Of a stretch of 64,000 nt of DNA, positions 1 to 64,000 are shown in pieces. Below the pieces are notes generated by a model. It ran no database searches. It was not told the origin of the DNA and worked only from the letters and a program-made list of their open reading frames with translations. Made by a program: the position numbers and the translations under genes. Source of the DNA: Desulfovibrio sp. JC010 (GTDB lineage: Bacteria > Desulfobacterota > Desulfovibrionia > Desulfovibrionales > Desulfovibrionaceae). The stretch lies in contig NZ_VOIQ01000015.1 of NCBI RefSeq assembly GCF_010470675.1, forward strand, positions 1-64,000. The letters are read 5' to 3'. Within the stretch, counting starts at the first letter, position 1. Each line of letters starts with the position of its first letter.

Positions 1-659
1 ACAAGTATCCGGTCCGGGCGAAGCCTCATTGTCGCCCGGACCAATGACTGGATGGAGGTGTACGGAGTGGTGTGCAGAAAAATTGAGTTGCGGGACTGGC
101 TTTGCAACTCAGCAGTGTCTTCGATGATGACCAGCCGGTCGGCAGGGGAGACTTCCGAAATTGATTTGATAATGCCGTTGACCAGCGTGGTCTTGCCGGA
201 CCCGGTCCCACCGATGACGACAATATTTTTCTTGTCCTTCACGGCGGCCAGAGTCCCTTTCATGACTTCATGATTCATGACCCCGCTGACCACGTAGTCT
301 TCCAGAGGAATGACCCGGCTGGCCTTTTTCCTGATGGTAAAAGAAGCACTGCGCACGACTGGCGGATACAAGCCTTCAAAGCGACTGCCGTTGAGCGGTT
401 TTTCGGCGGGCAATTCACCCTCAATGATGGGATTTTTGTCGGTAACGGTTGTGTCCAGAGCACTGGCAACCAATGAAATGATCATGGCGGTCTGACTGGA
501 AGCAAGAGCACCGGCAACCGCCATTTCCTCACCGAGTTTTTCAATCCAGAGCTTGCCGTCCGGGTTGACCATGATTTCAACTACTTTTTCATCTTCAAGA
601 GCTGAAACAATGGTCGGTCCCATGTTGTGCAACAGGTTTCTGACAAGCCGCTCATCCAT
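1..659 (-). CDS. trbB: Conjugal transfer ATPase TrbB (VirB11-like), partial
   Basis: VirB11/TrbB-type secretion ATPase that powers the mating-pair apparatus at the inner membrane. The reading frame is open from ATG at 659 through position 1, so about 219 N-terminal residues are present and the C-terminal third is off the window. The Walker A motif GGTGSGKTT is encoded around 190-215 (about residue 150), followed by the Asp-box-like VIIEDTAEL and the RATMRLRPDRI motif typical of the family. The start codon overlaps the stop of the traM-like gene as ATGA, so the two are translationally coupled in one operon (traK, traL, traM, trbB order on the minus strand). The family assignment is secure; the IncP-type name follows from the neighbours. 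Confidence 0.9.
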   Translation of the reverse strand, partial: MDERLVRNLLHNMGPTIVSALEDEKVVEIMVNPDGKLWIEKLGEEMAVAGALASSQTAMIISLVASALDTTVTDKNPIIEGELPAEKPLNGSRFEGLYPPVVRSASFTIRKKASRVIPLEDYVVSGVMNHEVMKGTLAAVKDKKNIVVIGGTGSGKTTLVNGIIKSISEVSPADRLVIIEDTAELQSQSRNSIFLHTTPYTSIQSLVRATMRLRPDRIL

Positions 660-1072
660 CACGAACCCCACACAATAACTGAGACTGAAACGGCAATGGA
701 CAGCCCGAAAAGAATCCCGGAGAAAATAGCCATGGCCCGGATTGAGCTGATAAAACGGCTCATTTGCTTTTCATGTTCGCTGATCTGGGCCAGACAATTG
801 TCGATGTTGGCTTTGACCGCTTTGCTCAACAGGCTGTTGGTGGATTTACGCACCTCAGCAGCAAAAGAAGCAACATGGCCGGACATGTCAGCGGAAAGCT
901 TTTGCTGATGGTCGGCCAGCAGCAATTCATACTCATTCAGGGCGGCGCGATGCATGGTCACAGCCATGAGAATGGGATCATTCTCATCAAGCAACACATC
1001 GTGCTTTTCAGCGATCAAATCGCGCACGCCCTGAATGGTGAGGGGGGCATTTTCAGAAATCTGCTCAGACAT
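659..1072 (-). CDS. TraM-like conjugal transfer protein
   Basis: Small protein of about 137 residues lying between traL and trbB, the place of traM in IncP-type transfer regions. The N-terminal half carries the DENDPILMAVTMHRA segment that resembles RP4 TraM, the middle is a predicted helical or coiled stretch, and the C-terminus has one hydrophobic segment (AIFSGILFGLSIAVSVSVIV), so it is probably anchored in the inner membrane. ATG at 1072 is chosen; an in-frame GTG at 1090 that overlaps the traL stop is an equal alternative. The role is inferred from position and weak similarity; RP4 TraM is annotated as a transfer regulator. Confidence 0.6.
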   Translation of the reverse strand: MSEQISENAPLTIQGVRDLIAEKHDVLLDENDPILMAVTMHRAALNEYELLLADHQQKLSADMSGHVASFAAEVRKSTNSLLSKAVKANIDNCLAQISEHEKQMSRFISSIRAMAIFSGILFGLSIAVSVSVIVWGS

Positions 1073-1079
1073 ACCGCTA

Positions 1080-1799
1080 TTAAAGTCCACTGTTTGAAAG
1101 TTCCTGCTGAATTTCTTTCCAGATCATCTTCAAACGCTGACGGGTCATGATCGGAAGCGTTGAGTCTTGCGCTTCTTCGAACGACATTTTTGCGGTGAGA
1201 AGATTTTCAAGATCCTTGCCGAAGGTTTCTTTTTTCTTCTGGGGGATACGGATTAGCGCGGCAATGCGGTGTGAGTTGTCTTTATAGACCTTGAACTCTT
1301 CAAAGCCCTTGTCCTTTGCGCTGATGGGGCCGAAGTAGTGATTAATCCAGACATAGATGGGAACATTGAAGGTTTTGAACAGTGAACCAAGGCCGCTAAG
1401 GGTGTCCGGCAAGGCCTGACCGCCAGTAATGACCGTATGCAGGTTGATTTGGATTTCTGACTCGGCGAGCATCTGAAAAACTTGATTTCCGTCAAGGTAG
1501 CTCGCTAGAGGGACAAAAGTGGCCGCACCGTTATCAATGACCATGTCCGCTTCATCGGGAAGGGCCAGCATGAGTTCAACGAGTTTATCGAATCTTCTGG
1601 GATCAATGTCGTTATCTTTCATGATGTCCAGCGTAGTGACGTCAAAACTATTGTAACCGGCAAATGTAGCATTCACTGGATCTGTGTCCACACAGGATAT
1701 TTCTTTCCCGGATTCCTGAAGATACTGGGTAAGCAGACTGGCTATAAAGCTTTTGCCTACACCGCCCTTGCCTTGCATGATCATGTTGATTGTCGCCAT
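1080..1799 (-). CDS. traL: TraL, ParA/MinD-like ATPase of conjugal transfer
   Basis: ParA/MinD-family P-loop ATPase of 239 residues. A deviant Walker A motif GKGGVGKS is at residues 10-17, followed by the CVDTDPVNATF switch region and VIDNGAA for Walker B. This gene sits between traK and traM in IncP transfer regions, and the same order is seen here. Its exact job in conjugation is not well defined. It starts 15 bases after the traK-like stop and is followed directly by the traM-like gene, so all are probably one transcript. Confidence 0.8.
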   Translation of the reverse strand: MATINMIMQGKGGVGKSFIASLLTQYLQESGKEISCVDTDPVNATFAGYNSFDVTTLDIMKDNDIDPRRFDKLVELMLALPDEADMVIDNGAATFVPLASYLDGNQVFQMLAESEIQINLHTVITGGQALPDTLSGLGSLFKTFNVPIYVWINHYFGPISAKDKGFEEFKVYKDNSHRIAALIRIPQKKKETFGKDLENLLTAKMSFEEAQDSTLPIMTRQRLKMIWKEIQQELSNSGL

Positions 1800-1814
1800 G
1801 GTTTCCCTTTGTTT

Positions 1815-2003
1815 TTAGCTGTTGGTTTCATTGGTTTTAGTTCGGTGATAGCGACAGTATGTTGGATAGGACATGGTTATTTTTTCTTCCTTTATCAGTG
1901 TCTTATAGATCATTTTTTTGTTGAATCCTTTCTCGTGAAGTCTGTTTATTACGCCCAAGTTGGCAATGAATTCGATTTTTGCGAAACCTTTATTTTTGTT
2001 CAT
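1815..2003 (-). CDS. TraK-like small oriT-binding protein
   Basis: Protein of 62 residues with the TraK pattern: an N-terminal helix pair ending in the motif SYPTYCRYHR, which resembles the DNA-binding core of IncP TraK (YETFxRHVKRY). TraK binds the intrinsically bent oriT region and helps assemble the relaxosome. The start ATG at 2003 has a good GGAGG site 6 bases upstream and lies inside the 3' end of the preceding 62-residue gene. A second, longer TraK-like protein is encoded at 8265-8585. It is shorter than typical TraK proteins, so it may be a minimal DNA-binding form. Confidence 0.55.
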   Translation of the reverse strand: MNKNKGFAKIEFIANLGVINRLHEKGFNKKMIYKTLIKEEKITMSYPTYCRYHRTKTNETNS

Positions 2004-2178
2004 CTGGTTCCTCCAATAGAAGCATCAGAGCTAATTTCCTTTTTGATTCAGGAAGCCCTTTCACAATTGCATTTCGGAAAGGGCGGTATCCCGAATATCC
2101 AAGAGCCTTTGCGGCCTTTTCATACGAGCTGAATTTCTCGCGTAGTTTTTTGGCTATGTATTCGTCGCTTATTGGCAT
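1990..2178 (-). CDS. Small putative DNA-binding regulator (62 aa)
   Basis: First gene of the minus-strand transfer operon. The protein is basic and short; residues 15-45 (SYEKAAKALGYSGYRPFRNAIVKG) look like a helix-turn-helix of the Cro/phage-repressor type. It overlaps the start of the TraK-like gene by 14 bases. Its promoter contains two TGCTAAWTTAGCA palindromes at 2191-2203 and 2215-2227, with a TTGACA -35 box between them, so an autoregulatory or operon-control role is likely. No named family is recognised. Confidence 0.5.
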   Translation of the reverse strand: MPISDEYIAKKLREKFSSYEKAAKALGYSGYRPFRNAIVKGLPESKRKLALMLLLEEPDEQK

Positions 2179-2190
2179 GACTTCTTGCTA

Positions 2191-2227
2191 TGCTAATTTA
2201 GCATTTTGTGTCAATGCTAAATTAGCA
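2191..2227. promoter_or_regulatory. Double operator TGCTAAWTTAGCA with minus-strand promoter
   Basis: Two 13-bp palindromes, TGCTAATTTAGCA (2191-2203) and TGCTAAATTAGCA (2215-2227), lie 24 bp apart centre to centre. On the minus strand TTGACA (2209-2214) stands between them, with ATAGCA 17 bp downstream as a plausible -10 box. Any repressor bound here would cover the promoter of the 1990-2178 gene and the tra operon. The same arrangement recurs at 8634-8670. Confidence 0.7.
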
Positions 2228-2300
2228 ACAGTATTGGATCGGTTTTTGTCACAAGAACTAACTTGTGCCCAACTGGAAACGGGGGAGTTTGAAATAAAAA

Positions 2301-2337
2301 ACACCGCCTAGTCGTGCGGACTAGACGGTGCTTTTTT
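2301..2337. terminator. Bidirectional intrinsic terminator
   Basis: A 12-bp stem (2302-2313 with 2319-2330, loop GTGCG) is followed by six Ts on the plus strand and preceded by an A-run that serves the minus strand. It would end the minus-strand transcript of the 49-residue ORF at 2434-2583 and insulate the tra operon promoter. Confidence 0.8.
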
Positions 2338-2433
2338 CGACGTTTCAAGCGTAATTAGAGGTAGAAATAGAAATATTGGATGTGTTGTGATTTGGGATGT
2401 CTAAGTATGGCGGATTAGTTAAGGTGTTGTTTA

Positions 2434-2583
2434 TTAATCAGAAGTGTCGTCTATCTTTTCTGTTGCCTTTTGGATTTCTTTGCCGAGAAGATATAGTAAC
2501 AGACCCGTCTCCTCATTAACTATTTTTGATAAAAAGTTTATGGTTGCTGCGATATTATAGAGGGTTGATATTTCCTTTGTCAT
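2434..2583 (-). CDS. Small hypothetical protein (49 aa)
   Basis: ATG at 2583 with GGAG 6 bases upstream opens a 49-residue frame ending in TAA at 2434-2436. The protein is helical in appearance (for example NIAATINFLSKIVNEETGLL) with no recognised domain. It is preceded by a single TGCTAAAATAGCA operator at 2641-2653 that overlaps a plausible promoter (TTGCTA, 17 bp, ATAATT), and it is followed by the terminator at 2301-2337. This makes a complete one-gene transcription unit under the same control as the transfer genes. Function unknown; the support is the signals around it, not homology. Confidence 0.5.
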   Translation of the reverse strand: MTKEISTLYNIAATINFLSKIVNEETGLLLYLLGKEIQKATEKIDDTSD

Positions 2584-2640
2584 TAAGTTCTCCAGACTTA
2601 GGTTGTAAGTTGTTTTTGTTTTTATAATTATTCAAATTGA

Positions 2641-2653
2641 TGCTAAAATAGCA
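2641..2653. promoter_or_regulatory. Operator TGCTAAAATAGCA
   Basis: Third copy of the TGCTAWWWTAGCA palindrome, placed upstream of the minus-strand 49-residue ORF and overlapping its likely -35 region. Confidence 0.6.
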
Positions 2654-2789
2654 AGGTGCTGTTTGTTTGAGATATGGAAATAAATTCAAAAAGTAAACAG
2701 TAAATTGTATATTGATTGTTTTTAATTTCTATAATTTAGTCGTTAATGAGTGTTTTGTTATCGCAAAACTGGTTGGTGTTTTCGTAAGT

Positions 2790-2829
2790 TAACAACCATT
2801 GCTTCTATCTCAATCGGCAATGGTTGTTA
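2790..2829. repeat. 13-bp perfect inverted repeat, possible oriT element
   Basis: TAACAACCATTGC (2790-2802) pairs with GCAATGGTTGTTA (2817-2829) across a 14-base loop. There is no T-run, so it is not an intrinsic terminator. It lies in a 450-base noncoding stretch near the TraK-like gene, where IncP-type oriT sites are found. Apart from this repeat I see nothing definite between 2654 and 3053. Confidence 0.4.
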
Positions 2830-3053
2830 CTCAGTCAAAGTCAATATCCCCGTCATAGCCAGAAAATCGATGCGAGAGGCTGTTGAATGGGTTGCTTTGG
2901 GCGTTGTTGCTAAATCTAATTCTTCGTTAGTCTAAGGATGACGGCGACGGAGGCCTTTTAATAATTCTGTATACGAAATGTTTGGGAAAATTTTTAAAAC
3001 AACAGTACTAATTTATTCCTAAATAAACTATACTCTTGAATAAGGAGAGAATA

Positions 3054-3794
3054 ATGAGATTAATATATACTATTATCACTACAATTTTTTTTGTTTTAGT
3101 TAATATCAATGTTCACGCTCAGTCTCTTGATCAAACAGTTTTTATGACAGAATTGCTTCCCCCATATAACTACATAAAAGATAACGCATTACAGGGTACT
3201 CATGTCGATATACTTTTAGAAGCTCTTGCAGCGGTCAATGTTCACAAAACATCATCTGATATAAAAATATACCCGTGGGCTAGAGCATATAAAAAATTAA
3301 TTTCGACACCCAATACATGTACCTTAAGCACAATACGAAGTCCTAAAAGGGAAAAAGTCTTTAAGTGGGCTGGCCCTATAGGTGCTCACACATGTTCATT
3401 TATTAAAAAAACTAAGAATTACAATGTTAATACATATGCCGAGATAAAAAGAAATATAGTAGGAACAATAAGGGACAGTGTTGCAGAAGAATCAGCAACT
3501 CGCCACGGATACAGGGTAGATCAATCATCAACATTAGAACAGTTGGTTAAAAAAATTGAGCGAAACAGAATCAGCGTGATTTTCAGTAATGCCGATGCAG
3601 TGTTTGCGATGATGTCAAAGTTGGGCATAAATAAAGATGACTACATTGTTCTTCGGACACTTAACGTTGGGGAAATATATTTTGCCTGCAATATTCACAC
3701 TGACGACTCTGTTATAAAAGAACTCCAGAAGGGGATTGATTTAATTCGTGCGCAAGGGATCATTGATAAAATCATAAATGGTAAAAATAAGTAG
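3054..3794 (+). CDS. Periplasmic solute-binding protein, family 3 (orphan)
   Basis: Exported protein of 246 residues of the SBP_bac_3 fold. An N-terminal signal peptide (RLIYTIITTIFFVLVNINVHA) is followed by the LPPYNYI ligand-site motif, KIYPWARAYKKL, and FKWAGPIGAHTCSF. ATG at 3054 is preferred because AAGGAG precedes it directly. No permease or ATPase is nearby, as with the similar orphan proteins at 54156 and 57249. Such proteins in Desulfovibrio may act as sensors or scavengers of amino acids. The DNA is much more AT-rich than the right half of the window, in keeping with transfer. Confidence 0.75.
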   Translation: MRLIYTIITTIFFVLVNINVHAQSLDQTVFMTELLPPYNYIKDNALQGTHVDILLEALAAVNVHKTSSDIKIYPWARAYKKLISTPNTCTLSTIRSPKREKVFKWAGPIGAHTCSFIKKTKNYNVNTYAEIKRNIVGTIRDSVAEESATRHGYRVDQSSTLEQLVKKIERNRISVIFSNADAVFAMMSKLGINKDDYIVLRTLNVGEIYFACNIHTDDSVIKELQKGIDLIRAQGIIDKIINGKNK

Positions 3795-3904
3795 ATTTCA
3801 AATATATCAAATTTAAAGCATTTTGTTTTTCTTGAATTTTTTCTGTTTTAGTATGTTTCAAAAGTTCAAGTTTCCATATTGTTTAGGATGTGGTTAATGA
3901 CTAT

Positions 3905-3942
3905 GCGAATCCCCTCCTTGCTTTAAGCTCAGAGGGGATCTG
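3905..3942. terminator. Hairpin between convergent genes
   Basis: ATCCCCTC (3909-3916) and GAGGGGAT (3932-3939) form an 8-bp stem with a 15-base loop between two convergent genes. There is no clear T-run, so terminator activity is only plausible. Confidence 0.3.
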
Positions 3943-3977
3943 CGGGCTTGAGCTATGCTCAGAGGTGAAGCATAGAA

Positions 3978-4493
3978 CTATATAGAAAAGGTCTTTGTCA
4001 GAACTTCGGTAGCACCAACAGACGCAGCGTGATAAACAGCATCGACAAGGTCAGATTCTTTCCAGCCTTCAGCTTTAATAGCTTCCAGTGTTTCTGCGTC
4101 AATTTCTTCCGGTCTGGTTACTGCCAGCTTCGCAAAATCCAGCAATGCGCGTTCATTGGGGGCAAAATTGCTTTTCAGGGGATCGGTTGCAAGTGTTTTA
4201 AGCTCTTCAGTATCCACTCCCATAGCCATGAGCAGTTTCTCATTGAAATCAATGCAAGCCTGATATCCTTTGAGGCTGGCTATTATGTAGCGGATTGCAG
4301 CGGGAATATAAGGTTCAAAGCTCTCGTGTGCGCCGAAGTAACTCATGGTTCCTGCCAGTTTCTCAAAAAGTCCTTCGCTGCCAGACATGACAAGCATCGG
4401 GGCCGGGATTTCGATTGTTTCTGGGATTCGTGAATAAAAATCCTTAACCAGACCTGTTGCATTTTCACGGGTGAGATGATCAATTATCAACAT
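3978..4493 (-). CDS. AhpD/carboxymuconolactone decarboxylase-like protein, copy 1
   Basis: All-helical protein of 171 residues related to the AhpD/CMD family. The core FEKLAGTMSYFGAHESFEPYIPAAIRYIIASLKGYQACIDFNEKLL shows the family layout, but the CxxC redox pair is absent: only one Cys (in YQACIDF) remains. A CxxC-type peroxidase reduction is therefore doubtful. It lies in a minus-strand unit downstream of a LysE-type exporter, and both genes are repeated at 5994-7205. Confidence 0.7.
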   Translation of the reverse strand: MLIIDHLTRENATGLVKDFYSRIPETIEIPAPMLVMSGSEGLFEKLAGTMSYFGAHESFEPYIPAAIRYIIASLKGYQACIDFNEKLLMAMGVDTEELKTLATDPLKSNFAPNERALLDFAKLAVTRPEEIDAETLEAIKAEGWKESDLVDAVYHAASVGATEVLTKTFSI

Positions 4494-4583
4494 TAGAGAC
4501 TCCTTTTGAATTTACAAATTATACTTGTAACCTATTGAAGTGTTTATATAATGATATAAACAAATCATCTTAAATATTTAAAT

Positions 4584-5189
4584 TTATAAGTTTATAAGCA
4601 TCGGTGCCATTGATGCGACTAACAACAATGCCATGCTTACGTTGAACACAACAATGCGTTTACCTTTTGAGAGATATTTACGTAGTGCCGAACCTGATAG
4701 TGCCCAAGCACTGATCGAAGGAAGAATAGTGATTGCCAAAAGTGGAATCATCATAACCAGACTGATTAAAAAATTATCTGGCGTGGTGTAGGTCGCGGTC
4801 ACTATGAGTGCAACAGCCCATGCTTTAGGGTTCAGCAGTTGCAAAAGCGCACCCTGAATCATGCAGATAGGCTTATCCATTTTTTCGTTTTCGTCCGTGC
4901 CGAGAGATCTGCTTTTGGCGATTTGAAAAGCAAGCCACAGCACATAAATCCCGCATGCTATGCGCAGCAGGTCGTAGATAGTAGGGTTTTGCTCAAGAAT
5001 TTGGTTTAAGCCAAGGCCAACGCAGAGCACCATTATCAAAAAACCTAAGCATATACCCAGAAGTAATGGGATAGTTCGGACAAAACCGAAATTCGCACCC
5101 GAAGCCATTAACAGGAAATTGCCTGGTCCGGGGGAAATTGCCGTTACAAAGGCAAAGCCGATGAGGGCAATTGCTGTTTCGAAAGTCAT
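4584..5189 (-). CDS. LysE/RhtB family exporter, copy 1
   Basis: Inner-membrane exporter of 201 residues with about six hydrophobic segments and the LysE/RhtB signature ISPGPGNFLLM near residue 18. The family exports amino acids or small metabolites. It precedes AhpD-like copy 1 on the minus strand. A paralogue at 6600-7205 shares most residues. The upstream region keeps a short relic of the araC-type gene that still flanks copy 2, so this copy has lost its divergent regulator. Confidence 0.85.
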   Translation of the reverse strand: MTFETAIALIGFAFVTAISPGPGNFLLMASGANFGFVRTIPLLLGICLGFLIMVLCVGLGLNQILEQNPTIYDLLRIACGIYVLWLAFQIAKSRSLGTDENEKMDKPICMIQGALLQLLNPKAWAVALIVTATYTTPDNFLISLVMMIPLLAITILPSISAWALSGSALRKYLSKGKRIVVFNVSMALLLVASMAPMLINL

Positions 5190-5290
5190 ATTCTCCTCCT
5201 GAAATTTGAGGATATGTTGACCTATCCAGTGATTTAAACAATGCTCATTCGTCTACATTCTCTATCCAATCGTCCAGTTAGATTTTATTA

Positions 5291-5314
5291 ATGAGTAAAA
5301 TTAATGTCTTCTGA
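5291..5314 (+). pseudogene. Relic of the 5' end of an araC-type gene
   Basis: ATG AGT AAA ATT, then three more codons and TGA. The first codons and the 60-80 bases upstream (GCTCATTCGTCTACATT and others) match the start of the intact AraC gene at 7306 and its upstream region. The rest of the gene is gone, replaced by the DsrE-like gene. It marks the left member of a segmental duplication. Confidence 0.6.
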
Positions 5315-5344
5315 AAAGTTATAAGGCTTTTTCTAACGCATAAA

Positions 5345-5378
5345 AAACGCGCCCCGGATTTCTGTCCGAGGCGCGGTG
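5345..5378 (-). terminator. Terminator of the DsrE-like gene
   Basis: CGCGCCCCGGA (5348-5358) pairs with TCCGAGGCGCG (5365-5375) over a short loop. On the minus strand it is followed by a run of Ts (5342-5347 read as As), right after the DsrE-like gene. Confidence 0.8.
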
Positions 5379-5406
5379 AATTTGTAAGTAAATTGCTGGC
5401 AGTAGG

Positions 5407-5835
5407 CTAGAAGGTCACCACACTCCATCCTTTATCTTTCAGAGCCTGAGTAAGCGGCTGGGCCATGTAGTCCACTTCCAGTCCCATTTTTGCCAATTTG
5501 TCGGACACGCCGTATCCGTCAGAGCACCACTTGCAGACGAGAATTTTGATACCCATGTCCTGAAGTTTTTTTACAAAGCCTTGAAGCTCGGCATCTTCGG
5601 AGAGGAGTTTTGTTGACGCTCCCCACACCAGAACGCTGATGTCCGCGAACATCCCGTGCTCCTTGGCTACCATGGGGTAGGGCAGAGCGATTTTTTGAGC
5701 AACTTCTTTATCTCCGGAGCTCCATACCACCATCAGTTTACCGTCGGCTTTGGCTGCATGTGCATTAACGCTGCCCAGAGTGCCGGACAGAAAAACAGCA
5801 GCGACGAGCGCAATTATGGTTATCATTTTTTTCAT
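5407..5835 (-). CDS. Exported DsrE/DsrF-like protein
   Basis: Protein of 142 residues with a clear signal peptide (residues 1-27, ending VNAHA) and a DsrE-like alpha/beta fold: the first strand is KLMVVWSSGD, and a second strand IKILVCKWCSDGYG carries a Cys pair two residues apart. DsrE-type proteins handle sulfur or sulfane transfer; exported forms are of unclear role. It has its own terminator and sits between the two copies of the AhpD-like/LysE pair, so it was probably inserted after or during the duplication. Confidence 0.65.
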   Translation of the reverse strand: MKKMITIIALVAAVFLSGTLGSVNAHAAKADGKLMVVWSSGDKEVAQKIALPYPMVAKEHGMFADISVLVWGASTKLLSEDAELQGFVKKLQDMGIKILVCKWCSDGYGVSDKLAKMGLEVDYMAQPLTQALKDKGWSVVTF

Positions 5836-5993
5836 AGTAAAATCCTTCCTTTGTTAAAGGTTAAGTTATGAACATTTTTCGGGCCAATCTGAATGAATAA
5901 TTTTAAATGCTGAAAACTGTCGCCAGTTTGCTGCACAATTTAACGGGCAGGTGCCCGGATGTCTTTTAAGGAGTAGTGCGGTGTAATTTGGGA

Positions 5994-6509
5994 TTAAACA
6001 GAGAAAGTGTCTGTCATGGCTTGGGTGACACTCACGGCCCCAGCCTGATAAACAGCATCAACAAGGTCAGACTCTTTCCAGCCTTCAGCCTTGAGGGCTT
6101 CAATAGTATCCTTGTTGATTTTTTCAGGAGCAATTGCGGCTGTCTTTGCAAAAGCCAGCAATGCCCGCTCTTTGGGAGCGAAATCAGTTTTCAGAGGATC
6201 TGTTGCGAGATTTGCAAGCTCATCAGCATCAACTCCCATAGCCCGGAGCAACTGGCCGTTGAAGTCAATACAGGCCGGATAATTTTTATGGCAGGCAACC
6301 ATGTAGCGAATAGCTGCCGGAAGATGAGGTTCGAAGCTTTCATGAGTGGCGAAGTATCCCATGGTACCGGCCAGCTTTTCAAAAAGACCTCCGCTGGCAG
6401 ACATGACAAGCATTGGGGCCGGGATTTCAATTGCTTCGGGAATTCGGGAGTAAAAATCTTTAACCATACCTGTTGCATTTTCACGTGTGAGATGATCGAT
6501 CATTAGCAT
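5994..6509 (-). CDS. AhpD/carboxymuconolactone decarboxylase-like protein, copy 2
   Basis: Paralogue of the 3978-4493 protein, same length (171 residues), with near-identical ends (LIIDHLTRENATG versus LMIDHLTRENATG) and the same single Cys (YPACIDF), so again without a CxxC pair. It lies downstream of LysE copy 2. The duplicated pair suggests that exporter and AhpD-like protein act together, perhaps detoxifying and exporting one compound; this is inference. Confidence 0.7.
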   Translation of the reverse strand: MLMIDHLTRENATGMVKDFYSRIPEAIEIPAPMLVMSASGGLFEKLAGTMGYFATHESFEPHLPAAIRYMVACHKNYPACIDFNGQLLRAMGVDADELANLATDPLKTDFAPKERALLAFAKTAAIAPEKINKDTIEALKAEGWKESDLVDAVYQAGAVSVTQAMTDTFSV

Positions 6510-6599
6510 TAGAGACTCCTATTGGATTTACAAATTAGACTTGTCGTCTGTTAAAGTGTTTAAGAATAACCCAAATGAATCGGGTCAAGTACATCTTGC

Positions 6600-7205
6600 C
6601 TAAATATTTAAAAGCATTGATCCCATTGATACGACTAACAGCAATGCCATACTTGTGTTAAAAACAGTGATCCAATTGCCTTTTGAAAGACATTTACGCA
6701 GTGCTGAACCGGAAATAGCCCAGACACTGACTGACGGAATAATCGTCATTGCGAAAAGCGGAAGCAAAAGAATCAGACTCGGTATATAATTTGTAGGTGT
6801 AGTGTAAGTAGCTGTAATGATCAGAGACACAGTCCATGCCTTAGGATTTAGAAATTGCAATAGTGCGCCTTGAATCAGGCCAATAGGTTTGGCCATGTCT
6901 TCATCCTTTTCCGCGCCAAGTGATTTGCTGCGAGCAATTTGAAAAGCGAGCCACAGTACATAAATCCCACACGCCATGCGCAGCAGATCATAAATGGCAG
7001 GATATTGTTCTAGGATTTGACTCAAGCCGAGTCCTACACAGAACACCATTGTTACAGCACCGATGCATAGCCCGATAATTAAGGGCAGAGTTCGAGCGAA
7101 ACCAAAGTTGGCCCCGGAGGTCATTAATAAAAAGTTGCCCGGGCCGGGTGATATTGCCATTGCAAAGGCAAAACTGATGAAAGCAACAGCAGTTTCGTAG
7201 GTCAT
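6600..7205 (-). CDS. LysE/RhtB family exporter, copy 2
   Basis: Paralogue of the 4584-5189 exporter, 201 residues, with the motif ISPGPGNFLLM and six hydrophobic segments. It is transcribed divergently from the AraC-type regulator at 7306 across about 100 bases, the usual layout for a regulator and its exporter target, so the AraC protein probably controls this gene and the AhpD-like gene behind it. Confidence 0.85.
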   Translation of the reverse strand: MTYETAVAFISFAFAMAISPGPGNFLLMTSGANFGFARTLPLIIGLCIGAVTMVFCVGLGLSQILEQYPAIYDLLRMACGIYVLWLAFQIARSKSLGAEKDEDMAKPIGLIQGALLQFLNPKAWTVSLIITATYTTPTNYIPSLILLLPLFAMTIIPSVSVWAISGSALRKCLSKGNWITVFNTSMALLLVVSMGSMLLNI

Positions 7206-7305
7206 ATTTTCCTCCTGAAATTTGAAGTTATGTTGACTGACCCTGCAATTTTCGCAATGCTCATTCGTCTACATTTATTACCCAACAGTCCAGCGAGGTT
7301 TGTTT

Positions 7306-8241
7306 ATGAGTAAAATTGATGTTCTTTCAGAGGTGTTTTCGACCTTAAGAATAAAAAGTGAACTATATTTTCGTGCGCATATGAATGGCCCTTTTTCAGT
7401 AAGCGTTCCTCAAGAACAGCGACGAATCAGATTTCATCTGGTTCTTCATGGAACTTGCTGGATAGAAACCGCAGGGGAGCAACCTTATTTTTTGCAGGAG
7501 GGAGATATTGCTTTGGTGCCCAATGGCAGCAGTCAGGTTTTATCCCTTGAGCCGGGGCTGCCTCATGTCGGGCTCGACAAGGCCATTGAGAGTGGGGTTT
7601 TGAAAGACGGTATGTTGACTTATGGCGATGGGCCAGAAAGGACCGTTATTCTATGTGGTTACTGTCGATTTGATGAAGACCTTGATCATCCAGCCGTTGG
7701 CGATTTGCCTTCGTTGATCTGCTTACGAAATGCAGATTTGGGGGGAGAGCCATGGGTTGCTGCTACTTTGAAACTTCTAGTCTTTGAAGCCAATCTAAAT
7801 GCTCAGGGGACAACAGCGATTTTAAGTAGGTTGATTGAAATTGTGGTGATTCAAGCTACCCGACGTTTGAGTACGAGAAGTGAAACTGACGAAAGAGGGT
7901 TCATTGCAGCACTACGGGATTCGAACTTGTCTCGTGCGTTACAAGAGATCCACAGTTCGCCAGAGAAAAACTGGCGTGTCGGTGATTTGGCGGTACTGAC
8001 TGGAATGTCCAGAGCTGGCTTTGCTGATCGATTCACAGCTGTTGTTGGGGTTCCACCTATTGAGTATCTGACCAATTGGAGATTGATGAGGGCACGTTTT
8101 TTTCTGTCTGAAACAAATCTAACCCTCGATGAGATTGCCGAGCGATGTGGCTATGCTTCTTTGCCATCATTTTCCCGCCGTTTTAAGAAATCTTTTGGAA
8201 CAGGTCCGGGAGCCTATAGGAGAATGGCTGTCACAAATTAG
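7306..8241 (+). CDS. AraC-family regulator with N-terminal cupin domain
   Basis: Regulator of 311 residues. Residues 15-180 form a cupin_6-type ligand domain (FHLVLHGTCWIE, FLQEGDIALVPNG), and the C-terminal 100 residues contain two AraC helix-turn-helix motifs (WRVGDLAVLTGMSRAGFADRF and LDEIAERCGYASLPSFSRRFKK). ATG at 7306 is used; the frame extends two codons upstream to a TTG without added support. It is divergent from LysE copy 2. Members with this cupin often sense small aldehydes or aromatic compounds, but the ligand here is unknown. Confidence 0.85.
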   Translation: MSKIDVLSEVFSTLRIKSELYFRAHMNGPFSVSVPQEQRRIRFHLVLHGTCWIETAGEQPYFLQEGDIALVPNGSSQVLSLEPGLPHVGLDKAIESGVLKDGMLTYGDGPERTVILCGYCRFDEDLDHPAVGDLPSLICLRNADLGGEPWVAATLKLLVFEANLNAQGTTAILSRLIEIVVIQATRRLSTRSETDERGFIAALRDSNLSRALQEIHSSPEKNWRVGDLAVLTGMSRAGFADRFTAVVGVPPIEYLTNWRLMRARFFLSETNLTLDEIAERCGYASLPSFSRRFKKSFGTGPGAYRRMAVTN

Positions 8242-8264
8242 AAGATGCAATTTGTTTGAGTCTT

Positions 8265-8585
8265 TCAGCCGATTAGCTCATCAAAGTCTTCTTTGGTAAC
8301 AACGTTGTTATGCGAAAATTCTAAGTTAGACTTGGAATTTTTAGGTCGTTTGTTGGCAATTGGCTTTTTTGCCCGGTTTTGGGCTGTGAGTTTGCCTGTT
8401 GAGTTGAAACGGCAGAAGTGGCGATAGCTCATGGAGATATATCCCTTTTCGTAAAGAAGCTCGTAAGTGTCTTTTTTAGAATATCCTTGGTCGAAGAGGT
8501 CGGCGATTCTGTGTAGATTGGCTTTGTATTCGACCTGATGGCTTTTCCGTCTACTGGTGTCGGTGTTTATCTCGATATTTTTCAT
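8265..8585 (-). CDS. Second TraK-like protein
   Basis: Basic protein of 106 residues whose middle region (DLFDQGYSKKDTYELLYEKGYISMSYRHFCRF) has the same layout as the TraK-like protein at 1815-2003 (GFNKKMIYKTLIKEEKITMSYPTYCRYH), with a longer charged tail. Its promoter region carries the same two-palindrome operator and TTGACA box. It is convergent with the AraC gene and divergent from the 8706 regulator. It could be a second relaxosome protein or the TraK of a second element fused into this island. Confidence 0.5.
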   Translation of the reverse strand: MKNIEINTDTSRRKSHQVEYKANLHRIADLFDQGYSKKDTYELLYEKGYISMSYRHFCRFNSTGKLTAQNRAKKPIANKRPKNSKSNLEFSHNNVVTKEDFDELIG

Positions 8586-8633
8586 GATGAAAAAGTTTTT
8601 TTGGGTTGTGTGTTTTTTTACAGGGGCTGTCTA

Positions 8634-8670
8634 TGCTAAAATAGCATTTAGTGTCAATGCTATTTTAGTA
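8634..8670. promoter_or_regulatory. Double operator TGCTAWWWTAGYA with promoters
   Basis: TGCTAAAATAGCA (8634-8646) and TGCTATTTTAGTA (8658-8670) have the same 24-bp spacing and nearly the same spacer as the pair at 2191-2227, with TTGACA on the minus strand at 8652-8657. A TATAAT box at 8692-8697 faces the plus strand gene at 8706. This is a shared divergent control region. Confidence 0.7.
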
Positions 8671-8705
8671 TGTTCTTTTGAGACGTTTTGATATAATGTG
8701 ATATT

Positions 8706-8978
8706 ATGAAAAATTACGAATATGAATTTGAAAGGACTTTGGTCGCAGAGATAGTTGAGTGTTATCAGGCGCAGGGTATAGCGCACACCGAGTTTGCTAG
8801 GATGATGTATGGTGACACCAAGACTGCTCCAAGTAAATGGTGGAAAATACGCGAAGTTTCACCTACTGGGAAGCTGCAAGGAATGCCTGTTTCTGAGGCA
8901 GTTAAAGCTGCTGTAGTTCTAAATATTGATGTCGCCAGTCTTTTCTTTAGGGTTCAGGAAAAAATGCGGTCTTTGTAG
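8706..8978 (+). CDS. Putative regulator of the island (90 aa)
   Basis: Protein of 90 residues, probably DNA binding: FARMMYGDTKTAPSKWWKIRE and the following VSEAVKAAVVLNIDVASLF look like a repressor-type helix-turn-helix (phage C1/P2-repressor style), but I cannot name a family. It is divergent from the second TraK-like gene across the double operator. TATAAT ends only 8 bases before the ATG and no ribosome binding site is visible, so the message may be leaderless. It is a candidate for the protein that binds TGCTAWWWTAGCA. Confidence 0.55.
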   Translation: MKNYEYEFERTLVAEIVECYQAQGIAHTEFARMMYGDTKTAPSKWWKIREVSPTGKLQGMPVSEAVKAAVVLNIDVASLFFRVQEKMRSL

Positions 8979-9022
8979 GTCATTTGCTCTTTTGGGAGTT
9001 ATGCTAGCAGTTTATATATATG

Positions 9023-9055
9023 TTCTATTTTAGCTTGACTTTTGCTAATTTAGCA
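9023..9055 (+). promoter_or_regulatory. Operator TGCTAATTTAGCA with TTGACT box
   Basis: A perfect copy of the palindrome lies at 9043-9055, immediately downstream of TTGACT (9035-9040). A degenerate copy (TTCTATTTTAGCT) is at 9023-9035. The site precedes the gene at 9102. Confidence 0.6.
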
Positions 9056-9101
9056 TTAGGTTTTGTGCCTGAAAATGCTAACTACAAATTGGAGCAAATA
9101 T

Positions 9102-9371
9102 ATGATTGATTGGAACCGTCCCCTTACAGAAAATGAAACCGTATTTAAGGCAATGCTGGTTGAGGCGTTGCCCCCTATTATTGCCAGAAAAGATGTGGCT
9201 AAATACACAGGCGGCTGGCTGTCTCCTAAGACTTTGAGGAATGACGACAGTAGAATGACCGGGCCGAGGCATCGTTATGAAAGCGGCCGCAAGGTTCTTT
9301 ATCGCAGGGACGATTTAGTGGAATACGGAATTAGGAGATTTGGCGTTCTGGAAAAGGAATGCATGATTTAA
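9102..9371 (+). CDS. Small putative DNA-binding protein (89 aa)
   Basis: Start ATG at 9102 with GGAG 7 bases upstream. The protein begins with DWNRPLTENE and contains IARKDVAKYTGGWLSPKTLRNDDSRMTGP and RKVLYRRDDLVEYGIRRF, the layout of excisionase/MerR-like winged helix proteins (a helix-turn-helix followed by a beta hairpin with Arg-Arg). Such proteins act as excisionases or as plasmid/ICE regulators. It is under the TGCTAATTTAGCA operator at 9043. Family naming is inference from pattern only. Confidence 0.55.
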   Translation: MIDWNRPLTENETVFKAMLVEALPPIIARKDVAKYTGGWLSPKTLRNDDSRMTGPRHRYESGRKVLYRRDDLVEYGIRRFGVLEKECMI

Positions 9372-9403
9372 TGAAGGGATTAGCGACAGGTAAAATATGT
9401 ACA

Positions 9404-9892
9404 TTAAAATATGATGAAGTTGGACTTGGGATAGACAAATTTATCCTCATGCAAATCGCCTTGCCAGCCACAAACCCAATGCCCAGCTTCATAAATTTTG
9501 AGCTGATTTGTAAAGAAATTAAGCTCTGCTTTTTCACTCAGTGATTCGCCAACAGCACCAACGTGAGGCAGGAGAAGTATAAAGTCGTCAATGTCTTGCT
9601 GGCAGCGCGAGAGCAGTTTTTGTGCTTCAGAAGATTTACTAATATTTCTAGCTAAAGAGTCCTTACATTCTGAAAAGCATCTGACCCATTCCTGTTTACT
9701 CTGGCGCGGGATGTTGTTTCTAAATGCCTCCCACGCGACAGAATGGGCCTCTTCAAATTCCTTTGACTTCCAAAACCTTACAGCCTGCTTTAATGAAGTT
9801 GCATTCGCATAAAGGCTGTTTGGTTGGCCTAAATTTACAAACCAATGCGTATTCTCGATTGTCTCCAAGACAGCTTGGCAATTTAACACCAT
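9404..9892 (-). CDS. Probable immunity protein for the AHH nuclease
   Basis: Cytoplasmic-looking protein of 162 residues without signal peptide or recognised domain; residues 35-110 are mainly helical and charged, and several Trp and Cys are present. Its start overlaps the end of the AHH nuclease gene by 10 bases. A small gene tightly coupled behind a polymorphic toxin nuclease is the standard place of the immunity protein, which is the only basis for the call. Confidence 0.5.
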   Translation of the reverse strand: MVLNCQAVLETIENTHWFVNLGQPNSLYANATSLKQAVRFWKSKEFEEAHSVAWEAFRNNIPRQSKQEWVRCFSECKDSLARNISKSSEAQKLLSRCQQDIDDFILLLPHVGAVGESLSEKAELNFFTNQLKIYEAGHWVCGWQGDLHEDKFVYPKSNFIIF

Positions 9893-10455
9893 GGATCTTT
9901 AGCTCCATATTTTTCATGCAGTGGCTCTCCGTCCTCAAGCCGCTTACGAAATTTAGACTGAATATCTGATACCAGCTTTCGTGTTTTAGAAACAGACGCA
10001 CCCGGCGGGATCTTGTCAAGTTCTCTCTTTACAGCAGCAGTATATAATGGATGGCCTCCTCGGTGAAGGGGCAAAACAGGATCAACTCCCGGTTTTGTGG
10101 GGAGCGCGATTCCATTTGCAGCTTCGTCCATATCCATGCCTATTTTTTTTAATGCCCTATGATTTCTGAGCTGGAGGGGGATTATATGATGGGCAGCATA
10201 GTTTTTCAGTGAATCGCAGCCAATTCTATGCCGCAGAACAGAGCTTGATCCGCCAATTGTTTTTCCGAATCCTTGGGTCTTTGATTTTATCCCGAATTGT
10301 ACCGCATGTTCATATTTTGAAACAGGCTGCTGAGTTATATCTGGGTTGGATGATAAGCTATCAGCATTTGAATTCTCAACTGAGCCTCTCCCAGTCAAAA
10401 GCAGCACGAGAACTGCCATGACGAAACATAAAATTTTATTCCGAGCAAAAGTCAT
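9883..10455 (-). CDS. Secreted AHH-family nuclease toxin
   Basis: Protein of 190 residues. Residues 1-24 form a hydrophobic export signal. The AHH motif is at residues 88-90 (NYAAHHIIPLQL), followed by NHRALKKIGMDMDEAANGIALPT and by HRGGHPLYTAAV at 131-142. This is the conserved core of the AHH subgroup of the HNH/ENDO VII nuclease superfamily (Pfam AHH), normally found as a C-terminal tip of large polymorphic toxins. Here it is nearly the whole protein, with its own signal. It is probably a DNase or RNase effector whose host is protected by the overlapping gene. Confidence 0.75.
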   Translation of the reverse strand: MTFARNKILCFVMAVLVLLLTGRGSVENSNADSLSSNPDITQQPVSKYEHAVQFGIKSKTQGFGKTIGGSSSVLRHRIGCDSLKNYAAHHIIPLQLRNHRALKKIGMDMDEAANGIALPTKPGVDPVLPLHRGGHPLYTAAVKRELDKIPPGASVSKTRKLVSDIQSKFRKRLEDGEPLHEKYGAKDPWC

Positions 10456-10615
10456 AAAATCACACTCTGCTGCTATATTTGGGGAAATATACGCACCACA
10501 AAATGATTAAATCAAGCCAAAACTAACGCCACAACATGATTTTTGTAGAGATATTCATATTTCAGTTAGTTCTTAAGGTGCGGCAGAATTTGTCATAATT
10601 TACCGAGAGGTAAAT

Positions 10616-10936
10616 ATGGCTAAAAGTTCAAAGCAACTCGGGCAGAGAATTCGAGAACTCAGAAAACAAAAAGGACTGACCCAAGAACAATTGGGTGAAT
10701 CCTCCGGTGTTGGAGCAAAATATATCAGTCAGGTTGAACGGACCGGAGCGAATGTCACTTTGAGTCTGGCTGAGAGCATTGCAGAAGGTCTTGAGGTTGA
10801 TTTGAAGGATTTGTTCGACTTCAACCACAATGTAGAAGATACTGTGCTTCGTAGTGAGCTTATTTCCATGCTCGAATCCGCTGAAGGTGAGGATCTCCAG
10901 ACTTTACACCGCGTTATCCGCGCAATTCTCGTTTAA
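10616..10936 (+). CDS. Xre-family regulator
   Basis: Regulator of 106 residues with an N-terminal HTH_3 domain (residues 8-62: LGQRIRELRKQKGLTQEQLGESSGVGAKYISQVERTG as helices 1-4) and a short C-terminal helical part. The start ATG at 10616 follows a CGAGAGG-type site. It is followed by a second, related Xre gene that is broken by a frameshift. Confidence 0.8.
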   Translation: MAKSSKQLGQRIRELRKQKGLTQEQLGESSGVGAKYISQVERTGANVTLSLAESIAEGLEVDLKDLFDFNHNVEDTVLRSELISMLESAEGEDLQTLHRVIRAILV

Positions 10937-10946
10937 TCATTCGTAT

Positions 10947-11262
10947 ATGGCTGAAATTTCAATGCTAGTTGGCAAAAGAATTGCGCAAGAAAAAGGGTCT
11001 GACACAGGCCCAGCTAGGCAGCGAAGCTGATATGAATGATAAATATATCAGTGAAATAGAAAGAGGTTCGAGCAAGCTTACTGTCAATGCTTTAAATAAG
11101 ATTGCCCTTGCTTTGAAAGTCTCTGCCAAGGATATTCTTGACTTCGACACAACCACGCCGACTCGAAAGGAACTTGAAGAAGATTTGGCGTGGATGATTC
11201 AGAAAACAAGCGATGAGCAGGTCGTATTTCTCCATAAGCTTGTTTCTGAGATATTGAAATAG
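10947..11262 (+). pseudogene. Second Xre regulator, 5' frameshift
   Basis: From TTG at 10969 the frame encodes LAKELRKKKGLTQAQLG and a complete HTH_3 domain. The natural N-terminus (MAEISMLVGKRI, from ATG at 10947) is in another frame. Aligned to the paralogue at 10616, both have exactly 12 residues up to the Ile of xRI; then two residues and the frame are lost. An 8-base deletion between GAATT/GAA repeats in an ancestral AGAATTCGAGAA-like sequence explains this. It is either a pseudogene or a shortened protein started at TTG 10969. Confidence 0.6.
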
Positions 11263-11363
11263 ACAGTAAGCAACAAGGCTTTGTTACTTACTCGACAAGT
11301 GCGAACAAGACTAGGATGAGAATATCCATATAAGTATTTCCAGTTCCGAAGCATGATCATAAA

Positions 11364-11397
11364 GGGAGCGTCAGCAGTGACGTTCCCTTTCTTTTTT
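11364..11397 (+). terminator. Intrinsic terminator, repeated type
   Basis: GGGAGCGTCA (11364-11373) and TGACGTTCCC (11378-11387) form a 10-bp stem with one G-T pair, loop GCAG, followed by a T-rich tract. An almost identical terminator stands at 12893-12921. Confidence 0.8.
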
Positions 11398-11535
11398 TGA
11401 AGCCAATCAAATTGAAACATCAAAACGGAATCGTTGTCGGAAGCCGGAGATAGAACGGGTAATCAGCAGAAAGTTGTTCAAGTCAGCAGGGTAATGGGGG
11501 GGGCTGAAATTTGTAAGTGCAGACACGCTCCTGAA

Positions 11536-12243
11536 CTATGGTTGCAGCAAAGCGTCAGCCAGTTTTTTACCAGCGGATTCTATATGTGAACGCATGGCGG
11601 ACTGAGCTGCCTCAGTGTCATGCGTTTCTATTGCTTTCAAAATAAGTTCGTGGTCTTCAGCGACTTGCTCAAATCCCCATTCATATTTGGCTTTTTGCTC
11701 CATCCATAAGCTGATAGGCTGACGAATTTCCGCATAGAACCTTATCAGCACACTATTGTGGCATGCATGGGCTACTGCCCCGTGGAATGCTAAATCCGCT
11801 TCTATTAGTTTCTGTCTGTTTTTTGTTTTCAGGAAGGAATTATGCTGTCTCCTGATATCTTCAATGTCTGCGGAGTCAGCTCTTTGCGCTGCAAGCATGG
11901 CGATGCTCTGCTCAAGCTCAGTACGGGCCTCAACCAACTCATTGATTTTATCTTGCCCAATGGTGATCAGGGACAAGCCTACCGACTTGGGCTGAACTAC
12001 TTCTGTTGAATCAACAACACGGGTTCCGTCACCGGGACGTACAGAAAGTATCCCGATCAATTCAAGTGCTCCCACTGCCTCACGGATAGAGCTTCTGCCC
12101 ACACCGAATATTTCCATGAGTACTGGCTCCGGTGGGAGTTTTTCTCCGGGCGGCAGTTCTCCGCTTGCAATCATTGAAATTAAATTTTCGACAACCTGAT
12201 CACTTAGACGCTTTCGTTGGATTTTCGGCAGGGGCTGTTTCAT
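11536..12243 (-). CDS. FadR-type GntR regulator
   Basis: Regulator of about 235 residues. The N-terminal winged helix (SDQVVENLISMIASGELPPGEKLPPEPVLMEIFGVGRSSIREAVGALELIGIL) is typical of GntR, and the C-terminal FCD domain carries the helical bundle with metal-binding type His residues (AFHGAVAHACHN, SHIESAG). ATG at 12243 is chosen rather than an upstream ATG at 12300 because the conserved domain begins soon after it. It is divergent from the PPC gene at 12402; a palindrome at 12330-12342 is its likely operator. FadR-type members with FCD domains often bind organic acids. Confidence 0.8.
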   Translation of the reverse strand: MKQPLPKIQRKRLSDQVVENLISMIASGELPPGEKLPPEPVLMEIFGVGRSSIREAVGALELIGILSVRPGDGTRVVDSTEVVQPKSVGLSLITIGQDKINELVEARTELEQSIAMLAAQRADSADIEDIRRQHNSFLKTKNRQKLIEADLAFHGAVAHACHNSVLIRFYAEIRQPISLWMEQKAKYEWGFEQVAEDHELILKAIETHDTEAAQSAMRSHIESAGKKLADALLQP

Positions 12244-12329
12244 GAGGGTTGTTTTATGGAAAATCCTGCGGATGCACAAGAGCAGGTTGTTTGTTGACAT
12301 GAAATCATGGGATGTATATCACTGGTCTA

Positions 12330-12342
12330 AACATCAGATGTT
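12330..12342. promoter_or_regulatory. Palindrome AACATCAGATGTT, candidate GntR operator
   Basis: A perfect 13-bp palindrome centred on A12336 in the 158-bp divergent region between the GntR gene and the PPC gene. Confidence 0.4.
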
Positions 12343-12401
12343 ATGATGTTAGAGTGTGACGTCATTTGTGATTGAAAATTGATAAACAGCGGAGAATGGT
12401 T

Positions 12402-12821
12402 ATGGAGTATAAAGATTATGGTTCCAAGGTACTGGTAAGATTGGACCCCGGAGAAGAGATTGTTGCCGGACTTAACGATGTCTGCGAAAAACTCGATATT
12501 AAATTGGGTTGTGTATCCGGCATAGGCGCAGTCAATCAGGCTACAGTCGGTTTATTCAACCCTGCGACAAAAGAGTATTTCTCGACAACTCTGGAAAAGG
12601 ATTTCGAGATTACCAATTTAACAGGCAATGTTTCTCGAATGAACGGTGAGGTGTACTTGCACCTGCACGTAACTCTGGCAGATGTGGAGCATAACGCATT
12701 TGGCGGTCATCTCAACTCCGCAGTGGTCAGTGCTACTGCTGAAATATGGATGGATGTTGTTGTCGGGGAAGTGGATAGAGAATTAAGCAAAAAAATTGGA
12801 CTGAATTTGTTGAAGTTTTAG
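12402..12821 (+). CDS. PPC/DUF296 domain protein
   Basis: Protein of 139 residues consisting of one PPC (DUF296) domain: GEEIVAGLNDVCEKLDIKLGCVSGIGAVNQATVGLF, then YLHLHVTLADVEHNAFGGHL, which holds the conserved His cluster. ATG at 12402 is used because GGAG is 7 bases upstream; ATG 12396 is an alternative. Bacterial PPC proteins form trimers; in plants the domain is fused to AT-hook motifs and binds nuclear partners. In bacteria the function is unknown. It is probably controlled by the divergent GntR protein. Confidence 0.8.
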   Translation: MEYKDYGSKVLVRLDPGEEIVAGLNDVCEKLDIKLGCVSGIGAVNQATVGLFNPATKEYFSTTLEKDFEITNLTGNVSRMNGEVYLHLHVTLADVEHNAFGGHLNSAVVSATAEIWMDVVVGEVDRELSKKIGLNLLKF

Positions 12822-12890
12822 CTGTAGCTAAATTTGATCGTAAGAATTCAAAAATGATCTCAAAGAATGGCTTTGAAGAAGAGGGAGCGT

Positions 12891-12922
12891 CATCTGTGAC
12901 GTTCCCTTTTTAGGTGTTTAGG
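12891..12922. terminator. Intrinsic terminator, repeated type
   Basis: GGGAGCGTCA (12893-12902), loop TCTG, TGACGTTCCC (12907-12916), then TTTTT. It is the same stem as at 11364-11387, and serves the PPC gene. Confidence 0.8.
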
Positions 12923-12947
12923 GCTGAGGCTATTATTTTCGCAGCCC

Positions 12948-14165
12948 CTAATCATACCGCATAGCATCAATAGGATTAAGCATGGATGCTTTCCGAGCCG
13001 GATAGTAGCCGAAAAATATCCCCACAGCCATGGTGAAGAGAATGCTGACCAGTATCATGACAGGCTCAAAAACGACCTGAATGCCGAGGGCTGTCCCCAA
13101 TCCCGTGGCAATGCCGAATCCGCTTGCAATACCGAGAATTCCCCCGGCAAGACTCAGGATCACGGCTTCTGTCAGGAACTGCATCAGTATATCGGAACTC
13201 CGTGCGCCGAGGGCGATGAGAATGCCTACTTCACGGGTTCGTTCAGTGACTGAAACCAGCATGATGTTCATGACCCCGATACCCCCGACCAGCAGGGAAA
13301 CCCCGGCAACAGCACCGAGCAGCATGGTCAGGGTGGTTGTAACCTGTGTCGCCATGCTTACGATCTCGGTCTGGTTGCGGATTTCAAAATCATCTTCTTC
13401 AGCGGAAGTCAGGCGGTGGGTCTTGCGCAGTATGGCTTTTATCTCACTCTGGGCCAAGTCTATTAACGATTCCGATACGGCACTGGCCATGATGTCATGG
13501 ACTGTTTCACCGTCGCCCATGCGGTAAAGGGCGGTCGTTGAGGGTACAAAAATTATGTCATCCTGATCATTGCCCATGGCGGACTGTCCTTTTTCGGCAA
13601 GGACTCCCACAATATCGAAAGGGATATTGCCGATACGAATTCTCGCACCGACCGGATTCTGATCTGCAAAAAGTTCGTCCACAACGGTTTGCCCAAGTAC
13701 TGCGACTTTTGCTTTCACACGTATGTCTCTGGGAGTGAAAAATGAGCCCTGAGATATTTCGTAATTGCGGATCAACGGGTAGTCGATTCCCACACCCTCA
13801 ATGGTGGTGTTCCAATTTTCGCCTTCGGCAATTACCTGTCCTGAAACCCGGATCACCGGGGAAACATATTCAACATTTGGCGCATGTCGGGAAATGGCTT
13901 TTATGTCATCCATATCAAGGCAGCTCCTGCTTCCGGCTCCGCCCTTTACGCCGTGATTTTGCGTACTTCCCGGCTTGACCATGATCAGGTTGGTGCCGAG
14001 ATTTGATATTTTGCTTTTGATCTCCGCCTGTGAGCCTTTTCCCAGAGCCACAAGGGCAATTACCGATGCCAGACCGATGATGATCCCCAGCATGGTCAAC
14101 AGGCTGCGCATTCTGTTGCGGGTGATGCTTCTAAGCGCAACAATTATGAATTGTCGTAATCTCAT
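12948..14165 (-). CDS. MacB-like ABC transporter permease
   Basis: Protein of 405 residues of the MacB/FtsX family: an N-terminal membrane segment (residues 18-45, LLTMLGIIIGLASVIALVALG), a periplasmic MacB-type domain (about 50-270), and three C-terminal membrane segments with the family motif TERTREVGILIALGAR. It is the last gene of the macA-like, ATPase, permease operon on the minus strand. Unlike E. coli MacB the ATPase is a separate protein. Such tripartite systems export peptides, macrolides or lipids through a TolC-like channel; no TolC gene is seen here. Confidence 0.85.
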   Translation of the reverse strand: MRLRQFIIVALRSITRNRMRSLLTMLGIIIGLASVIALVALGKGSQAEIKSKISNLGTNLIMVKPGSTQNHGVKGGAGSRSCLDMDDIKAISRHAPNVEYVSPVIRVSGQVIAEGENWNTTIEGVGIDYPLIRNYEISQGSFFTPRDIRVKAKVAVLGQTVVDELFADQNPVGARIRIGNIPFDIVGVLAEKGQSAMGNDQDDIIFVPSTTALYRMGDGETVHDIMASAVSESLIDLAQSEIKAILRKTHRLTSAEEDDFEIRNQTEIVSMATQVTTTLTMLLGAVAGVSLLVGGIGVMNIMLVSVTERTREVGILIALGARSSDILMQFLTEAVILSLAGGILGIASGFGIATGLGTALGIQVVFEPVMILVSILFTMAVGIFFGYYPARKASMLNPIDAMRYD

Positions 14166-14187
14166 TTGTTAATCCGTTTCCAGCGAT

Positions 14188-14907
14188 TCATGTGGAACCC
14201 AAGGGCTTTGTCTGCCTTGGCTTGGCAATCTTGTATTGATTGATGATCCGTCCATCTCTGACATCCACAACATGCTTGGCGTGTTCGGCAACATCCATCT
14301 CATGGGTGACAATGATAATGGTGATGCCGTCCGCATTGAGCTGTTGAAACAGGGAGAGGATGTCTTCAGTGGTCCGGCTGTCCAGATTCCCGGTGGGTTC
14401 ATCCGCCAGAATGATGGCCGGTCTAGTGACTAATGCCCGTGCAATGGCAACCCGTTGCTGCTGGCCCCCGGAAAGCTGGTTGGGTTCATGGTGCATGCGT
14501 TCGCCAAGACCGACCATCTCCAGAGTCTGTTCCGCCTTCCGGGCCGGATTTTCAACAGCCTTGCCCCGGCGGTAAATAAGGGGCAGCTGCACATTTTCCA
14601 GCGCACTGGTTCTGGGAAGCAGGTTGAATCCCTGAAATACAAAACCGATTCTCTGGTTACGAATGTCAGCCAATGCGTTCTTATCAAGGTCCCCGACGTT
14701 CACACCTTCCAGCAGGTATTCGCCTGAATCGGCCTGATCCAGACATCCGAGGATATTCATCAGGGTGGATTTTCCCGATCCTGACGTTCCGATGATGGCA
14801 ACAAAGTCACCTTGGGGAACGGTCAGGTTGATGCCGTCCAGTGCCCGGACCGTTTCCCCGCCCAGATGAAAAGTTTTGCGTATATTTTTAAGTTGGATAA
14901 TTCCCAT
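14188..14907 (-). CDS. MacB/LolD-type ABC transporter ATPase
   Basis: ATP-binding subunit of 239 residues. Walker A is GTSGSGKST (residues 40-48), the ABC signature is [15 protein letters not shown], and Walker B is [13 protein letters not shown] with the NLDS variant typical of the MacB/LolD/FtsE group. It lies 22 bases upstream of the permease and 23 bases downstream of the adaptor gene. Confidence 0.9.
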
Positions 14908-14930
14908 TGAATACTCCCGTAAAATGCAAG

Positions 14931-16193
14931 TTAAATTCTCGGACCGCCCTGTGGTCCACCGGGCATGATCTTTGACAGAACACTCCCCGAACTCTTGCTT
15001 TTATGGGCAGCCCTGCCGATGATCACCGGAACACCGGGAACAAGGCCTGTGTTTTTTATCACCGTTCCCGTATTGCTGCTGATGCCCGTGCTGACCGGAA
15101 TCCATTTTGGTTTTCCTCCCTCAAGAATATAAATACAGGGGGTGTCTGCATGAGGATGGTCATCGAGCTTAAAACTCAGGGCGGCGCTCGGCACCACCAA
15201 TTCGTTCGTTGCTTTTTCCACTAAAAAATCAGCAGTGGCGGTCATTCCGGGCAGCAGTTTTCCTTCCTTATTGGGGGCATCGACAATGACAGTATAGGTG
15301 ACCACGTCGGAGGTTTCGGTGGGATTCAACTGAATTCTGCTCACGGTTCCATTAAAGACTGCATCGGGATAGGATTGCACAGTGAATCTGACTTGCTGCC
15401 CTTTTTTGACCAGTCCGATATCACTCTCATCCACATTAGCTTCAATTTCCATATCGGAGAGGTCTTCGGCGATGATGAAAAGGGTCGGTGTGCTGTAGTT
15501 GGCGGCCACAGTCTGTCCCACCTCGATGTTCCGTTCGAGGATGACGCCGTCAATGGGTGATTTGATCTGGGCATTTTTGAGATTTGTTTCAGCACTCATG
15601 AGAGCTGCTCTGGCTGAGAGGAGTTGTGCTTTTGTTGTTTTCTTTTCTGTTTCGTAAGCCAGCAATTCCTTGGGGGAGAGATGACCTATCTGTGCTAAAG
15701 GTGTATCTTGTTTGCGCCCTCCCTTGATCTTCCGATAAAGTTCTTCGGCTTTGAAAACTGAATCTTCGCTGGTGTCTACCGCCATGGCCTTTTTGTGCAG
15801 GGCTTCAGCTTTAAGAATATCTGCTTTGGCTGTGTCCACGGATGCCTGAAACAGGTCCAGATCAAGCTCCGCCAATATTTGCCCTTTCTCCACTCGGTCA
15901 TTGTAATCGACCAGCACTTTCTTGATAGTGCCTGAGACCTGTGTTCCCACCTCAACCGTTCCCACGGCTTGAATGGTTCCCGTACATGAGATGGTGTTTT
16001 CCATGTCACCCCTTCTGAGTTTTTCAGTGCGAAAAGCTGACAATTCAGGCTGACCTTGAGCTGAAAGTTCTGACCAATACTTCTGTCCAAACTGGCAGAC
16101 ATAAACAACCCCGCTGATTATGAGCAGAAATTTTAATATCTGTATTCCCGCTTTGAGTGTCTTTTTCATAAACATTATATTTTTGGACGGCAT
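14931..16193 (-). CDS. MacA-like periplasmic adaptor
   Basis: Membrane fusion protein of 420 residues from ATG 16193, preceded by AGAGG. An N-terminal signal anchor (residues 15-35) is followed by the first lipoyl half (GTIQAVGTVEVGTQVSGTIKKV), a long alpha-hairpin, the second lipoyl half (IKSPIDGVILERNIEVGQTV), and a beta-barrel/MP domain. The C-terminal tail is Gly/Pro rich (GGPQGGPRI). It links the inner-membrane permease with an outer-membrane channel. First gene of its operon, divergent from the response regulator. Confidence 0.85.
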   Translation of the reverse strand: MPSKNIMFMKKTLKAGIQILKFLLIISGVVYVCQFGQKYWSELSAQGQPELSAFRTEKLRRGDMENTISCTGTIQAVGTVEVGTQVSGTIKKVLVDYNDRVEKGQILAELDLDLFQASVDTAKADILKAEALHKKAMAVDTSEDSVFKAEELYRKIKGGRKQDTPLAQIGHLSPKELLAYETEKKTTKAQLLSARAALMSAETNLKNAQIKSPIDGVILERNIEVGQTVAANYSTPTLFIIAEDLSDMEIEANVDESDIGLVKKGQQVRFTVQSYPDAVFNGTVSRIQLNPTETSDVVTYTVIVDAPNKEGKLLPGMTATADFLVEKATNELVVPSAALSFKLDDHPHADTPCIYILEGGKPKWIPVSTGISSNTGTVIKNTGLVPGVPVIIGRAAHKSKSSGSVLSKIMPGGPQGGPRI

Positions 16194-16309
16194 AGCGTAC
16201 CTCTTTGCGTAATTGATGACTCGTCTTTTGGTTTCCGGTGTTGACAGCGTCTGCAGATTCAGAAGAACCTGTGAAGATGAATTCCAGATGAACAAAAAAT
16301 ATATTTCTG

Positions 16310-16328
16310 TTCATTTTCTATTCATTTT
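16310..16328. promoter_or_regulatory. Direct repeat TTCATTTT x2, likely response-regulator site
   Basis: TTCATTTT occurs at 16310-16317 and 16321-16328, 11 bp apart, in the divergent region between the adaptor gene and the response regulator. Two direct half-sites with an 11-bp period are the classic target of OmpR/PhoB-family regulators. Confidence 0.5.
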
Positions 16329-16364
16329 TTTGCAATACCGTGTCTTCATAGTTTACGCGGAGGT

Positions 16365-17039
16365 ATGATGAGAATTCTTGTTGTCGATGATGACGTAAAA
16401 TTATGTGAAGTCCTTAAGCGCGGGCTGGAAGAAAACGCATATGCTGTGGACTGCGTGCATGACGGAGACAGCGGTGTTAATTATGCTGAAACAGATTCTT
16501 ATGACCTGATCATTCTGGACATCATGCTGCCGGGCAAAGACGGTTTATCCATTTGCCAAGAACTGCGTTCAAAAAAGATAGGCACGCCCATTATCATGCT
16601 GACCGCCAGAGATACTGTTGAAGACAGGGTCAGGGGGCTTGATACCGGAGCAGACGATTATTTGATCAAGCCCTTTGCTTTTACCGAACTTCTGGCCCGT
16701 ATGCGGGCTTTGCTGCGCCGGGACAGTCCGTCTAAATCACCGGAACTGGCTGCGGGGGAACTGGTCATCAACACCAACACCCGTGAAGTATATTGGAAAA
16801 AAAGCCTGATTCATCTGACCACAAAAGAGTATACCATTCTTGAATATCTGATGCGCAATCAAGGTGCAGTTGTAACCCGCACCATGATTGAATCCCATGC
16901 GTGGGATTATGATTTGGACAGCATTTCGAATCTGGTGGATGTCTACATCCGCAGGATAAGGCAGAAAATCGACCCGGAACAGGGCAAACAGATTATCCGC
17001 ACCGTCAGGGGGGCAGGATATAAGCTGGCAGTGCAATGA
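16365..17039 (+). CDS. OmpR-family response regulator
   Basis: Regulator of 224 residues. The receiver domain has the acidic pair DDD at 8-10, the phosphorylated Asp in LIILDIMLPGKDG (about residue 53), and Lys in YLIKPF (about 104). The C-terminal winged helix is of the OmpR type (LTTKEYTILEYLMRNQGAVVTR, IRRIRQKID). GGAGG precedes the start. The stop overlaps the kinase start (ATGA). Divergent from the MacAB-like operon, its probable target. Confidence 0.9.
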   Translation: MMRILVVDDDVKLCEVLKRGLEENAYAVDCVHDGDSGVNYAETDSYDLIILDIMLPGKDGLSICQELRSKKIGTPIIMLTARDTVEDRVRGLDTGADDYLIKPFAFTELLARMRALLRRDSPSKSPELAAGELVINTNTREVYWKKSLIHLTTKEYTILEYLMRNQGAVVTRTMIESHAWDYDLDSISNLVDVYIRRIRQKIDPEQGKQIIRTVRGAGYKLAVQ

Positions 17040-18514
17040 ATTTCATAAATACTATCAGATTTAAATTTAACCTCTGGTATCTTTCCATCCTCAGTCTTCT
17101 GCTGATATTTTTGGGCTGCGGCATATATTTCGCGTTATCTGAAACTTTGCATCAGAGTCTTGATGATTCCCTTAAAGCCAGAGGTAAGCAACTCGCTGAG
17201 TTTCACGGCATAATCTCGATTATTGCCAGTGGAACTTTTGAGGAGGAAGCCGGAGAACTGGTTTCCATCTACTTTTACGAAAACGGTGAGTTGCACCATA
17301 TCTCTCACAAAGGGCATGAATTCCCGGTGAGAAAAAAAATGATAGATCAAGCCCTTGCAGGCAACAATGCGTTTTCGACGGTCCATTACCAGAAGAATGA
17401 AGGATTAAGGATTTATGCAACCCATTATACAATTGCTGATCCGGCCATTAAACTGGGACGTCGGCCCGCAATAAAAAACGATGGTCAGCTAAAAAAAAGG
17501 GGGCAGAATTCATCAAAAGGCACACAGGATACATGGAAAGTGGGAGTTGATTCTGCTGCTCTGGTCATTGCCCGACCTATAAAATCTATAGGTACAGCAC
17601 TGGATCAATTACTGTACATTCTCCTCGCCGCTATTCCGCTGACCATTGCCATTTCAGGAATTGGAGGCGTTTTCCTTTCGCGTAAGGCATTTAATCCCGT
17701 TGAGGAAATCACCAGAACTGCTCTGGATATAGGTGAACATGACCTAAGCCGTAGAATTCCGGTGGAGACAAATGATGAGCTTGGTCATTTGTCCGAGGTT
17801 CTTAATGGAATGATCGGCAGGATAGAGCGGGCCTTTCAGCGGCAAAAAGAATTTACTGCTGACGCATCACATGAACTAAGGGCTCCGCTGGCTGTTATCC
17901 GTGCAGAAGCGACCCTGACTCTGGAAAAGGAAAGAGATTCCGCAGAGTACCGCAAATCCCTTGAAATGATTGCTTTGGAGTCGGATAAAATGTCTGTGGT
18001 GATCAATCAGTTGCTGACTCTTGCTCGGGCTGATGCAGGCAAGGACTCCCTTAAATTTGAATCAATCCATATGGCTGAATTCATAACCTCCGTATGTGAT
18101 GACATTGAAGTGCTCTGCCGGGAGAAAGGATTGATTCTGGAGCTGTGTTCTTTAGACAATGTGCTTGTCCATGGAGACCGGGAAAGTCTGCGCAGGCTCT
18201 TGGTTAACCTTTTAGGCAATGCCATCAAATATACCAACAGCGGCGGGGTCATCTATGTCGGACTGGAGCAAATTGAAGACTCGGCAGTAATCTCAGTCAG
18301 AGATACCGGGATCGGCATTCCTCCTGAAGATCTGCCTTATGTTTTTGAACGGTTTTACCGTGTTGATAAAGCCCGTTCCAGACATGTGGGAGGCAGCGGC
18401 TTGGGATTATCCATCTGTAAGCAGATTGCAGCTGCCCATAACGGGGAAATTGAAGTGGAAAGCTGTTTGGGGATCGGGAGTAATTTTTATGTGCGGATTC
18501 CTGTTGGGGAGTGA
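17036..18514 (+). CDS. Sensor histidine kinase
   Basis: Membrane kinase of 492 residues. Membrane segments at about 13-35 and 182-205 enclose a periplasmic sensor region of about 145 residues. Next come HAMP (residues 205-258), the H-box FTADASHELRAPLAVIRAEATLTLE, the N-box LLVNLLGNAIKYTNSGG, and the G-boxes VRDTGIGIPPEDLPYVFERFYRVDKAR and GGSGLGLSICKQI. The architecture is of the CusS/EnvZ group. It forms a pair with the overlapping regulator; the signal is unknown. Confidence 0.9.
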   Translation: MNFINTIRFKFNLWYLSILSLLLIFLGCGIYFALSETLHQSLDDSLKARGKQLAEFHGIISIIASGTFEEEAGELVSIYFYENGELHHISHKGHEFPVRKKMIDQALAGNNAFSTVHYQKNEGLRIYATHYTIADPAIKLGRRPAIKNDGQLKKRGQNSSKGTQDTWKVGVDSAALVIARPIKSIGTALDQLLYILLAAIPLTIAISGIGGVFLSRKAFNPVEEITRTALDIGEHDLSRRIPVETNDELGHLSEVLNGMIGRIERAFQRQKEFTADASHELRAPLAVIRAEATLTLEKERDSAEYRKSLEMIALESDKMSVVINQLLTLARADAGKDSLKFESIHMAEFITSVCDDIEVLCREKGLILELCSLDNVLVHGDRESLRRLLVNLLGNAIKYTNSGGVIYVGLEQIEDSAVISVRDTGIGIPPEDLPYVFERFYRVDKARSRHVGGSGLGLSICKQIAAAHNGEIEVESCLGIGSNFYVRIPVGE

Positions 18515-18616
18515 TAGGAGACTCGTTGCTAGTATAGTTTGTATATTCAAACAGGCTTTTAAAGTGTAAGAACTTCGATTTGACTTGAATCTATGAAATA
18601 GCAGGCAGTAGAAAAT

Positions 18617-19126
18617 ATGATAGAAGATTTTCATTGTACCCATTCATCGTTCAGAGAAAATATCCTTGAACACATGCTTATAGGCGAAGTTACCAGAACC
18701 CTATGGAAGAGGGGATACCCAGCAACTGAAGTCATGAGAACAGAAGTCGATGCAATGGGATACGATATTGTGTTCTCAGTCAATGGTTATACTCGGTTTG
18801 TTCAACTCAAGGCTAGAAAAGCTGGGGCTAGAGGAACTTCTTTGTCTGTAAATAGAAGTCTGGAGAATAAGCACGGCGGTTGCGTCATCGTGATTCTTTG
18901 CGATGAAGTTGATTTAGCATTGAAAGGATTTCGCTGGTTCGGGAATAGACCGGATGAAAAGATGACAGAGTTGCCTGATAAAGTAGCAAAACGTCCTACA
19001 GCAAACAGCCAAGGTGTTAAACCAGAATTGAAATCCAAGTGTTTGATGAATTGGGGATTATTTCAGCCAATAGCAGATGTAGAAGAATTGGTTGATGTTA
19101 TGTTTCCTGATTTGGTTTTGACTTGA
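18617..19126 (+). CDS. PD-(D/E)XK-like putative endonuclease
   Basis: Protein of 169 residues. Residues 32-65 read EVMRTEVDAMGYDIVFSVNGYTRFVQLKARKAG: an acidic residue, then D in GYDI, and QLKA, which fits the E-x(n)-D-x(n)-(E/Q)xK core of PD-(D/E)XK nucleases. The rest is not recognised. It is convergent with the Dam gene and lies in a defence-type cluster. It may be a restriction-like nuclease or a sensor that kept only the fold. Start at 18617 has a weak ribosome site. Confidence 0.45.
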   Translation: MIEDFHCTHSSFRENILEHMLIGEVTRTLWKRGYPATEVMRTEVDAMGYDIVFSVNGYTRFVQLKARKAGARGTSLSVNRSLENKHGGCVIVILCDEVDLALKGFRWFGNRPDEKMTELPDKVAKRPTANSQGVKPELKSKCLMNWGLFQPIADVEELVDVMFPDLVLT

Positions 19127-19194
19127 TCTGACAGACTACATGCAAGCTATAATGCTGCATTCTATAATCAATATTATTAGGGAGACCAACAAAG

Positions 19195-20004
19195 TTATTG
19201 TGTGAAGTTAATCCGATACATAGCTTCAGTTGTCTTTTTCCGTTTGTCAGCCTTACCTGCAAGTACACTGTATCGAGAGAGCTGTTTATATTCCCCTATG
19301 TCGTCATAAAGGTCATGAATAGATTTATGGTCAGCATTGCAAATAACAATGTAGGCTCCTCGATTGGCCGCTCTTATTATTGCATTGTGTAGTCTGACTT
19401 GGTCTGCCCAGCTAAATATACTTTCATTATATTTGATAAAGTTGTTGTTATTGTGTTTGACTGTGTATGGAGGATCGACAAAAACGAAGTCATCTTGACC
19501 GGCTTCGTCAATGGTGTTTTCAAAATCTGAACAGCGAATTTCTGAATTTTGAAGTACTGTGGATGCTCCAATGAAGTCATCTGTATCAAGGATTACTTTA
19601 TCTTTTGTTCCAATTGGGACATTGAATTCTCCCTTCTTGTTGACTCTGTATAGTCCATTCCAACATGTCCTGTTCAGATACAAGAAACGAGCCGCTCTCT
19701 CCAGTGGTGTGTCATAGGTGGTTGCTCGTTGGATATAATAGTATTCTTTTGTATGCTGCTGTTGATGCGTTCCCATCATTCTGCTCAAATGGTCGGGGAA
19801 ATCACGTAGTACGCTATAGAATTCTATGAGATCAGAGTTTATATCAGATATGATAGATTGCACTGGTGAAAGTTGAAAATATATAGCAGCTCCTCCGAGG
19901 AAAGGCTCAATAAATCGTTGATATGTTGGTGGCGGATTAAGCTGGTCTTGAGAAATCAGCCAGCGTTTACCGCCTGCCCATTTTAAAAAGGGAACTATCG
20001 GCAT
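19195..20004 (-). CDS. D12-class DNA adenine-N6 methyltransferase (Dam-like)
   Basis: Methylase of 269 residues. Motif I is FLKWAGGKRWLI at the N-terminus with FIEPFLGGAAIYFQL, and motif IV is VFVDPPYTVKHNNN; the central part RAARFLYLNRTCWNGLYRVNKKGEFNVPIG is the Dam target-recognition signature that fits GATC-type enzymes. It overlaps the 3' end of the nuclease-DGQHR gene by 38 bases, so the two are one transcription and probably functional unit. Solitary Dam proteins are common in elements, but the tight coupling suggests a modification partner. Confidence 0.85.
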   Translation of the reverse strand: MPIVPFLKWAGGKRWLISQDQLNPPPTYQRFIEPFLGGAAIYFQLSPVQSIISDINSDLIEFYSVLRDFPDHLSRMMGTHQQQHTKEYYYIQRATTYDTPLERAARFLYLNRTCWNGLYRVNKKGEFNVPIGTKDKVILDTDDFIGASTVLQNSEIRCSDFENTIDEAGQDDFVFVDPPYTVKHNNNNFIKYNESIFSWADQVRLHNAIIRAANRGAYIVICNADHKSIHDLYDDIGEYKQLSRYSVLAGKADKRKKTTEAMYRINFTQ

Positions 20005-22348
20005 AACCTTTCCATTCAGCTGTTGCAGTTTTCAGCCGGGAGTAAAATTCTTGTTTTAACCATTCTATAAAAGCGTAATTCTCTTCGGAATAAACTCTTA
20101 AGCTACTTTTATGTCCGGGAGTTCTTCTTAGCTCATTGAACGATATTAGCCAGTTTAAATAATACTTTTTACCTTTTTGCTCATCAGGCATCTGGATGTT
20201 GAAAACAGACTCAAAATGAGGCCAGTTGTTTTTCTGTTTTGCTATGTCTTTAAGGTCAACTAGGTCTAAATAGGCTTCCTTTGGGAGTTGATCCTGTGGA
20301 CCATAGTCTTGCTGCTTTTTATACGCCTTTTCTTTTGCTCTACGGCTGTCAATGCCTTCTGCCCAATATGCTTTTTCGCCAGAAGCTAATTCTTTTTCAC
20401 CATATACACGTTTAAGGTTCGCTATGACGTAATCCGTTATGTCTTCGGTTAACTTGATGATGTCCAAGTGAGCAGCTTCTGCACGCCCATCTTTTTTTTG
20501 TTGGAGGTAGTCTCTAAAATCTTCGGAGCCAAAGTCTTCATATTCACTCGCCATCAATTCGCACAACCGCCAGAAGTATTCCTTAACCCCTCCCTCACCA
20601 AATTTCCTTGAGAAGTCGTCCTTAATTTGTTCGTCAGTAGCCGTCTTAATGTATTCTCGAATTGTTTTGGTCGACTCAATGAGGATGGTTGCTATCTCAT
20701 CTGGAGGTAAGGAGTCAAATTCAATTTCATCTTTAAATCCCCGATAACGAATAATTTCGTCAATCAAAAGCAGGTGTGCTCTGATTCCGGGGTTTACGGC
20801 AATGTAAGAAGGTGGCTCGTTGGCCCAGCGGTCAGGGTGAGCATTGCAAACTTCCTCGAAATAGAGATTGAGAATTTGCGTGGCTTTTTTGAATGTTTCG
20901 TTGTCTACTCCAGCCGCAAGGGGGCCGGGCACAAGTACATTGTGGACTACTTTTCCAACGAGACCAGAGCGAGTCAGTCCATTAACAAATTCAGGTATGG
21001 TAAGGTTTCTGTTGCCCCCTCCTGTCACACCCTCAATTTTAAATCGGTTGAAAAATACACTCGACGGATCTGAGTTTAGTATTTTTACAATACCCGAGGA
21101 TAGCGCAGAGATTCTTTCTTTAGGGACGGCTGAGTCAATTTTGAGATCAGATAGCAAACTAACCAGAATACTTTTGGGAACGCTTTTTTGTTTGTTATTG
21201 ATTGTGATAAAGAGGTCAGCTTCTTTGTGTGTTGATAGCTTTTCGAAAGCCAAAACAAAAAGACTTTGATCCAAATATTCATCGTCAAGATAAGAATAAC
21301 CATATAATCTATGCTGGCCGTCAATGATCCAAGCACTTCGATATTTTTTGGGCAGTGTAATCCAGCCAAACTTGATGTTTGGATCTGTGTTTTGCTTGCT
21401 TGAAATAGCGTCCCAGCGTGGTGATTCGATCAGGTTTACTAATATATTGGTTGGGAAGTATCCGCCTTTTTCAATGTATTTGCCAATCTCCTTGATGCGA
21501 CTTGGAGTGATCATTCTTTGATATGCGGGCCGTCCGTCAGGGTGGTTCAGGGCTTGGTGGTTTACGAAGGCAATTTTTAACAAGGCTCTTGGAGTGCAAA
21601 CGAAACTGTAAAAGGTCTCGCCTCCAATTTTGCCTTTGATGGCAGGGAGAACAACGTTGTCTAAGCCATGAATTTTTTGCCCTTTCAAGAACTCGGAAAG
21701 AATTTGATATTTTCCTGCTGGGCCCATGTGTTTCAAAAAGGCTTCAAAATAATCAAGTTCGTTTTCAGTAACGATAATAATGTTGCCAGATGTTGCCCGT
21801 TCAATATCCGGCTTAGACCATATAATGTTATTGGTGATATACATCCATATGATTTTTAAAGCTGGTTTACGCCCATATTTGCTATGTAGAGCGTTCCGAA
21901 TTGGCTGTTGTAGATAAATGCTCTCATGAATATCTTTTTGAAGAGTTCGGCGTCCACGTTTTTTTTTGGATTTGCATTCAACGATTACAACCGTTTCATC
22001 ATCTTTGGCAAAGACGTCAATTTGTTTTTTGCCGATTGACCCATCTTCTCTTTCGTAACTGATTACGAATCGATCATCATTTAGTATGGGATAGCCCATT
22101 TTATAAAATAAGGTCCATGCACGATCTTCAAGTAAGACATCATGTCTTTTGTCTTTTTTGATTCGGTATGTGTTTTTATTTGTTCGCTGGATTTCCCAGT
22201 CTTTTTCAAGTCGGCCTTCCAGTTCATGTTTTTTTATAGTCTCTGAATGGTATTTCAGCTTTTTCCTTTTATAAGCTGTGATCCGTTCACTTTTTTTCTC
22301 AAGCAGGGGGGATAAATCAATTTTGGGTGCTTTAATGGGCATAATCAA
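19967..22348 (-). CDS. Nuclease-DGQHR fusion protein
   Basis: Large protein of 793 residues. Residues about 85-175 contain a PD-(D/E)XK-type core: YEREDGSIGKKQIDVFAK, DDETVVIVECKSKKK. The middle (about 275-400) is a DndB/DGQHR domain: YQRMITPSRIKEIGKYIEKGGYFPTNILV followed by SAWIIDGQHRLYGYS. The C-terminal 350 residues are helical and unassigned. DGQHR proteins belong to the ParB/sulfiredoxin-like group and regulate or serve DNA modification systems (DndB, DpdB). A nuclease fused to DGQHR and overlapping a Dam gene is not an arrangement I know as a named system. No dnd or dpd gene is nearby. Confidence 0.75.
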   Translation of the reverse strand: MIMPIKAPKIDLSPLLEKKSERITAYKRKKLKYHSETIKKHELEGRLEKDWEIQRTNKNTYRIKKDKRHDVLLEDRAWTLFYKMGYPILNDDRFVISYEREDGSIGKKQIDVFAKDDETVVIVECKSKKKRGRRTLQKDIHESIYLQQPIRNALHSKYGRKPALKIIWMYITNNIIWSKPDIERATSGNIIIVTENELDYFEAFLKHMGPAGKYQILSEFLKGQKIHGLDNVVLPAIKGKIGGETFYSFVCTPRALLKIAFVNHQALNHPDGRPAYQRMITPSRIKEIGKYIEKGGYFPTNILVNLIESPRWDAISSKQNTDPNIKFGWITLPKKYRSAWIIDGQHRLYGYSYLDDEYLDQSLFVLAFEKLSTHKEADLFITINNKQKSVPKSILVSLLSDLKIDSAVPKERISALSSGIVKILNSDPSSVFFNRFKIEGVTGGGNRNLTIPEFVNGLTRSGLVGKVVHNVLVPGPLAAGVDNETFKKATQILNLYFEEVCNAHPDRWANEPPSYIAVNPGIRAHLLLIDEIIRYRGFKDEIEFDSLPPDEIATILIESTKTIREYIKTATDEQIKDDFSRKFGEGGVKEYFWRLCELMASEYEDFGSEDFRDYLQQKKDGRAEAAHLDIIKLTEDITDYVIANLKRVYGEKELASGEKAYWAEGIDSRRAKEKAYKKQQDYGPQDQLPKEAYLDLVDLKDIAKQKNNWPHFESVFNIQMPDEQKGKKYYLNWLISFNELRRTPGHKSSLRVYSEENYAFIEWLKQEFYSRLKTATAEWKGYADSSLFKMGRR

Positions 22349-22550
22349 CTCTCTGAGATTTATAGATAGTCTTATCTAAGAGGCTGGATACACGAAAAAT
22401 ATCATAAAATCTAGGTAGCCCTGACGAGTGCCTTGTACGAATTTTTAGATGGCATCCTAAAAAGCAAAAAAGGAATGGCATTTTGCTATATGAATGCAGG
22501 CAATATTAGAACCGCCTACATTCCTAGGCTAATTTCCATCAGTCCTATAC

Positions 22551-22583
22551 AAAACACCCCGCCGAAGCAGGGTGTTTTTGTTG
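22551..22583. terminator. Bidirectional intrinsic terminator
   Basis: AAAACACCC (22551-22559) and GGGTGTTTT (22570-22578) form a 9-bp stem with flanking A and T runs. It ends the fic transcript. In the rest of the 314-base gap (22349-22662) I see only the upstream region of the DGQHR gene. Confidence 0.75.
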
Positions 22584-22662
22584 GATTAAAGACGCAGTAA
22601 TATCATTGGAATAACCGAGAGGGATTTCATCTACGTTCTGTACTCAAAAAATAGGTGCATTT

Positions 22663-23898
22663 TTATCTTTTAGCAATCATATCAATATAGTCTTTGCCGA
22701 TGACACTTGGATTGTATATGTCCGGGAAGTAGTACGGCAATGCTTTGGACGGCAGTGCTACTTGTAAAGGTGACTTTGGCGTGGCAGATGTGAGTAAGCC
22801 TTCGTCAATGAGTTCTTTAACAATCTTTCGAGCTGTTGATGTCGCTTTGTTAAGGATAGTGCCAGCCTCACCCCTTTTAACCTTTCCTTGCATAAATACA
22901 GCACGTAGCAGGCGGGCTGAATCTGGATGCAGTTTTCCGCCACGCTTTAAAGAATTGACTTCAACAAACCACTCAATACGCCGCTCAATCGTTTCAAGCG
23001 AAAGCAGGTTGCTCATAAAGCCGATCTGATCAAGACATACTTCAAACATAAATTCTACAAAATCAGCAAGAAGCTCGCTTGCGCTATGAGTAGCCTTTTC
23101 CCCTTCCGGCGCAGGGTCGCATGAAAACAGATTGATCATGTATTCTTCTTTGTTTCTGGACAATCCACGCGACAGTGACCACAGGTTTGATTTATTAATA
23201 TCGCACCGGGCCATATAAAGAGTTGAAAACAAGCGTGACACGCGGCCATTTCCATCCCTGAACGGATGTAACCATGTCAGGCGGTGATGGGAGGCGGCCA
23301 TGGCTATAATCCTCTCATCACCAAAATATTGCTGCTGGTTATAGTCATCTGAAAATTGTTGCAGAGCTACATTCAAATTTTCAGGATTAGGTCCGATCGA
23401 GCCACCTGTTGCGACGTTTGGCCCGACCGAAATAAGTCTGTCTCGAAATTCTCCCGGCAGCACGGGAATATCTGTAAAACCATCTTTTTCATGAGTATAA
23501 AGATGGTCTGGCGACAAGTGGCTGTAAAATCTGGTATGAATCAGCCTCAGCAGGTCTTGGCTGGCGATATTTTTTACAGTGCCATTTTCAATATCGTTCA
23601 TTAGTTCCATTTCTGCCAGAACGTGTGCAGCACATAAGTCTTGTGCGTATCTTTTTTCAGAATCAGCATCAAAACGTTTGTCCATGGCATCTTCAATATC
23701 ACGGAGAGTCGATTTGTGACCTTCAATGAGGTTGCTGTAGTAACTATTGATTAGCCGAAGATGATCTCCAATTACTTTAGCTGTGTCTGCTGCCACCCGG
23801 CCTTCAAGAGAAGCCGATGAGGCGATAACTTCCTGAGCCATATCTTTTAAAGGCCCAATGTCTTTTCGGTCAGGAATTACTATCGGCCAAAAGGTCAT
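22663..23898 (-). CDS. Fic-domain protein (class II, self-inhibited type)
   Basis: Protein of 411 residues. Active-site loop HPFRDGNGRVSR (about residue 213) fits HxFxxGNGRxxR, so adenylyl (AMP) transfer to hydroxyl side chains of target proteins is expected. An upstream helix carries SNLIEG, the (S/T)xxxE(G/N) inhibitory motif in the same chain, as in class II Fic proteins. The C-terminal part has a winged-helix-like domain (RGEAGTILNKATSTARKIVKELIDEGLL). GGAG precedes the start. The upstream region carries four 20-bp repeats. Confidence 0.85.
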   Translation of the reverse strand: MTFWPIVIPDRKDIGPLKDMAQEVIASSASLEGRVAADTAKVIGDHLRLINSYYSNLIEGHKSTLRDIEDAMDKRFDADSEKRYAQDLCAAHVLAEMELMNDIENGTVKNIASQDLLRLIHTRFYSHLSPDHLYTHEKDGFTDIPVLPGEFRDRLISVGPNVATGGSIGPNPENLNVALQQFSDDYNQQQYFGDERIIAMAASHHRLTWLHPFRDGNGRVSRLFSTLYMARCDINKSNLWSLSRGLSRNKEEYMINLFSCDPAPEGEKATHSASELLADFVEFMFEVCLDQIGFMSNLLSLETIERRIEWFVEVNSLKRGGKLHPDSARLLRAVFMQGKVKRGEAGTILNKATSTARKIVKELIDEGLLTSATPKSPLQVALPSKALPYYFPDIYNPSVIGKDYIDMIAKR

Positions 23899-23913
23899 AT
23901 TTTCTCCAATTTT

Positions 23914-24209
23914 GAGCGGTTTGGATAGCGATCTTTTAAGGTTTGTAACTATTTAATTACACAATATTTTGTGTCTTTTCAATGTTGCTGATTTTTCAAA
24001 AAATGAGCGGTTTGAATAGCGATCATTTTGCCCAAGGAAATTCTGCGTGTTAATCAACAACCGATAGAACTATTTTTAGCTATATTTGTAGAAAAAACGA
24101 GCGTTTTAAATAGCGATCTTTTGATGTGTGTAACCTATTGATATAGCGATATCTTGGTTATGGATTAGAGCCTCTGACTTTATCTTTTTGAGCGGTTTGC
24201 ATAGCGATT
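23914..24209. repeat. Four 20-bp repeats, about 91-94 bp apart
   Basis: Consensus GAGCGGTTTGNATAGCGATC at 23914-23933, 24005-24024, 24099-24118 (GAGCGTTTTAAATAGCGATC) and 24190-24209. Start-to-start distances are 91, 94 and 91 bp; the 71-74-bp intervals do not resemble each other. They fill the whole 331-base gap between fic and the HigA-like gene, and the first ends 10 bases from the fic ribosome site. They could be operators, leader RNA elements or recombination sites; spacers are too long and too few for a CRISPR array. Confidence 0.8.
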
Positions 24210-24229
24210 TTCAAGCAGAAAAATAAAGG

Positions 24230-24529
24230 TTATGCAATCGGTGAATCAGCACGCACAGAAATGACCCCAGACAAATCAATCTGACTGCGAATCTTCCCCA
24301 GATCATAGTTGGCCTGCATAGCCAGCCAGCTTTCCGGGGTGCGTCCGAGTACTTTTGAAAGTCGTAGGGCCATCTCAGGAGAGACCGCGCTTTTGGCGTT
24401 CAGGACACGGGCGAGAGTGGACGGAGCCACGCCGAGCATAATTGCCAGCTTGCGGCAGCTTAAATTATATTCTTCCATATACACAGAGCTGATAAGCTCA
24501 CCGGGATGCGGGGGATTGTTCATAGGCAT
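24230..24529 (-). CDS. higA: HigA-type antitoxin (orphan)
   Basis: Protein of 99 residues of the HigA/VapI group: NPPHPGELISSVYMEEYNLSCRKLAIMLGVAPSTLARVLNAKSAVSPEMALRLSKVLGRTPESWLAMQ shows the N-terminal HPGE motif and an Xre helix-turn-helix. No HigB toxin gene is found on either side: integrase A is upstream and fic downstream. It may regulate fic through the 20-bp repeats between them, or be a remnant. Confidence 0.75.
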   Translation of the reverse strand: MPMNNPPHPGELISSVYMEEYNLSCRKLAIMLGVAPSTLARVLNAKSAVSPEMALRLSKVLGRTPESWLAMQANYDLGKIRSQIDLSGVISVRADSPIA

Positions 24530-24559
24530 TAATGATAATCCTCGTAGTTTAAATGGTGA

Positions 24560-25819
24560 TTAATCCATAGTCAGCAGGTCCACAGCCCCCTGCGAATAAT
24601 CAGGGCTGAGGTGGGCGTAGCGCATGGTCATGTTGATGGTCTTATGGCGCATCAAAGTCTTGATTCTGTAAATGTCCACTCCGGCAATAGCCAGCCAAGA
24701 GGCGAAAGTATGGCGCAGGGAATGGAATACGATTCGCTGGCTCTTGGCGGTAGCGAATTTATTCAGTTTCAATTCGTCGGCAATGATCTTGAATTGCTTT
24801 GAAAGGTTCTCTTTCTTTTTGCCCCCGGAGAGGGGAGGGAAGATCAGCGCATCGTCGGATGCTTCCCTGCGGCGCATGAGTACATCAAGGGCCACTGAGT
24901 TGAGAGGAATAGTCCCGCCCGGCTTTTGGTTGTTACTGATGAGTCTCACTGTCAGTGATTTTCCATAGAAGTTGACATCATGCCATTCAGCACGTTGAAT
25001 TTCGCCAAGCCTCAGTCCTGTGTGCAGGGATAGCAGCATTGCATCATGCAGATCCTGCCAGCTTTGACGCCAGAGATCCCTTTCAGATTTTTCAGCTTTC
25101 TTCAGTGTCGCAGACATTAAGAGTTTGGCTTCTTCTTTGGTGAGGAAACGTTCTCTTTGGTTCTTGTTGCCGATCTGGGGCAGTTCTATGTGGTCGATGG
25201 GGGATTGCCCTGAAAAAATCACGACGTCTTTAACAATCGTTGATGCTGCACGATTAAATACAGATCGTATAATCGCCATGTGGTGAAGCACGGTCGCCTC
25301 AGCCAGCTTAGCGTCGTAGAGCGAATCCATGAATTCCTGAAGGAGGTCTGGAGTAATCGCAGACAGGGGAAATCCGCCAAGAAATGGATGAATGCGCTTG
25401 TCGGCTCTTTTTACATCATCCGTCCATGTCTTTCTTTTTTTGCGGTCACGTTTCCACGGAATATAGTATTGCTCGAAGAATTCTTGGAAGGTTATTTCTT
25501 TGATCTGCTCTTTGGCTTCGAGAGCTGCGGCCTCAGCTTTTTTTCTGGCATGATGTTCTTTGAGTGCGGCAAATGTGTTGGGATCTTCCCCTGACTTATA
25601 ATTCTGCTGAAGCTTGTGTCTGAGGTCGGCGATTTCGGCTACTTTCCAACCTTCTGAGGACCATCCGATACCTTCTTCTAAGGTCTTGCCTTGGCGGTAC
25701 CAGCGAACCGAGAAATATTTGTCAGGATTCCCTTTGTATTTTCGAGTCGCATGTTCATAATATCGGACGCCTCTGGTGCTGTTAATTTTTTTCCATTCGG
25801 TGGTATTACGTGCTTTCAT
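24560..25819 (-). CDS. int: Tyrosine integrase of element A
   Basis: Integrase of 419 residues. The catalytic residues are in HTGLRLGEI (Arg I), HSLRHTFASWLAIAG (His-Leu-Arg-His), LMRHKTINM and MRYAHLSPD (Tyr). The N-terminal 100 residues form an arm-binding domain and 110-220 the core-binding domain. It stands 127 bases from the 93-bp att repeat at 25946, with the gene reading away from it, the normal arrangement at the right end of a tRNA-integrated element. Confidence 0.9.
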   Translation of the reverse strand: MKARNTTEWKKINSTRGVRYYEHATRKYKGNPDKYFSVRWYRQGKTLEEGIGWSSEGWKVAEIADLRHKLQQNYKSGEDPNTFAALKEHHARKKAEAAALEAKEQIKEITFQEFFEQYYIPWKRDRKKRKTWTDDVKRADKRIHPFLGGFPLSAITPDLLQEFMDSLYDAKLAEATVLHHMAIIRSVFNRAASTIVKDVVIFSGQSPIDHIELPQIGNKNQRERFLTKEEAKLLMSATLKKAEKSERDLWRQSWQDLHDAMLLSLHTGLRLGEIQRAEWHDVNFYGKSLTVRLISNNQKPGGTIPLNSVALDVLMRRREASDDALIFPPLSGGKKKENLSKQFKIIADELKLNKFATAKSQRIVFHSLRHTFASWLAIAGVDIYRIKTLMRHKTINMTMRYAHLSPDYSQGAVDLLTMD

Positions 25820-25823
25820 CTCT

Positions 25824-25845
25824 CCCGGTATACTCCCGGTTTTCG
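25824..25845. repeat. Arm-type direct repeat CTCCCGGT, element A end
   Basis: CTCCCGGTATACTCCCGGT-type direct repeat next to the integrase start and near attR of element A. It probably represents integrase arm sites. Confidence 0.35.
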
Positions 25846-25945
25846 CCTTTTACAAGGGACTCCGAGGGATACTTGGGATTGCGTAAGGTGTTGAAATTGT
25901 TTACTCAGGGACGTCGGGGGACATTGAAAAAAAGTTGAAAAATGG

Positions 25946-26038
25946 ACTCTTAATCCGTTGGTTCAAGGTTCAAGTCCTTGGTGGCCTACCACAGTAAATA
26001 CAGGGTGTTAGACGTTTAGTCTAGCACCCTTTTACTTT
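25946..26038 (+). mobile_element. Attachment site copy 1 (tRNA-Lys(CUU) 3' half plus terminator)
   Basis: This 93-bp sequence is identical to 35675-35767. It begins in the anticodon loop (ACTCTTAATCC; anticodon CTT), continues through the T-arm (CAAGG, TTCAAGT, CCTTG) to CCA at 25989-25991, and ends in the terminator hairpin GGGTGTTAGAC/GTCTAGCACCC. The 5' half of a tRNA is not upstream, so this is not a working tRNA gene. It is attR of element A and attL of element B. Confidence 0.85.
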
Positions 26039-26051
26039 TTCAAAATCCGCC

Positions 26052-26133
26052 TTCCCCATACTCTTCCCCATAAAATCGAAAAAAGTGAAAAGAGTCTGAT
26101 TAAGCTCAAATTTTCCCACTTTTCGTTCCCCAT
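26052..26133. repeat. TTCCCCAT arm-type repeats, left end of element B
   Basis: TTCCCCAT occurs at 26052-26059, 26064-26071 and 26126-26133. The first two are 12 bp apart and followed by AAAATC; the right end has the same pair at 35537 and 35549. Probably binding sites for integrase B. Confidence 0.5.
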
Positions 26134-26231
26134 GTTGATTCTCGAATATTTCCCTTATTTGCCTCGTGATTTGTAAATAAAATATAGCTCGGTTAAAATG
26201 GACTAGTCTAGATAAAAATATGGAGCCAAGC

Positions 26232-27281
26232 ATGAGTGATATCCAAAATGAGAAAAATATAAAATCGGAAATTGAAAGCTCTGTTCAAGATCAGGCTGGA
26301 GGCAAGGAACCGGATGAAAAGAAGGAGGAAAAGCCCATACCTCCTTTCGTTACTTCCTGCCTGAAACTGAAACGTGGGCTGCTGGATAAAGCTGTCAGTA
26401 TCTTCCTTTTACTGATCGGGATTTATTTGGGATGCCTGATTTTCATCGTCCTGCCGACAAAGCCGGAAATAGGGATTCTGCTCAGAACTTTTGGCATGAC
26501 CCTTTTTGTTGGGCTGTTTCTATGGCTGATGAAGCGTTTGGTTGTCTTTTGGGTCAAAGATGGGACGTCGCTTTTTAAGGCCGGGGTTGAGAATAGAATA
26601 TCTGCCGCTGATCTGCGCAAACGGTGGGATCGGGAAGTTGGTCACGATTTTTTGAATGTAATTTTTGAAACCAGACTTAAAGTTTTCCTCCGTTCTGAAA
26701 GGAATCCTGAACGGGCCCTGATTGCAAGAAGTTTCTATTCTCAGTTCATGCCGGACAAAGAGCGCATAGCCATACTTTTCAATGAAGGCTGCTTTTTTGA
26801 TCTGGATGAAGTCCATAGAGCGGAAGAAGCCTGCCCCAGACTGAAGCCCGTTGATTATGCAAGTATTGAAGCTCTCAGATCAAAAGTCGATGAATTGCAA
26901 AATGAGCTGGAAATGGAGTTGAGACTGAAGGCTGAATTGCCGGAGGTCAATGTTGAGGCTTTTGATCTAAAGATTAAAGAGCTGGAAAAAGAACTGGAAG
27001 ATGCGCGAACCCTGAAGGCCAGATTGACGAAGTCTGAGAAAAAGCTGGAGGGCGCACGTAAAGAAGGATTCTTCTTCGCCAATATGATCCTTGAAATGGT
27101 CGCTGACCCGACAGCGAAAAAGCAGTTCCCGCACAAAGAATATAAAGCCATCGCTGATAAAGTCATAACCAAGGACTACATCCAGAAACTGGAAATGGTC
27201 AGACCAGCCAATTCTGTTATCGAAGAATTTCGGGAAAACCTTCCTGCCGAGTTCAGGCACGAGGGCAATAAACCAAAATAA
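26232..27281 (+). CDS. Membrane-anchored coiled-coil protein
   Basis: Protein of 349 residues from ATG 26232 (GGAG 8 bases upstream). The first 35 residues are acidic and disordered; two membrane segments follow (about 50-75, FLLLIGIYLGCLIFIVLP, and 80-102), then a soluble part with a coiled coil (about 215-290, rich in Glu and Lys heptads). No family is recognised. It is the first gene of element B and has no obvious operon partner. Confidence 0.6.
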   Translation: MSDIQNEKNIKSEIESSVQDQAGGKEPDEKKEEKPIPPFVTSCLKLKRGLLDKAVSIFLLLIGIYLGCLIFIVLPTKPEIGILLRTFGMTLFVGLFLWLMKRLVVFWVKDGTSLFKAGVENRISAADLRKRWDREVGHDFLNVIFETRLKVFLRSERNPERALIARSFYSQFMPDKERIAILFNEGCFFDLDEVHRAEEACPRLKPVDYASIEALRSKVDELQNELEMELRLKAELPEVNVEAFDLKIKELEKELEDARTLKARLTKSEKKLEGARKEGFFFANMILEMVADPTAKKQFPHKEYKAIADKVITKDYIQKLEMVRPANSVIEEFRENLPAEFRHEGNKPK

Positions 27282-27289
27282 AAACCACG

Positions 27290-27347
27290 GGACAAAATGG
27301 ACAATATGGACAAAATTCGATTTCTGTCCATTTTGTCCATATTGTCC
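27290..27347. repeat. GGACAAWAT iteron-like palindrome
   Basis: Three direct 9-bp units (GGACAAAAT, GGACAATAT, GGACAAAAT) start at 27290, 27299 and 27308. The last two pair perfectly over 18 bp (27299-27316) with 27330-27347 on the other side of a 13-base loop. There is no T-run. Repeats of this kind serve as replication initiator or repressor sites; it is followed by about 290 bases without a gene that hold only a 7-bp inverted repeat (GTTCTGT/ACAGAAC, 27511-27533). Confidence 0.6.
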
Positions 27348-27643
27348 GGGTTAATTCAATTCTCTTTTTCCTCCCTTCAGACCGCCTTTTCGAGTTTTAA
27401 TCCTGCCTAGAAACAACTTCTGTTTATCAATTTCAGACTTTTTTCAGAATTTGAACCTTTCTAAATTCAATTTTCATTACCTGCTGATAATATTGATATT
27501 TTACCATCAGGTTCTGTCGTGTTCTCACAGAACTTTGTGGTCCCAGCACACAATTTGTTCCCTTCCTGATGGTTTTGCGGGCCAGTTAAACGTGGTTGCC
27601 TTGCGTCGAAGAAAAAACACCTCCAACCAACAAGGAGAAATTG

Positions 27644-27853
27644 ATGCAAGGGCTATTAAGCACAAAAGAAGCTGCTGAAAAATTGGGACTCAGTCCCGGA
27701 ACTCTTGAAGTATGGCGTTGTCTGGGAAAAGGACCGCGCTATATCAAAATCGGCAGGCGCGTGGGGTACGATTTAAAAGATCTGGATGCCTACGTGGAAT
27801 CCTGCAAGGTCGTGCCGCTTGATGAAATGTCTGACCTGCCGAGGAACAGATGA
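27644..27853 (+). CDS. AlpA/MerR-like helix-turn-helix protein (excisionase type)
   Basis: Protein of 69 residues starting at ATG 27644 after AAGGAG. LLSTKEAAEKLGLSPGTLEVWRCLGKGPRYIKIGRRVGYDLKDLDAYVES is a HTH_17 domain as in AlpA and Xis proteins. Such proteins activate integrase genes or direct excision. The stop overlaps the start of the DUF3987 gene (ATGA), giving one operon through the mob genes. Confidence 0.75.
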   Translation: MQGLLSTKEAAEKLGLSPGTLEVWRCLGKGPRYIKIGRRVGYDLKDLDAYVESCKVVPLDEMSDLPRNR

Positions 27854-29484
27854 GCGCATCCGGCACAGACATCCTATCTCTGTTCGGAAACAAGGCCCCT
27901 GTACCATTGGGGCCGAAGTTTCCGCCGTCCTTATTCTCTGTTCAACTGCCCCCGGTGCTGGCTGATTACTGCTTTGAGCTGAGCGAATCGCTACAGGTGC
28001 CCTACGAGGTTGTGCTCTGCAATCTCTTTGGCGTCCTATCAACCGTAGCGCAGCGAAGGTTCCATGTGCGGATTAAAGAAGGTTACGAGGAATCTTTGAA
28101 CCTGTACCTGCTCTCGCCGCTGCCGCCCGGAGAACGAAAAAGCGCGGTGACTCATGCTGCGCGAAGGCCGCTCAACGGCTGGGAAAAGGAGCAGGAGAAG
28201 ATCATCGAACCGCAGGCGCAGCAGGCGCGTTCAAAACGTCTGACCCTTGAACGGGCCATCGAGCACCGCCGTAACTTGGCAGCCAAGGCCAAGAATTCCG
28301 AAAGCCGGGACAGCATCCTGCAAGAGATCCGCGAACTGGAAGACGAAATGCCGGAAATGGTCACCGTCCCGCGTCTGCTGGCCGATGACATCACCCCGGA
28401 ATGTCTGGCCCTGCTCATGGAGCAGCAGAACGAATGCATGTCCATCATTGAGCCTGAAGGCGGGATCTTCGGAACTTTTGCAGGTCGCTACAGCCGCATG
28501 CCTAACCTTGATCTGATCTTGAAATCCTTCAGCGGTGAGCCGTGCCGGGTGGATCGTAAACACGGTCAGTCCATCGGGTTGAATCATCCCTTGCTGACCA
28601 TCTGCGTGACTCCCCAGCCGGACGTTTTGCGGGGCATGGCTGAGAACCCTGAATTTCGGGGGCGCGGTTTCTTGGCCCGCTTCCTGTTTTTCTTCGGGCA
28701 AAGCAGGCTGGGGTTTCGAGTGGCCGAGCCTCCTCAGATTTCGTCACAGGCGGAACGCGCTTTCCTTGGGCGAATCGAACTTCTGCTTTCCCTGAGAAGC
28801 AATCCTGAAATGAATGAGAGCGGCCAAGCCTTATTGCTCAGTGCCGGGGCTTATGAATCGTGGAAGAATTTCTTCCTGCTCATTGAAGGAGAATTGCGAC
28901 CGGGGAGCAGTCTGGAAAATATGACCGATTGGGCGGGCAAGGTTCCGGGACAGGTTGCCCGTCTGGCCGGGTTGCTGCATCTGGTTTCGGCGCAACAGGT
29001 TGAATCGAAGATTGAGCAGTCGATCATGGTCTCCGCAACTGAACTGGGTAAGAAGCTCGTTCACCATGCCCGCTACGCATTTCACGACATGGGTTGTGAT
29101 GAGCTGACTTCCTGCGCGCAAGCAATTTTGAAATGGATCACTGACCGGAAAATTGAGCTGTTCACAGGCCGGGAATGTCAGCGTGCGATCAGGGGACGCT
29201 TCCCGAAAAAGAGTCAGGTCGAGCAGGGGCTGAACATGCTTTTGGAGTACGGATATATCGTTGCGGTCCCGGTTCAATCGTCCGGTCCGGGGCGGCCTCC
29301 GAGTCCGAATTATCGGGTGCATCCGGCTGTACATGGTTCGGAATCAGTCCCGTCATCGAATCTTAGCCAGCCTACCCACTGTGACACTGTGCGCTGCGCT
29401 ACAGATGTCCCCGTGGGGGCTGGCGAGGGAGGCCGGCCTCCCTTCGATCCCTCCTTTAACGGCAGGGAAGAGGTGGGCGTATGA
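27850..29484 (+). CDS. DUF3987-type replication protein
   Basis: Protein of 544 residues related to DUF3987/YfjI proteins of plasmids and elements, which are RepA- or primase-helicase-like. Features are FPPSLFSVQLPPVLADYCFELSESLQVP at the N-terminus, the P-loop-like SPLPPGERKSAVTHAA (in place of GxxxxGKS, with RKS), a central coiled stretch (115-165), and IEPEGGIFGTFAGRYS, GRGFLARFLFF. The C-terminal 100 residues look like a winged helix. It probably supports replication of the excised circle. Confidence 0.65.
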   Translation: MSASGTDILSLFGNKAPVPLGPKFPPSLFSVQLPPVLADYCFELSESLQVPYEVVLCNLFGVLSTVAQRRFHVRIKEGYEESLNLYLLSPLPPGERKSAVTHAARRPLNGWEKEQEKIIEPQAQQARSKRLTLERAIEHRRNLAAKAKNSESRDSILQEIRELEDEMPEMVTVPRLLADDITPECLALLMEQQNECMSIIEPEGGIFGTFAGRYSRMPNLDLILKSFSGEPCRVDRKHGQSIGLNHPLLTICVTPQPDVLRGMAENPEFRGRGFLARFLFFFGQSRLGFRVAEPPQISSQAERAFLGRIELLLSLRSNPEMNESGQALLLSAGAYESWKNFFLLIEGELRPGSSLENMTDWAGKVPGQVARLAGLLHLVSAQQVESKIEQSIMVSATELGKKLVHHARYAFHDMGCDELTSCAQAILKWITDRKIELFTGRECQRAIRGRFPKKSQVEQGLNMLLEYGYIVAVPVQSSGPGRPPSPNYRVHPAVHGSESVPSSNLSQPTHCDTVRCATDVPVGAGEGGRPPFDPSFNGREEVGV

Positions 29485-29777
29485 GCGCATCCCGCACAGC
29501 TTGGTTGAACGTCCGGGTCACGGTTGATGAGAAAAATAGTGTTGTGGAAGAAGCCGCAAATCGGGGCATGACCATGGGCGATTTCATGCGTCAGCTTCTG
29601 GGCAAAAGACGGGTCCGCAAAACCAGACGCGAGCGCGAAAAGTTGCTCCAGCTTGCCCGCATCGGGAATAATCTGAATCAGCTCGCCCGCTGGGCAAATA
29701 CATATAAAAGCGGTGCCGATTCCGTGCTTATTCTGGCCGAACTGGCCGCCATTGAGAGGGAACTGAAATGTATATGA
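29481..29777 (+). CDS. mobC: MobC-like relaxosome protein
   Basis: Basic protein of 98 residues. The N-terminal NVRVTVDEKNSVVEEAANRGMTMGDFMRQLLGKR looks like a ribbon-helix-helix, and the C-terminal LLQLARIGNNLNQLARWAN is the signature of the MobC family. MobC opens the DNA around nic for the relaxase. Start overlaps the stop of the DUF3987 gene, and its end overlaps the relaxase start by 10 bases. Confidence 0.85.
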   Translation: MSASRTAWLNVRVTVDEKNSVVEEAANRGMTMGDFMRQLLGKRRVRKTRREREKLLQLARIGNNLNQLARWANTYKSGADSVLILAELAAIERELKCI

Positions 29778-31219
29778 AGGTTTTCGCTCATGGCCGGGGC
29801 AACGGTGCCAAGGCTATCAACTATGTAATTGATCCCCTTCGTAAGGGCCGTGAAAAATCACCGCCGCAGGTTTTGCGCGGTGACCCTGAAGCCGTGCAGC
29901 GGGTGATCGGTTCAACTGACCGGGTCTGGAAATACACTTCCGGGGTGCTTTCATGGGCTCCGCAGGACAAGGTTTCCCCGCAGCTTGAAAAGGAAGTCAT
30001 GGATGACTTTGAGCGAGTTGCTTTTGCTGGCCTTGAGCCGGATCAATATTCGATCCTTTGGGTGCGGCATAGTCATGCCGGACATCATGAGATGCATTTC
30101 ATCATCCCGCGCACGGAGCTGCGCAGTGACAAGGCCATGAATCCCTGCCCGCCTAATTGGCATAAGCAATATGACGTCTGGCGTGACCTTTGGAATGAAC
30201 GGAAGCAGTGGGCAAGGCCGGACGAGCTGAAGCGGTCCCGGCTGCTGCAACTGGGCAAGGACATTCATTCACCCAAGGGCAAACAACTGCACGATTTCAG
30301 GAAAACCGTAACTGACTTCCTCGCTCAAGGCATAGCTGACGGTCTGCACAAGGACCGTGCAGACCTCATCAAGGCTTTGGAGGAGGTCGGGCTTTCCGTG
30401 GTCCGGCAGGGCAAGAAATACATCACTTTGGAGTTGCCCGAAGACAAAAAACGAGTCCGATTGAAAGGAGGAATATATGAATTATCTTGGAGAGTTGAGC
30501 GAGAAATTGCAAAAGCGGATGAGCTCGCAGTCTCAGGAAGTGGAGCAGATCGCCAGCAGCGCATTGCAGGACTTGAGCGGGAACTTGCTGAAATTCGCCG
30601 AAAGCGAGCTGAATTCCATCACAGCCGATATGGACGACCACATCCAGAAGCTACGCAAAAAGCAGTCCGCGATTTCGGCCAGCTACTGGAAACAAAACAT
30701 CTTGGCGAATCTCATCTCCGCATTGCTGCTGCTCATAGTCGCGGTCTGCATAACCGGATTTTACGGCTGGAGAATCAAAGAAAGCCACGCGGAGCTGGCA
30801 AGGATCAGCGCACAGATAGAGAGCCAGAAGAAGAAAATAAGCGTGTTCACCAAATGGGGAATCGAAGCGCACCAGAGCAAAACCCAGCGGTATCTGGCCT
30901 TTCCCACAGGAACCCAGCTGGAAATAAGAGAGACCAAGGGCGGCCAGCCAGCCGTTTTATTGCGGAGATAGATCATGAACGAATTATTGAAGAGCTTATC
31001 GGAGGCCCTAGCCCGAATGGAACAGGAGCAGTCCCGTCGCCTGAAAGGGCAGGACCTGAAAATCGCCCGGCAAAGCAGCCGCATCGCGGAGCTGGAAAAG
31101 GAAGTCCAAGGCTGCCGGGACTTACAGAGCGAATTGGAAGATGTTTTGCGGAAGCTTACGAGGTTGCGCGAGTGAGGGGGAAGCGAATAACGTTATCTCG
31201 TACTGGAATTGCTAGGTGA
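29768..31219 (+). CDS. mobA: Relaxase (MobA/TraI type)
   Basis: Mobilization relaxase of 483 residues. The N-terminal 180 residues hold HGRGNGAKAINYVID and the metal-binding HSHAGHHEMHFIIPR motif (H-x-x-x-H-x-x-H type), which together form the MOB relaxase catalytic region. Residues 220-483 are very charged and of low complexity, because the same DNA encodes the mobB- and mobD-like genes in another frame (30477-31175). This overlap is known from ColE1- and RSF1010-type mob regions. It nicks oriT and pilots the strand; oriT was not located. Confidence 0.85.
   Translation: MYMKVFAHGRGNGAKAINYVIDPLRKGREKSPPQVLRGDPEAVQRVIGSTDRVWKYTSGVLSWAPQDKVSPQLEKEVMDDFERVAFAGLEPDQYSILWVRHSHAGHHEMHFIIPRTELRSDKAMNPCPPNWHKQYDVWRDLWNERKQWARPDELKRSRLLQLGKDIHSPKGKQLHDFRKTVTDFLAQGIADGLHKDRADLIKALEEVGLSVVRQGKKYITLELPEDKKRVRLKGGIYELSWRVEREIAKADELAVSGSGADRQQRIAGLERELAEIRRKRAEFHHSRYGRPHPEATQKAVRDFGQLLETKHLGESHLRIAAAHSRGLHNRILRLENQRKPRGAGKDQRTDREPEEENKRVHQMGNRSAPEQNPAVSGLSHRNPAGNKRDQGRPASRFIAEIDHERIIEELIGGPSPNGTGAVPSPERAGPENRPAKQPHRGAGKGSPRLPGLTERIGRCFAEAYEVARVRGKRITLSRTGIAR
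30477..30971 (+). CDS. Nested MobB-like membrane protein
   Basis: Protein of 164 residues encoded inside the relaxase gene in the +1 frame. AAAGGAGG (30464-30471) stands ideally before ATG 30477. The protein has a helical N-terminal part, a membrane segment at about 80-102 (NILANLISALLLLIVAVCITGFYGW), and a coiled C-terminal part. MbeB/MobB proteins of ColE1 and RSF1010 are likewise nested in the relaxase gene and link the relaxase to the membrane. Confidence 0.75.
   Translation: MNYLGELSEKLQKRMSSQSQEVEQIASSALQDLSGNLLKFAESELNSITADMDDHIQKLRKKQSAISASYWKQNILANLISALLLLIVAVCITGFYGWRIKESHAELARISAQIESQKKKISVFTKWGIEAHQSKTQRYLAFPTGTQLEIRETKGGQPAVLLRR
30975..31175 (+). CDS. Nested MobD-like coiled-coil protein
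   Basis: Protein of 66 residues in the same frame as the nested mobB-like gene, three bases after its stop, and also inside the relaxase gene. The sequence LLKSLSEALARMEQEQSRRL and the following heptads make one long coiled coil, as in MbeD/MobD of ColE1-type plasmids. Confidence 0.6.
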   Translation: MNELLKSLSEALARMEQEQSRRLKGQDLKIARQSSRIAELEKEVQGCRDLQSELEDVLRKLTRLRE

Positions 31220-31233
31220 TTTTAAAATGTTTA

Positions 31234-31279
31234 ATAAGGTTAGCTCAATTATGGGCTAACAGCTAACCTTATGCTTTTG
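31234..31279. terminator. 12-bp stem terminator between mob operon and HNH gene
   Basis: ATAAGGTTAGCT (31234-31245) and AGCTAACCTTAT (31261-31272) are perfectly complementary across a 15-base loop, followed by a short T-rich stretch. It stands between convergent genes. Confidence 0.6.
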
Positions 31280-31314
31280 TTGAGCTATATAAGCTATGTG
31301 AACTATGAGCAGAG

Positions 31315-32082
31315 TTAAATTTTATTTTTTCCACAGAAAGAAATCTCTTCCCTGTGATATTTAACGTGGTTATTGCATATGGTATGCAATAATTTTAGCG
31401 TTTTTCCATCAAGAGGGTCGTTTTTGATCGCTGATTTAATTCTGTAGTTGTTTTTGCTGCCTTCTAGCCATAATACACCATGATCAAATTGTTTGTGGTG
31501 GTTAGGACAAAGAATTATCATATTCGAATTGTTGTCAGGTCCATTAGCATGTTCTCCAAGAGGTTTTATGTGTGCAGCCTCCGAATAGTATGTGCCCTCA
31601 GATACTTTTAGTTGAATACCGCAGAACATACATTTGTCGTGGTATTGGTGTTTTAGGGCACTAACTATCTGTTGATTTCTGGCTTGGGCATTCACTTGCG
31701 AGATTCGTCTGCCGACGCTTCCATCTGGTTCTTCATGGGTAATCTCGATAATAGTAGGTTTTTCTTGTAAGTTTTCATAAATACGGAAGGCTCTTCTGTC
31801 TTTTGGATGTTCCCCCAAATTGCATGAAACTATTAGTCTTCCTGAATAGTTATTTAATGCCTCGATCTCTTGGTAGGAATATTTGTATATAGTCCTTCCT
31901 GTTTCCTTTCGTTCTTCAACAGGGGGCCACTGCATCTCAAAGACTCCAGCAAATAGCCAATTGTTTTTTTGGGCAAGCCTAATCAAGGAAATAATAAATT
32001 TAACATCTTGTGTTATATTTCTTGTGTTTGTTTGGCGCGCTTGCCAGTCTCCAAATTTTCTTGGATTTTCGGGGTTGAACAC
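31315..32082 (-). CDS. HNH endonuclease-domain protein, start uncertain
   Basis: At least 255 residues. The C-terminal part is an HNH domain: CMFCGIQLKV, then YSEAAHIKPLGEHANGPDNNSNMIILCPNHHKQFDHG (residues about 150-207), with the Cys pair and the His-Asn-His triad. The given start is GTG 32082 without a ribosome site. The frame stays open 25 codons further to a TAG at 32158-32160 but offers no ATG, GTG or TTG, so the 5' end may be lost or start at a rare codon. Probably a nuclease of a defence or accessory system. Confidence 0.6.
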   Translation of the reverse strand: MFNPENPRKFGDWQARQTNTRNITQDVKFIISLIRLAQKNNWLFAGVFEMQWPPVEERKETGRTIYKYSYQEIEALNNYSGRLIVSCNLGEHPKDRRAFRIYENLQEKPTIIEITHEEPDGSVGRRISQVNAQARNQQIVSALKHQYHDKCMFCGIQLKVSEGTYYSEAAHIKPLGEHANGPDNNSNMIILCPNHHKQFDHGVLWLEGSKNNYRIKSAIKNDPLDGKTLKLLHTICNNHVKYHREEISFCGKNKI

Positions 32083-32294
32083 ATCTAATGGATTTTGTTC
32101 ACCTGTTTTTTCGTCTTTGTCAGAGCGGGCAAAATGGATTCTTGTTTTTTTTGAGGTCTAGTGAAGGAAATTTTTGTTTGATTAATGTGATTAACGATGT
32201 CTTATGGTAATGTTTTTGAGATAAATTCATTTTTAAATTCTCCAATTTTGCCAATTAACCAGAGATTTTGTCATATTTCGTGGAGCAATATCCC

Positions 32295-33002
32295 TCAGAT
32301 AGAATGGTGCGCCCACGACCAATCTGTACACAATTTTATATCTAACACGTCAATTTCTTCTTTAATTTTTTGTTTTGGTTGATTGCTATCGCAAAAATCT
32401 TTTGTATTTGATGTATGAAAAATCAAATTTTTGTTGAATCCATTTTTTCTTAATTGGCGTGATAATTCGAGGCAATGCTCGTAAATAATGCAGTCTTTAA
32501 TGCTACCTTTTCGAGATGGTGGCAAATTTTGCGCAACTCTAAAGCTTGCCTTTACAATAAGGCTATCAACTTGATAAATATGAATACTATTACTTAAAAT
32601 TTTATCACAAGTAGGCTTTAGAATATTTTCAATATTATTCAATATATCTATCGTGTCCAATGGAACCGAGGGAGATCCTGGAGAAAGCAAGGCATTTAAA
32701 ACATGTATGTTTTGACCTAAAGTTTTTATATGTTTTGAAAGTTCATCTTTTGTTTTAGCTACATTGTCTTGGTACTCTAACGGAACATTAGGAAGTAATA
32801 TTATTTGAATATTATTGTTTAATGCTAAATCTATAGTCTTTTGCGCAGATGTTAAATACGAACTTGCTCTTGTTGGTTCATCGATACGAAAAGGAAGCCT
32901 AATAATGTCTAAGATTGCGCAGGTATCTAAGAATAGCACAGGAACAGGAGTGCTAAGCAATAAGGATACTGTTTCATCAATGCTGAGCAGATTATACGTC
33001 AT
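32295..33002 (-). CDS. PIN-domain-like protein
   Basis: Protein of 235 residues with a PIN-type ribonuclease layout: PVLFLDTCAILDIIR near residue 21 (first Asp), IILLPNVPLEYQDN with Glu, SRKGSIKDCIIYEHCLELSR near residue 170 (Asp), and FHTSNTKDFCDSN near the end. It resembles the DUF4935 group of PIN proteins. It overlaps the upstream gene by 11 bases, which suggests a two-gene system, either toxin-antitoxin or defence. Confidence 0.6.
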   Translation of the reverse strand: MTYNLLSIDETVSLLLSTPVPVLFLDTCAILDIIRLPFRIDEPTRASSYLTSAQKTIDLALNNNIQIILLPNVPLEYQDNVAKTKDELSKHIKTLGQNIHVLNALLSPGSPSVPLDTIDILNNIENILKPTCDKILSNSIHIYQVDSLIVKASFRVAQNLPPSRKGSIKDCIIYEHCLELSRQLRKNGFNKNLIFHTSNTKDFCDSNQPKQKIKEEIDVLDIKLCTDWSWAHHSI

Positions 33003-33645
33003 GGCTATGTTCTACATAATATTTTAGAAGATCTATTCCTGTTTCGTATTCAATTGCTAGGTTTGAAGCTATGTCGTTTGGCCAATCCTCTTCCTCAATC
33101 AGCCAGCGTTCAAGGCGATCTGTGCTAAGATTTTCATTATTTCGGACAATAGAAATAATAAATGCAAACCATCTTTTCTGGTCTAGAGGATGTGACGATC
33201 CTGTTGATTTATTAGCGGCACGAGAGAACTTTAATATTTTATCGTAGCTGGCTGGGGAAATCCAATTGTCCATGCTTTGGGTGTCAGATGTTAGTTTAGT
33301 TTTGATAGCTTTTTGTTCACATAGACCTTGTATGTTTTCTTTATAAAAATCTGACAAAATATTATTGTATTCATTGGTCGATAGCTTGCCAATTTTCTTT
33401 GGCACAACGTTGCTTGCGTAAATAATATTTTCATCTTTTCTTGCGAAAACAATTACAGCAGCTTTGTTTGGAAGTTCATTGTCGTTTGAGAAAAAATATG
33501 CATGTTCGTTTAAGTCTTTTTTGAATTCTTTTTCTTTCTCTTTTTCTCGTACCCAACCGTTTTGTAGATTGATTTCCACTTCATGGAAAAAGTCATCTGT
33601 GGAGTTTTCAGTGATATGTATATAAAGCTCTTTGAAGACTTTCAT
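32992..33645 (-). CDS. Partner of the PIN-domain protein, unknown family
   Basis: Protein of 217 residues from ATG 33645, preceded by GAGGAG. It is acidic and helical, with DFFHEVEINLQNGWVREKEKEKEFKKDL near the N-terminus and a C-terminal RLERWLIEEEDWPNDIASNLAIEYETGIDLLKYY. No known domain is recognised. Its 3' end overlaps the PIN gene start, so the two are made together. It could be the antitoxin or a target-recognition subunit. Confidence 0.5.
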   Translation of the reverse strand: MKVFKELYIHITENSTDDFFHEVEINLQNGWVREKEKEKEFKKDLNEHAYFFSNDNELPNKAAVIVFARKDENIIYASNVVPKKIGKLSTNEYNNILSDFYKENIQGLCEQKAIKTKLTSDTQSMDNWISPASYDKILKFSRAANKSTGSSHPLDQKRWFAFIISIVRNNENLSTDRLERWLIEEEDWPNDIASNLAIEYETGIDLLKYYVEHSHDV

Positions 33646-33777
33646 ATTTGCTCCTCTAATTATGGAGATACAATTAATATTAAACATATGATGTATATCA
33701 AATATGATTGTCGAAGTCTAATTTAGAGTCTTATACTTTGTGGGTGTTTTTTTGTTCGATTGGATGAAGTCCCAAAA

Positions 33778-33813
33778 AAATCCCCCGCAGAGCATGAGCC
33801 TTGCGGGGGATTT
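33778..33813 (-). terminator. Terminator of the DUF1640-like gene
   Basis: AAATCCCCCGC (33778-33788) pairs with GCGGGGGATTT (33803-33813); on the minus strand a T-run follows. It ends the transcript of the 33860-34204 gene. Confidence 0.8.
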
Positions 33814-33859
33814 ACGTGCATTTTATCAATTATTCCAAAGCATGAAGCTGAATCGGATT

Positions 33860-34204
33860 TTAACCCAGCAACTTGACCAAAGCAGCAACCGTGGCCGCCT
33901 GAACCATGAGCATTCCAGCCATCCATTTGATGGTTTCAGATTTGGCGGCTTGAACTTCAGCCCTGATCTTGTTTTCCAAATTGGATTCAATGTTTTCCAC
34001 TTTGGTTTCAAGCCGGGTCATATCAGCCTTCAAGTTGCCCTCTACTTTATAAAGGTCAGCTCTGGTGACAAGTTCCTTTTTAGCTTCTTCAAGTTCTTGC
34101 TTGGATTTTTCTTCGTGCTTTTCAAGAACGTGGGCAATAACCTCTGCGGCTTCTTCTCCCACAGCTTTTTCAAGCTTTTTGGCATCATCAAAAAGTAAAA
34201 CCAT
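33860..34204 (-). CDS. DUF1640-like coiled-coil membrane protein
   Basis: Protein of 114 residues: a coiled coil from about 8 to 85 (KKLEKAVGEEAAEVIAHVLEKHEEKSKQ, then TRADLYKVEGNLKADMTRLETKVENIESNLENK) and one C-terminal membrane segment (IKWMAGMLMVQAATVAALVKLL). This is the layout of the DUF1640 (CCDC90-like) family common in phages and elements. A good AAGGAGA site precedes the ATG. Function unknown. Confidence 0.65.
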   Translation of the reverse strand: MVLLFDDAKKLEKAVGEEAAEVIAHVLEKHEEKSKQELEEAKKELVTRADLYKVEGNLKADMTRLETKVENIESNLENKIRAEVQAAKSETIKWMAGMLMVQAATVAALVKLLG

Positions 34205-34296
34205 TTCAGTCTCCTTATATATGAACTTTAACCACGATTGCAGGGCAGGTCAACGTGGGGGATTTTAATTTTTGGCAGCTTGAGTGGAAGACCCGC

Positions 34297-35442
34297 TCAA
34301 GCCGTAGTTTTCTTCTTCTGCATAGCCTTATACATATCCCCGGCAACCTCGCTGGCCCGCTGCATGGCGTCATCACGCAGATGGGCATATCTTTGAACCA
34401 TGGCGGGGCTTTTGTGGGTGAGCAGCTTTTGCAGGGTGTACATATCCACCTGCCCGGAGCTGGCGAGGGTAGAGGCGAAGACATGCCGTAAGCCGTGCAT
34501 GGGGCGGAAGTCTTTGGGCAGCCCCGCATTGGTGCGGATACGCTCAAGAGGTTCGCGCATGTCTTTAACGTGTCCTTCAAATCTACCGGGGAATATCCAT
34601 TCGGAGTTGCCGGTTCTGGTCTGCTGATCTTCCAGAACATTTCTGGCCGGGGTGTTTATGGGGATACGCTGATCAATTCCGCCCTTTGGATCACGGATCA
34701 AAATGAAACCGCGCTCGAAATCAATATCCTGCCATTGCAGCCTGTAAATTTCGCCTTTGCGCATGCCTGTGTACAGGGCCATGAGCATGAGGCTGCCTGC
34801 TGACTTATTCGGTTCGTTCTCAATCGCTTCTAGAAGTCTTGCCAGTTGTTTGCCGGTCAGGTCTTCGGTTTTAGTGTTGTTGAGCTTTGGCATTTCAAAA
34901 TGAAGCCGACCGGAATTGATAGGTTCGCAGAGTCCACGCTTGGCTGCGAAATTCAGGATACGTTTCAGCAGGACCAAGCCCTGTTTGACTGTGCCGGGAG
35001 CAAGGCCGCGATCCTGAAGTTTGCGGCGGAGGTTGTCCACATCCAGCGTGGTGATTTCTTCGGGCAGCTTGTTGCCAAAATCCTTGAGCAGGTAACTGCG
35101 CCAGCGGTTGCGGTCGTCTTTTATACTCTTGTTTTCCTGCTTGGCGTCATAAAAGGCTTCCCAGAGTCTGCTGACGTTCTTCTGGGCGCGTTTGGTGCGG
35201 ACTTTCTCTCTACGTTCTTCATTGGAGTCGACTCTGCCTTCAATGCGCAGCACTCGTAGTCGATTGGCTTTGGCTGGTGTCATGCGGTCCTGATGCTGGC
35301 GACCGGCTTTCTCTTCGATGGATTTTCCGTTCTTATAATAACGGATGTAGTAGATTCTCTCATTTGCCCCGGTTGTGGGGTTGGTGCTGGTGATGTAAAA
35401 CACGCCTTTGTATGCGGTTTTATTTCTTTTTTTGGCAGCCAT
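34297..35442 (-). CDS. int: Tyrosine integrase of element B
   Basis: Integrase of 381 residues from ATG 35442 (AAGGT upstream). Catalytic residues are in YTGMRKGEIYRLQW (Arg), MHGLRHVFASTLASSG (His-x-x-Arg-His), LLTHKSPAM and VQRYAHLRDD (Tyr). It is only distantly like integrase A, although both elements sit in the same tRNA site. It is 233 bases from att copy 2 and next to the TTCCCCAT arm repeats. Confidence 0.9.
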   Translation of the reverse strand: MAAKKRNKTAYKGVFYITSTNPTTGANERIYYIRYYKNGKSIEEKAGRQHQDRMTPAKANRLRVLRIEGRVDSNEERREKVRTKRAQKNVSRLWEAFYDAKQENKSIKDDRNRWRSYLLKDFGNKLPEEITTLDVDNLRRKLQDRGLAPGTVKQGLVLLKRILNFAAKRGLCEPINSGRLHFEMPKLNNTKTEDLTGKQLARLLEAIENEPNKSAGSLMLMALYTGMRKGEIYRLQWQDIDFERGFILIRDPKGGIDQRIPINTPARNVLEDQQTRTGNSEWIFPGRFEGHVKDMREPLERIRTNAGLPKDFRPMHGLRHVFASTLASSGQVDMYTLQKLLTHKSPAMVQRYAHLRDDAMQRASEVAGDMYKAMQKKKTTA

Positions 35443-35536
35443 GACCTTACCTTTTTTACCTGTTTGTGGGGAAGAGCAATTTTTGCTCGAATTTCCCATA
35501 ATTCATCCGTGGGATTCCGCAGGGGTGGGGCGTGTA

Positions 35537-35556
35537 TTCCCCATGCTATTCCCCAT
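35537..35556. repeat. TTCCCCAT arm-type repeats, right end of element B
   Basis: TTCCCCAT at 35537-35544 and 35549-35556, 12 bp apart and followed by AAAATC-like sequence, matching the pair at the left end (26052, 26064). Confidence 0.5.
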
Positions 35557-35674
35557 AAAAATCCCTAAATAAGGTAATTTTTGCTTAAATCATATAAGGT
35601 AGGTTAAAGAGTGTTGTTCTTTGAATTAAACAACTTATGGCTTCGTTAAGGCGGGATAAATTCGGCAGACCGGT

Positions 35675-35767
35675 ACTCTTAATCCGTTGGTTCAAGGTTC
35701 AAGTCCTTGGTGGCCTACCACAGTAAATACAGGGTGTTAGACGTTTAGTCTAGCACCCTTTTACTTT
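35675..35767 (+). mobile_element. Attachment site copy 2 (attR of element B)
   Basis: Identical to 25946-26038. The CCA end of the tRNA-Lys fragment is at 35718-35720. To the right the sequence is no longer element-like: a terminator at 35782-35814 and then about 340 AT-rich bases ahead of hydA with no visible gene. Confidence 0.85.
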
Positions 35768-35781
35768 ATGTGAAAGATAAC

Positions 35782-35814
35782 CGTCCTGAACATCATGTTC
35801 GGGACGTTTTTTTT
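35782..35814 (+). terminator. Intrinsic terminator after attR
   Basis: CGTCCTGAAC, loop ATCAT, GTTCGGGACG, then eight Ts. It probably belonged to the region downstream of the tRNA gene before integration. Confidence 0.75.
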
Positions 35815-36129
35815 GTATTTTCTCAATTTATTGTGATGCATATTACTCTGGGTTGCTCATGAAGGTTTGCGGTTGTTTAATCAGTTTGCTTGCTATTGTG
35901 CTGCTCATTCATTTGCTGATAAATCCTTCTCTTTTCCATCACGATTTTAAATTTTTCATAAAGTAATTAGTGGGCTATGTAGGTCTACCCAAATATTATT
36001 GCATGTTTTTGGATTTATTTTGTCAGGAGCAGTCTGCTTTTGGATGATTCATTGACATGCATATTGAAAGTGTAATAGTGCATTTCTAGTGTTACGTTTT
36101 TAATATTTGTATTTGGTGTGTTTGATGTT

Positions 36130-36149
36130 TTGTTAACTAATTTTAACAA
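36130..36149. promoter_or_regulatory. Palindrome TTGTTAA-N6-TTAACAA upstream of hydA
   Basis: A perfect 7-bp inverted repeat with 6-base spacer just before the GGAGG of hydA. The arms equal those of Rex (NADH sensor) sites, whose usual form has a 4-base spacer; an FNR/CRP-like site is the other option. A repressor here would block the hydrogenase promoter or ribosome site. Confidence 0.5.
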
Positions 36150-36161
36150 AGGAGGCCATGC

Positions 36162-37496
36162 ATGTCAGGATGTGCGCCTAAGTCCCCGCCTGCCGGGGCG
36201 GCTGCGGTTCAGCCTGCTGTGAATGAAAATGCCAAACGAATGGAGGGTGTTGAGTACAGTCTTTACGCTCCTCCTGTTGGAGTGGATTCAGATACTGTCC
36301 AGTTTGTGCGGGTGGATGAAGCTAAATGTGAGGGCTGCGGTGCGTGCGAGGAGTACTGCGCCAGCGGTGCTATTCAGTCCATCAATGATGACGGCATCCA
36401 CCGCATTGTTGATCCTGTCGCCTGTATGAACTGCGGTCAGTGTCTTACCAACTGTCCGTACGGTGCCATTTACGAGGGTGTTTCTTTCGTGGATGAGCTT
36501 GCGGCCAAGCTTAAGGACCCGGATACCGTTGTTGTATCCATGCCTGCTCCGGCTGTTCGTTACGGTCTGGGTGAATGTTTCGGTGCTGCCACCGGGACCT
36601 ATGTCGGCGGCAAGATGCATGCGGCCCTGCGTAAACTTGGATTCGACTACATCTGGGATAACGAGTTCACTGCTGACGTAACCATCATGGAAGAAGGCAC
36701 CGAGCTTCTCAACAGGGTGAAGAGTCAGGGTTCCAAAGACGCCATGCCTTTGCCGCAGTTTACTTCCTGTTGTCCGGGCTGGGTAAAGTTTGCGGAAACC
36801 TTTTATCCCGACCTGATTCCTAACCTGTCCACCTGTAAATCACCTATCGGTATGCTTGGTCCCTTGGCTAAAACATACGGTGCAAAGGAAACAAAGACAG
36901 ACGGTAAAAAGATTTACACTGTTTCCATTATGCCCTGTATCGCCAAGAAGTACGAAGGTGTGCGCGGTGAGCTTGATGACGGCGGATTTGACCGTGACAT
37001 TGACGCCACTATCAACACCCGTGAGCTTGCTTACATGATCAAGGCTGCCGGTATTGATTTCAACAGCCTGCCTGACGAAGATCCTGATCCGGTCCTTGGT
37101 GAATCCACCGGTGCGGCTACCATCTTCGGTAACAGCGGCGGGGTAATGGAAGCGGCCCTCAGGCTTGCTTACGAAGTTCTTTCCGGTACCAAGCTTGCCA
37201 ACCCTGATATCAAGGTTGTTCGTACCCACGAGGGTATAAACACTGCTGATGTTGAGGTTCCCAACTTTGGAACCGTGAAAGTAGCCGTTGCCAGCGGTCT
37301 GGATAATGCAGCCAAGCTTTGCGAAGAAGTGCGCGCAGGTAAATCTCCTTATCATTTTATTGAGATTATGACCTGTCCCGGCGGTTGCGTTAACGGTGGC
37401 GGACAGCCCCTTGATCCTGAAATCCGGGCATCCCTGTTCAGGTCTACTGTGGCTCAGATCAACAAGCGGTTCAGAGCCCGCAAAATCAAGGCATAA
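36162..37496 (+). CDS. hydA: [FeFe] hydrogenase large subunit
   Basis: Catalytic subunit of 444 residues of the periplasmic Desulfovibrio-type [FeFe] hydrogenase (H2 uptake or production with cytochrome c3). Two ferredoxin clusters are bound by CEGCGACEEYC and CMNCGQCLTNC (about residues 56-100). The H-cluster motifs are FTSCCPGW (L1), MPCIAKKYE (L2) and EIMTCPGGCVNGGGQ (L3). There is no own signal peptide; export must rely on HydB. GGAGG is 6 bases upstream. The N-terminus is about 20 residues longer than in D. vulgaris HydA and Ala/Pro rich. Confidence 0.95.
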   Translation: MSGCAPKSPPAGAAAVQPAVNENAKRMEGVEYSLYAPPVGVDSDTVQFVRVDEAKCEGCGACEEYCASGAIQSINDDGIHRIVDPVACMNCGQCLTNCPYGAIYEGVSFVDELAAKLKDPDTVVVSMPAPAVRYGLGECFGAATGTYVGGKMHAALRKLGFDYIWDNEFTADVTIMEEGTELLNRVKSQGSKDAMPLPQFTSCCPGWVKFAETFYPDLIPNLSTCKSPIGMLGPLAKTYGAKETKTDGKKIYTVSIMPCIAKKYEGVRGELDDGGFDRDIDATINTRELAYMIKAAGIDFNSLPDEDPDPVLGESTGAATIFGNSGGVMEAALRLAYEVLSGTKLANPDIKVVRTHEGINTADVEVPNFGTVKVAVASGLDNAAKLCEEVRAGKSPYHFIEIMTCPGGCVNGGGQPLDPEIRASLFRSTVAQINKRFRARKIKA

Positions 37497-37508
37497 GGAG
37501 AAACTGAT

Positions 37509-37847
37509 ATGAAATTAAGCAGACGCAGTTTCATCAAGGCCGCAGGTGCTGTGGCCGGTTATGCGGTTCTGGGTGTGAATATCGCTAAAGAGGCAGCAGC
37601 AGAAGTCATGGACTTTGTTGCCCGCCGCCAGAACTCCGTTTATGCGGCTGATGCGAATAAAAAGATCTACAAGTACAGAAAATCACAGGATAACCCCATG
37701 ATCGTAAAAATCTACGATCCTAAAACCGGTTTCCTGCATGACGGTCCTTGCGGACATGAATCCCACCATCTGCTGCATACGCATTATTATGATCGCAGCA
37801 AAAAGCTTAATGCTTTGAAAGAAAAAGGCATCGAGCTGAATCTCTAA
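37509..37847 (+). CDS. hydB: [FeFe] hydrogenase small subunit
   Basis: Small subunit of 112 residues. The N-terminus KLSRRSFIKAAGAVAGYAVLG is a twin-arginine signal that carries the folded HydAB dimer to the periplasm. The following region (YKYRKSQDNPMIVKIYDP, GPCGHESHHLLHTHYYDR) is the typical small-subunit tail that wraps HydA. It lies 12 bases after hydA. Confidence 0.95.
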   Translation: MKLSRRSFIKAAGAVAGYAVLGVNIAKEAAAEVMDFVARRQNSVYAADANKKIYKYRKSQDNPMIVKIYDPKTGFLHDGPCGHESHHLLHTHYYDRSKKLNALKEKGIELNL

Positions 37848-38058
37848 GAAAAATATGCATGCGTCAGCCTGAGGTGAGGATTCATCTGGCCCAAGGGTAG
37901 GCGCAGGTTTCGGAGGCTGTTGTGAAACAGCCAGTGTCTTTCTTACCGGCAAATTACCGAGGAAAAGGGTCCGTCCTGACTTCCTGCAGGGGTTTCCCCG
38001 GCAAGCTCCGGAAGCTGTCAGCTGCTTCTTTACTTCGACCATTGCGGAGCCTTTTTAA
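37848..38058 (+). ncRNA. Possible structured leader between hydB and the TM1266-type gene
   Basis: These 211 bases have no gene but several stems: GGCTGTT/AACAGCC with a GTGA loop at 37915-37932 and GGGG/CCCC pairings around 37989-38000. The strand is GC-rich and keeps purine-rich loops (GAGGAAAAGGG). It does not match a riboswitch class I know; the GCCACTG box of cobalamin switches is absent. It may be a terminator-leader or an attenuator separating structural from maturation genes. Confidence 0.3.
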
Positions 38059-38301
38059 ATGGATAAGCGTTTGGGAATTATAGGAATAACCATCAAAGAC
38101 AGATATAAATCAGCACCGAAGGTCAACCGGACCTTGAGTGAACATGGAGAAATTATTGTAGGGCGCATGGGACTTCCTTTCCGCGAAAAGGGCGTGAATG
38201 TCATCGGTATAATTATCGAGGCAACCACGGACGAGGTCGGGGCATTAACCGGGCAACTGGGCATGCTTCAAGGTGTAAAAGTCAAATCACTTCTCGTGTA
38301 G
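38059..38301 (+). CDS. TM1266-type iron-only hydrogenase system regulator
   Basis: Protein of 80 residues with the conserved LGIIGITIKDR N-terminus and GRMGLPFREKGVNVIGIIIEATTDEVGALTGQLGMLQGVKVKSLL, the pattern of the TM1266 family (putative regulator with an ACT/NikR-like ferredoxin fold) that is linked to [FeFe] hydrogenase maturation genes. It opens the maturation operon, 15 bases before hydG. Confidence 0.85.
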   Translation: MDKRLGIIGITIKDRYKSAPKVNRTLSEHGEIIVGRMGLPFREKGVNVIGIIIEATTDEVGALTGQLGMLQGVKVKSLLV

Positions 38302-38315
38302 GAAAGGATACAATC

Positions 38316-39740
38316 ATGAATAAGAATGCCACCCTTGGAACCGGTCTTGAACCATTTATCGATGAAGAGCTTATCTGGTCGGAAATTGAAAAAGCCACCG
38401 ACCCGGAACCATCACTTGTCCGCGACATCATAGCAAAAGCCAAAGAGAGAAAAGGTCTTTCTCCCTTTGAGGCGGCGGTTTTGCTGAAGAATACGGACAA
38501 AGAGTTGGATAATGAAATTTTCGAAGCAGCCATTGAAGTAAAAAAGGGAATTTACGGAAACAGGCTGGTTCTTTTTGCCCCTCTGTACATTTCTAACGAA
38601 TGCGTAAACCAGTGTGCGTACTGTGGTTTCAACGCCACCAACAATGATCTTCAGCGTCGGACCCTCAGTGCCGAGGAAATTCATAAGGAAGTGGAGGTTC
38701 TTGAAGATCAAGGCCACAAGCGTCTGTTGCTGGTTTACGGCGAGCATCCCAAATACGATGCCGACTGGATTGCGCAGAGCGTACGGGATGTTTATTCCGT
38801 AACTTCCCGCAAAAGCGGTGAAATCCGCAGGGTCAACATCAACTGTGCGCCGCTGGATGTTGAAGGGTTCAGGAAACTGCACGAGGTGGGTATCGGAACC
38901 TACCAGTGTTTTCACGAAACCTACCATCGGGAAACCTACAAGAAATACCACCTCGCCGGACGCAAAACCGATTACAACTGGCGTCTTTATGCCATGCACC
39001 GGGCCATGGAAGCCGGGATCGATGATGTGGGTATGGGCGCGCTTTTCGGCCTTTTTGATCCGGTGTTCGAGGTCATGGGGCTTCTTTACCATGCCAGGCA
39101 GCTTGAGATTGACCACGGCGTAGGGCCGCACACCATTTCTTTTCCCCGCATTGAACCTGCCCAGAATTCGGAGCTGGCATTTAATCCTCCTTACCTTTCT
39201 TCGGATCATAATTTTAAAAAGATTGTGGCAACACTTCGTCTGACCGTGCCTTACACCGGTTTGATCCTTACTACCCGTGAAAATGCACAGTTCCGCAAGG
39301 AGCTTGTTGAGGTCGGTGTTTCCCAGATGTCCGCCGGATCAAGAACCTACCCCGGTGCCTATAGCGATCCCGAATATGACCGTCCTGATGTGCAGCAGTT
39401 CTGCATCGGCGACAGCCGTTCCCTTGATGAAACCATTCGTTCCATTGTCGGCGAGCATGGCTATGTTCCTTCATGGTGTACTGCCTGTTACCGTCTTGGA
39501 CGTACCGGAGAGCATTTCATGGAACTTGCCAAGACCGGATTTATCCAGAAATTCTGCCTGCCCAACGGATTGCTGACTTTTAAGGAGTACCTTGAGGATT
39601 ACGCATCCGAGGAAACCAAAAGAGTCGGTGAAGAGTTGATCAGGAATGAATTGGAAACCTATGCCGATCCTGATCGCCGCAAGCTGCTCACTGACCGCCT
39701 TAGCCGTATGGAAAAAGGCGAGCGCGACCTCTATATATAA
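38316..39740 (+). CDS. hydG: HydG, radical SAM tyrosine lyase
   Basis: Maturase of 474 residues that cleaves tyrosine to give the CO and CN ligands of the H-cluster. The radical SAM motif CVNQCAYCGFNATN is near residue 97. The second cluster is bound at the C-terminus by CTACYRLGRTGEHF and the following FIQKFC. Both are present and intact. First of the classic maturases in the operon hydG, aspA, unknown gene, hydE, hydF. Confidence 0.95.
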   Translation: MNKNATLGTGLEPFIDEELIWSEIEKATDPEPSLVRDIIAKAKERKGLSPFEAAVLLKNTDKELDNEIFEAAIEVKKGIYGNRLVLFAPLYISNECVNQCAYCGFNATNNDLQRRTLSAEEIHKEVEVLEDQGHKRLLLVYGEHPKYDADWIAQSVRDVYSVTSRKSGEIRRVNINCAPLDVEGFRKLHEVGIGTYQCFHETYHRETYKKYHLAGRKTDYNWRLYAMHRAMEAGIDDVGMGALFGLFDPVFEVMGLLYHARQLEIDHGVGPHTISFPRIEPAQNSELAFNPPYLSSDHNFKKIVATLRLTVPYTGLILTTRENAQFRKELVEVGVSQMSAGSRTYPGAYSDPEYDRPDVQQFCIGDSRSLDETIRSIVGEHGYVPSWCTACYRLGRTGEHFMELAKTGFIQKFCLPNGLLTFKEYLEDYASEETKRVGEELIRNELETYADPDRRKLLTDRLSRMEKGERDLYI

Positions 39741-39758
39741 TTAGAATCCGGAGGAAAT

Positions 39759-41198
39759 ATGTCTGAACCCGGAAGCAACGCTTTCCGAATTGAGAAAGAC
39801 GGGCTGGGTGAAATGGAGCTCCCGGCCGGAGCGTATTACGGCATCCATACCCGGCGGGCCATGCTTAATTTCCCGCTATCGGATTCACGAATCCATGAGC
39901 GGTTTATCTGTGCATTTGGGCAGGTGAAAGAGGCATGTGCTGCTGTAAACATGAAGCTCGGGTTTATGGATGACAGGATCGGAAGGGCGGTTCTAACGGC
40001 ATGCAGAGATGTTTCCTCCGGGAAATTTAACAGCAGCATAGTGGGTGATCCCTATCAGGGCGGTGCCGGGACTTCCACCAATATGAATTTTAATGAAGTC
40101 ATCGCCAACAGGTCCGTTGAAATTCTGGGTGGTGAGCTTGGTGATTACGGGCTGGTCCATCCTGTTGACCATGTGAACATGCATCAGTCCACCAATGATG
40201 TTTATCCCACGGCCTTGAAAGTGGCAGTCCTTGCCCTGCTTGTTGATCTGGAAAAAGAGGTCGCAAAGCTGCAGGAGGAATTGCAGCAAAAAGAAGATGA
40301 ATTTTCACGGGTGGTCAAAGTGGGGCGGACGCAGCTGATGGACGCTGTGCCCATGACCATGGGTATGACTTTCGGAGCTTTTGCCGATGCTGTAGCCCGT
40401 GACCGCTGGCGCATTTTTAAGTGCCGGGAGAGGATCAAAAAGGTCAATCTTGGCGGTACAGCTGTGGGTACGGGGCTTGGTGCTCCGCGTGACTACATTC
40501 TTCAGGTTGCCGGGGAACTTAAGAATATATGCGGCCTGCCTGTCTCAAGGGCGGAAAATCTCATTGATGCCACCCAGAATTCCGATTCTTTTGTGGAAGT
40601 TTCCGGCATGCTCAAGTCCTACGCAGCAAATCTGATGAAGATTTCAAACGATTTGCGTTTGCTGGGCAGCGGTCCGGCTGCCGGGCTTGCAGAGATCAGA
40701 CTGCCTGCCCGCCAGTGCGGTTCATCCATCATGGCCGGGAAGATCAATCCGGTCATACCTGAATCCGTAGCGCAGGTGGCTTTGCAGGTTATGGGCAATG
40801 ATCAGACCATCACCCTTGCGGCTTCCATGGCCCAGCTGGAACTTAATCAGTTTATGCCGCTGCTGGCGCATAATCTGCTTAGTTCTTTGAGTCTGCTGCT
40901 GAATGTAACCCGGAGTTTTACACGCAATTGTGTGCAGGGGATTACTGCTGCCGAGGACCGTTGCCGCGAGCACGTTGAATCAAGTTATGCGCTGGGAACC
41001 GTTCTGGTTCCTGTTCTGGGATATGATTCCGTGGAGAAGCTTGTGGTCAGTTGCCGAAAATCCGGGCGTTCTTTGCGTGAGGAGATTATTTATCAGGGGA
41101 TTGCCGGGGCTGATGAGGTTGATGAACTTTTGTCGCCGCAGAGGCTTTGCAAGCAGGGCTTCACTCCGGACGAAGTGAAGGGGGTACGTAAGATATGA
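39759..41198 (+). CDS. aspA: Aspartate ammonia-lyase
   Basis: Fumarase/aspartase-family enzyme of 479 residues: aspartate to fumarate and ammonia. Motifs are AGTSTNMNFNEVIANR and the signature GSSIMAGKINPVIPE. It has a GGAGGAAAT site and lies inside the hydrogenase maturation operon, a linkage seen in other anaerobes. A local ammonia supply for the bridging amine of the H-cluster is a plausible role but not shown. Confidence 0.9.
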   Translation: MSEPGSNAFRIEKDGLGEMELPAGAYYGIHTRRAMLNFPLSDSRIHERFICAFGQVKEACAAVNMKLGFMDDRIGRAVLTACRDVSSGKFNSSIVGDPYQGGAGTSTNMNFNEVIANRSVEILGGELGDYGLVHPVDHVNMHQSTNDVYPTALKVAVLALLVDLEKEVAKLQEELQQKEDEFSRVVKVGRTQLMDAVPMTMGMTFGAFADAVARDRWRIFKCRERIKKVNLGGTAVGTGLGAPRDYILQVAGELKNICGLPVSRAENLIDATQNSDSFVEVSGMLKSYAANLMKISNDLRLLGSGPAAGLAEIRLPARQCGSSIMAGKINPVIPESVAQVALQVMGNDQTITLAASMAQLELNQFMPLLAHNLLSSLSLLLNVTRSFTRNCVQGITAAEDRCREHVESSYALGTVLVPVLGYDSVEKLVVSCRKSGRSLREEIIYQGIAGADEVDELLSPQRLCKQGFTPDEVKGVRKI

Positions 41199-41773
41199 AG
41201 CTTGTTTGCGGTGTAGGGGAACTGGGTATTCCGGCAATGCTTGCTAAAGCAGAGCACAGAATTGTCTTTCATGCAGCGGTTTACGGTCCTTTTTTAAAAT
41301 CAAAACCTCACATTCAGGGGTTGGAAAAGGCATTGTCGCGGCCCGGTTTCAGTCGTCTTGATGTCATTGCCGTGCAGTCCGCTGATGAGAATCGATGGAC
41401 TGATCCGTTCCTGAATGCTCTTCGTTTCGGCATTTCCCGGCAGTCTGTTGCGGATGAGCTTGATTATTCAAGGAGTTTTTTGGGCGAACTCGCAGGCCGT
41501 TATCCCGACAAAGTAAATGTTTATCCTGCCGGAAATTTACCCTGCCTGCCGCTGGTCATCGTCGATGATACCATTTGTTTCGGACAGTATGCCCATGCCT
41601 GTTTTCATGCTCCGGAGGGGTTCTGGGGCTGCGTGGAGGCTGATGTGGAAGCCCTTTTCAGCTGGGCGGAATCCGGGCGTGTGCCGCCGGGAGCCAATGC
41701 AGATGAAGTTGCCGCTTTCAGGCTGGTAAGCGAATGTTCAAGGGCCATGAAGTGCAGTGCAGGGAGTTGCTGA
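41195..41773 (+). CDS. Unrecognised protein of the hydrogenase maturation operon
   Basis: Protein of 192 residues overlapping aspA by 4 bases and hydE by 1, so firmly in the operon. The N-terminal MKLVCGVGELG and VYGPFLKSKPHIQGLEKAL, and the later LPLVIVDDTICFGQYAHACFHA, recall one repeat of a phospholipase D-like fold, but the HKD motif is absent. The C-terminus is Cys rich (CSRAMKCSAGSC). It could be an accessory maturation factor. The family is not identified. Confidence 0.55.
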   Translation: MKLVCGVGELGIPAMLAKAEHRIVFHAAVYGPFLKSKPHIQGLEKALSRPGFSRLDVIAVQSADENRWTDPFLNALRFGISRQSVADELDYSRSFLGELAGRYPDKVNVYPAGNLPCLPLVIVDDTICFGQYAHACFHAPEGFWGCVEADVEALFSWAESGRVPPGANADEVAAFRLVSECSRAMKCSAGSC

Positions 41774-42780
41774 TGGCTGTGCTCGGACGCGATGACATCA
41801 TTCATTATCTTACTGGCGGCAATGACGATGAGCTGTATTCAATGGCCGATGTCCAGAGGAAACATAATTTTGGGCGTGAAGTGTACTTACGGGCTATAGT
41901 CGAGTTCTCCAATATTTGTAATAAAAAATGTAATTACTGTGGGTTACGTGCTCCCAATTCAAAGGTCAGCCGTTATCGTATGGACGTTGAAGCCATTATT
42001 GAATCCGCATGTCTGGCTGCTGAAGCAGGGGCGCGGACCATCGTGCTGCAATCCGGGGACGATTTCAGTTATTCCCCTGCGCAGGTTGAGGAGATCATCC
42101 TCGGAATCAAAGAAGCGCATGATGTGGCGCTGACCCTTTCGCTGGGGGATCGAACTGCAGCTGAGTATAAGCACTGGTTCAATTGCGGGGCTGACCGCTG
42201 TTTGCTCAAGCTGGAAACGACCGATCCTGATATTTATAAAAGAATAAGGTGCGGCGAGGATTTTCATGAGCGCATGGAACTGCTGGGTTCCCTGCAGGAT
42301 GTCGGCTATGAGGTCGGTTCCGGTATCATCATTGGTCTGCCTGATTATAGCGTGGAGCAGCTTGCGGATGATCTGCTTTTTCTTACTGATCTTGAGCTGG
42401 ATATGATTGCGGCAGGGCCGTTTATTCCTCATCCTGACACTCCTTTTTCTTTTGCTGATACCGGAGACATCGACCTTTCTTTCAGGTTTACTGCTCTTGC
42501 CCGGTTGCTGAATCCTTTTTCAAATATTCCCGCAACCTCAGCCCTTGATTCGTTTGACTCAGAGGGCAGGAAGAAAGGTTTGCAGCGTGGTTGCAACGTT
42601 ATCATGCCGTCGGTGACTCCTACTGCCAGACGAAAGGATTACAATATTTATCCCGGGAAAAATGCTGTTTCTGTTGATGTTGCAGATACTATTTACCAAG
42701 CCGATGAACTAATCCGCGCATTGGGGTTTGTCCCTTCAGTTTCCAAAGGTTCTTCAAGGAGAATGAAAAATGTCCAATAA
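41773..42780 (+). CDS. hydE: HydE, radical SAM maturase
   Basis: Maturase of 335 residues. ATG 41773 shares one base with the TGA of the preceding gene and has GGGAG upstream. The radical SAM motif CNKKCNYCGLRAPN is near residue 48. HydE acts on the HydG product (organometallic Fe-Cys species) on the way to the [2Fe] subcluster. The C-terminal part is complete. Overlaps hydF by 11 bases. Confidence 0.9.
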   Translation: MAVLGRDDIIHYLTGGNDDELYSMADVQRKHNFGREVYLRAIVEFSNICNKKCNYCGLRAPNSKVSRYRMDVEAIIESACLAAEAGARTIVLQSGDDFSYSPAQVEEIILGIKEAHDVALTLSLGDRTAAEYKHWFNCGADRCLLKLETTDPDIYKRIRCGEDFHERMELLGSLQDVGYEVGSGIIIGLPDYSVEQLADDLLFLTDLELDMIAAGPFIPHPDTPFSFADTGDIDLSFRFTALARLLNPFSNIPATSALDSFDSEGRKKGLQRGCNVIMPSVTPTARRKDYNIYPGKNAVSVDVADTIYQADELIRALGFVPSVSKGSSRRMKNVQ

Positions 42781-43972
42781 TGCTCCCCGCGGTGTGCGGC
42801 TGGTGATAACTCTTCTTGGCAGGCGCAATGCCGGTAAATCTTCATTAATCAACGCCATTGCCGGACAGGATGTGGCAATTGTTTCCGATCTGCCCGGAAC
42901 CACAACTGACCCGGTGGCAAAACAGTATGAGTTGCTTCCGCTCGGCCCGGTGACTTTCTACGATACCGCCGGACTTGATGACAGCGGGGAGGTGGGCGAG
43001 CTGCGCATAAAAGCCACCAACAAGGTCATGATGCGCACGGACCTCGCTTTAATCGTTGTGGGCGAAGAAGGACTGACCGATTATGAAGTGGAGTTGATCA
43101 ATAAAGTATCTGAATTGGAGATTCCGTATCTGGTGGCCTTCAATAAAAACGATTTTTGTGAGCCTCTTGAGGCTGATATGGATTACTGCCGTCAGCGCGG
43201 GATTCCGTTCTATAAGACTTCAGTGCTGGAAGCCTGCTCTATCGATGAACTCAAGGAAGCGATCATCACGCTGGCCCCGGAGGAAATGAAACGCGATCCG
43301 GTGCTTGCCGGGGATTTGTTCAGTGAAGGGGACTGGGTTGTCTGCGTGGTGCCCATTGACCTTGCCGCCCCCAAGGGCAGGCTGATCCTGCCGCAGGTGC
43401 AGGTCCTGCGTGAGATTCTTGATTGTGATGCTGTTGGGGTAACAGTCAAAGAGCGTGAGATTGAGGAAACGTTATCATCCATGAAGCGCAATCCGGCCTT
43501 GGTCATAACCGATTCTCAGGTTGTGATGAGTGTTGCCGGGGATGTGCCGGATGATATTCCGCTGACCACTTTTTCAACCCTGTTCGCCCGTTACAAGGGT
43601 GATTTGTCCAGCCTTGTGGAGGGTGTAGAGGCTATTGACTCCTTGCAGGATGGAGATACCGTGCTGATGGGTGAAGCATGTTCGCACCATCCTGTTGCCG
43701 ATGATATTGGAAAGGTCAAGATTCCGCGCTGGATTCGTCAGTATACAGGCAAAGACATCAACTTTGTCATGTATTCCGGGCACGATTTTCCTGAAGATCT
43801 GGAACGTTTTAAGCTGGTCATTCATTGCGGTGGTTGCATGCTCAACCGCAGTGAGATGCTGCGGCGCATCAAGGAGTGTCAGCGCAGCGGAGTTCCGGTG
43901 ACTAATTACGGTGTGGCAATATCCAAAGTTCAGGGAGTTCTTGACCGGGTCATCAGTCCTTTTAATCTGTAG
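42770..43972 (+). CDS. hydF: HydF, GTPase scaffold of H-cluster assembly
   Basis: Protein of 400 residues. The GTPase domain has GRRNAGKSSLINAI (G1), LPGTTTDP (G2), DTAGLDDSG (G3) and FNKNDF (G4). The C-terminal cluster-binding domain has EACSHHP and IHCGGCMLNR, which fits the CxH...HCxxC pattern. HydF carries the [2Fe] precursor and hands it to HydA. It ends the operon; a strong terminator follows. Confidence 0.95.
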   Translation: MSNNAPRGVRLVITLLGRRNAGKSSLINAIAGQDVAIVSDLPGTTTDPVAKQYELLPLGPVTFYDTAGLDDSGEVGELRIKATNKVMMRTDLALIVVGEEGLTDYEVELINKVSELEIPYLVAFNKNDFCEPLEADMDYCRQRGIPFYKTSVLEACSIDELKEAIITLAPEEMKRDPVLAGDLFSEGDWVVCVVPIDLAAPKGRLILPQVQVLREILDCDAVGVTVKEREIEETLSSMKRNPALVITDSQVVMSVAGDVPDDIPLTTFSTLFARYKGDLSSLVEGVEAIDSLQDGDTVLMGEACSHHPVADDIGKVKIPRWIRQYTGKDINFVMYSGHDFPEDLERFKLVIHCGGCMLNRSEMLRRIKECQRSGVPVTNYGVAISKVQGVLDRVISPFNL

Positions 43973-43990
43973 AACTCTTTCAATAAATTA

Positions 43991-44037
43991 AGGCCAGCGT
44001 CCGTCTTTCAGTTTTGAAATGGACGCTGGCCTTTTTG
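43991..44037 (+). terminator. Terminator of the hydrogenase maturation operon
   Basis: AGGCCAGCGTCC (43991-44002) and GGACGCTGGCCT (44021-44032) form a perfect 12-bp stem, followed by TTTTT. Confidence 0.9.
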
Positions 44038-44040
44038 TAT

Positions 44041-44227
44041 CCCCACGGGCCTGACAGCTGTGACAGGGTGCCGTCCGGCCCGCGTTCGAGTCAGAGTGGA
44101 TTATTTCCGAGTCGCCGTGGGATCGAAAAACTTTTTGCCCGAGGATGGAGGTAGATCTTCTTGGATTGATTCAAGAAGCCGAAAAGCGCACTGAGCAGTA
44201 GCGGCTTCCCGGACAGGGGCTGTTTTT
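44041..44227 (+). ncRNA. Candidate structured RNA, possibly 6S RNA
   Basis: About 185 GC-rich bases without a gene, directly after the hydF terminator. Visible pairings: CCCC (44041-44044) with GGGG (44216-44219), CGGGCC (44046-44051) with GGCCCG (44077-44082), CCCACGG (44042-44048) with CCGTGGG (44115-44121), and the hairpin CTTCTTG/CAAGAAG (44158-44177). A T-run follows at 44222-44226. Length, end pairing and the 3' hairpin followed by AGCAGTAGCGGC resemble 6S RNA, but the match is weak. A second half-explained region to 44412 is AT-rich and shows no gene. Confidence 0.35.
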
Positions 44228-44412
44228 CTTGAGCTTTTTATATGTGAGTTCGTGTTACGAGTCAAGAAAAGATATTACCAATGTTCTATTAAATTAAAAA
44301 ATGTCTGAACAGCTGAGGGCCGTTTGGGGCTGCTGAAATACGCATTTGAACTAACCCTGATTGATTGTTATTAGATGATTCTCCACTTAATCATCAAGCA
44401 CAGGAACTCCCC

Positions 44413-45630
44413 GTGAGCTCACATACAGACGACAGTTTTGACCGTCTCCCCGAACCTATTTCCGAAGTTTTTGAATCTTTTTCAGATTTTATCCTTTTTA
44501 CTGATGATGGCGGGCACATCTGTTCGGCCAGCGGGCCTGCTGCGGAGTTTTTTGGCGGGCCCTTGGATGGGCGGTGTATCTGGAATCTTCTGGGGGTTGA
44601 TGCATCGGGTATTGATGGATTTTTAAGAGCTTATCCTGCGGGGGGCGTGCATGAAATTCCTTATGGGGATAGCGGCGGTAGCTATTCCCTGCGTTTGATT
44701 CCGTTAAGCGGCCCGTATTGTTCAGAGGGCTATGTTGCTGTTGTTACCAATAATGCTCCTTTTGTGGAACTTCATGAGAGCTACGAGGAGCGAATTGAAG
44801 ATAATATTGCCGCTCTTGATGACAGTGTCGCCCTTTTTAATGCCCTTTTCGAAGCAGCGCAGGATCCGACCATTCTGGCTGATTCATCCTTCAGAATATT
44901 AACTTCCAATCCTTCGGCAGAGCGTCTTTTCGGGCGCAGCACCACTCTTTCCGGCAATAGCTGCCTGAGCCTTTTCAATGCTGAGTCTTCCAAAGTGGTG
45001 CGTGATCATTTTGAGACCTGCACCACTGAAATTCCGGTTCCATTTGATGAATTGCTCACTGCGCGCAACAGCTCAGGCAAGGAGATTCCCATCGAGCTGA
45101 TGATGCACAAAGTGCGGCTGCAATCCGATACGGTGTTTCATGTCGGTTTGCGGGACATGACCGATATTCAAAGGCTTGAGACCGGGCTGGAAGAAACCCG
45201 CGAGCAGGTAGACGGCATGAATGTGGCATTGCGTACCGTTATTGAGTCTGTCGAGGAAGAGAAGAAGGACATGCATGAGGATTTTGCTCTGCAGGTCCGG
45301 GAACAGATCATGCCCGCCCTTGACCGTATGATTAAAGAGCCTGTCCCTCAGATGCGCAGGAGCTTCGGGCGTTTTATCAAGGAACGACTCTCTGCATTGG
45401 CCGGGGAGACTGGAGACCATTTTGAAGATCTGCTGCTGAAACTTACCCCCCGCGAAGTGGAAATATGCCGCTATATCGAGGCCGGAAAAGGCACCGAACA
45501 TATAGGTGAGCTTCTCTCGATAACCGCTGATACCGTTCGTACCCACCGTAAAAATATTCGCCGCAAGCTCGGCCTGCAAGGAAAGAAGACTTCACTGATT
45601 TCTTTTCTCAAACATCAGGCCGGTTCATAG
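44413..45630 (+). CDS. PAS-LuxR transcription regulator
   Basis: Regulator of 405 residues from GTG 44413 (AGGA 8 bases upstream; the frame extends to a TTG at 44365). Two PAS-like regions are at about 20-110 and 130-245 (ILADSSFRILTSNPSAERLFGR), then a coiled stretch (250-310) and a C-terminal LuxR-type helix-turn-helix: LTPREVEICRYIEAGKGTEHIGELLSITADTVRTHRKNIRRKLGL. This layout is common in Desulfovibrio and often controls the neighbouring transport genes, here the lysine-type importer. Confidence 0.8.
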   Translation: MSSHTDDSFDRLPEPISEVFESFSDFILFTDDGGHICSASGPAAEFFGGPLDGRCIWNLLGVDASGIDGFLRAYPAGGVHEIPYGDSGGSYSLRLIPLSGPYCSEGYVAVVTNNAPFVELHESYEERIEDNIAALDDSVALFNALFEAAQDPTILADSSFRILTSNPSAERLFGRSTTLSGNSCLSLFNAESSKVVRDHFETCTTEIPVPFDELLTARNSSGKEIPIELMMHKVRLQSDTVFHVGLRDMTDIQRLETGLEETREQVDGMNVALRTVIESVEEEKKDMHEDFALQVREQIMPALDRMIKEPVPQMRRSFGRFIKERLSALAGETGDHFEDLLLKLTPREVEICRYIEAGKGTEHIGELLSITADTVRTHRKNIRRKLGLQGKKTSLISFLKHQAGS

Positions 45631-45636
45631 TCTTAA

Positions 45637-45685
45637 TGGGTATATCCTGTACCCAGTTTGTACCCAATAGATCGCCTTGTGGGTA
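45637..45685. promoter_or_regulatory. TGGGTA/TACCCA inverted repeats
   Basis: TGGGTA (45637-45642), TACCCA (45650-45655), TACCCA (45661-45666) and TGGGTA (45680-45685) make two inverted pairs just behind the PAS-LuxR gene and ahead of the importer operon. They may be operator sites for that regulator. Confidence 0.4.
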
Positions 45686-45756
45686 GAAGGTATGTCTGTA
45701 TTGTCCGGAACAACGACTGGATCAATCTATTTACTTTTTTACCTGTCTGCATACAA

Positions 45757-45933
45757 ATGAAGCCTGACGACATAGCAAACGACAATTTGCGTAATGCAAT
45801 TGTAACTATTGTTTTATCTTTTGTTGCATTGTTTGTCTTGCTCGGTTTTTCGTATGTACATCGCAGCGAGGTTCAAAAAGCTGCTTCACCACCTTATATA
45901 ATGATATATAAGAGCGTGTATCCTCATAATTAG
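45757..45933 (+). CDS. Small membrane protein (58 aa), uncertain
   Basis: From ATG 45757 the frame encodes an acidic start (KPDDIANDNLRNAIV) and one membrane segment (VTIVLSFVALFVLLGFSYV). It lies 21 bases before the binding-protein gene of the importer. No ribosome site is evident and no family is known. The long spacing from the regulator and the AT-rich DNA leave open that it is chance. Confidence 0.35.
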   Translation: MKPDDIANDNLRNAIVTIVLSFVALFVLLGFSYVHRSEVQKAASPPYIMIYKSVYPHN

Positions 45934-45954
45934 TTCATATATTCAGGAGAAAAC

Positions 45955-46740
45955 ATGAGACGTTTTACTACCTTATACCTTGCGGTGATCATGCTGTTGA
46001 TCGCTGTGTTTTTGACCGCTTGCGCCCAGCAGGAAAAGACCGGCCTTGAGAAGGTTAAAGAAGCTGGAGAAGTGAGCTTCGCCATGAGCGGCGGCTATCC
46101 TCCGTTCAACTATTTCAACAAGCAGAATGAACTGGTCGGTTTTGATGTTGATGTGGCCAAAGAGGTTGCCAAGCGGTTGGGCGTGAAGCTGAAACCCGTG
46201 ACCACTGAGTGGAGCGGTATTATCGAAGGGCTGCGGTCCGGTATTTACAATGGCATCCTCGGAAGTATGGCTGCCACAGAGCAGCGTAAAAAGGTCGTGG
46301 ACTTCTCCACACCATATTACTACTCCGGCGCGCAGATGTTTGTCCGTGCGGATGCTCCTTTTAAGTCCGTTGGCGAACTGAAAGCAAAGCCTGTCGGGCT
46401 GGTTACCGGAACCACTTTTGAGCAGGACGCCAAGGATCTTGGGGTCACTGATATTCGTCTTTACAAGGACGATACTCATACTCTTACCGAACTTTCCGGC
46501 GGCGTAATTGGGGGCGTTATCACTGACCGTGTTGTGGGTGTGAATGCCATGAACAGCGGTAAATTCGAGGTAAAACCTCTCGGTTCTCCGTTGCGCAAGG
46601 AAGATATCGCGGTGGCTTTTCGCAAGGAAGACAAAACTCTTACGGATGAAGTGAACAAGATACTTAAGCAGATGCATGAAGACGGCACTCTTACTGAATT
46701 GAGTAAGAAGTGGCTGAAGGTAGATATTACTAAGAAATAG
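45955..46740 (+). CDS. Amino-acid ABC transporter binding lipoprotein (lysine type)
   Basis: Family 3 solute-binding protein of 261 residues with a lipoprotein signal (LLIAVFLTACAQQ, lipobox LTAC). Ligand-site motifs GGYPPFNYF and GFDVDVAKEVAKRLGVKLK are present. It leads an operon with permease, ATPase, kamA and ablB, so lysine is the likely substrate: imported lysine would feed the beta-lysine osmolyte route. Confidence 0.85.
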   Translation: MRRFTTLYLAVIMLLIAVFLTACAQQEKTGLEKVKEAGEVSFAMSGGYPPFNYFNKQNELVGFDVDVAKEVAKRLGVKLKPVTTEWSGIIEGLRSGIYNGILGSMAATEQRKKVVDFSTPYYYSGAQMFVRADAPFKSVGELKAKPVGLVTGTTFEQDAKDLGVTDIRLYKDDTHTLTELSGGVIGGVITDRVVGVNAMNSGKFEVKPLGSPLRKEDIAVAFRKEDKTLTDEVNKILKQMHEDGTLTELSKKWLKVDITKK

Positions 46741-46793
46741 ATGAAGGGTAAGGGGGCAAAAAGCCTCCTTTCTTATTTGAGCAAGGAACTAAG

Positions 46794-47450
46794 ATGTATT
46801 TCGATTTTACTAGCCTGCCGGAGTATATTCCATATTTTCTCCCGGCAGCATGGATGACCCTGGAGATTACCGTGCTCGGTATTCTGCTGGGGCTTGTCCT
46901 CGGTCTCATTACTGTATTCATGCGCATTTCGGATAAGCGGGTACTTAATCTTCCGGCTCATGCATACATCTATTTAATACGCGGAACTCCGCTTCTGTTG
47001 CAGCTGTTGTTTATTTATTTCGGTATGCGCAGCCTTGTGGGACTTTCCGCTCTTCCGGCTGCTGTACTGGCTTTGGGAATTCATAACGGAGCCTATATTG
47101 CCGAGATTTTCAGGGGTGCTATTGCATCCATTTCTTCCGGTCAGATGGAGGCTGCGCGCAGTATCGGGATGAGCTATCCGCGTGCAATGCTCAGGATTGT
47201 TCTGCCGCAGGCCTTTAAGCGTGCGGTTCCGGCTTTGGGAAATCAGTTTATCATTGCTTTGAAGGATTCGTCCCTTGCCAGCACAATCACCATCAATGAA
47301 TTGCTGCTCAAATCGCAGCAACTGGCTTCTTCCAACTTCATGATGATGGAGATGCTGACCATAGCCGGAGTGTTTTACCTGATTTATACCGGTGCATTTA
47401 CATTTCTTTTTCATGCAATCGAAAGAAAGCTCGATACGAGCAGGGCCTAA
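46794..47450 (+). CDS. Amino-acid ABC transporter permease
   Basis: HisM/GlnP-type permease of 218 residues with about five membrane segments and the EAA-loop (EAARSIGMSYPRAMLRIVLPQAFKRAVP). YLIRGTPLLLQLLFIYFG is typical of polar amino acid permeases. Probably works as a homodimer with the ATPase at 47460. The start codon ATG 46794 has AAGGA upstream. Confidence 0.9.
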   Translation: MYFDFTSLPEYIPYFLPAAWMTLEITVLGILLGLVLGLITVFMRISDKRVLNLPAHAYIYLIRGTPLLLQLLFIYFGMRSLVGLSALPAAVLALGIHNGAYIAEIFRGAIASISSGQMEAARSIGMSYPRAMLRIVLPQAFKRAVPALGNQFIIALKDSSLASTITINELLLKSQQLASSNFMMMEMLTIAGVFYLIYTGAFTFLFHAIERKLDTSRA

Positions 47451-47459
47451 GGAGAAATC

Positions 47460-48191
47460 ATGCAGGATACTATCAGTATAGAAAACGTCCACAAATGGTT
47501 CGACACCAATCACGTGCTCAAAGGAGTAGATCTCAATGTGGGTAACTCGGATGTGGTCGTGGTTATCGGTGCCAGCGGTTCCGGCAAATCTACGTTGCTC
47601 AGGTGTGTAAACCGTCTTGAGGCATACACCAAGGGCGAAATCTGCATCAACGGGGATAAGGTCCCAAGTGATGAAAAGGAAATCAATTCCATGCGCAGCC
47701 GGGTGGGAATGGTCTTTCAGCATTTTAATCTTTTTCCGCATATGAGCGTGCTGGGTAACGTCACCGAAGGTCCTACACAGGTCCGGAAGATGCCTAAAAA
47801 GGATGCTGTGGAACTGGGCATGTCTTTTCTGGATAAAGTCGGCATGGCTGAGAAGGCTGATGCATACCCGGAAACATTATCCGGCGGCCAGAAGCAGCGG
47901 GTCGCAATAGCCCGTGCCTTGGCCATGGAGCCGGAAGTGATGCTTTTTGATGAGCCTACTTCTGCCCTCGACCCGGAACTGGTCGGCGAGGTGCTTACTG
48001 TCATGCGTGATCTTGCTGACGACGGTATGACCATGATGGTCGTGACTCATGAAATGAATTTTGCAAATGAGGTGGCGGATTCCGTGGCCTTCATGGATCA
48101 GGGCGTAATTCTGGAACAGGATAGCCCGTCCCGCCTGTTTTCTGCTCCGGGAGAGCAGCGGACTCAGGAATTCCTCTCTCAAATATTATAA
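47460..48191 (+). CDS. Amino-acid ABC transporter ATPase
   Basis: GlnQ/HisP-type ATPase of 243 residues. Walker [10 protein letters not shown], signature [16 protein letters not shown], Walker [14 protein letters not shown], and the switch His in [14 protein letters not shown] precedes the start, 9 bases after the permease stop. Confidence 0.9.
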
Positions 48192-48206
48192 AAACTACAG
48201 GACATT

Positions 48207-49520
48207 ATGACTGTTTACACAGAGCGTCAGGAAGCTTTGGCATGTGTTATTGATGACGATTCTTCAAGGTCTGACTGGACTGACTGGAAGTGGCATATTC
48301 GCAACACAATCAGGACGGTTTCCGGTTTTGAAAAAGTTCTCGGCGTAAAATTCAGCGACAGTGAGCGCAAAAAGCATGAAATGACCCTGCGCAAATTTCC
48401 GCTGGCTATTACCCCTTACTACCTATCACTTATTGATGTGCAGGACTTTGAAAATGATCCCGTTTTCCTGCAATCTTTTCCCAGCCCCGAAGAATTGAAG
48501 ATCGAACGTTGCGATATGACCGATCCGCTGCATGAGGATGCGGACAGTCCGGTTCCCGGTTTGACCCATCGTTACCCGGACCGGGTGCTGTTTCATATCA
48601 GCAATCTTTGCTCCATGTATTGCCGGCACTGCACCCGCAAGCGCAAGGTCGGAGATCAGGATTCCATTCCGTCCCGCAGCCAGTTGGAGCAGGGCATTGA
48701 GTATATCCGCAACACCCCGCAGGTGCGGGACGTGCTGCTTTCCGGCGGTGATCCGTTCATGCTTTCCGATGAGAAACTGGATTGGATTCTGACTCAGCTA
48801 GGCAAGATTGAGCATGTGGAGGTCATCCGCATCGGGACCCGCATGCCGGTGGTCCTGCCTTACCGCATCACCGACAAGCTGGTGGATATGCTTAAGAAGC
48901 ATCATCCGCTCTGGATCAACACCCATTTCAACCATCCCCGCGAGGTTACTGATTCATCGCGCCGGGCATTAGCCAAGCTGGCAGATGCCGGGATTCCTCT
49001 CGGCAACCAGAGTGTGCTGCTGGCGGGGATCAACGATTGCCCGCGTTTGATCAAGACTTTGAACCAGAAGCTGGTCAAAAACCGGGTCCGTCCATACTAC
49101 CTCTACCAGTGCGACCTTTCCGAGGGTTTGAGCCATTTTCGTACACCCGTGGGCAAGGGCATTGAGATTCTTGAAAGTCTGCGCGGGCATACCAGCGGTT
49201 TTGCCGTGCCCACATATGTGGTGGATGCTCCGGGCGGGGGCGGCAAGATTCCGGTCATGCCCAACTATATTGTTTCATGGGCGACCAACAAGGTTGTGCT
49301 GCGAAATTATGAAGGCGTGATCACCACCTACACCGAGCCGGATTCTTACGATTGCAACTATTGCGACCGCGATTGCGCCAATTGCAATCTGCAGCTCAAG
49401 GAAGATGGGGCTGAGGAAAAAGCTATCGGCATTGAAAAGCTCATCTCGGATTGGGATGATACCTTAAGCCTGACCCCGGAAGACAATGAAAGGGCGGAGC
49501 GCAATTCGCATGTCGCATGA
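48207..49520 (+). CDS. kamA: Lysine 2,3-aminomutase
   Basis: Radical SAM, PLP-dependent enzyme of 437 residues that turns L-lysine into beta-lysine. The cluster motif is [15 protein letters not shown] (about residue 132) and the PLP region LLAGIND; the C-terminus carries the Cys-rich [12 protein letters not shown]. In salt-adapted anaerobes kamA (ablA) and ablB make N-epsilon-acetyl-beta-lysine. Here both are together and behind the importer. Confidence 0.93.
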
Positions 49521-50349
49521 TTCGATCATAAATATCGGTCGAAGCCGGGTGCAGATCGGCCCGCATAATGACCGCATTTATCTGATGTCGCTGGTTCCTG
49601 ATGATTGCGATGAAATAAATCTGGTTGATGTGTTGATTAATGCCGCCGTGCGCGAGGATTTATCCAAGATATTCGCCAAGGTTCCGGCAGCGTACATGAT
49701 TCCTTTTCTTTCCAGCGGTTTTGAGAAAGAGGCCGAAATCCCGGGCATGTTCGGGGAAGATGACGGTGCTTTCTTAAGTTTCTATCTTGCTCCGTGGCGT
49801 AAAGTTCAGGATGACCGGGAAGAGCTTGAGCGCGTTCTTTCCGTGGCTGAAAGCAAGAAAGGCAAGGGTAACGGTTCGTCCCTTTCAAACGGCCTGCAAC
49901 TGCGCAGGCTGGGGCCGGATGATGCGTCCCCGCTGGCCCGGCTTTACGGTCAGACCTTTCAGACCTACCCCTTTCCCATCACCGATCCTGATTTTATCCA
50001 ACAGGAAATGAGCGAGGGCACTTGTTTTATGGGCGTTTATGACGGGAAAAATCTTGTGGGGGCTGCTTCAGCAGAAGTGGCGGCCGACGGGAACAGTGCG
50101 GAGATGACCGACTTCGCTGTTAATCCTGATTATCGCAAATCAGGGATTGCCGGGGCACTGCTATCTGCCCTTGAAAAAGATTGCTTTAAGTCCGGAATCA
50201 GATGCTTTTTCACTATCGCCCGGGCCTGTTCTTATGGAATTAATTCCCTCTTCGCCAAGGGAGATTACGAATTTTCAGGACAACTGCCCAATAATACCAA
50301 TATCAGCGGGCGGCTTGAGTCCATGAATGTGTGGTGTAAGAGTTTGTAG
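49510..50349 (+). CDS. ablB: Beta-lysine N-acetyltransferase
   Basis: GNAT-type enzyme of 279 residues. ATG 49510 (GGAG upstream) overlaps the kamA end by 11 bases. The first 130 residues are specific to AblB ([20 protein letters not shown]), and the GNAT core is [21 protein letters not shown] with [20 protein letters not shown] as acetyl-CoA motif A. It acetylates beta-lysine to the compatible solute. Confidence 0.9.
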
Positions 50350-50375
50350 GATTTGCGGGAAAGGTTTGAAGATTG

Positions 50376-50417
50376 AAAACCGGTCCGGGTGTGATGCCCG
50401 GACCGGTTTTTTTATCT
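50376..50417 (+). terminator. Terminator of the lysine/osmolyte operon
   Basis: AAACCGGTCCGGG and CCCGGACCGGTTT are perfectly complementary around TGTGATG; T-run follows. Confidence 0.9.
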
Positions 50418-50515
50418 GAGATGGAAATATAATGGGAAGAGGACTCATAAATATTGTGGTGTGTTTATTTTAGGTATATTAGTAGTGATTGGTGAAACAT
50501 TCAAGGGAGTTCTCA

Positions 50516-51397
50516 GTGTATATCGTCACAAATAAAAAAGAAATACTCAGAGTTATAAAAAAGTTTCGTAGAAACGTTGTGGAAGTCGGCACTATTTATC
50601 CTTCTGTAAAGCTCGGTTGGCCAAGTGGTTCAACTGAGGTGGAACTTCTAGCGTTACAAAATCTTAATATTTGGTCTTTAATCGCAACAAGCCATGATGA
50701 TGAGAAAATTTTTACAGGATTTGGAATTGGTGCAGTATCTGAAAATAGTATGAATGGCATGACCGTACAGATTACAATGTCGCTTAAGGGACATTTTCGA
50801 TCTCAGGGGAATATACTTAAAGATGGAAGTGAGTACTATATTGCCCATACCGGCTTTACCAATAAGGGTTTTGGAGACAAGGTTCAGTTAGCCAACAGTT
50901 CATTTGATAAAACCGAATATTTTACTCCCGGAGGTAGGGCGCGGGAGCTCTTTTGCATCGCAAAACTTTTGGATAAAAGTGGTGCTACGCATATTTCTGA
51001 GTTAGCCAATATTGCTCGTTATGTCCGCGAAATTGGTCGCTTAAAGGGGAAGATTGATACTGAATCGATTGAAAACGTAAGCATCCTTCAGGATGAGGAA
51101 GGTGGTAAAACGCTTTCTGATGGCTGGGTGTATAAAAGGAGTCCCAAGTTAGTTAAGGAAAGGAAAAGACGGGATAAATATACCTGTGTCATTTGCAATT
51201 TTCATTATGATGATAAAATAGTGCATGTGCATCATCTGAATCCTATCGGCAATCGCAAGGAAGCATCTCTAACAGACATCAAAGAGCTGGTTACCCTGTG
51301 TCCGAATTGTCATGCCTTAGCCCACCAGTGTATGCGTGAGGGGCTCGTGGGCTGGAAAGAAATAGAGAACGAGATTAGAATGTTCTATTCCGTTTAA
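50516..51397 (+). CDS. HNH nuclease-domain protein
   Basis: Protein of 293 residues from GTG 50516 (AAGGGAG 6 bases upstream; an in-frame TTG at 50489 lacks one). The N-terminal 200 residues are not recognised. The C-terminal part is an HNH domain: CVICNFHYDDKIVHVHHLNPIGNRKEASLTDIKELVTLCPNCHALAH. Low GC content relative to both neighbours and lack of operon partners suggest an acquired lone gene, possibly a restriction-type defence enzyme. Confidence 0.65.
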   Translation: MYIVTNKKEILRVIKKFRRNVVEVGTIYPSVKLGWPSGSTEVELLALQNLNIWSLIATSHDDEKIFTGFGIGAVSENSMNGMTVQITMSLKGHFRSQGNILKDGSEYYIAHTGFTNKGFGDKVQLANSSFDKTEYFTPGGRARELFCIAKLLDKSGATHISELANIARYVREIGRLKGKIDTESIENVSILQDEEGGKTLSDGWVYKRSPKLVKERKRRDKYTCVICNFHYDDKIVHVHHLNPIGNRKEASLTDIKELVTLCPNCHALAHQCMREGLVGWKEIENEIRMFYSV

Positions 51398-51501
51398 GGG
51401 TGTCCCCACAAGTTCCATTCCGCTAGCAAGCCCCCCCATATTGTCCCCGCGCCATAATTATGCTTAATAAGACAGCATATTTTAATTTCAAGGAGTTCAA
51501 A

Positions 51502-51792
51502 ATGGATATAGTTCACGACATCGATGTGCCCTGCATGGCGGAAGGAATCGGGCAGGGAATGCTGACTACCAAGCATTCTGATGGTGCGCTGGGAAAACCT
51601 GTGTTTGTTGCTGACGGTTCCGATAAAGCATACGGCCCTACAGAAGTTGATGCCCTCCAGCCTATTGAAGGACATGATTACTCCGAAGATCAGCTGGAAT
51701 ATGTGCGCTGCCACGGGTTGCAGATTATGGGCGACCGGGCATGGTATATGGACGGCTGGGCACCGAGCAAGCATGTCTGCAAGGGACACTAG
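51502..51792 (+). CDS. Small Cys/His-containing protein (96 aa)
   Basis: From ATG 51502 with AAGGAG upstream. Sequence features: an acidic start (DIVHDIDVPCMAEGIG), TTKHSDGALGKPVFVADGSDKAYGPTE, and Cys/His pairs CHG and HVCKGH near the end, which could bind a metal. No family is recognised. It is convergent with, and overlaps by 4 bases, the glycosyltransferase gene. Confidence 0.5.
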   Translation: MDIVHDIDVPCMAEGIGQGMLTTKHSDGALGKPVFVADGSDKAYGPTEVDALQPIEGHDYSEDQLEYVRCHGLQIMGDRAWYMDGWAPSKHVCKGH

Positions 51793-53036
51793 GCTCTGCT
51801 GATTGCCTGCTGGTATACTTCTGTGATTCTGTTGAAAATATTGGCCCATGTGTAGGGGGCTGTCAGCCGGGCGATGGCTGCCGGATCGATGGTTTCTCCT
51901 GATTGTACGGCTTGAATGCTTTCGGCTAGTGCCTTCTGCAGCCGTTCATCAAGCAGGGGACCGTCATCGGGGTGTGGTGCGTCTATTGTCTGCAGTTCCG
52001 GCAGATTGATCATGTGGACCATTTCTGCGGAATCGGTGGAGAAAAGTTCTTTCACGCCGGGCAGGTCCGTGGTCACGACCCGGCAACCGCAGGCTAGGGC
52101 TTCCAGCAGGACCAGCGGGAGTCCTTCAAAGAATGAGGGCAGGATGAAAATCTGCGACCTGCGCATCAGCTTACCAAGCTCCTGATGCGGCAGGATTCCG
52201 TGGATTGTGACCTTCTCGCCCAGTGCGGCGGCAAGTTCCAGACATTCCTGCTTTTCCGGGCCGCTTCCGCCGCCCACCAGATGCAGATGAAAGGGCAGAT
52301 GCTTCAGCTTTGCCAGATTGCGCAGCATCCACGGTACGCCCTTGGCCCGGTTGATTTTCCCGGCGTAAAGGATGTTTATTTTGTCCTGCTCTGTTTCCGG
52401 TTTGGTCTGATTTGTAAAAAAGCACTGCTGATTGAATCCGCCGCTTATGGTTGCTACGCGTTCTTCCGGCAGGTTGAGCAGCTCCATAATTTCCTGTTTC
52501 TGCTGTTCAAAAAGGGCAATAATCCTGTCGATTCCGGATAGGTCCGTCAGCAGTGAATTTCCCAGTTCCGGGCAGAGATGATGCTGCCGCAAGCAGGTGC
52601 CGTGGCAGGTTGTCACCAGCGGCAGGTCCGGGGCTGTCCTTCTGGCTGCTGCTGTGGCCATCCACAGGTGGTTGGAGTGGATGAGTTGCGGCGAAAACCT
52701 TTCAATTGCCTGCTTGATTACTCCCTCAAAAACCTTCATGTAGGCGTCGATATCATCTTTTGTTAAGTGGGCGCAGACCGTGCTGGGGTAGGGCATTACA
52801 TTACTCATGCCCACTACCTTGAAGCTCAGGTCCCGGTCTTCGAAGCGGACAAAAAGGCAGTGGTCCGGTTTGATTATTTTGGCAAGCGGTGTGTCTTCCA
52901 GCGTGAAATTTTTGGGCACCCCGGCCACAAGAAACGGCTCAAAACCTCGGTTGCGGCTCTGACGGATCATTTCCTGTACATATTTGCCGCTTCCGGTTGC
53001 ATCGGGTATCTGACTCAAAAGATGAAGGATTTTCAT
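51789..53036 (-). CDS. Glycosyltransferase family 4
   Basis: GT-B fold enzyme of 415 residues from ATG 53036. The N-terminal domain begins KILHLLSQIPDATGSGKYVQEM; the C-terminal domain carries NILYAGKINRAKGV and the sugar-nucleotide motif PSFFEGLPLVLLEALACGCRVVTTDLPG (E-x7-E type). It is a lone gene; its acceptor is unknown, most likely a surface polysaccharide or lipid. Confidence 0.85.
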   Translation of the reverse strand: MKILHLLSQIPDATGSGKYVQEMIRQSRNRGFEPFLVAGVPKNFTLEDTPLAKIIKPDHCLFVRFEDRDLSFKVVGMSNVMPYPSTVCAHLTKDDIDAYMKVFEGVIKQAIERFSPQLIHSNHLWMATAAARRTAPDLPLVTTCHGTCLRQHHLCPELGNSLLTDLSGIDRIIALFEQQKQEIMELLNLPEERVATISGGFNQQCFFTNQTKPETEQDKINILYAGKINRAKGVPWMLRNLAKLKHLPFHLHLVGGGSGPEKQECLELAAALGEKVTIHGILPHQELGKLMRRSQIFILPSFFEGLPLVLLEALACGCRVVTTDLPGVKELFSTDSAEMVHMINLPELQTIDAPHPDDGPLLDERLQKALAESIQAVQSGETIDPAAIARLTAPYTWANIFNRITEVYQQAISRA

Positions 53037-53182
53037 GCGTAAAATATAGGCGGATTCAAACATCCGGTCAATTAATCTTAGCACAACGCATTATGTTCCA
53101 TAGGTATTCCTGATTGGAGTCAGATGGGCCGATCATTCATATCTATTGGATGTGCCGGGGGAATTTTTGTTATTGGTAAATA

Positions 53183-53989
53183 ATGCAAGTCGAGTCACTC
53201 ATAGAGCATGGCACCGGAGTCATTAACGAAGATTTTCTCGTGGTCGAGGACAATCTGTTCGGGGTTTTTGACGGTGCTACCAGCCTGACTGCCGAAACAT
53301 ACGAAAACGGTTATACCGGAGGTTTTCTGGCCTCCAAACTGGCCGGGGAAGAGTTTCGTAAGAACAACGGAACCATGCAGGAACTGGCTAAGCGGGCCAA
53401 CATGACCATCCGGCAGGAAATGGCCGAACGTAACGTTAATCTGGGCAGCAAAAAGAATCTCTGGTCCACAAGTGCGGCGATTGTTCGCGTTAATGACGGC
53501 ATGCTGGAATGGGCGCAGATAGGGGATTGCCGGATTGTCTGTGTGTACGAGAACGGCGATTTTGAATTCCTCGCAAAATGGGTTGAGCAGGATACGGAAA
53601 CCCTGAGCATATGGAAGGAAGTGGGGGAGTCCACTGATAAGCCCATCGGCGTGGCTCTGCATGACCAGATTGCGAAAGTCCGTGCGCGCATGAATCTGGA
53701 CTATGGTGTTTTCAACGGTGAACCCGAAGCAATAAATTTTCTGAATACCGGAACCCGTGATCTTACCGGGGTGCGCAACATTCTTTTATTTACCGACGGT
53801 CTGCTCCTGCCCAACGAAAAACCTTGGGAAGAACGGGACTACAGTGAGCAGCTGAACCTTTTCCGTCGGAACGGGATCAAAGGGCTTCGTGATCATATCC
53901 GCAGCATTGAGAGTACTGACCTGCGCTGCTGCGCTTACCCCCGCTTTAAAACCCACGATGATATCGCAGCTGTGGCCATCGGCTTTTAA
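53183..53989 (+). CDS. PP2C-family protein phosphatase
   Basis: Phosphatase of 268 residues with the PPM motifs: NEDFLVVEDNLFGVFDGATSL (metal Asp residues), STSAAIVRVNDGMLEWAQIGDCRIV, ILLFTDGLLLP and THDDIAAVAIGF. It is short and of the SpoIIE/PrpC group. No kinase is nearby. It has its own terminator at 54021-54052. Confidence 0.8.
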   Translation: MQVESLIEHGTGVINEDFLVVEDNLFGVFDGATSLTAETYENGYTGGFLASKLAGEEFRKNNGTMQELAKRANMTIRQEMAERNVNLGSKKNLWSTSAAIVRVNDGMLEWAQIGDCRIVCVYENGDFEFLAKWVEQDTETLSIWKEVGESTDKPIGVALHDQIAKVRARMNLDYGVFNGEPEAINFLNTGTRDLTGVRNILLFTDGLLLPNEKPWEERDYSEQLNLFRRNGIKGLRDHIRSIESTDLRCCAYPRFKTHDDIAAVAIGF

Positions 53990-54020
53990 TTATTTTATTT
54001 TCAGACTCTGATTCAAATAA

Positions 54021-54052
54021 GACCTGCAGCATTAAGCTGCGGGTCTTTTTTT
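54021..54052 (+). terminator. Terminator of the PP2C gene
   Basis: GACCTGCAGC (54021-54030) and GCTGCGGGTC (54036-54045) with loop ATTAA, then eight Ts. Confidence 0.85.
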
Positions 54053-54155
54053 ACTGTAATATTGTGGACACCTCTCTTTGGATTGTTGCCTGCTCAAAAT
54101 TTGTATATGCTAAAATGTAAATATTTAATTGTGAGCAGGAAAAGGAAGCCACAAG

Positions 54156-54902
54156 ATGAAAAAAGTTCTGGCCGCATGTGTTGCGGTGATGTTTCTGGTT
54201 GTTTCTCCGGTCTGTGCTGATGAAACTTTGTCTGTGCTGACTGAGGAGTGGCCGCCGTACAATTATACAGAAAACGGTAAGTTGACAGGTATTAGTACTG
54301 ATTTGGTCCGCCAGACTCTCAGTCGGGCGGGGTATAAATTCAAAATTAATATTAAACCGTGGAAAAGGGCGTATAATGAGGCATTGAAGGTCCGCAATAC
54401 CCTTTTATATACTACCAGTAGAACTGAAGCGCGGGAGAAATTATTCAAATGGGTAGGCCCGTTGTATCCAAGGCGGATTGTTCTATTTCGCCTGAAGAAA
54501 AATAACACCGTCATAATTAATGATTTTGAAGAGTTGAGGAAATATAAGATAGGTGTGCTGAGGGGCGGCTCTGTTGAAGAATATTTAATGTCCAGAGGCT
54601 TTAAGCTAAATGATAATTTAGATCAGGCAGCAGACGGTAAGCAGAATATTTTGAAGTTGTTTTCTAACAGGATTGATTTGATTCCCGGGTCAGAAATGAG
54701 CATGGCTCACAGGTTGCAACAGACACCATATGAATTCAGCAGGTTGGAAGTTGCTTATGTTCTGATCGATAAGGGCGGTTATTACATTGCCATTAATAAA
54801 GATACACCAGATGAAGTTGTGAATAAGATGCAGCGTGCGTTTGATGAGCTGATTGAAGAAGGTGTGCGTAAAAGGATTGTGGATTCCTATCTGGGAAGAT
54901 GA
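54156..54902 (+). CDS. Periplasmic solute-binding protein, family 3 (orphan)
   Basis: Exported protein of 248 residues: signal peptide 1-22 (ending PVCA), then LTEEWPPYNYTENGKLTGISTDLVRQTL and INIKPWKRAYNEAL, the same layout as the proteins at 3054 and 57249. No ABC genes follow. An 8-bp inverted repeat CCTGCTCA/TGAGCAGG (54089-54096 and 54132-54139) brackets its promoter region. Confidence 0.8.
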   Translation: MKKVLAACVAVMFLVVSPVCADETLSVLTEEWPPYNYTENGKLTGISTDLVRQTLSRAGYKFKINIKPWKRAYNEALKVRNTLLYTTSRTEAREKLFKWVGPLYPRRIVLFRLKKNNTVIINDFEELRKYKIGVLRGGSVEEYLMSRGFKLNDNLDQAADGKQNILKLFSNRIDLIPGSEMSMAHRLQQTPYEFSRLEVAYVLIDKGGYYIAINKDTPDEVVNKMQRAFDELIEEGVRKRIVDSYLGR

Positions 54903-55079
54903 TGGCAGCTTGTATGATTTGCGGCTTTTATTTTGATTTGATGCTGTGTTTCTGGTGAATGATTCGAAACGTATTTTTAGGGATGTTTATTGACGCAACT
55001 GGGCAATCTGGGCAAGATGTTGTAATTTTGGGGTTCAGGTCTATTTACCGTATGTCTATTTTTGCCGGAGTTCTTGTTC

Positions 55080-56234
55080 ATGAAAGCCATTTTATGCAGA
55101 AGGTCCACCACCTGGATTGTATTGCTTTTGATTGCCCTTCTTCCGCTTCCTTCCATTGTCAGTTATATGCAGCGTTTTGTGGTCAGAAACGGTGTGGTAA
55201 CGGCTTATCGCTATGATGTCCGTGCACCTATTGACGGTGTAGTGGATGCTATTTCCATTGTACCGGGCATGGTTTCGCAGGGCGGACCTGTGTTGCGCAT
55301 CGGTAACCGCAGAACTTCCGGGCAATACGAGACTCTTGAAAAGGAACTGCTTGCCCTTGAGGAAAGCCTTGTTGTGAGCCGCAGAAAACTTGACGGTTAT
55401 ATGGACAGGCTTATCAGGGATATTGATCAGAGTCTGGCAATCCTTTCCGCCCGCATTAAAGGGGAGAAGGCCGCGCTCAAGGAGGCCAAACACCGTCGTG
55501 ACCGTATTGCAAAGCTTGTCAAAGCTTCGGTCGCAACCAGTGAAGACGAGGATAAGGCGGAGTCGGAATTTCTTAAGGCTGATGCTAAGGTTAAGTCTAC
55601 TAAACTTGAAATCGGTCAGCTGAAGCATCGGCGGGGGATGCTAAGTCAGGGAATGCTGCCTAACGATCTTTCTGACGGGGCGTTGCAGGTTCAGAAACGC
55701 ATTAATGATCTTGAGCAGAATATTCTGGCCTGCAAAAGGCGGATGAGTGAGACGGAAAACGCAGGCGGAGCCGATGATGTGTTGAATACCCGCCATACAC
55801 GTGCTGCGGTTACACTCCCTGAGACTGCTGTGGTCTGGGAAATGGATGTTCAGGACGGTATGGAGGTCACCAAGGGTGACAGGCTGCTTTCATATATAGA
55901 TAGAAGCAGGCTTATGGTGGAGGTGGCCGTAGATGACGCTACTCTTGAATTGATTGTTCCGGGGCAGCCGGTAAAAATCAGACTTTACGGCAGGACTGAT
56001 TTTATTGAAGGCAAGGTCAGCCGGGTTATGGGTTCCGGCGGAATATGGCACTCCAATCTTTTTGCCGCCGGGATCAAGGATCGTTCCGCACGTGACGGGC
56101 GGGTGCTGGTGCTTATTGATGATCCGCTGCTTTACAAGCGGGTGGAAAAGTTTTGCGGGGTGGGGCGTACCGCCTATGCTGAATTCGAGGGAATAGGACT
56201 CATGGAGCAGTATTTCGGAGTATTCCTGCGATGA
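55080..56234 (+). CDS. HlyD-like membrane fusion protein
   Basis: Adaptor of 384 residues. An N-terminal membrane anchor (TTWIVLLLIALLPLPSIVSYM) is followed by a lipoyl-like segment (DVRAPIDGVVDAISIVPGMVSQGGPVLRIG), a long coiled hairpin (about 85-230), and a barrel domain (VKIRLYGRTDFIEGKVSRVMG). The stop overlaps the start of the CDF-like gene (ATGA). HlyD-type adaptors normally serve RND, MFS or ABC pumps; a CDF partner is unusual. Confidence 0.75.
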   Translation: MKAILCRRSTTWIVLLLIALLPLPSIVSYMQRFVVRNGVVTAYRYDVRAPIDGVVDAISIVPGMVSQGGPVLRIGNRRTSGQYETLEKELLALEESLVVSRRKLDGYMDRLIRDIDQSLAILSARIKGEKAALKEAKHRRDRIAKLVKASVATSEDEDKAESEFLKADAKVKSTKLEIGQLKHRRGMLSQGMLPNDLSDGALQVQKRINDLEQNILACKRRMSETENAGGADDVLNTRHTRAAVTLPETAVVWEMDVQDGMEVTKGDRLLSYIDRSRLMVEVAVDDATLELIVPGQPVKIRLYGRTDFIEGKVSRVMGSGGIWHSNLFAAGIKDRSARDGRVLVLIDDPLLYKRVEKFCGVGRTAYAEFEGIGLMEQYFGVFLR

Positions 56235-57142
56235 GCGGTTCTTCTGTCAATTTGACTCCTGATCAGCTGGCCAAGGAAAAGGCGGTGTTCTGGGCTGTTG
56301 TGCTTGATGCTGCTATTCTGGCTTTTTTCGCCGTGGCAGGTTTGCTTTCCGGTTCCATGACGGCTCTGTCCGAAGTGATCAGGATTCTGCTGCTGCTGAC
56401 CATCGAGGTGGTTTCTTACGTTGTGCTCAAACGGGCCCACCGGGGCAGGTTTATGGAGTTTGAGTACGGTATCGGCAAGATTGAGCGTATTACCAATCTG
56501 TTGGTGGCTTTTGGACTGCTTTTAAGCGGTCTGTATATCCTTTCCAAGGTTTTCACCATGGATGACGGGGCACCAATCTCTACCAATATAATGATGCTGG
56601 CCATTATCAGTGCTGCGGCCAACCTTATGGTCAACTATTACTTTTCCGTTGCATTTATCCGTTCCAATGAAAAAGAAAGCTCGGTGATTATCTCTTCGCA
56701 GATTGCCGCGCGTATAGCCAAGACTGTGGCTTCGATAATAGTACTGGCTATCCTGATGATTACCCTCTGGCTGCCTGATCCGAAGTCTGCGCGTATGGTG
56801 GATCTGTTCGGTTCATTGTTTATGGTCGGCTATATGGTGGTCATTGCTGTGGGGTTGATCCGGGAAAGCCTGCCGGAGATCCTTGACCGTACAATTCCAG
56901 AACCGGAGCATTACCAGTTGTTGCGCATATTGGCCCGCTATTTTGACAATTATGACGGGTTCAACGGCTACAAGGCCCGTCGATCAGGCAAGGATTTGTT
57001 TATTTTGATCAATCTCGGATTTAATTCTGATCGAACAATTGGTCAGATTGAAGAGCGTCTGGCCCCAATTCGCAAGGCCGTGGAATCGGAATTGCCCGGT
57101 TCTTCAGTAAGTATTGAGCCGCAGATTATCCCATCCAGGTAG
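56231..57142 (+). CDS. CDF-family membrane protein lacking the metal ligands
   Basis: Protein of 303 residues with six membrane segments and a cytoplasmic C-terminal domain like cation diffusion facilitators. The family landmarks FEYGIGKIE after segment 2 and ESLPEILDRTIPEPE after segment 6 are clear. The Asp-x3-Asp of segment 2 is replaced (ALSEVIRILLLL), and the His-x3-Asp of segment 5 is replaced by QIAARIAKTVAS. Zinc or cobalt transport by the usual site is therefore unlikely. Coupled with the HlyD-like gene. Confidence 0.75.
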   Translation: MSGSSVNLTPDQLAKEKAVFWAVVLDAAILAFFAVAGLLSGSMTALSEVIRILLLLTIEVVSYVVLKRAHRGRFMEFEYGIGKIERITNLLVAFGLLLSGLYILSKVFTMDDGAPISTNIMMLAIISAAANLMVNYYFSVAFIRSNEKESSVIISSQIAARIAKTVASIIVLAILMITLWLPDPKSARMVDLFGSLFMVGYMVVIAVGLIRESLPEILDRTIPEPEHYQLLRILARYFDNYDGFNGYKARRSGKDLFILINLGFNSDRTIGQIEERLAPIRKAVESELPGSSVSIEPQIIPSR

Positions 57143-57248
57143 TAAAGTTTAGACTTTTTGCGAAATTGATTGTGCTCTATTCCTGTATATTGGTATAAAT
57201 AAAGAGGTGCTTTTACGAGTGAATCTCTTTGACGGGGGCAATCTATTT

Positions 57249-57992
57249 ATGCGCTTTTTCGTTATCTTATTTATTGTCGTTTCTGCTGTTTTCAGCACTT
57301 CTTCTGTGCAGGCATCCAAAGGATTGTCATTCTATACCCACTTTATCAAGCCGTTCGCTTATGAGGAAGAAGGCAGGATTTGCGGTTTTGCTGTGGAAGT
57401 TGTCCGGGAGATGATGAAATTGACCGGACAATCCTGTGAAATTGAGATGCTTCCGTTCGCACGCGGGCTTAAGCTGGTGCAGTCCTTTCCGGAAAAGGCT
57501 TTTTTCATTGTTGCTAAAAGACCGGAAAGATTGGGCTCTGTAAAATGGGTCGGTCCATTGGTGACCAGCGGCGTATATTTCTACAAGGCTAAGGGGAAGC
57601 AGTTTGAGGCTGATTCTCTGGAAGAGATGAAACAGCTTGAATCTGTTTGCGTGGGGCGGGGAAATGCGGATCACACTTATCTTGAATCATTGGGATTCGA
57701 AAACCTTGTGCCGGTGAATAACCAGATGGTTTCCCTGCAGTTGCTGGTTAAAGGACGGGTGGATGTGACTCCGGTCAGCGAGATGGTTATGCCTGCCATG
57801 GCCCAGCAGGCCGGGATAGATGTTTCCAAAATTGAATCTACCGGAGTGAAGTTGTATGATTCTGAATTGTTTTTGGTTTTTTCAAAGGAAACCCCGGAGT
57901 GGACCGTTGCCAAATGGCAGGCGGCACTGGATGAGTTGAAAAGAAACGGGACCTACAGGGGTATTTATTCAAAATATATTTTGCAGCAGTAG
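57249..57992 (+). CDS. Periplasmic solute-binding protein, family 3 (orphan)
   Basis: Exported protein of 247 residues: signal peptide 1-22 (ending SSVQA), ligand-site region KPFAYEEEGRICGFAVEVVREMMKLTGQ, and LGSVKWVGPLVTSGVYFYK. Third orphan protein of this type in the window. ATG 57249 is chosen over an upstream frame extension because the signal peptide begins there. No transporter genes nearby. Confidence 0.8.
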   Translation: MRFFVILFIVVSAVFSTSSVQASKGLSFYTHFIKPFAYEEEGRICGFAVEVVREMMKLTGQSCEIEMLPFARGLKLVQSFPEKAFFIVAKRPERLGSVKWVGPLVTSGVYFYKAKGKQFEADSLEEMKQLESVCVGRGNADHTYLESLGFENLVPVNNQMVSLQLLVKGRVDVTPVSEMVMPAMAQQAGIDVSKIESTGVKLYDSELFLVFSKETPEWTVAKWQAALDELKRNGTYRGIYSKYILQQ

Positions 57993-58022
57993 CTATTTTT
58001 ACGTCTAATATTTTAATTAGCG

Positions 58023-58052
58023 GGGTGTTCCAGTCGGGAATACCCTTTTTTT
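58023..58052 (+). terminator. Terminator after the 57249 gene
   Basis: GGGTGTTCC (58023-58031) pairs with GGAATACCC (58037-58045), followed by seven Ts. Confidence 0.75.
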
Positions 58053-58349
58053 GTGAAAAAAGCCGATGGTTCAACGCTTATTTTGTATTGGTGTACAATA
58101 ATGTAAAATTTGTGTGAGGTGGCTTCGTTTTTATGGGGTGTAAAACGTATAAAATTTAAAAAAATAGCAAAAAATAAGAATTAAATTTAACTAATAACGT
58201 TTTTGTCGAATGTAATCTTTGTTAAAACTTTTCCTTAGACAATTTTATGCATTTGTGTGTGTTTTTTGAGCGCACTATTTTTGAGGGATTTGGTTCTGTG
58301 TTTTGTAACTTGCCGTTATTTTGAGGTTTTTAAGTTTGTTGCCGACAGA

Positions 58350-58364
58350 TGGCATGCAAATTGA
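58350..58364 (+). promoter_or_regulatory. Possible sigma-54 promoter of the D-glutamate cluster
   Basis: TGGCAT-N5-TTGA lies 51 bases before dgcN. The -24 part is good, the -12 GC is changed to GA. The preceding 300 bases (58053-58349) are AT-rich, show no gene, and could hold enhancer sites. Confidence 0.3.
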
Positions 58365-58414
58365 TAAATCCGCAGAACCAAATAAAAAGACTATAAGATA
58401 AAGGGGTAGTAACA

Positions 58415-59410
58415 ATGTTTGAAGCACCATATTTACTTTTTCTCGGAGATGCTCCTGATGCGCTGGGCGCGAAAATGGCTCAGGGTATTTATGACTGGAG
58501 ACCTGAAGCTGTTGCCGGACAGTTTCGCATGGAAGGCTGCAAGGCCGATCTGGGTATCAAAGACCTTTCTATTAAAGAAGCTGTTGAAGCCGGGGCCAAG
58601 ACTCTGGTTGTGGGCGTTGTGAACCGTGGCGGTATTATTTCCGACAGCTGGAAGACCGTGCTGGTGGAAGCCCTCGAAGCCGGAATGGACATTGCCTCCG
58701 GTCTGCACACCCTGCTGCGTGATCAGCCGGAGCTGGTTGAAGCAGCGGAAAAGAGCGGCAGCAAACTGCACGATGTACGTATTCCCACTGTAAATTATCC
58801 CATTGCCAACGGTAAGAAACGTACTGGCAAACGCTGTCTTGCCGTTGGTACCGATTGCTCCGTGGGTAAGATGTACACCGCGCTGGCAATTGACCGCGAA
58901 ATGAAAAAGCAGGGGCTCAAATCTACCTTCCGTCCCACCGGACAGACCGGAATCCTTATTGAAGGTAACGGCGTTCCTCTTGATGCTGTTATCGCCGACT
59001 TCATGGCCGGCTCCATCGAATACCTCACCCCGGACAATGATGCCGACCACTGGGATATCATCGAAGGGCAGGGCAGCCTGTATCATGCTTCCTACTCCGG
59101 TGTGACCATGGCACTGGTTCATGGCGGACAGCCCGATGCCCTGATTCTCTGCCACGAACCCACCCGCGAACATATGCGCGGCCTGCCCGATTACCAGCAG
59201 CCCACTCTTGAAGAGCTGCGCGATACCGCACTGACTCTCGCCAAGGTTGTAAACCCTGAGTGCAAGGCCGTGGCTGTTTCCGTAAATACCCAGCACATGG
59301 CTGAAGACGAAGCCCTGGCTTATCTTGCTGAAGTTGAAAAGCAGCTGGGACTGCCCGCTGTTGATCCTTTCCGTCAGGGTGCTGGCCGTCTGGTTGAGGC
59401 GCTGGTATAA
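58415..59410 (+). CDS. dgcN: DgcN, D-glutamate N-acetyltransferase (DUF1611)
   Basis: Protein of 331 residues of the DUF1611 family. A P-loop-type motif GTDCSVGKMYTALAIDREM is near residue 148, and GQGSLYHASYSGVTMALVHGG follows. In marine bacteria DgcN acetylates D-glutamate and DgcA, encoded next to it, racemizes the product. The order dgcN, dgcA is the same here, with one-base overlap. A ribosome site AAGGGG precedes the start. Confidence 0.8.
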   Translation: MFEAPYLLFLGDAPDALGAKMAQGIYDWRPEAVAGQFRMEGCKADLGIKDLSIKEAVEAGAKTLVVGVVNRGGIISDSWKTVLVEALEAGMDIASGLHTLLRDQPELVEAAEKSGSKLHDVRIPTVNYPIANGKKRTGKRCLAVGTDCSVGKMYTALAIDREMKKQGLKSTFRPTGQTGILIEGNGVPLDAVIADFMAGSIEYLTPDNDADHWDIIEGQGSLYHASYSGVTMALVHGGQPDALILCHEPTREHMRGLPDYQQPTLEELRDTALTLAKVVNPECKAVAVSVNTQHMAEDEALAYLAEVEKQLGLPAVDPFRQGAGRLVEALV

Positions 59411-60378
59411 TGAAAATCTCGGTTGTAAAAGATGTTTTCCCGCTGGCGCAGGTTTTCACCATTGCGCGCGGGTCGCGGACCGAAGCTGTTGTGCTGCGGG
59501 TCGAGATTGAAGAAGACGGTTTTATCGGGCGTGGGGAATGCGTTCCCTACGCCCGCTACAATGAGACTGTTGAGTCCGTTACCGCTCAGATTGAGAGCCT
59601 TAAAACTCCGCTGAGCCGTGAAGATCTGCAGTCCGCACTGCCCGCAGGAGCGGCACGCAACGCCGTGGACTGCGCTCTCTGGGATCTTGAAGCCAAGAAA
59701 GCCGGGACTCCAGCATGGCAGTTGGCAGGAATAAGTGAACCCACCCCGGAAGTTACTGCTTACACCCTCTCTCTTGCCACTCCGGAGGAGATGGAAAAGC
59801 AGGCAGCGGAAAATGCTGCCCGTCCTCTGCTCAAAACCAAGCTTGGCGGCGGTGTCGAGGATATTGCCCGTATTGAGGCTGTGCGCCGGGGTGCTCCTGA
59901 TTCCCGCATAATAGTTGATGCCAACGAGGGCTGGACTGCTGATGTTTATCGTGAAGTGGCTCCGGTACTGGTTCGTCTCGGCGTGGAAATGGTTGAGCAG
60001 CCCCTTCCCGCCGGCGATGATGACGCTCTGCTGGAGATTGAAAGGGTTCTTCCTGTCTGTGCCGACGAATCATGTCACGATCGTGAATCCCTGCCCGGAC
60101 TCAAGGGTAAGTATGACATGGTCAATATCAAGCTGGATAAGACTGGAGGTTTGACCGAAGCACTCAAGCTCCGTGAGGCTGCTTTGGCAGAGGGCTTTAA
60201 AGTTATGGTCGGCTGCATGGTCGGTTCTTCGCTGGCCATGGCACCTGCCGTGCTGGTTGCCAGTGGTGCGGCTGTTGTGGATCTTGACGGGCCTTTGCTT
60301 TTGGCCGAAGACAGGGCACATCCTTTGGAATACGATGATAAATTTGTTTTTCCCCCGCAGAGTGAATTGTGGGGCTAG
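59410..60378 (+). CDS. dgcA: DgcA, enolase-superfamily racemase
   Basis: Enzyme of 322 residues of the muconate-lactonizing/dipeptide-epimerase group. The catalytic lysines are in LLKTKLGGG (KxK) and VNIKLDKTGG, and metal ligands in IIVDANEGW, MVEQPLP and CADESC. Alone it would be called L-Ala-D/L-Glu epimerase; beside dgcN, N-acetyl-D-glutamate racemase is the better call. Confidence 0.8.
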   Translation: MKISVVKDVFPLAQVFTIARGSRTEAVVLRVEIEEDGFIGRGECVPYARYNETVESVTAQIESLKTPLSREDLQSALPAGAARNAVDCALWDLEAKKAGTPAWQLAGISEPTPEVTAYTLSLATPEEMEKQAAENAARPLLKTKLGGGVEDIARIEAVRRGAPDSRIIVDANEGWTADVYREVAPVLVRLGVEMVEQPLPAGDDDALLEIERVLPVCADESCHDRESLPGLKGKYDMVNIKLDKTGGLTEALKLREAALAEGFKVMVGCMVGSSLAMAPAVLVASGAAVVDLDGPLLLAEDRAHPLEYDDKFVFPPQSELWG

Positions 60379-60403
60379 TTGTTAATCTTACATATTGGAA
60401 TAA

Positions 60404-61258
60404 GTGAATAAAATGAGCCGTACTGTATATGTAAATGGTGCTTACGTGCCTGAAGAAGAGGCTAGTGTTTCTGTATTTGACCGCGGTTTCCTGTTTGCGG
60501 ATGCAATCTACGAAGTTACCGCTGTTGTGGATGGTAAAATCTGTGAGTGGGATGGGCATATTGCCCGCCTTGAGCGTTCCCTTGGTGAAATCGGCATGGG
60601 CATGCCCATGAGCGCAGAAGAATTGCTTGAAGTTCACCGTGAGCTGGTCAAGCGCAACGACCTTGAAGAAGGCGCAATCTATCTGCAGGTTACCCGCGGT
60701 GCTGTTGACCGTGATTTTATCATGCCCAAAGGTCTGGAGCAGACCGTAGTGCTTTTTACTCAGGCCAAGAAGCTGACCGGTGAAAAATCCGGCCTGCGTG
60801 TAATTTCTGTCCCTGACATCCGCTGGGGCCGCCGTGATATCAAAACCGTACAGTTGCTGGCTGCTTCCATGGTCAAAACCGAAGCCAAGAAGCAGGGCAA
60901 GGATGATGCATGGATGGTTGAAGAGGGATTTGTTACCGAAGGTTCTTCCAACAACACCTATATTGTGACCAGTGAAGGAAAGATCATTACCCGCAACCTT
61001 ACCAACTCCATCCTGCCGGGCATTACCCGCAAATCCGTGCTCCGTCTTGCGGATGAGCTGGATATGGAGATTGAAGAGCGTCCTTTTACTATTGAAGAAG
61101 CCCAGAATGCAGTGGAAGCTTTCATGACTGCCGCAACTTCCTTTGTTACCCCGGTAATTGAAGTGGACGGCGTTGAGCTTGGCGACGGCACTCCCGGTCC
61201 GGTGACCAGACGTCTCGGTGAAGTGTACATAGAGGAAAGCCGCAAGGCTTCCTGCTAG
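60404..61258 (+). CDS. dat: D-amino acid aminotransferase
   Basis: Fold-IV PLP transaminase of 284 residues. SVFDRGFLFADAIYEV and YLQVTRGAVDRDF are typical of D-alanine transaminase. The PLP lysine is in RRDIKTVQLLAASMVK; EEGFVTEGSSNNTYIV and AATSFVTPVIEVDG follow. It would pass amino groups between D-alanine and 2-oxoglutarate/D-glutamate, linking to dgcN/dgcA next to it. Confidence 0.85.
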   Translation: MNKMSRTVYVNGAYVPEEEASVSVFDRGFLFADAIYEVTAVVDGKICEWDGHIARLERSLGEIGMGMPMSAEELLEVHRELVKRNDLEEGAIYLQVTRGAVDRDFIMPKGLEQTVVLFTQAKKLTGEKSGLRVISVPDIRWGRRDIKTVQLLAASMVKTEAKKQGKDDAWMVEEGFVTEGSSNNTYIVTSEGKIITRNLTNSILPGITRKSVLRLADELDMEIEERPFTIEEAQNAVEAFMTAATSFVTPVIEVDGVELGDGTPGPVTRRLGEVYIEESRKASC

Positions 61259-61324
61259 ATATTTGCGCAGCTTGGGGAAGCTGCGCGCTCCTGAACAGAC
61301 TTCAGTCTGTGTTAATTGCTTAAA

Positions 61325-61362
61325 AGGCGGTCCGTTTCAATTGAAGCGGACCGCCTGTTTTT
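61325..61362 (+). terminator. Terminator of the D-glutamate cluster
   Basis: AGGCGGTCCG (61325-61334) and CGGACCGCCT (61347-61356) with a 12-base loop, then T-rich. Confidence 0.85.
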
Positions 61363-61440
61363 ATGGCAGGTCTGCTAGTGGGAGCGGGCGGCTTAAAAGT
61401 AGGTTGTGAAGGTAGGGAATGCTATGTTACAAATTCATCA

Positions 61441-62484
61441 ATGCATGTATCAAATTTAAAACATAATGGCCGTGCGTTTGCGGATCATTTTAGAAAAAGT
61501 GCCGTTTTAATTTGCGCTTTATGTTTTGTGTTTTTTTTGAATTCCCCTGTTTCTGCACTGGATAAAAAGGTTGTAGTCGTTAACAGCTACAATAAAGATT
61601 TCAAGTGGGTGGAAGAGCATAACGGTGTATTAAAAAGGGGCGTGGCCGGCAAAGCCGAGATCTCATTTTATTATCTTGATTTCAAAAGACTCAACAAAAA
61701 GGACTGTGACCGCAGGGTAGCAGAAGCAAAAGCTGCAATTGAACGGGACAAGCCGGAAGTAGTGGTTGTAACTGACGATTACGCACTCAAGTCGCTTGGG
61801 CAGTTTCTTGTTGACCGTGATATTCCGGTTGTTTTTTTGGGAATAAACGGCAATGCCCGCAAATATGTGGATAATGTCCGCAAGATTACCGGGGTGTTTG
61901 AGCGTCCGCTTGTGAAACGGTCCATTGCCTATCTGAAGGAAATCGTTGGGCCGGGTAAATTTCTGGTACTTATGGATGACAGCTTGAGCTCAAGGGTTTT
62001 TGTGCGCGAATCATTAAATGACCAAACTACTCTGGATGTGTCGGGTGCCCATGCTGATATTGAGCTGGTCAGAACTTTCAGCGATTGGAAGGCGAAGGTG
62101 AAAAATGCCCTGAATGCCGGGTATTCATGTCTGGTTATCGGGACCTATCACATTTTTAGAGACGAGCAGGGAAAACATATTTCCAGTGAAGAAGTTATCC
62201 GTTGGACGTCCATGCACTCACCGGTTCCTATTTTCGGCCTTTGGGATTTTTCCGTGGGCAAAGGCAAGGCTGTAGGCGGGTACGTTCTTTCCGGTATTGA
62301 TCAGGGCCGTGAAGCCTTGAAGATGGTCAAAAAGATATTAGCCGGGGAAAACATAGAAAGTATCCATCCGGTCATCGGCAAAAAAGGGCTGCTTCTGTTC
62401 AGCGGTCCAGAAATGAAACGCTGGGATATCCAAATACCAGATTCGTTGACCTCAAAAGGGTATCAGATCAAGGTGATCCGCTGA
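61441..62484 (+). CDS. ABC_sub_bind-type periplasmic protein
   Basis: Protein of 347 residues (ATG 61441) with a signal or anchor (SAVLICALCFVFFLNSPVSA) and a two-lobe periplasmic fold of the PF04392 type: VVVVNSYNKDFKWVEEHNGVLK, KPEVVVVTDDYALKSLGQFLVDRDIPVVFLGING. The start is not certain: no ribosome site is seen, and frames upstream to 61363 are open. No ABC partner; such proteins in this group often accompany sensor kinases. Confidence 0.7.
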   Translation: MHVSNLKHNGRAFADHFRKSAVLICALCFVFFLNSPVSALDKKVVVVNSYNKDFKWVEEHNGVLKRGVAGKAEISFYYLDFKRLNKKDCDRRVAEAKAAIERDKPEVVVVTDDYALKSLGQFLVDRDIPVVFLGINGNARKYVDNVRKITGVFERPLVKRSIAYLKEIVGPGKFLVLMDDSLSSRVFVRESLNDQTTLDVSGAHADIELVRTFSDWKAKVKNALNAGYSCLVIGTYHIFRDEQGKHISSEEVIRWTSMHSPVPIFGLWDFSVGKGKAVGGYVLSGIDQGREALKMVKKILAGENIESIHPVIGKKGLLLFSGPEMKRWDIQIPDSLTSKGYQIKVIR

Positions 62485-64000
62485 TTATCCCAGCATCCGC
62501 GCTGCTGCCAAGGCGCATTTCTCTCCGTCCATGGCTGCGGAAATGATTCCACCTGCATAGCCAGCTCCCTCTCCGCAGGGAAAAAGTCCTTTAATCTGCA
62601 CATGCTCAAGAGTCTCGCGGTCACGCGGGATGCGTACCGGGGAACTGGTGCGTGATTCCACTGCCAGTACCTTGGCTTCATTTGAATCGAACCCCTTGAA
62701 TTTTTTGCCTAATGCCTCAATGCCGTTGCGTAATGCTTCTGCTTGAATAAAGGGCAGCAGTTCGTGTACCGGGGCGGAGTATGCTCCGGGTATGTACGAT
62801 GTCTTGGGGATGGATTTTGATACGCGTCCGGCAATGAAGTCGTTGACGCGCTGGGCCGGGGCCTGCTGGGTTTTGTTGTCTCCGGCTGCAAATATCTTTT
62901 TCTCTGCTGCTGCCTGATATTCCAAAGCGCAAAGCGGGTTGTCAGGGTTTTCCAGATCTTCAAGCTTAACTTCCGCCACCAGCCCGGCGTTGGCGAAAGG
63001 GGCGTTGCGTGCGGCAAGACTCATGCCGTTTAGCACAAGTTCCCCCGGTGCGGTGGAGGCCGGAACAATATAGCCACCCGGACACATGCAGAAGGAGAAT
63101 ACCCCGCGCCCCATGGCCTGCGTTGAAATGCGGTAGCTGGCCGCGGGCAGGTTTTCGTGGCGCGGTGACTGGTGGTAGAAAATCTTATCTATCAGCGGCT
63201 GGGGATGTTCGATGCGTACTCCCAGCGCGAAAGGTTTGGCTTCGATTTTAATGTTCTGATTGTTGAGGGCATGGAAAATATCCCGTGCAGAATGTCCGGT
63301 GGCGAGGATTACCGCATCCGCCTTTATTTCATTGCCTGCGGCAACGACTCCGGTCATGCGGTCTCCATCAAGAATGAAAGAATCAACGCGGGTGTTGAAA
63401 TGGATTTCGCCTCCGCAGGAAATTATGTCTTCACGCATTCTGCCGACAATGCGCGGCAGTACGTTGGAGCCGAGGTGCGGGTGGGCGTCAATACGGATAT
63501 CACCCGGTGCGCCGTTGGCAATGAGCAGATCAAGGATGCGGCCCATATTTCCGCGTTTGGTGGCCCGGGTGTAGAGTTTTCCGTCAGAATAGGTTCCGGC
63601 ACCGCCTTCTCCGAAACAGTAGTTGGAGTCGGGGTTGATCAAACCTTCGGTGTAGATTTTTTTCAGGTCCTTGCGGCGGTCATTTACCATGCGTCCGCGT
63701 TCAAGGATGATCGGCTTGATGCCCTGTTCCAGCAGGGTCAGGGCGGCAAAATATCCGGCAGGTCCGGCCCCGGCAATGACGACCTGCCTGCCGTTCAGGG
63801 GCAGGGGGGTGAAAACGGATTCCTGCGGTTCCACGGATTCCGGGTCACCGATGCCGACCTGCAGTACAAAGTGAGGTTTGCGGGAACGGGCATCGATAGA
63901 GCGGCGCAGCACACGGGTGGAAATGTTTTTATCGTCCGGCATTCCGGCGGCCTTCAGGGCTTCCTTGCGGATCGTGCCGGGGTTATTGATCTGGCCGGGA
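62485..64000 (-). CDS. FAD-dependent dehydrogenase (COG2509 type), 5' end outside
   Basis: About 505 residues are in the window. The reading frame stays open past the internal ATG at 63942 to the right edge (…GTIRKEALKAAGMPDDK), so the start lies beyond 64000. NISTRVLRRSIDARSRKPHFVLQV is the typical N-terminal region; the FAD motif is VVIAGAGPAGYFAALTLLEQG, then GEGGAGTYSDGKLYTR, and ATGHSARDIFHAL. The C-terminal GEGAGYAGGIISAAMDG is the second FAD-binding motif. Substrate unknown. Confidence 0.85.
   Translation of the reverse strand, partial: PGQINNPGTIRKEALKAAGMPDDKNISTRVLRRSIDARSRKPHFVLQVGIGDPESVEPQESVFTPLPLNGRQVVIAGAGPAGYFAALTLLEQGIKPIILERGRMVNDRRKDLKKIYTEGLINPDSNYCFGEGGAGTYSDGKLYTRATKRGNMGRILDLLIANGAPGDIRIDAHPHLGSNVLPRIVGRMREDIISCGGEIHFNTRVDSFILDGDRMTGVVAAGNEIKADAVILATGHSARDIFHALNNQNIKIEAKPFALGVRIEHPQPLIDKIFYHQSPRHENLPAASYRISTQAMGRGVFSFCMCPGGYIVPASTAPGELVLNGMSLAARNAPFANAGLVAEVKLEDLENPDNPLCALEYQAAAEKKIFAAGDNKTQQAPAQRVNDFIAGRVSKSIPKTSYIPGAYSAPVHELLPFIQAEALRNGIEALGKKFKGFDSNEAKVLAVESRTSSPVRIPRDRETLEHVQIKGLFPCGEGAGYAGGIISAAMDGEKCALAAARMLG

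What the first reader, a model, noticed from the sequence alone, without database searches (positions are those of the whole stretch)
19195..22348. Nuclease-DGQHR fusion coupled to a Dam methylase: candidate new defence system
A 793-residue protein joins a PD-(D/E)XK-like nuclease core (IDVF, VECKS) with a DndB-type DGQHR domain and overlaps by 38 bases a D12-class adenine methylase. DGQHR proteins are known from phosphorothioate and 7-deazaguanine systems, neither of which is present. The pair could be a restriction-modification system in which DGQHR senses or controls a modification. It sits in an ICE beside other defence-like genes.
Basis: partly seen in the sequence, partly recalled or inferred. 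Interest (0 to 1): 0.75.

Follow-up and report, generated by a model that had tools for sequence, protein, structure and literature searches.

The report
Dam-paired nuclease-DGQHR candidate defence operon
A mobile gene pair couples a DNA-marking methylase to a protein that looks like a DNA cutter, an NTP-driven switch and a probable RNA cutter in one chain, and relatives suggest that marker and weapon have been exchanged repeatedly between such candidate anti-phage systems.

Summary
The pair is real: a 793-aa protein (19967-22348, -) overlaps a Dam-family methylase (19195-20004, -) by 38 bases. Of 24 loci found with this architecture, 18 have a Dam-family gene next door and 6 a radical-SAM-like gene within 2 kb. 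Starting from Dam, 36 of 42 viral-contig loci with Dam at least 46% identical hold a DGQHR gene, against 0 of 24 with a more distant Dam (1 of 24 in Desulfobacterota genomes); partners then include this nuclease, a membrane protein or an unknown 440-aa protein. Dam and effector do not co-diverge. Best reading: a modification-gated defence system in which methylation marks self, the DGQHR domain reads DNA state with NTP turnover, and nuclease/HEPN activity is released on unmarked DNA. Activity, target site and defence are untested. The closest proven analogue is PD-lambda-5. New variant of a known kind; the recurrent Dam-DGQHR partnership with exchanged effectors is the interesting part.

The parts
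19967..22348 (-). 793-aa effector: PD-(D/E)XK-like nuclease + DGQHR + HEPN-like domains
21659..22216 (-). PD-(D/E)XK-like nuclease domain (residues about 45-230; D111, E124, K126)
   Evidence: Foldseek: Cdn1, VC1899, Card1 at E 9e-4 to 8e-3, AF1548 0.09, McrC about 1; residue conservation
20753..21643 (-). DGQHR/DndB domain (TIGR03187); DGQHR motif at 21308-21322
   Evidence: motif identical in 24 of 24 fusion rows
20009..20542 (-). Probable Swt1-like HEPN domain (residues about 603-780); N738-x2-R741-x4-H746
   Evidence: motif in 19 of 19 rows; PF18731 in 6 of 17 members scanned, not the window member, and in L201 and L202; fold searches negative
19195..20004 (-). Dam-family D12-class N6-adenine methyltransferase (269 aa), DPPY at 19465-19476
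19967..20004 (-). 38-base overlap of the two coding sequences (translational coupling is an inference)
   Evidence: overlaps also in the 13 relatives with 3' Dam measured
24560..25819 (-). tyrosine integrase, probably of the element that carries the pair
25946..26038 (+). 93-bp direct repeat (tRNA-Lys 3' part), right end of the carrying element; second copy 35675-35767; third copy beside an intact tRNA-Lys gene on contig C21

Best explanation
A mobile, modification-gated defence operon. The Dam-family enzyme methylates adenines in host DNA (inferred; GATC or a related site is the likely target because its nearest solved relatives are DpnM and E. coli Dam, whose site is recalled). The large protein scans DNA; its DGQHR domain, of the ParB/Srx superfamily, binds and turns over a nucleotide and couples the methylation state of DNA to activation (inferred from SspE, whose DGQQR motif does this). 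Unmethylated invader DNA then releases the PD-(D/E)XK nuclease, and probably the HEPN RNase-like domain as a second, growth-arresting effector. Shown here: domain content, conserved active-site residues, gene overlap, repeated co-occurrence, exchange of partners, carriage on mobile elements. Inferred: methylation site, NTP dependence, polarity (cutting unmethylated rather than methylated DNA), RNase activity, anti-phage effect.
For: 24 loci of the fusion: Dam next door in 18, a radical-SAM-like gene within 2 kb in the other 6. Dam 3' and overlapping in the window (38 nt) and in all 13 relatives with 3' Dam measured (1-50 nt, taking the first possible start of each Dam frame); L036 has Dam 5' overlapping by 7 nt and L037 Dam 5' with a 3-nt gap. 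Reverse test: DGQHR in 36 of 42 viral loci with Dam at least 46% identical, 0 of 24 with Dam at most 38.5%. In the 18 Dam-paired fusions D111 18, E124 17, K126 18; DPPY 16 of 16 Dams compared. Nuclease fold: Cdn1, VC1899, Card1 first. HEPN: motif 19 of 19, PF18731. Carried by prophages (terminase gene in the L031 locus; tail genes in 12 of 42 Dam loci), plasmids and this island. Sporadic: own genome only among 17 of its family. Mechanism precedent: SspE, where recognition raises GTP hydrolysis through DGQQR and licenses the nuclease (PMC13251355, passages). Function precedent: PD-lambda-5 (PMC9519451, passages), whose relatives here are a ParB-motif protein next to a methylase that looks D12-class by eye.
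Against: Dam and fusion distances are uncorrelated over 16 pairs (Spearman 0.01; 2184 of 5000 permutations as high), which is not what a tightly matched specificity pair gives unless all these Dams share one site. The same Dam clade goes with a membrane protein and a DGQHR protein without this nuclease in 21 of 42 viral loci, so direct DNA restriction need not be the common output. One of 24 more distant Dams (32-42%) in Desulfobacterota genomes, L143 at 35.5%, also has a DGQHR gene beside it, so the link is not confined to one clade. L059 has Q for E124. Among the 50 rows shown, no ParB/Srx structure appeared in the fold search of the full model, and no HEPN structure in those of the C-terminal model. 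No experiment.
Confidence: 0.6

Rival explanations
1. Abortive-infection or toxin-antitoxin logic: Dam methylation (or the Dam protein) keeps the effector silent; when a phage degrades host DNA, inhibits methylation or brings unmethylated DNA, the HEPN/nuclease parts act on the host cell. DNA restriction of the invader is secondary.
For: HEPN-like domain with invariant motif; cassettes with the same Dam clade and a DGQHR protein carry a multi-TM protein instead of the nuclease in 21 of 42 loci; K126 of the nuclease is lost in 5 of 6 radical-SAM-paired copies while the R-x4-H motif stays in 6 of 6; PD-lambda-5 is said by its authors to appear to be an RM+Abi system.
Against: In the 18 Dam-paired copies the nuclease residues are kept but for one E to Q change, so DNA cutting seems to be under selection there.
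Confidence: 0.25
2. The DGQHR protein is a regulator or helper of the methylase (as proposed for DndB and DpdB in their systems) and the complex serves DNA modification; the nuclease domain is accessory. In prophages the set would be anti-restriction rather than defence.
For: DndB and DpdB work with modification enzymes (PMC10853773, PMC12839542, passages); many relatives lie in viral contigs beside phage genes; 31 of the 36 DGQHR-bearing Dam loci lack the nuclease fusion.
Against: A conserved nuclease core fused to DGQHR and a HEPN motif are hard to explain in a pure modification complex; Dam enzymes need no helper (general knowledge).
Confidence: 0.1
3. Mobile-element maintenance module: post-segregational killing or exclusion of competing elements through Dam and effector, rather than defence against phage.
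For: Carried by an integrase element, plasmids and prophages.
Against: Not excluded; overlaps with the best explanation, since restriction-modification systems do both (general knowledge).
Confidence: 0.05

Closest known systems
PD-lambda-5 (Vassallo et al. 2022, PMC9519451; passages read)
   Same: Mobile anti-phage system with a methyltransferase, said by its authors to appear to be a compacted prophage RM+Abi system. Relatives of its component A found here (L205, L206) are ParB-motif proteins next to a methylase that looks D12-class (motifs read by eye).
   Different: The window effector gives no PD-Lambda-5_A hit at E 0.1; its ParB-type domain is the DGQHR version, with a nuclease domain in front. 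The Dam matches PD-Lambda-5_B only distantly (45 bits, E 1.9e-12, below twelve MTase_II and oMTase models).
SspABCD-SspE and GmrSD
   Same: ParB/Srx-type domain with a DGQ[Q/H]R motif in one chain with a nuclease; NTP turnover couples recognition of modification to cutting in SspE (PMC13251355, passages). The likeness of the DGQQR and DGQHR motifs is noted in PMC4619093 (passages).
   Different: No DUF262 or DUF1524 match in the window protein at E 0.1; PD-(D/E)XK instead of HNH; partner is a Dam, not phosphorothioation or glucosylation.
Dnd and Dpd systems (DndB, DpdB)
   Same: DGQHR domain acting beside a DNA-modification enzyme. A link of DndB-like and HEPN-bearing AIPR proteins was already drawn in PMC3506569 (passages).
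   Different: Scores far below the DndB (25.6 against 328) and DpdB (72.6 against 300) cut-offs; DndC and DpdA absent from the genome.
Type II restriction-modification with Dam-like methylases (DpnII)
   Same: Nuclease-like gene next to a Dam/DpnM-like methylase; DpnM (2dpm) is the best solved relative.
   Different: The effector is a three-domain protein with DGQHR and HEPN-like parts, and partners have been exchanged.

Membership tests
Type II restriction-modification | Endonuclease and methylase genes adjacent | tested here: met
   Overlap in the window and relatives; that the effector is an endonuclease is predicted, not shown
Type II restriction-modification | Both enzymes recognise the same site; methylation blocks cutting | not testable with these tools
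   Needs biochemistry or methylome data
Type II restriction-modification | Cleavage without NTP | not testable with these tools
   DGQHR domain suggests an NTP step (inference)
Dnd phosphorothioation | DndC present | tested here: not met
   No TIGR03183 match in the genome
Dnd phosphorothioation | DndB equivalog score (328 bits) | tested here: not met
   25.6 bits
Dpd 7-deazaguanine | DpdA present | tested here: not met
   No NF041059 match in the genome
Dpd 7-deazaguanine | DpdB equivalog score (300 bits) | tested here: not met
   72.6 bits
GmrSD/SspE type effectors | DUF262 plus DUF1524/HNH | tested here: not met
   Neither in the Pfam scan at E 0.1
PD-lambda-5 | Component A model match | tested here: not met
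   No match at E 0.1 for the window effector; the ParB-HEPN protein L202 matches at 2.5e-4
PD-lambda-5 | D12 adenine methylase beside a ParB-superfamily protein | tested here: met
   that DGQHR belongs to the ParB superfamily is from PMC4619093 and a weak PHROG hit (1.6e-5)
HEPN RNases (C-terminal domain) | R-x4-6-H motif in a helical domain | tested here: met
   R741-x4-H746 in 19 of 19 rows; helical models; motif definition recalled
HEPN RNases (C-terminal domain) | Match to a HEPN family model or fold | tested here: inconclusive
   PF18731 in 6 of 17 at E up to 1, best 7.6e-4, window member none; L202 9.6e-6, 26.3 bits against cut-off 27.5; no HEPN structure among the 50 rows shown of each fold search
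PD-(D/E)XK nucleases (N-terminal domain) | D...ExK core in the fold | tested here: met

The most novel reading that the evidence does not exclude
A modular family of epigenetically guarded defence systems: one Dam clade acts as a portable self-mark, DGQHR proteins as NTP-driven readers of that mark, and effectors (PD-(D/E)XK-HEPN, multi-TM protein, 440-aa unknown) are exchanged, as is the marking enzyme itself: in part of the effector family a B12-binding-like radical-SAM enzyme, mostly with a GHKL-like ATPase, replaces Dam and may write a new, unknown DNA mark.
Probability: 0.35. Interest if true: 0.85.

Novelty: new variant of a known kind. Interest (0 to 1): 0.7.

Why it matters
DGQHR proteins occur beside several DNA-modification systems, yet what they do there is disputed. 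A simple two-gene version with a common adenine methylase gives a system in which 'what does DGQHR read, and does it spend NTP to do so' can be tested directly. The exchange of Dam for a radical-SAM-like enzyme beside the same effector points to a possible unknown DNA modification.

Tried and rejected
Other genes as part of the unit: the window's nuclease-like 169-aa ORF, Fic, HigA-like antitoxin, integrase, HNH and one more ORF were compared with the 24 fetched stretches of the 23 relatives; the only hit was a 62-residue Fic match in L200, so they were left out. Flanks differ in length and some are short.

Tight co-evolution of Dam and effector: tested and not found. Excluding L036/L037 gives Spearman 0.18, 367 of 5000 permutations as high.

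Free exchange: also not the case. On the Dam tree the effector types are strongly clustered (12 changes, shuffled mean 26.2, as low in 0 of 200), and on the fusion tree the 14 loci with 3' Dam form one side of a branch. Exchange is repeated, not free. The Dam tree is a quick tree; its outgroup rows do not fall together (L136 and L157, 41%, lie inside).

HEPN by fold: two Foldseek searches of the C-terminal model found nothing convincing (best E 1.4 and 0.46); sequence-profile searches did support it. Profile searches of the PDB with the family alignments found nothing convincing.

E. coli as a natural source: one prophage-type Dam-DGQHR-TM cassette (L093) had no DNA match in the E. coli genome collection; the window pair itself was not searched there.

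Counts, rows left out: plasmid records NC_002033, NZ_CP067074 and NZ_CP072175 (same plasmid, or equal match values, as the two counted) were not counted. L013-L017 are the same loci as L060-L064. In the Dam set, L068, L071, L073, L078 and L094 are the same loci as L032, L036, L037, L031 and L033; L075/L076 and L089/L092 have identical Dam rows in the tree. L108 ends at its Dam gene. The TM seeds come from seven loci, six of them among the 25 counted. L063 and L022 are broken reading frames and L200/L201 lie on two contig ends and are taken as one gene; each was counted once. L202 (ParB plus the C-terminal domain only) was not counted as a fusion. A fold library asked for was not available.
Full report
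WHAT IS THERE. Two overlapping minus-strand genes: 19967-22348 (793 aa) and 19195-20004 (269 aa), sharing 38 bases. The small one is a Dam-family D12 adenine methylase (TIGR00571 233 bits, cut-off 114.85; PF02086) whose best solved relative is DpnM (2dpm, E 2.5e-54), then E. coli Dam (2g1p, 2.2e-29). It is the only TIGR00571 match in its genome.

The large protein has three parts. (1) Residues about 45-230: a PD-(D/E)XK-like nuclease. Pfam sees it only below threshold, but Foldseek with the AlphaFold model (mean pLDDT 82.2, pTM 0.63, 17-row alignment) ranks Cdn1 (E 9.3e-4), VC1899 and Card1 first, AF1548 sixth (0.09), McrC lower (about 1). (2) Residues 236-532: the DGQHR domain, which PMC4619093 links to the DGQQR motif and ParB/Srx fold of GmrS (passages); a weak PHROG hit names a ParB-like partition protein (1.6e-5), but no ParB structure appeared among the 50 Foldseek rows shown of 218. 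(3) Residues about 603-780: all-helical, with N738-x2-R741-x4-H746 invariant in 19 of 19 aligned rows. I took this for a Swt1-type HEPN motif before testing (note). Of 17 members scanned at E up to 1, 6 then matched PF18731 HEPN_Swt1 (best 7.6e-4) and 3 Abi_2 (best 0.015); the detached C-terminal part in L201 and the ParB-fused copy L202 match PF18731 at 4.5e-4 and 9.6e-6, both below its gathering score. The window protein itself has no Pfam match in this part, and fold searches of the C-terminal model (pLDDT 85.5) gave nothing convincing. I call it probable, not proven.

THE PAIR IS CONSERVED. I collected 24 distinct loci that encode the nuclease-DGQHR fusion, counting two broken copies (L022, L063) and one split by contig ends (L200/L201). 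Sources: Desulfobacterota genomes (own, three full-length and one split in 395; five further genomes matched through the DGQHR domain alone), one genome-contig scan (five), plasmids (two distinct), a viral-contig scan (seven of 27 loci; the other 20 are DGQHR matches without the nuclease part), the class of the Devosia genome G395 (two more in 385), and the class of the Dadabacteria genome G397 (two full-length and one split, in 57). Dam lies next door in 18 of 24: immediately 3' in 15 and 5' in 3. The other 6 (L018, L019, L022, L035, L198, L199) have instead a radical-SAM-like gene within 2 kb. That name rests on the record annotation (L018, L019), on Pfam hits below the gathering score (L018, L022, L035) and on about 40% identity to the L035 protein (L198, L199). 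Five of the 6 also have a GHKL-like ATPase gene (Pfam HATPase in L018 and L022; BLAST to the L022 protein in L198 and L199; annotated ATP-binding protein in L019, likeness by eye). None of the 24 has neither partner. Catalytic positions: in the 18 Dam-paired copies D111 18, E124 17 (Q in L059), K126 18; in the 6 radical-SAM-paired copies D111 5, E124 6, K126 1; the DGQHR motif is identical in all 24. So the nuclease core is intact where Dam is present and altered where it is not; the copies are related, so this is a trend and not a statistic.

A DAM CLADE GOES WITH DGQHR. Starting from Dam, 66 viral-contig loci were found. Identity to the window Dam falls into two groups: 42 at 46-59% and 24 at 32-38.5%. 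A DGQHR gene lies in 36 of the 42 and in 0 of the 24. In the Desulfobacterota genomes, read with short flanks, 3 of 3 loci above 50% (L133-L135) have it, and 1 of 24 at 32-42% (L143, 35.5%). Of the 36, 5 are the nuclease fusion, 6 have a DGQHR protein of about 500 aa plus an unknown protein of about 440 aa (one of these broken by an insertion, L101), and 25 have a DGQHR protein of about 390 aa, in 21 of which a small multi-TM protein was also recognised. Of the 6 without DGQHR, 3 have a HerA-type ATPase (PADLOC HerA models for L070 and L104; L096 by BLAST) and a NurA-like gene (the NurA name rests on my reading; some searches gave it no such family), 1 has a calcineurin-type phosphoesterase and an ORC-CDC6-like ATPase, 1 nothing recognisable, and 1 contig ends there. 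Among the 30 plasmid rows listed of 2485, the two distinct Dams above 50% identity (Zymomonas pZZM405, Roseateles) also sit by DGQHR genes. Twelve of the 42 loci hold phage tail genes of one type (PHROG tail protein 52 or 76; I recall them as P2 D and U), so prophages carry these sets as cargo.

PARTNERS HAVE BEEN EXCHANGED. Pairwise distances of fusion and Dam over 16 loci are uncorrelated (Spearman 0.01; 2184 of 5000 permutations as high; 0.18 and 367 of 5000 without L036/L037). On a quick Dam tree of 64 rows the effector types need 12 changes (least possible 4, shuffled mean 26.2, as low in 0 of 200), so types cluster but recur; well-supported branches alone force at least 2 changes for the fusion type and 3 for the 440-aa type. 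On the fusion tree L035 (radical SAM) is sister to L036/L037 (Dam) with SH-aLRT 100. Exchange without loss of function is easiest if all Dams of the clade methylate the same site (inference).

HOW IT LIKELY WORKS. Dam marks host DNA; the DGQHR domain senses DNA state and turns over NTP; this releases the nuclease on unmarked DNA, with the HEPN domain as a second effector. The model is SspE: recognition of phosphorothioate raises GTP hydrolysis through the DGQQR motif, which licenses the nuclease; R133A abolishes GTPase, nicking and defence (PMC13251355, passages). The polarity differs: SspE is activated by the host's mark; here the mark should protect, because Dam and nuclease share a cell. 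Shown: anatomy, conservation, linkage, exchange. Inferred: everything biochemical. The main rival is an abortive system in which Dam keeps a HEPN/nuclease toxin quiet.

KNOWN RELATIVES. PD-lambda-5 is the nearest proven system: its authors say it appears to be a compacted prophage RM+Abi system, and an mrr-deleted host was used for it (PMC9519451, passages). Relatives of its component A in 2 of 297 Desulfobacterota genomes are ParB-motif proteins next to a methylase that looks D12-class by eye (L205, L206), but the window effector does not match component A. Dnd and Dpd membership fails. Literature searches for DGQHR (6 papers held) and combinations showed me no description of this pair. I looked at passages of seven papers (PMC4619093, PMC10853773, PMC3506569, PMC12839542, PMC9519451, PMC13251355, PMC4507180); in PMC9122126 the search for methylase terms returned nothing; the others I saw only as listings. 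Most subscription journals and REBASE were not searched, so this is no proof that it is unpublished. A link between DndB-like and HEPN-bearing AIPR proteins is already in print (PMC3506569, passages).

CONTEXT. The pair lies in an element with an integrase at 24560-25819 and a right end at 25946-26038, a 93-bp copy of a tRNA-Lys 3' part; a second element with relaxase and integrase follows to 35767, and the intact tRNA-Lys with the third full copy is on contig C21; a fourth, 90% identical copy lies on C10 without a tRNA call. The left end is therefore probably outside the window, which begins at the start of its contig. None of the 16 other genomes of the same family has the fusion, as expected for horizontal transfer.

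Noticed in passing
23910-24211: Four imperfect 26-nt repeats (GAGCGGTTTGGATAGCGATC type) spaced 91-94 nt between the Fic gene and the HigA-like antitoxin gene; perhaps operator sites or an iteron-like array.
   Followed up: partly
26039-35767: Second element in tandem at the same tRNA-Lys site, with MobA/VirD2-type relaxase (29768-31219), DUF3987 protein, HNH protein and its own integrase (34297-35499).
   Followed up: partly
18617-19126: 169-aa protein that looks nuclease-like to me (only a weak NOV_C hit, E 0.088); no match in the 24 relative stretches searched.
   Followed up: partly
L202:6869-7711: A 280-aa protein joins a ParB-type motif region directly to the same Swt1-like HEPN domain; its N-terminal part matches PD-Lambda-5_A (2.5e-4).
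   Followed up: partly
L198:4882-10459, L199:3775-9346, L018, L019, L022, L035: Fusion paired with a B12-binding-like radical-SAM-like protein, mostly with a GHKL-like ATPase, in plasmids, Dadabacteria, a Desulfobacterota genome and a viral contig: possible unknown DNA modification.
   Followed up: partly
L143:1-913: A DGQHR gene beside a distant Dam (35.5% identity), the one exception to the Dam-clade rule seen.
   Followed up: no
L070, L096, L104: Dam of the same clade followed by a HerA-type ATPase and a NurA-like protein.
   Followed up: partly
L102:4977-9347: Dam of the same clade followed by a calcineurin-type phosphoesterase and an ORC-CDC6-like ATPase (PF24389).
   Followed up: no
36162-43972: FeFe-hydrogenase-like gene followed by HydE/F/G-like maturation genes and an aspartase-like gene (by eye).
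   Followed up: no
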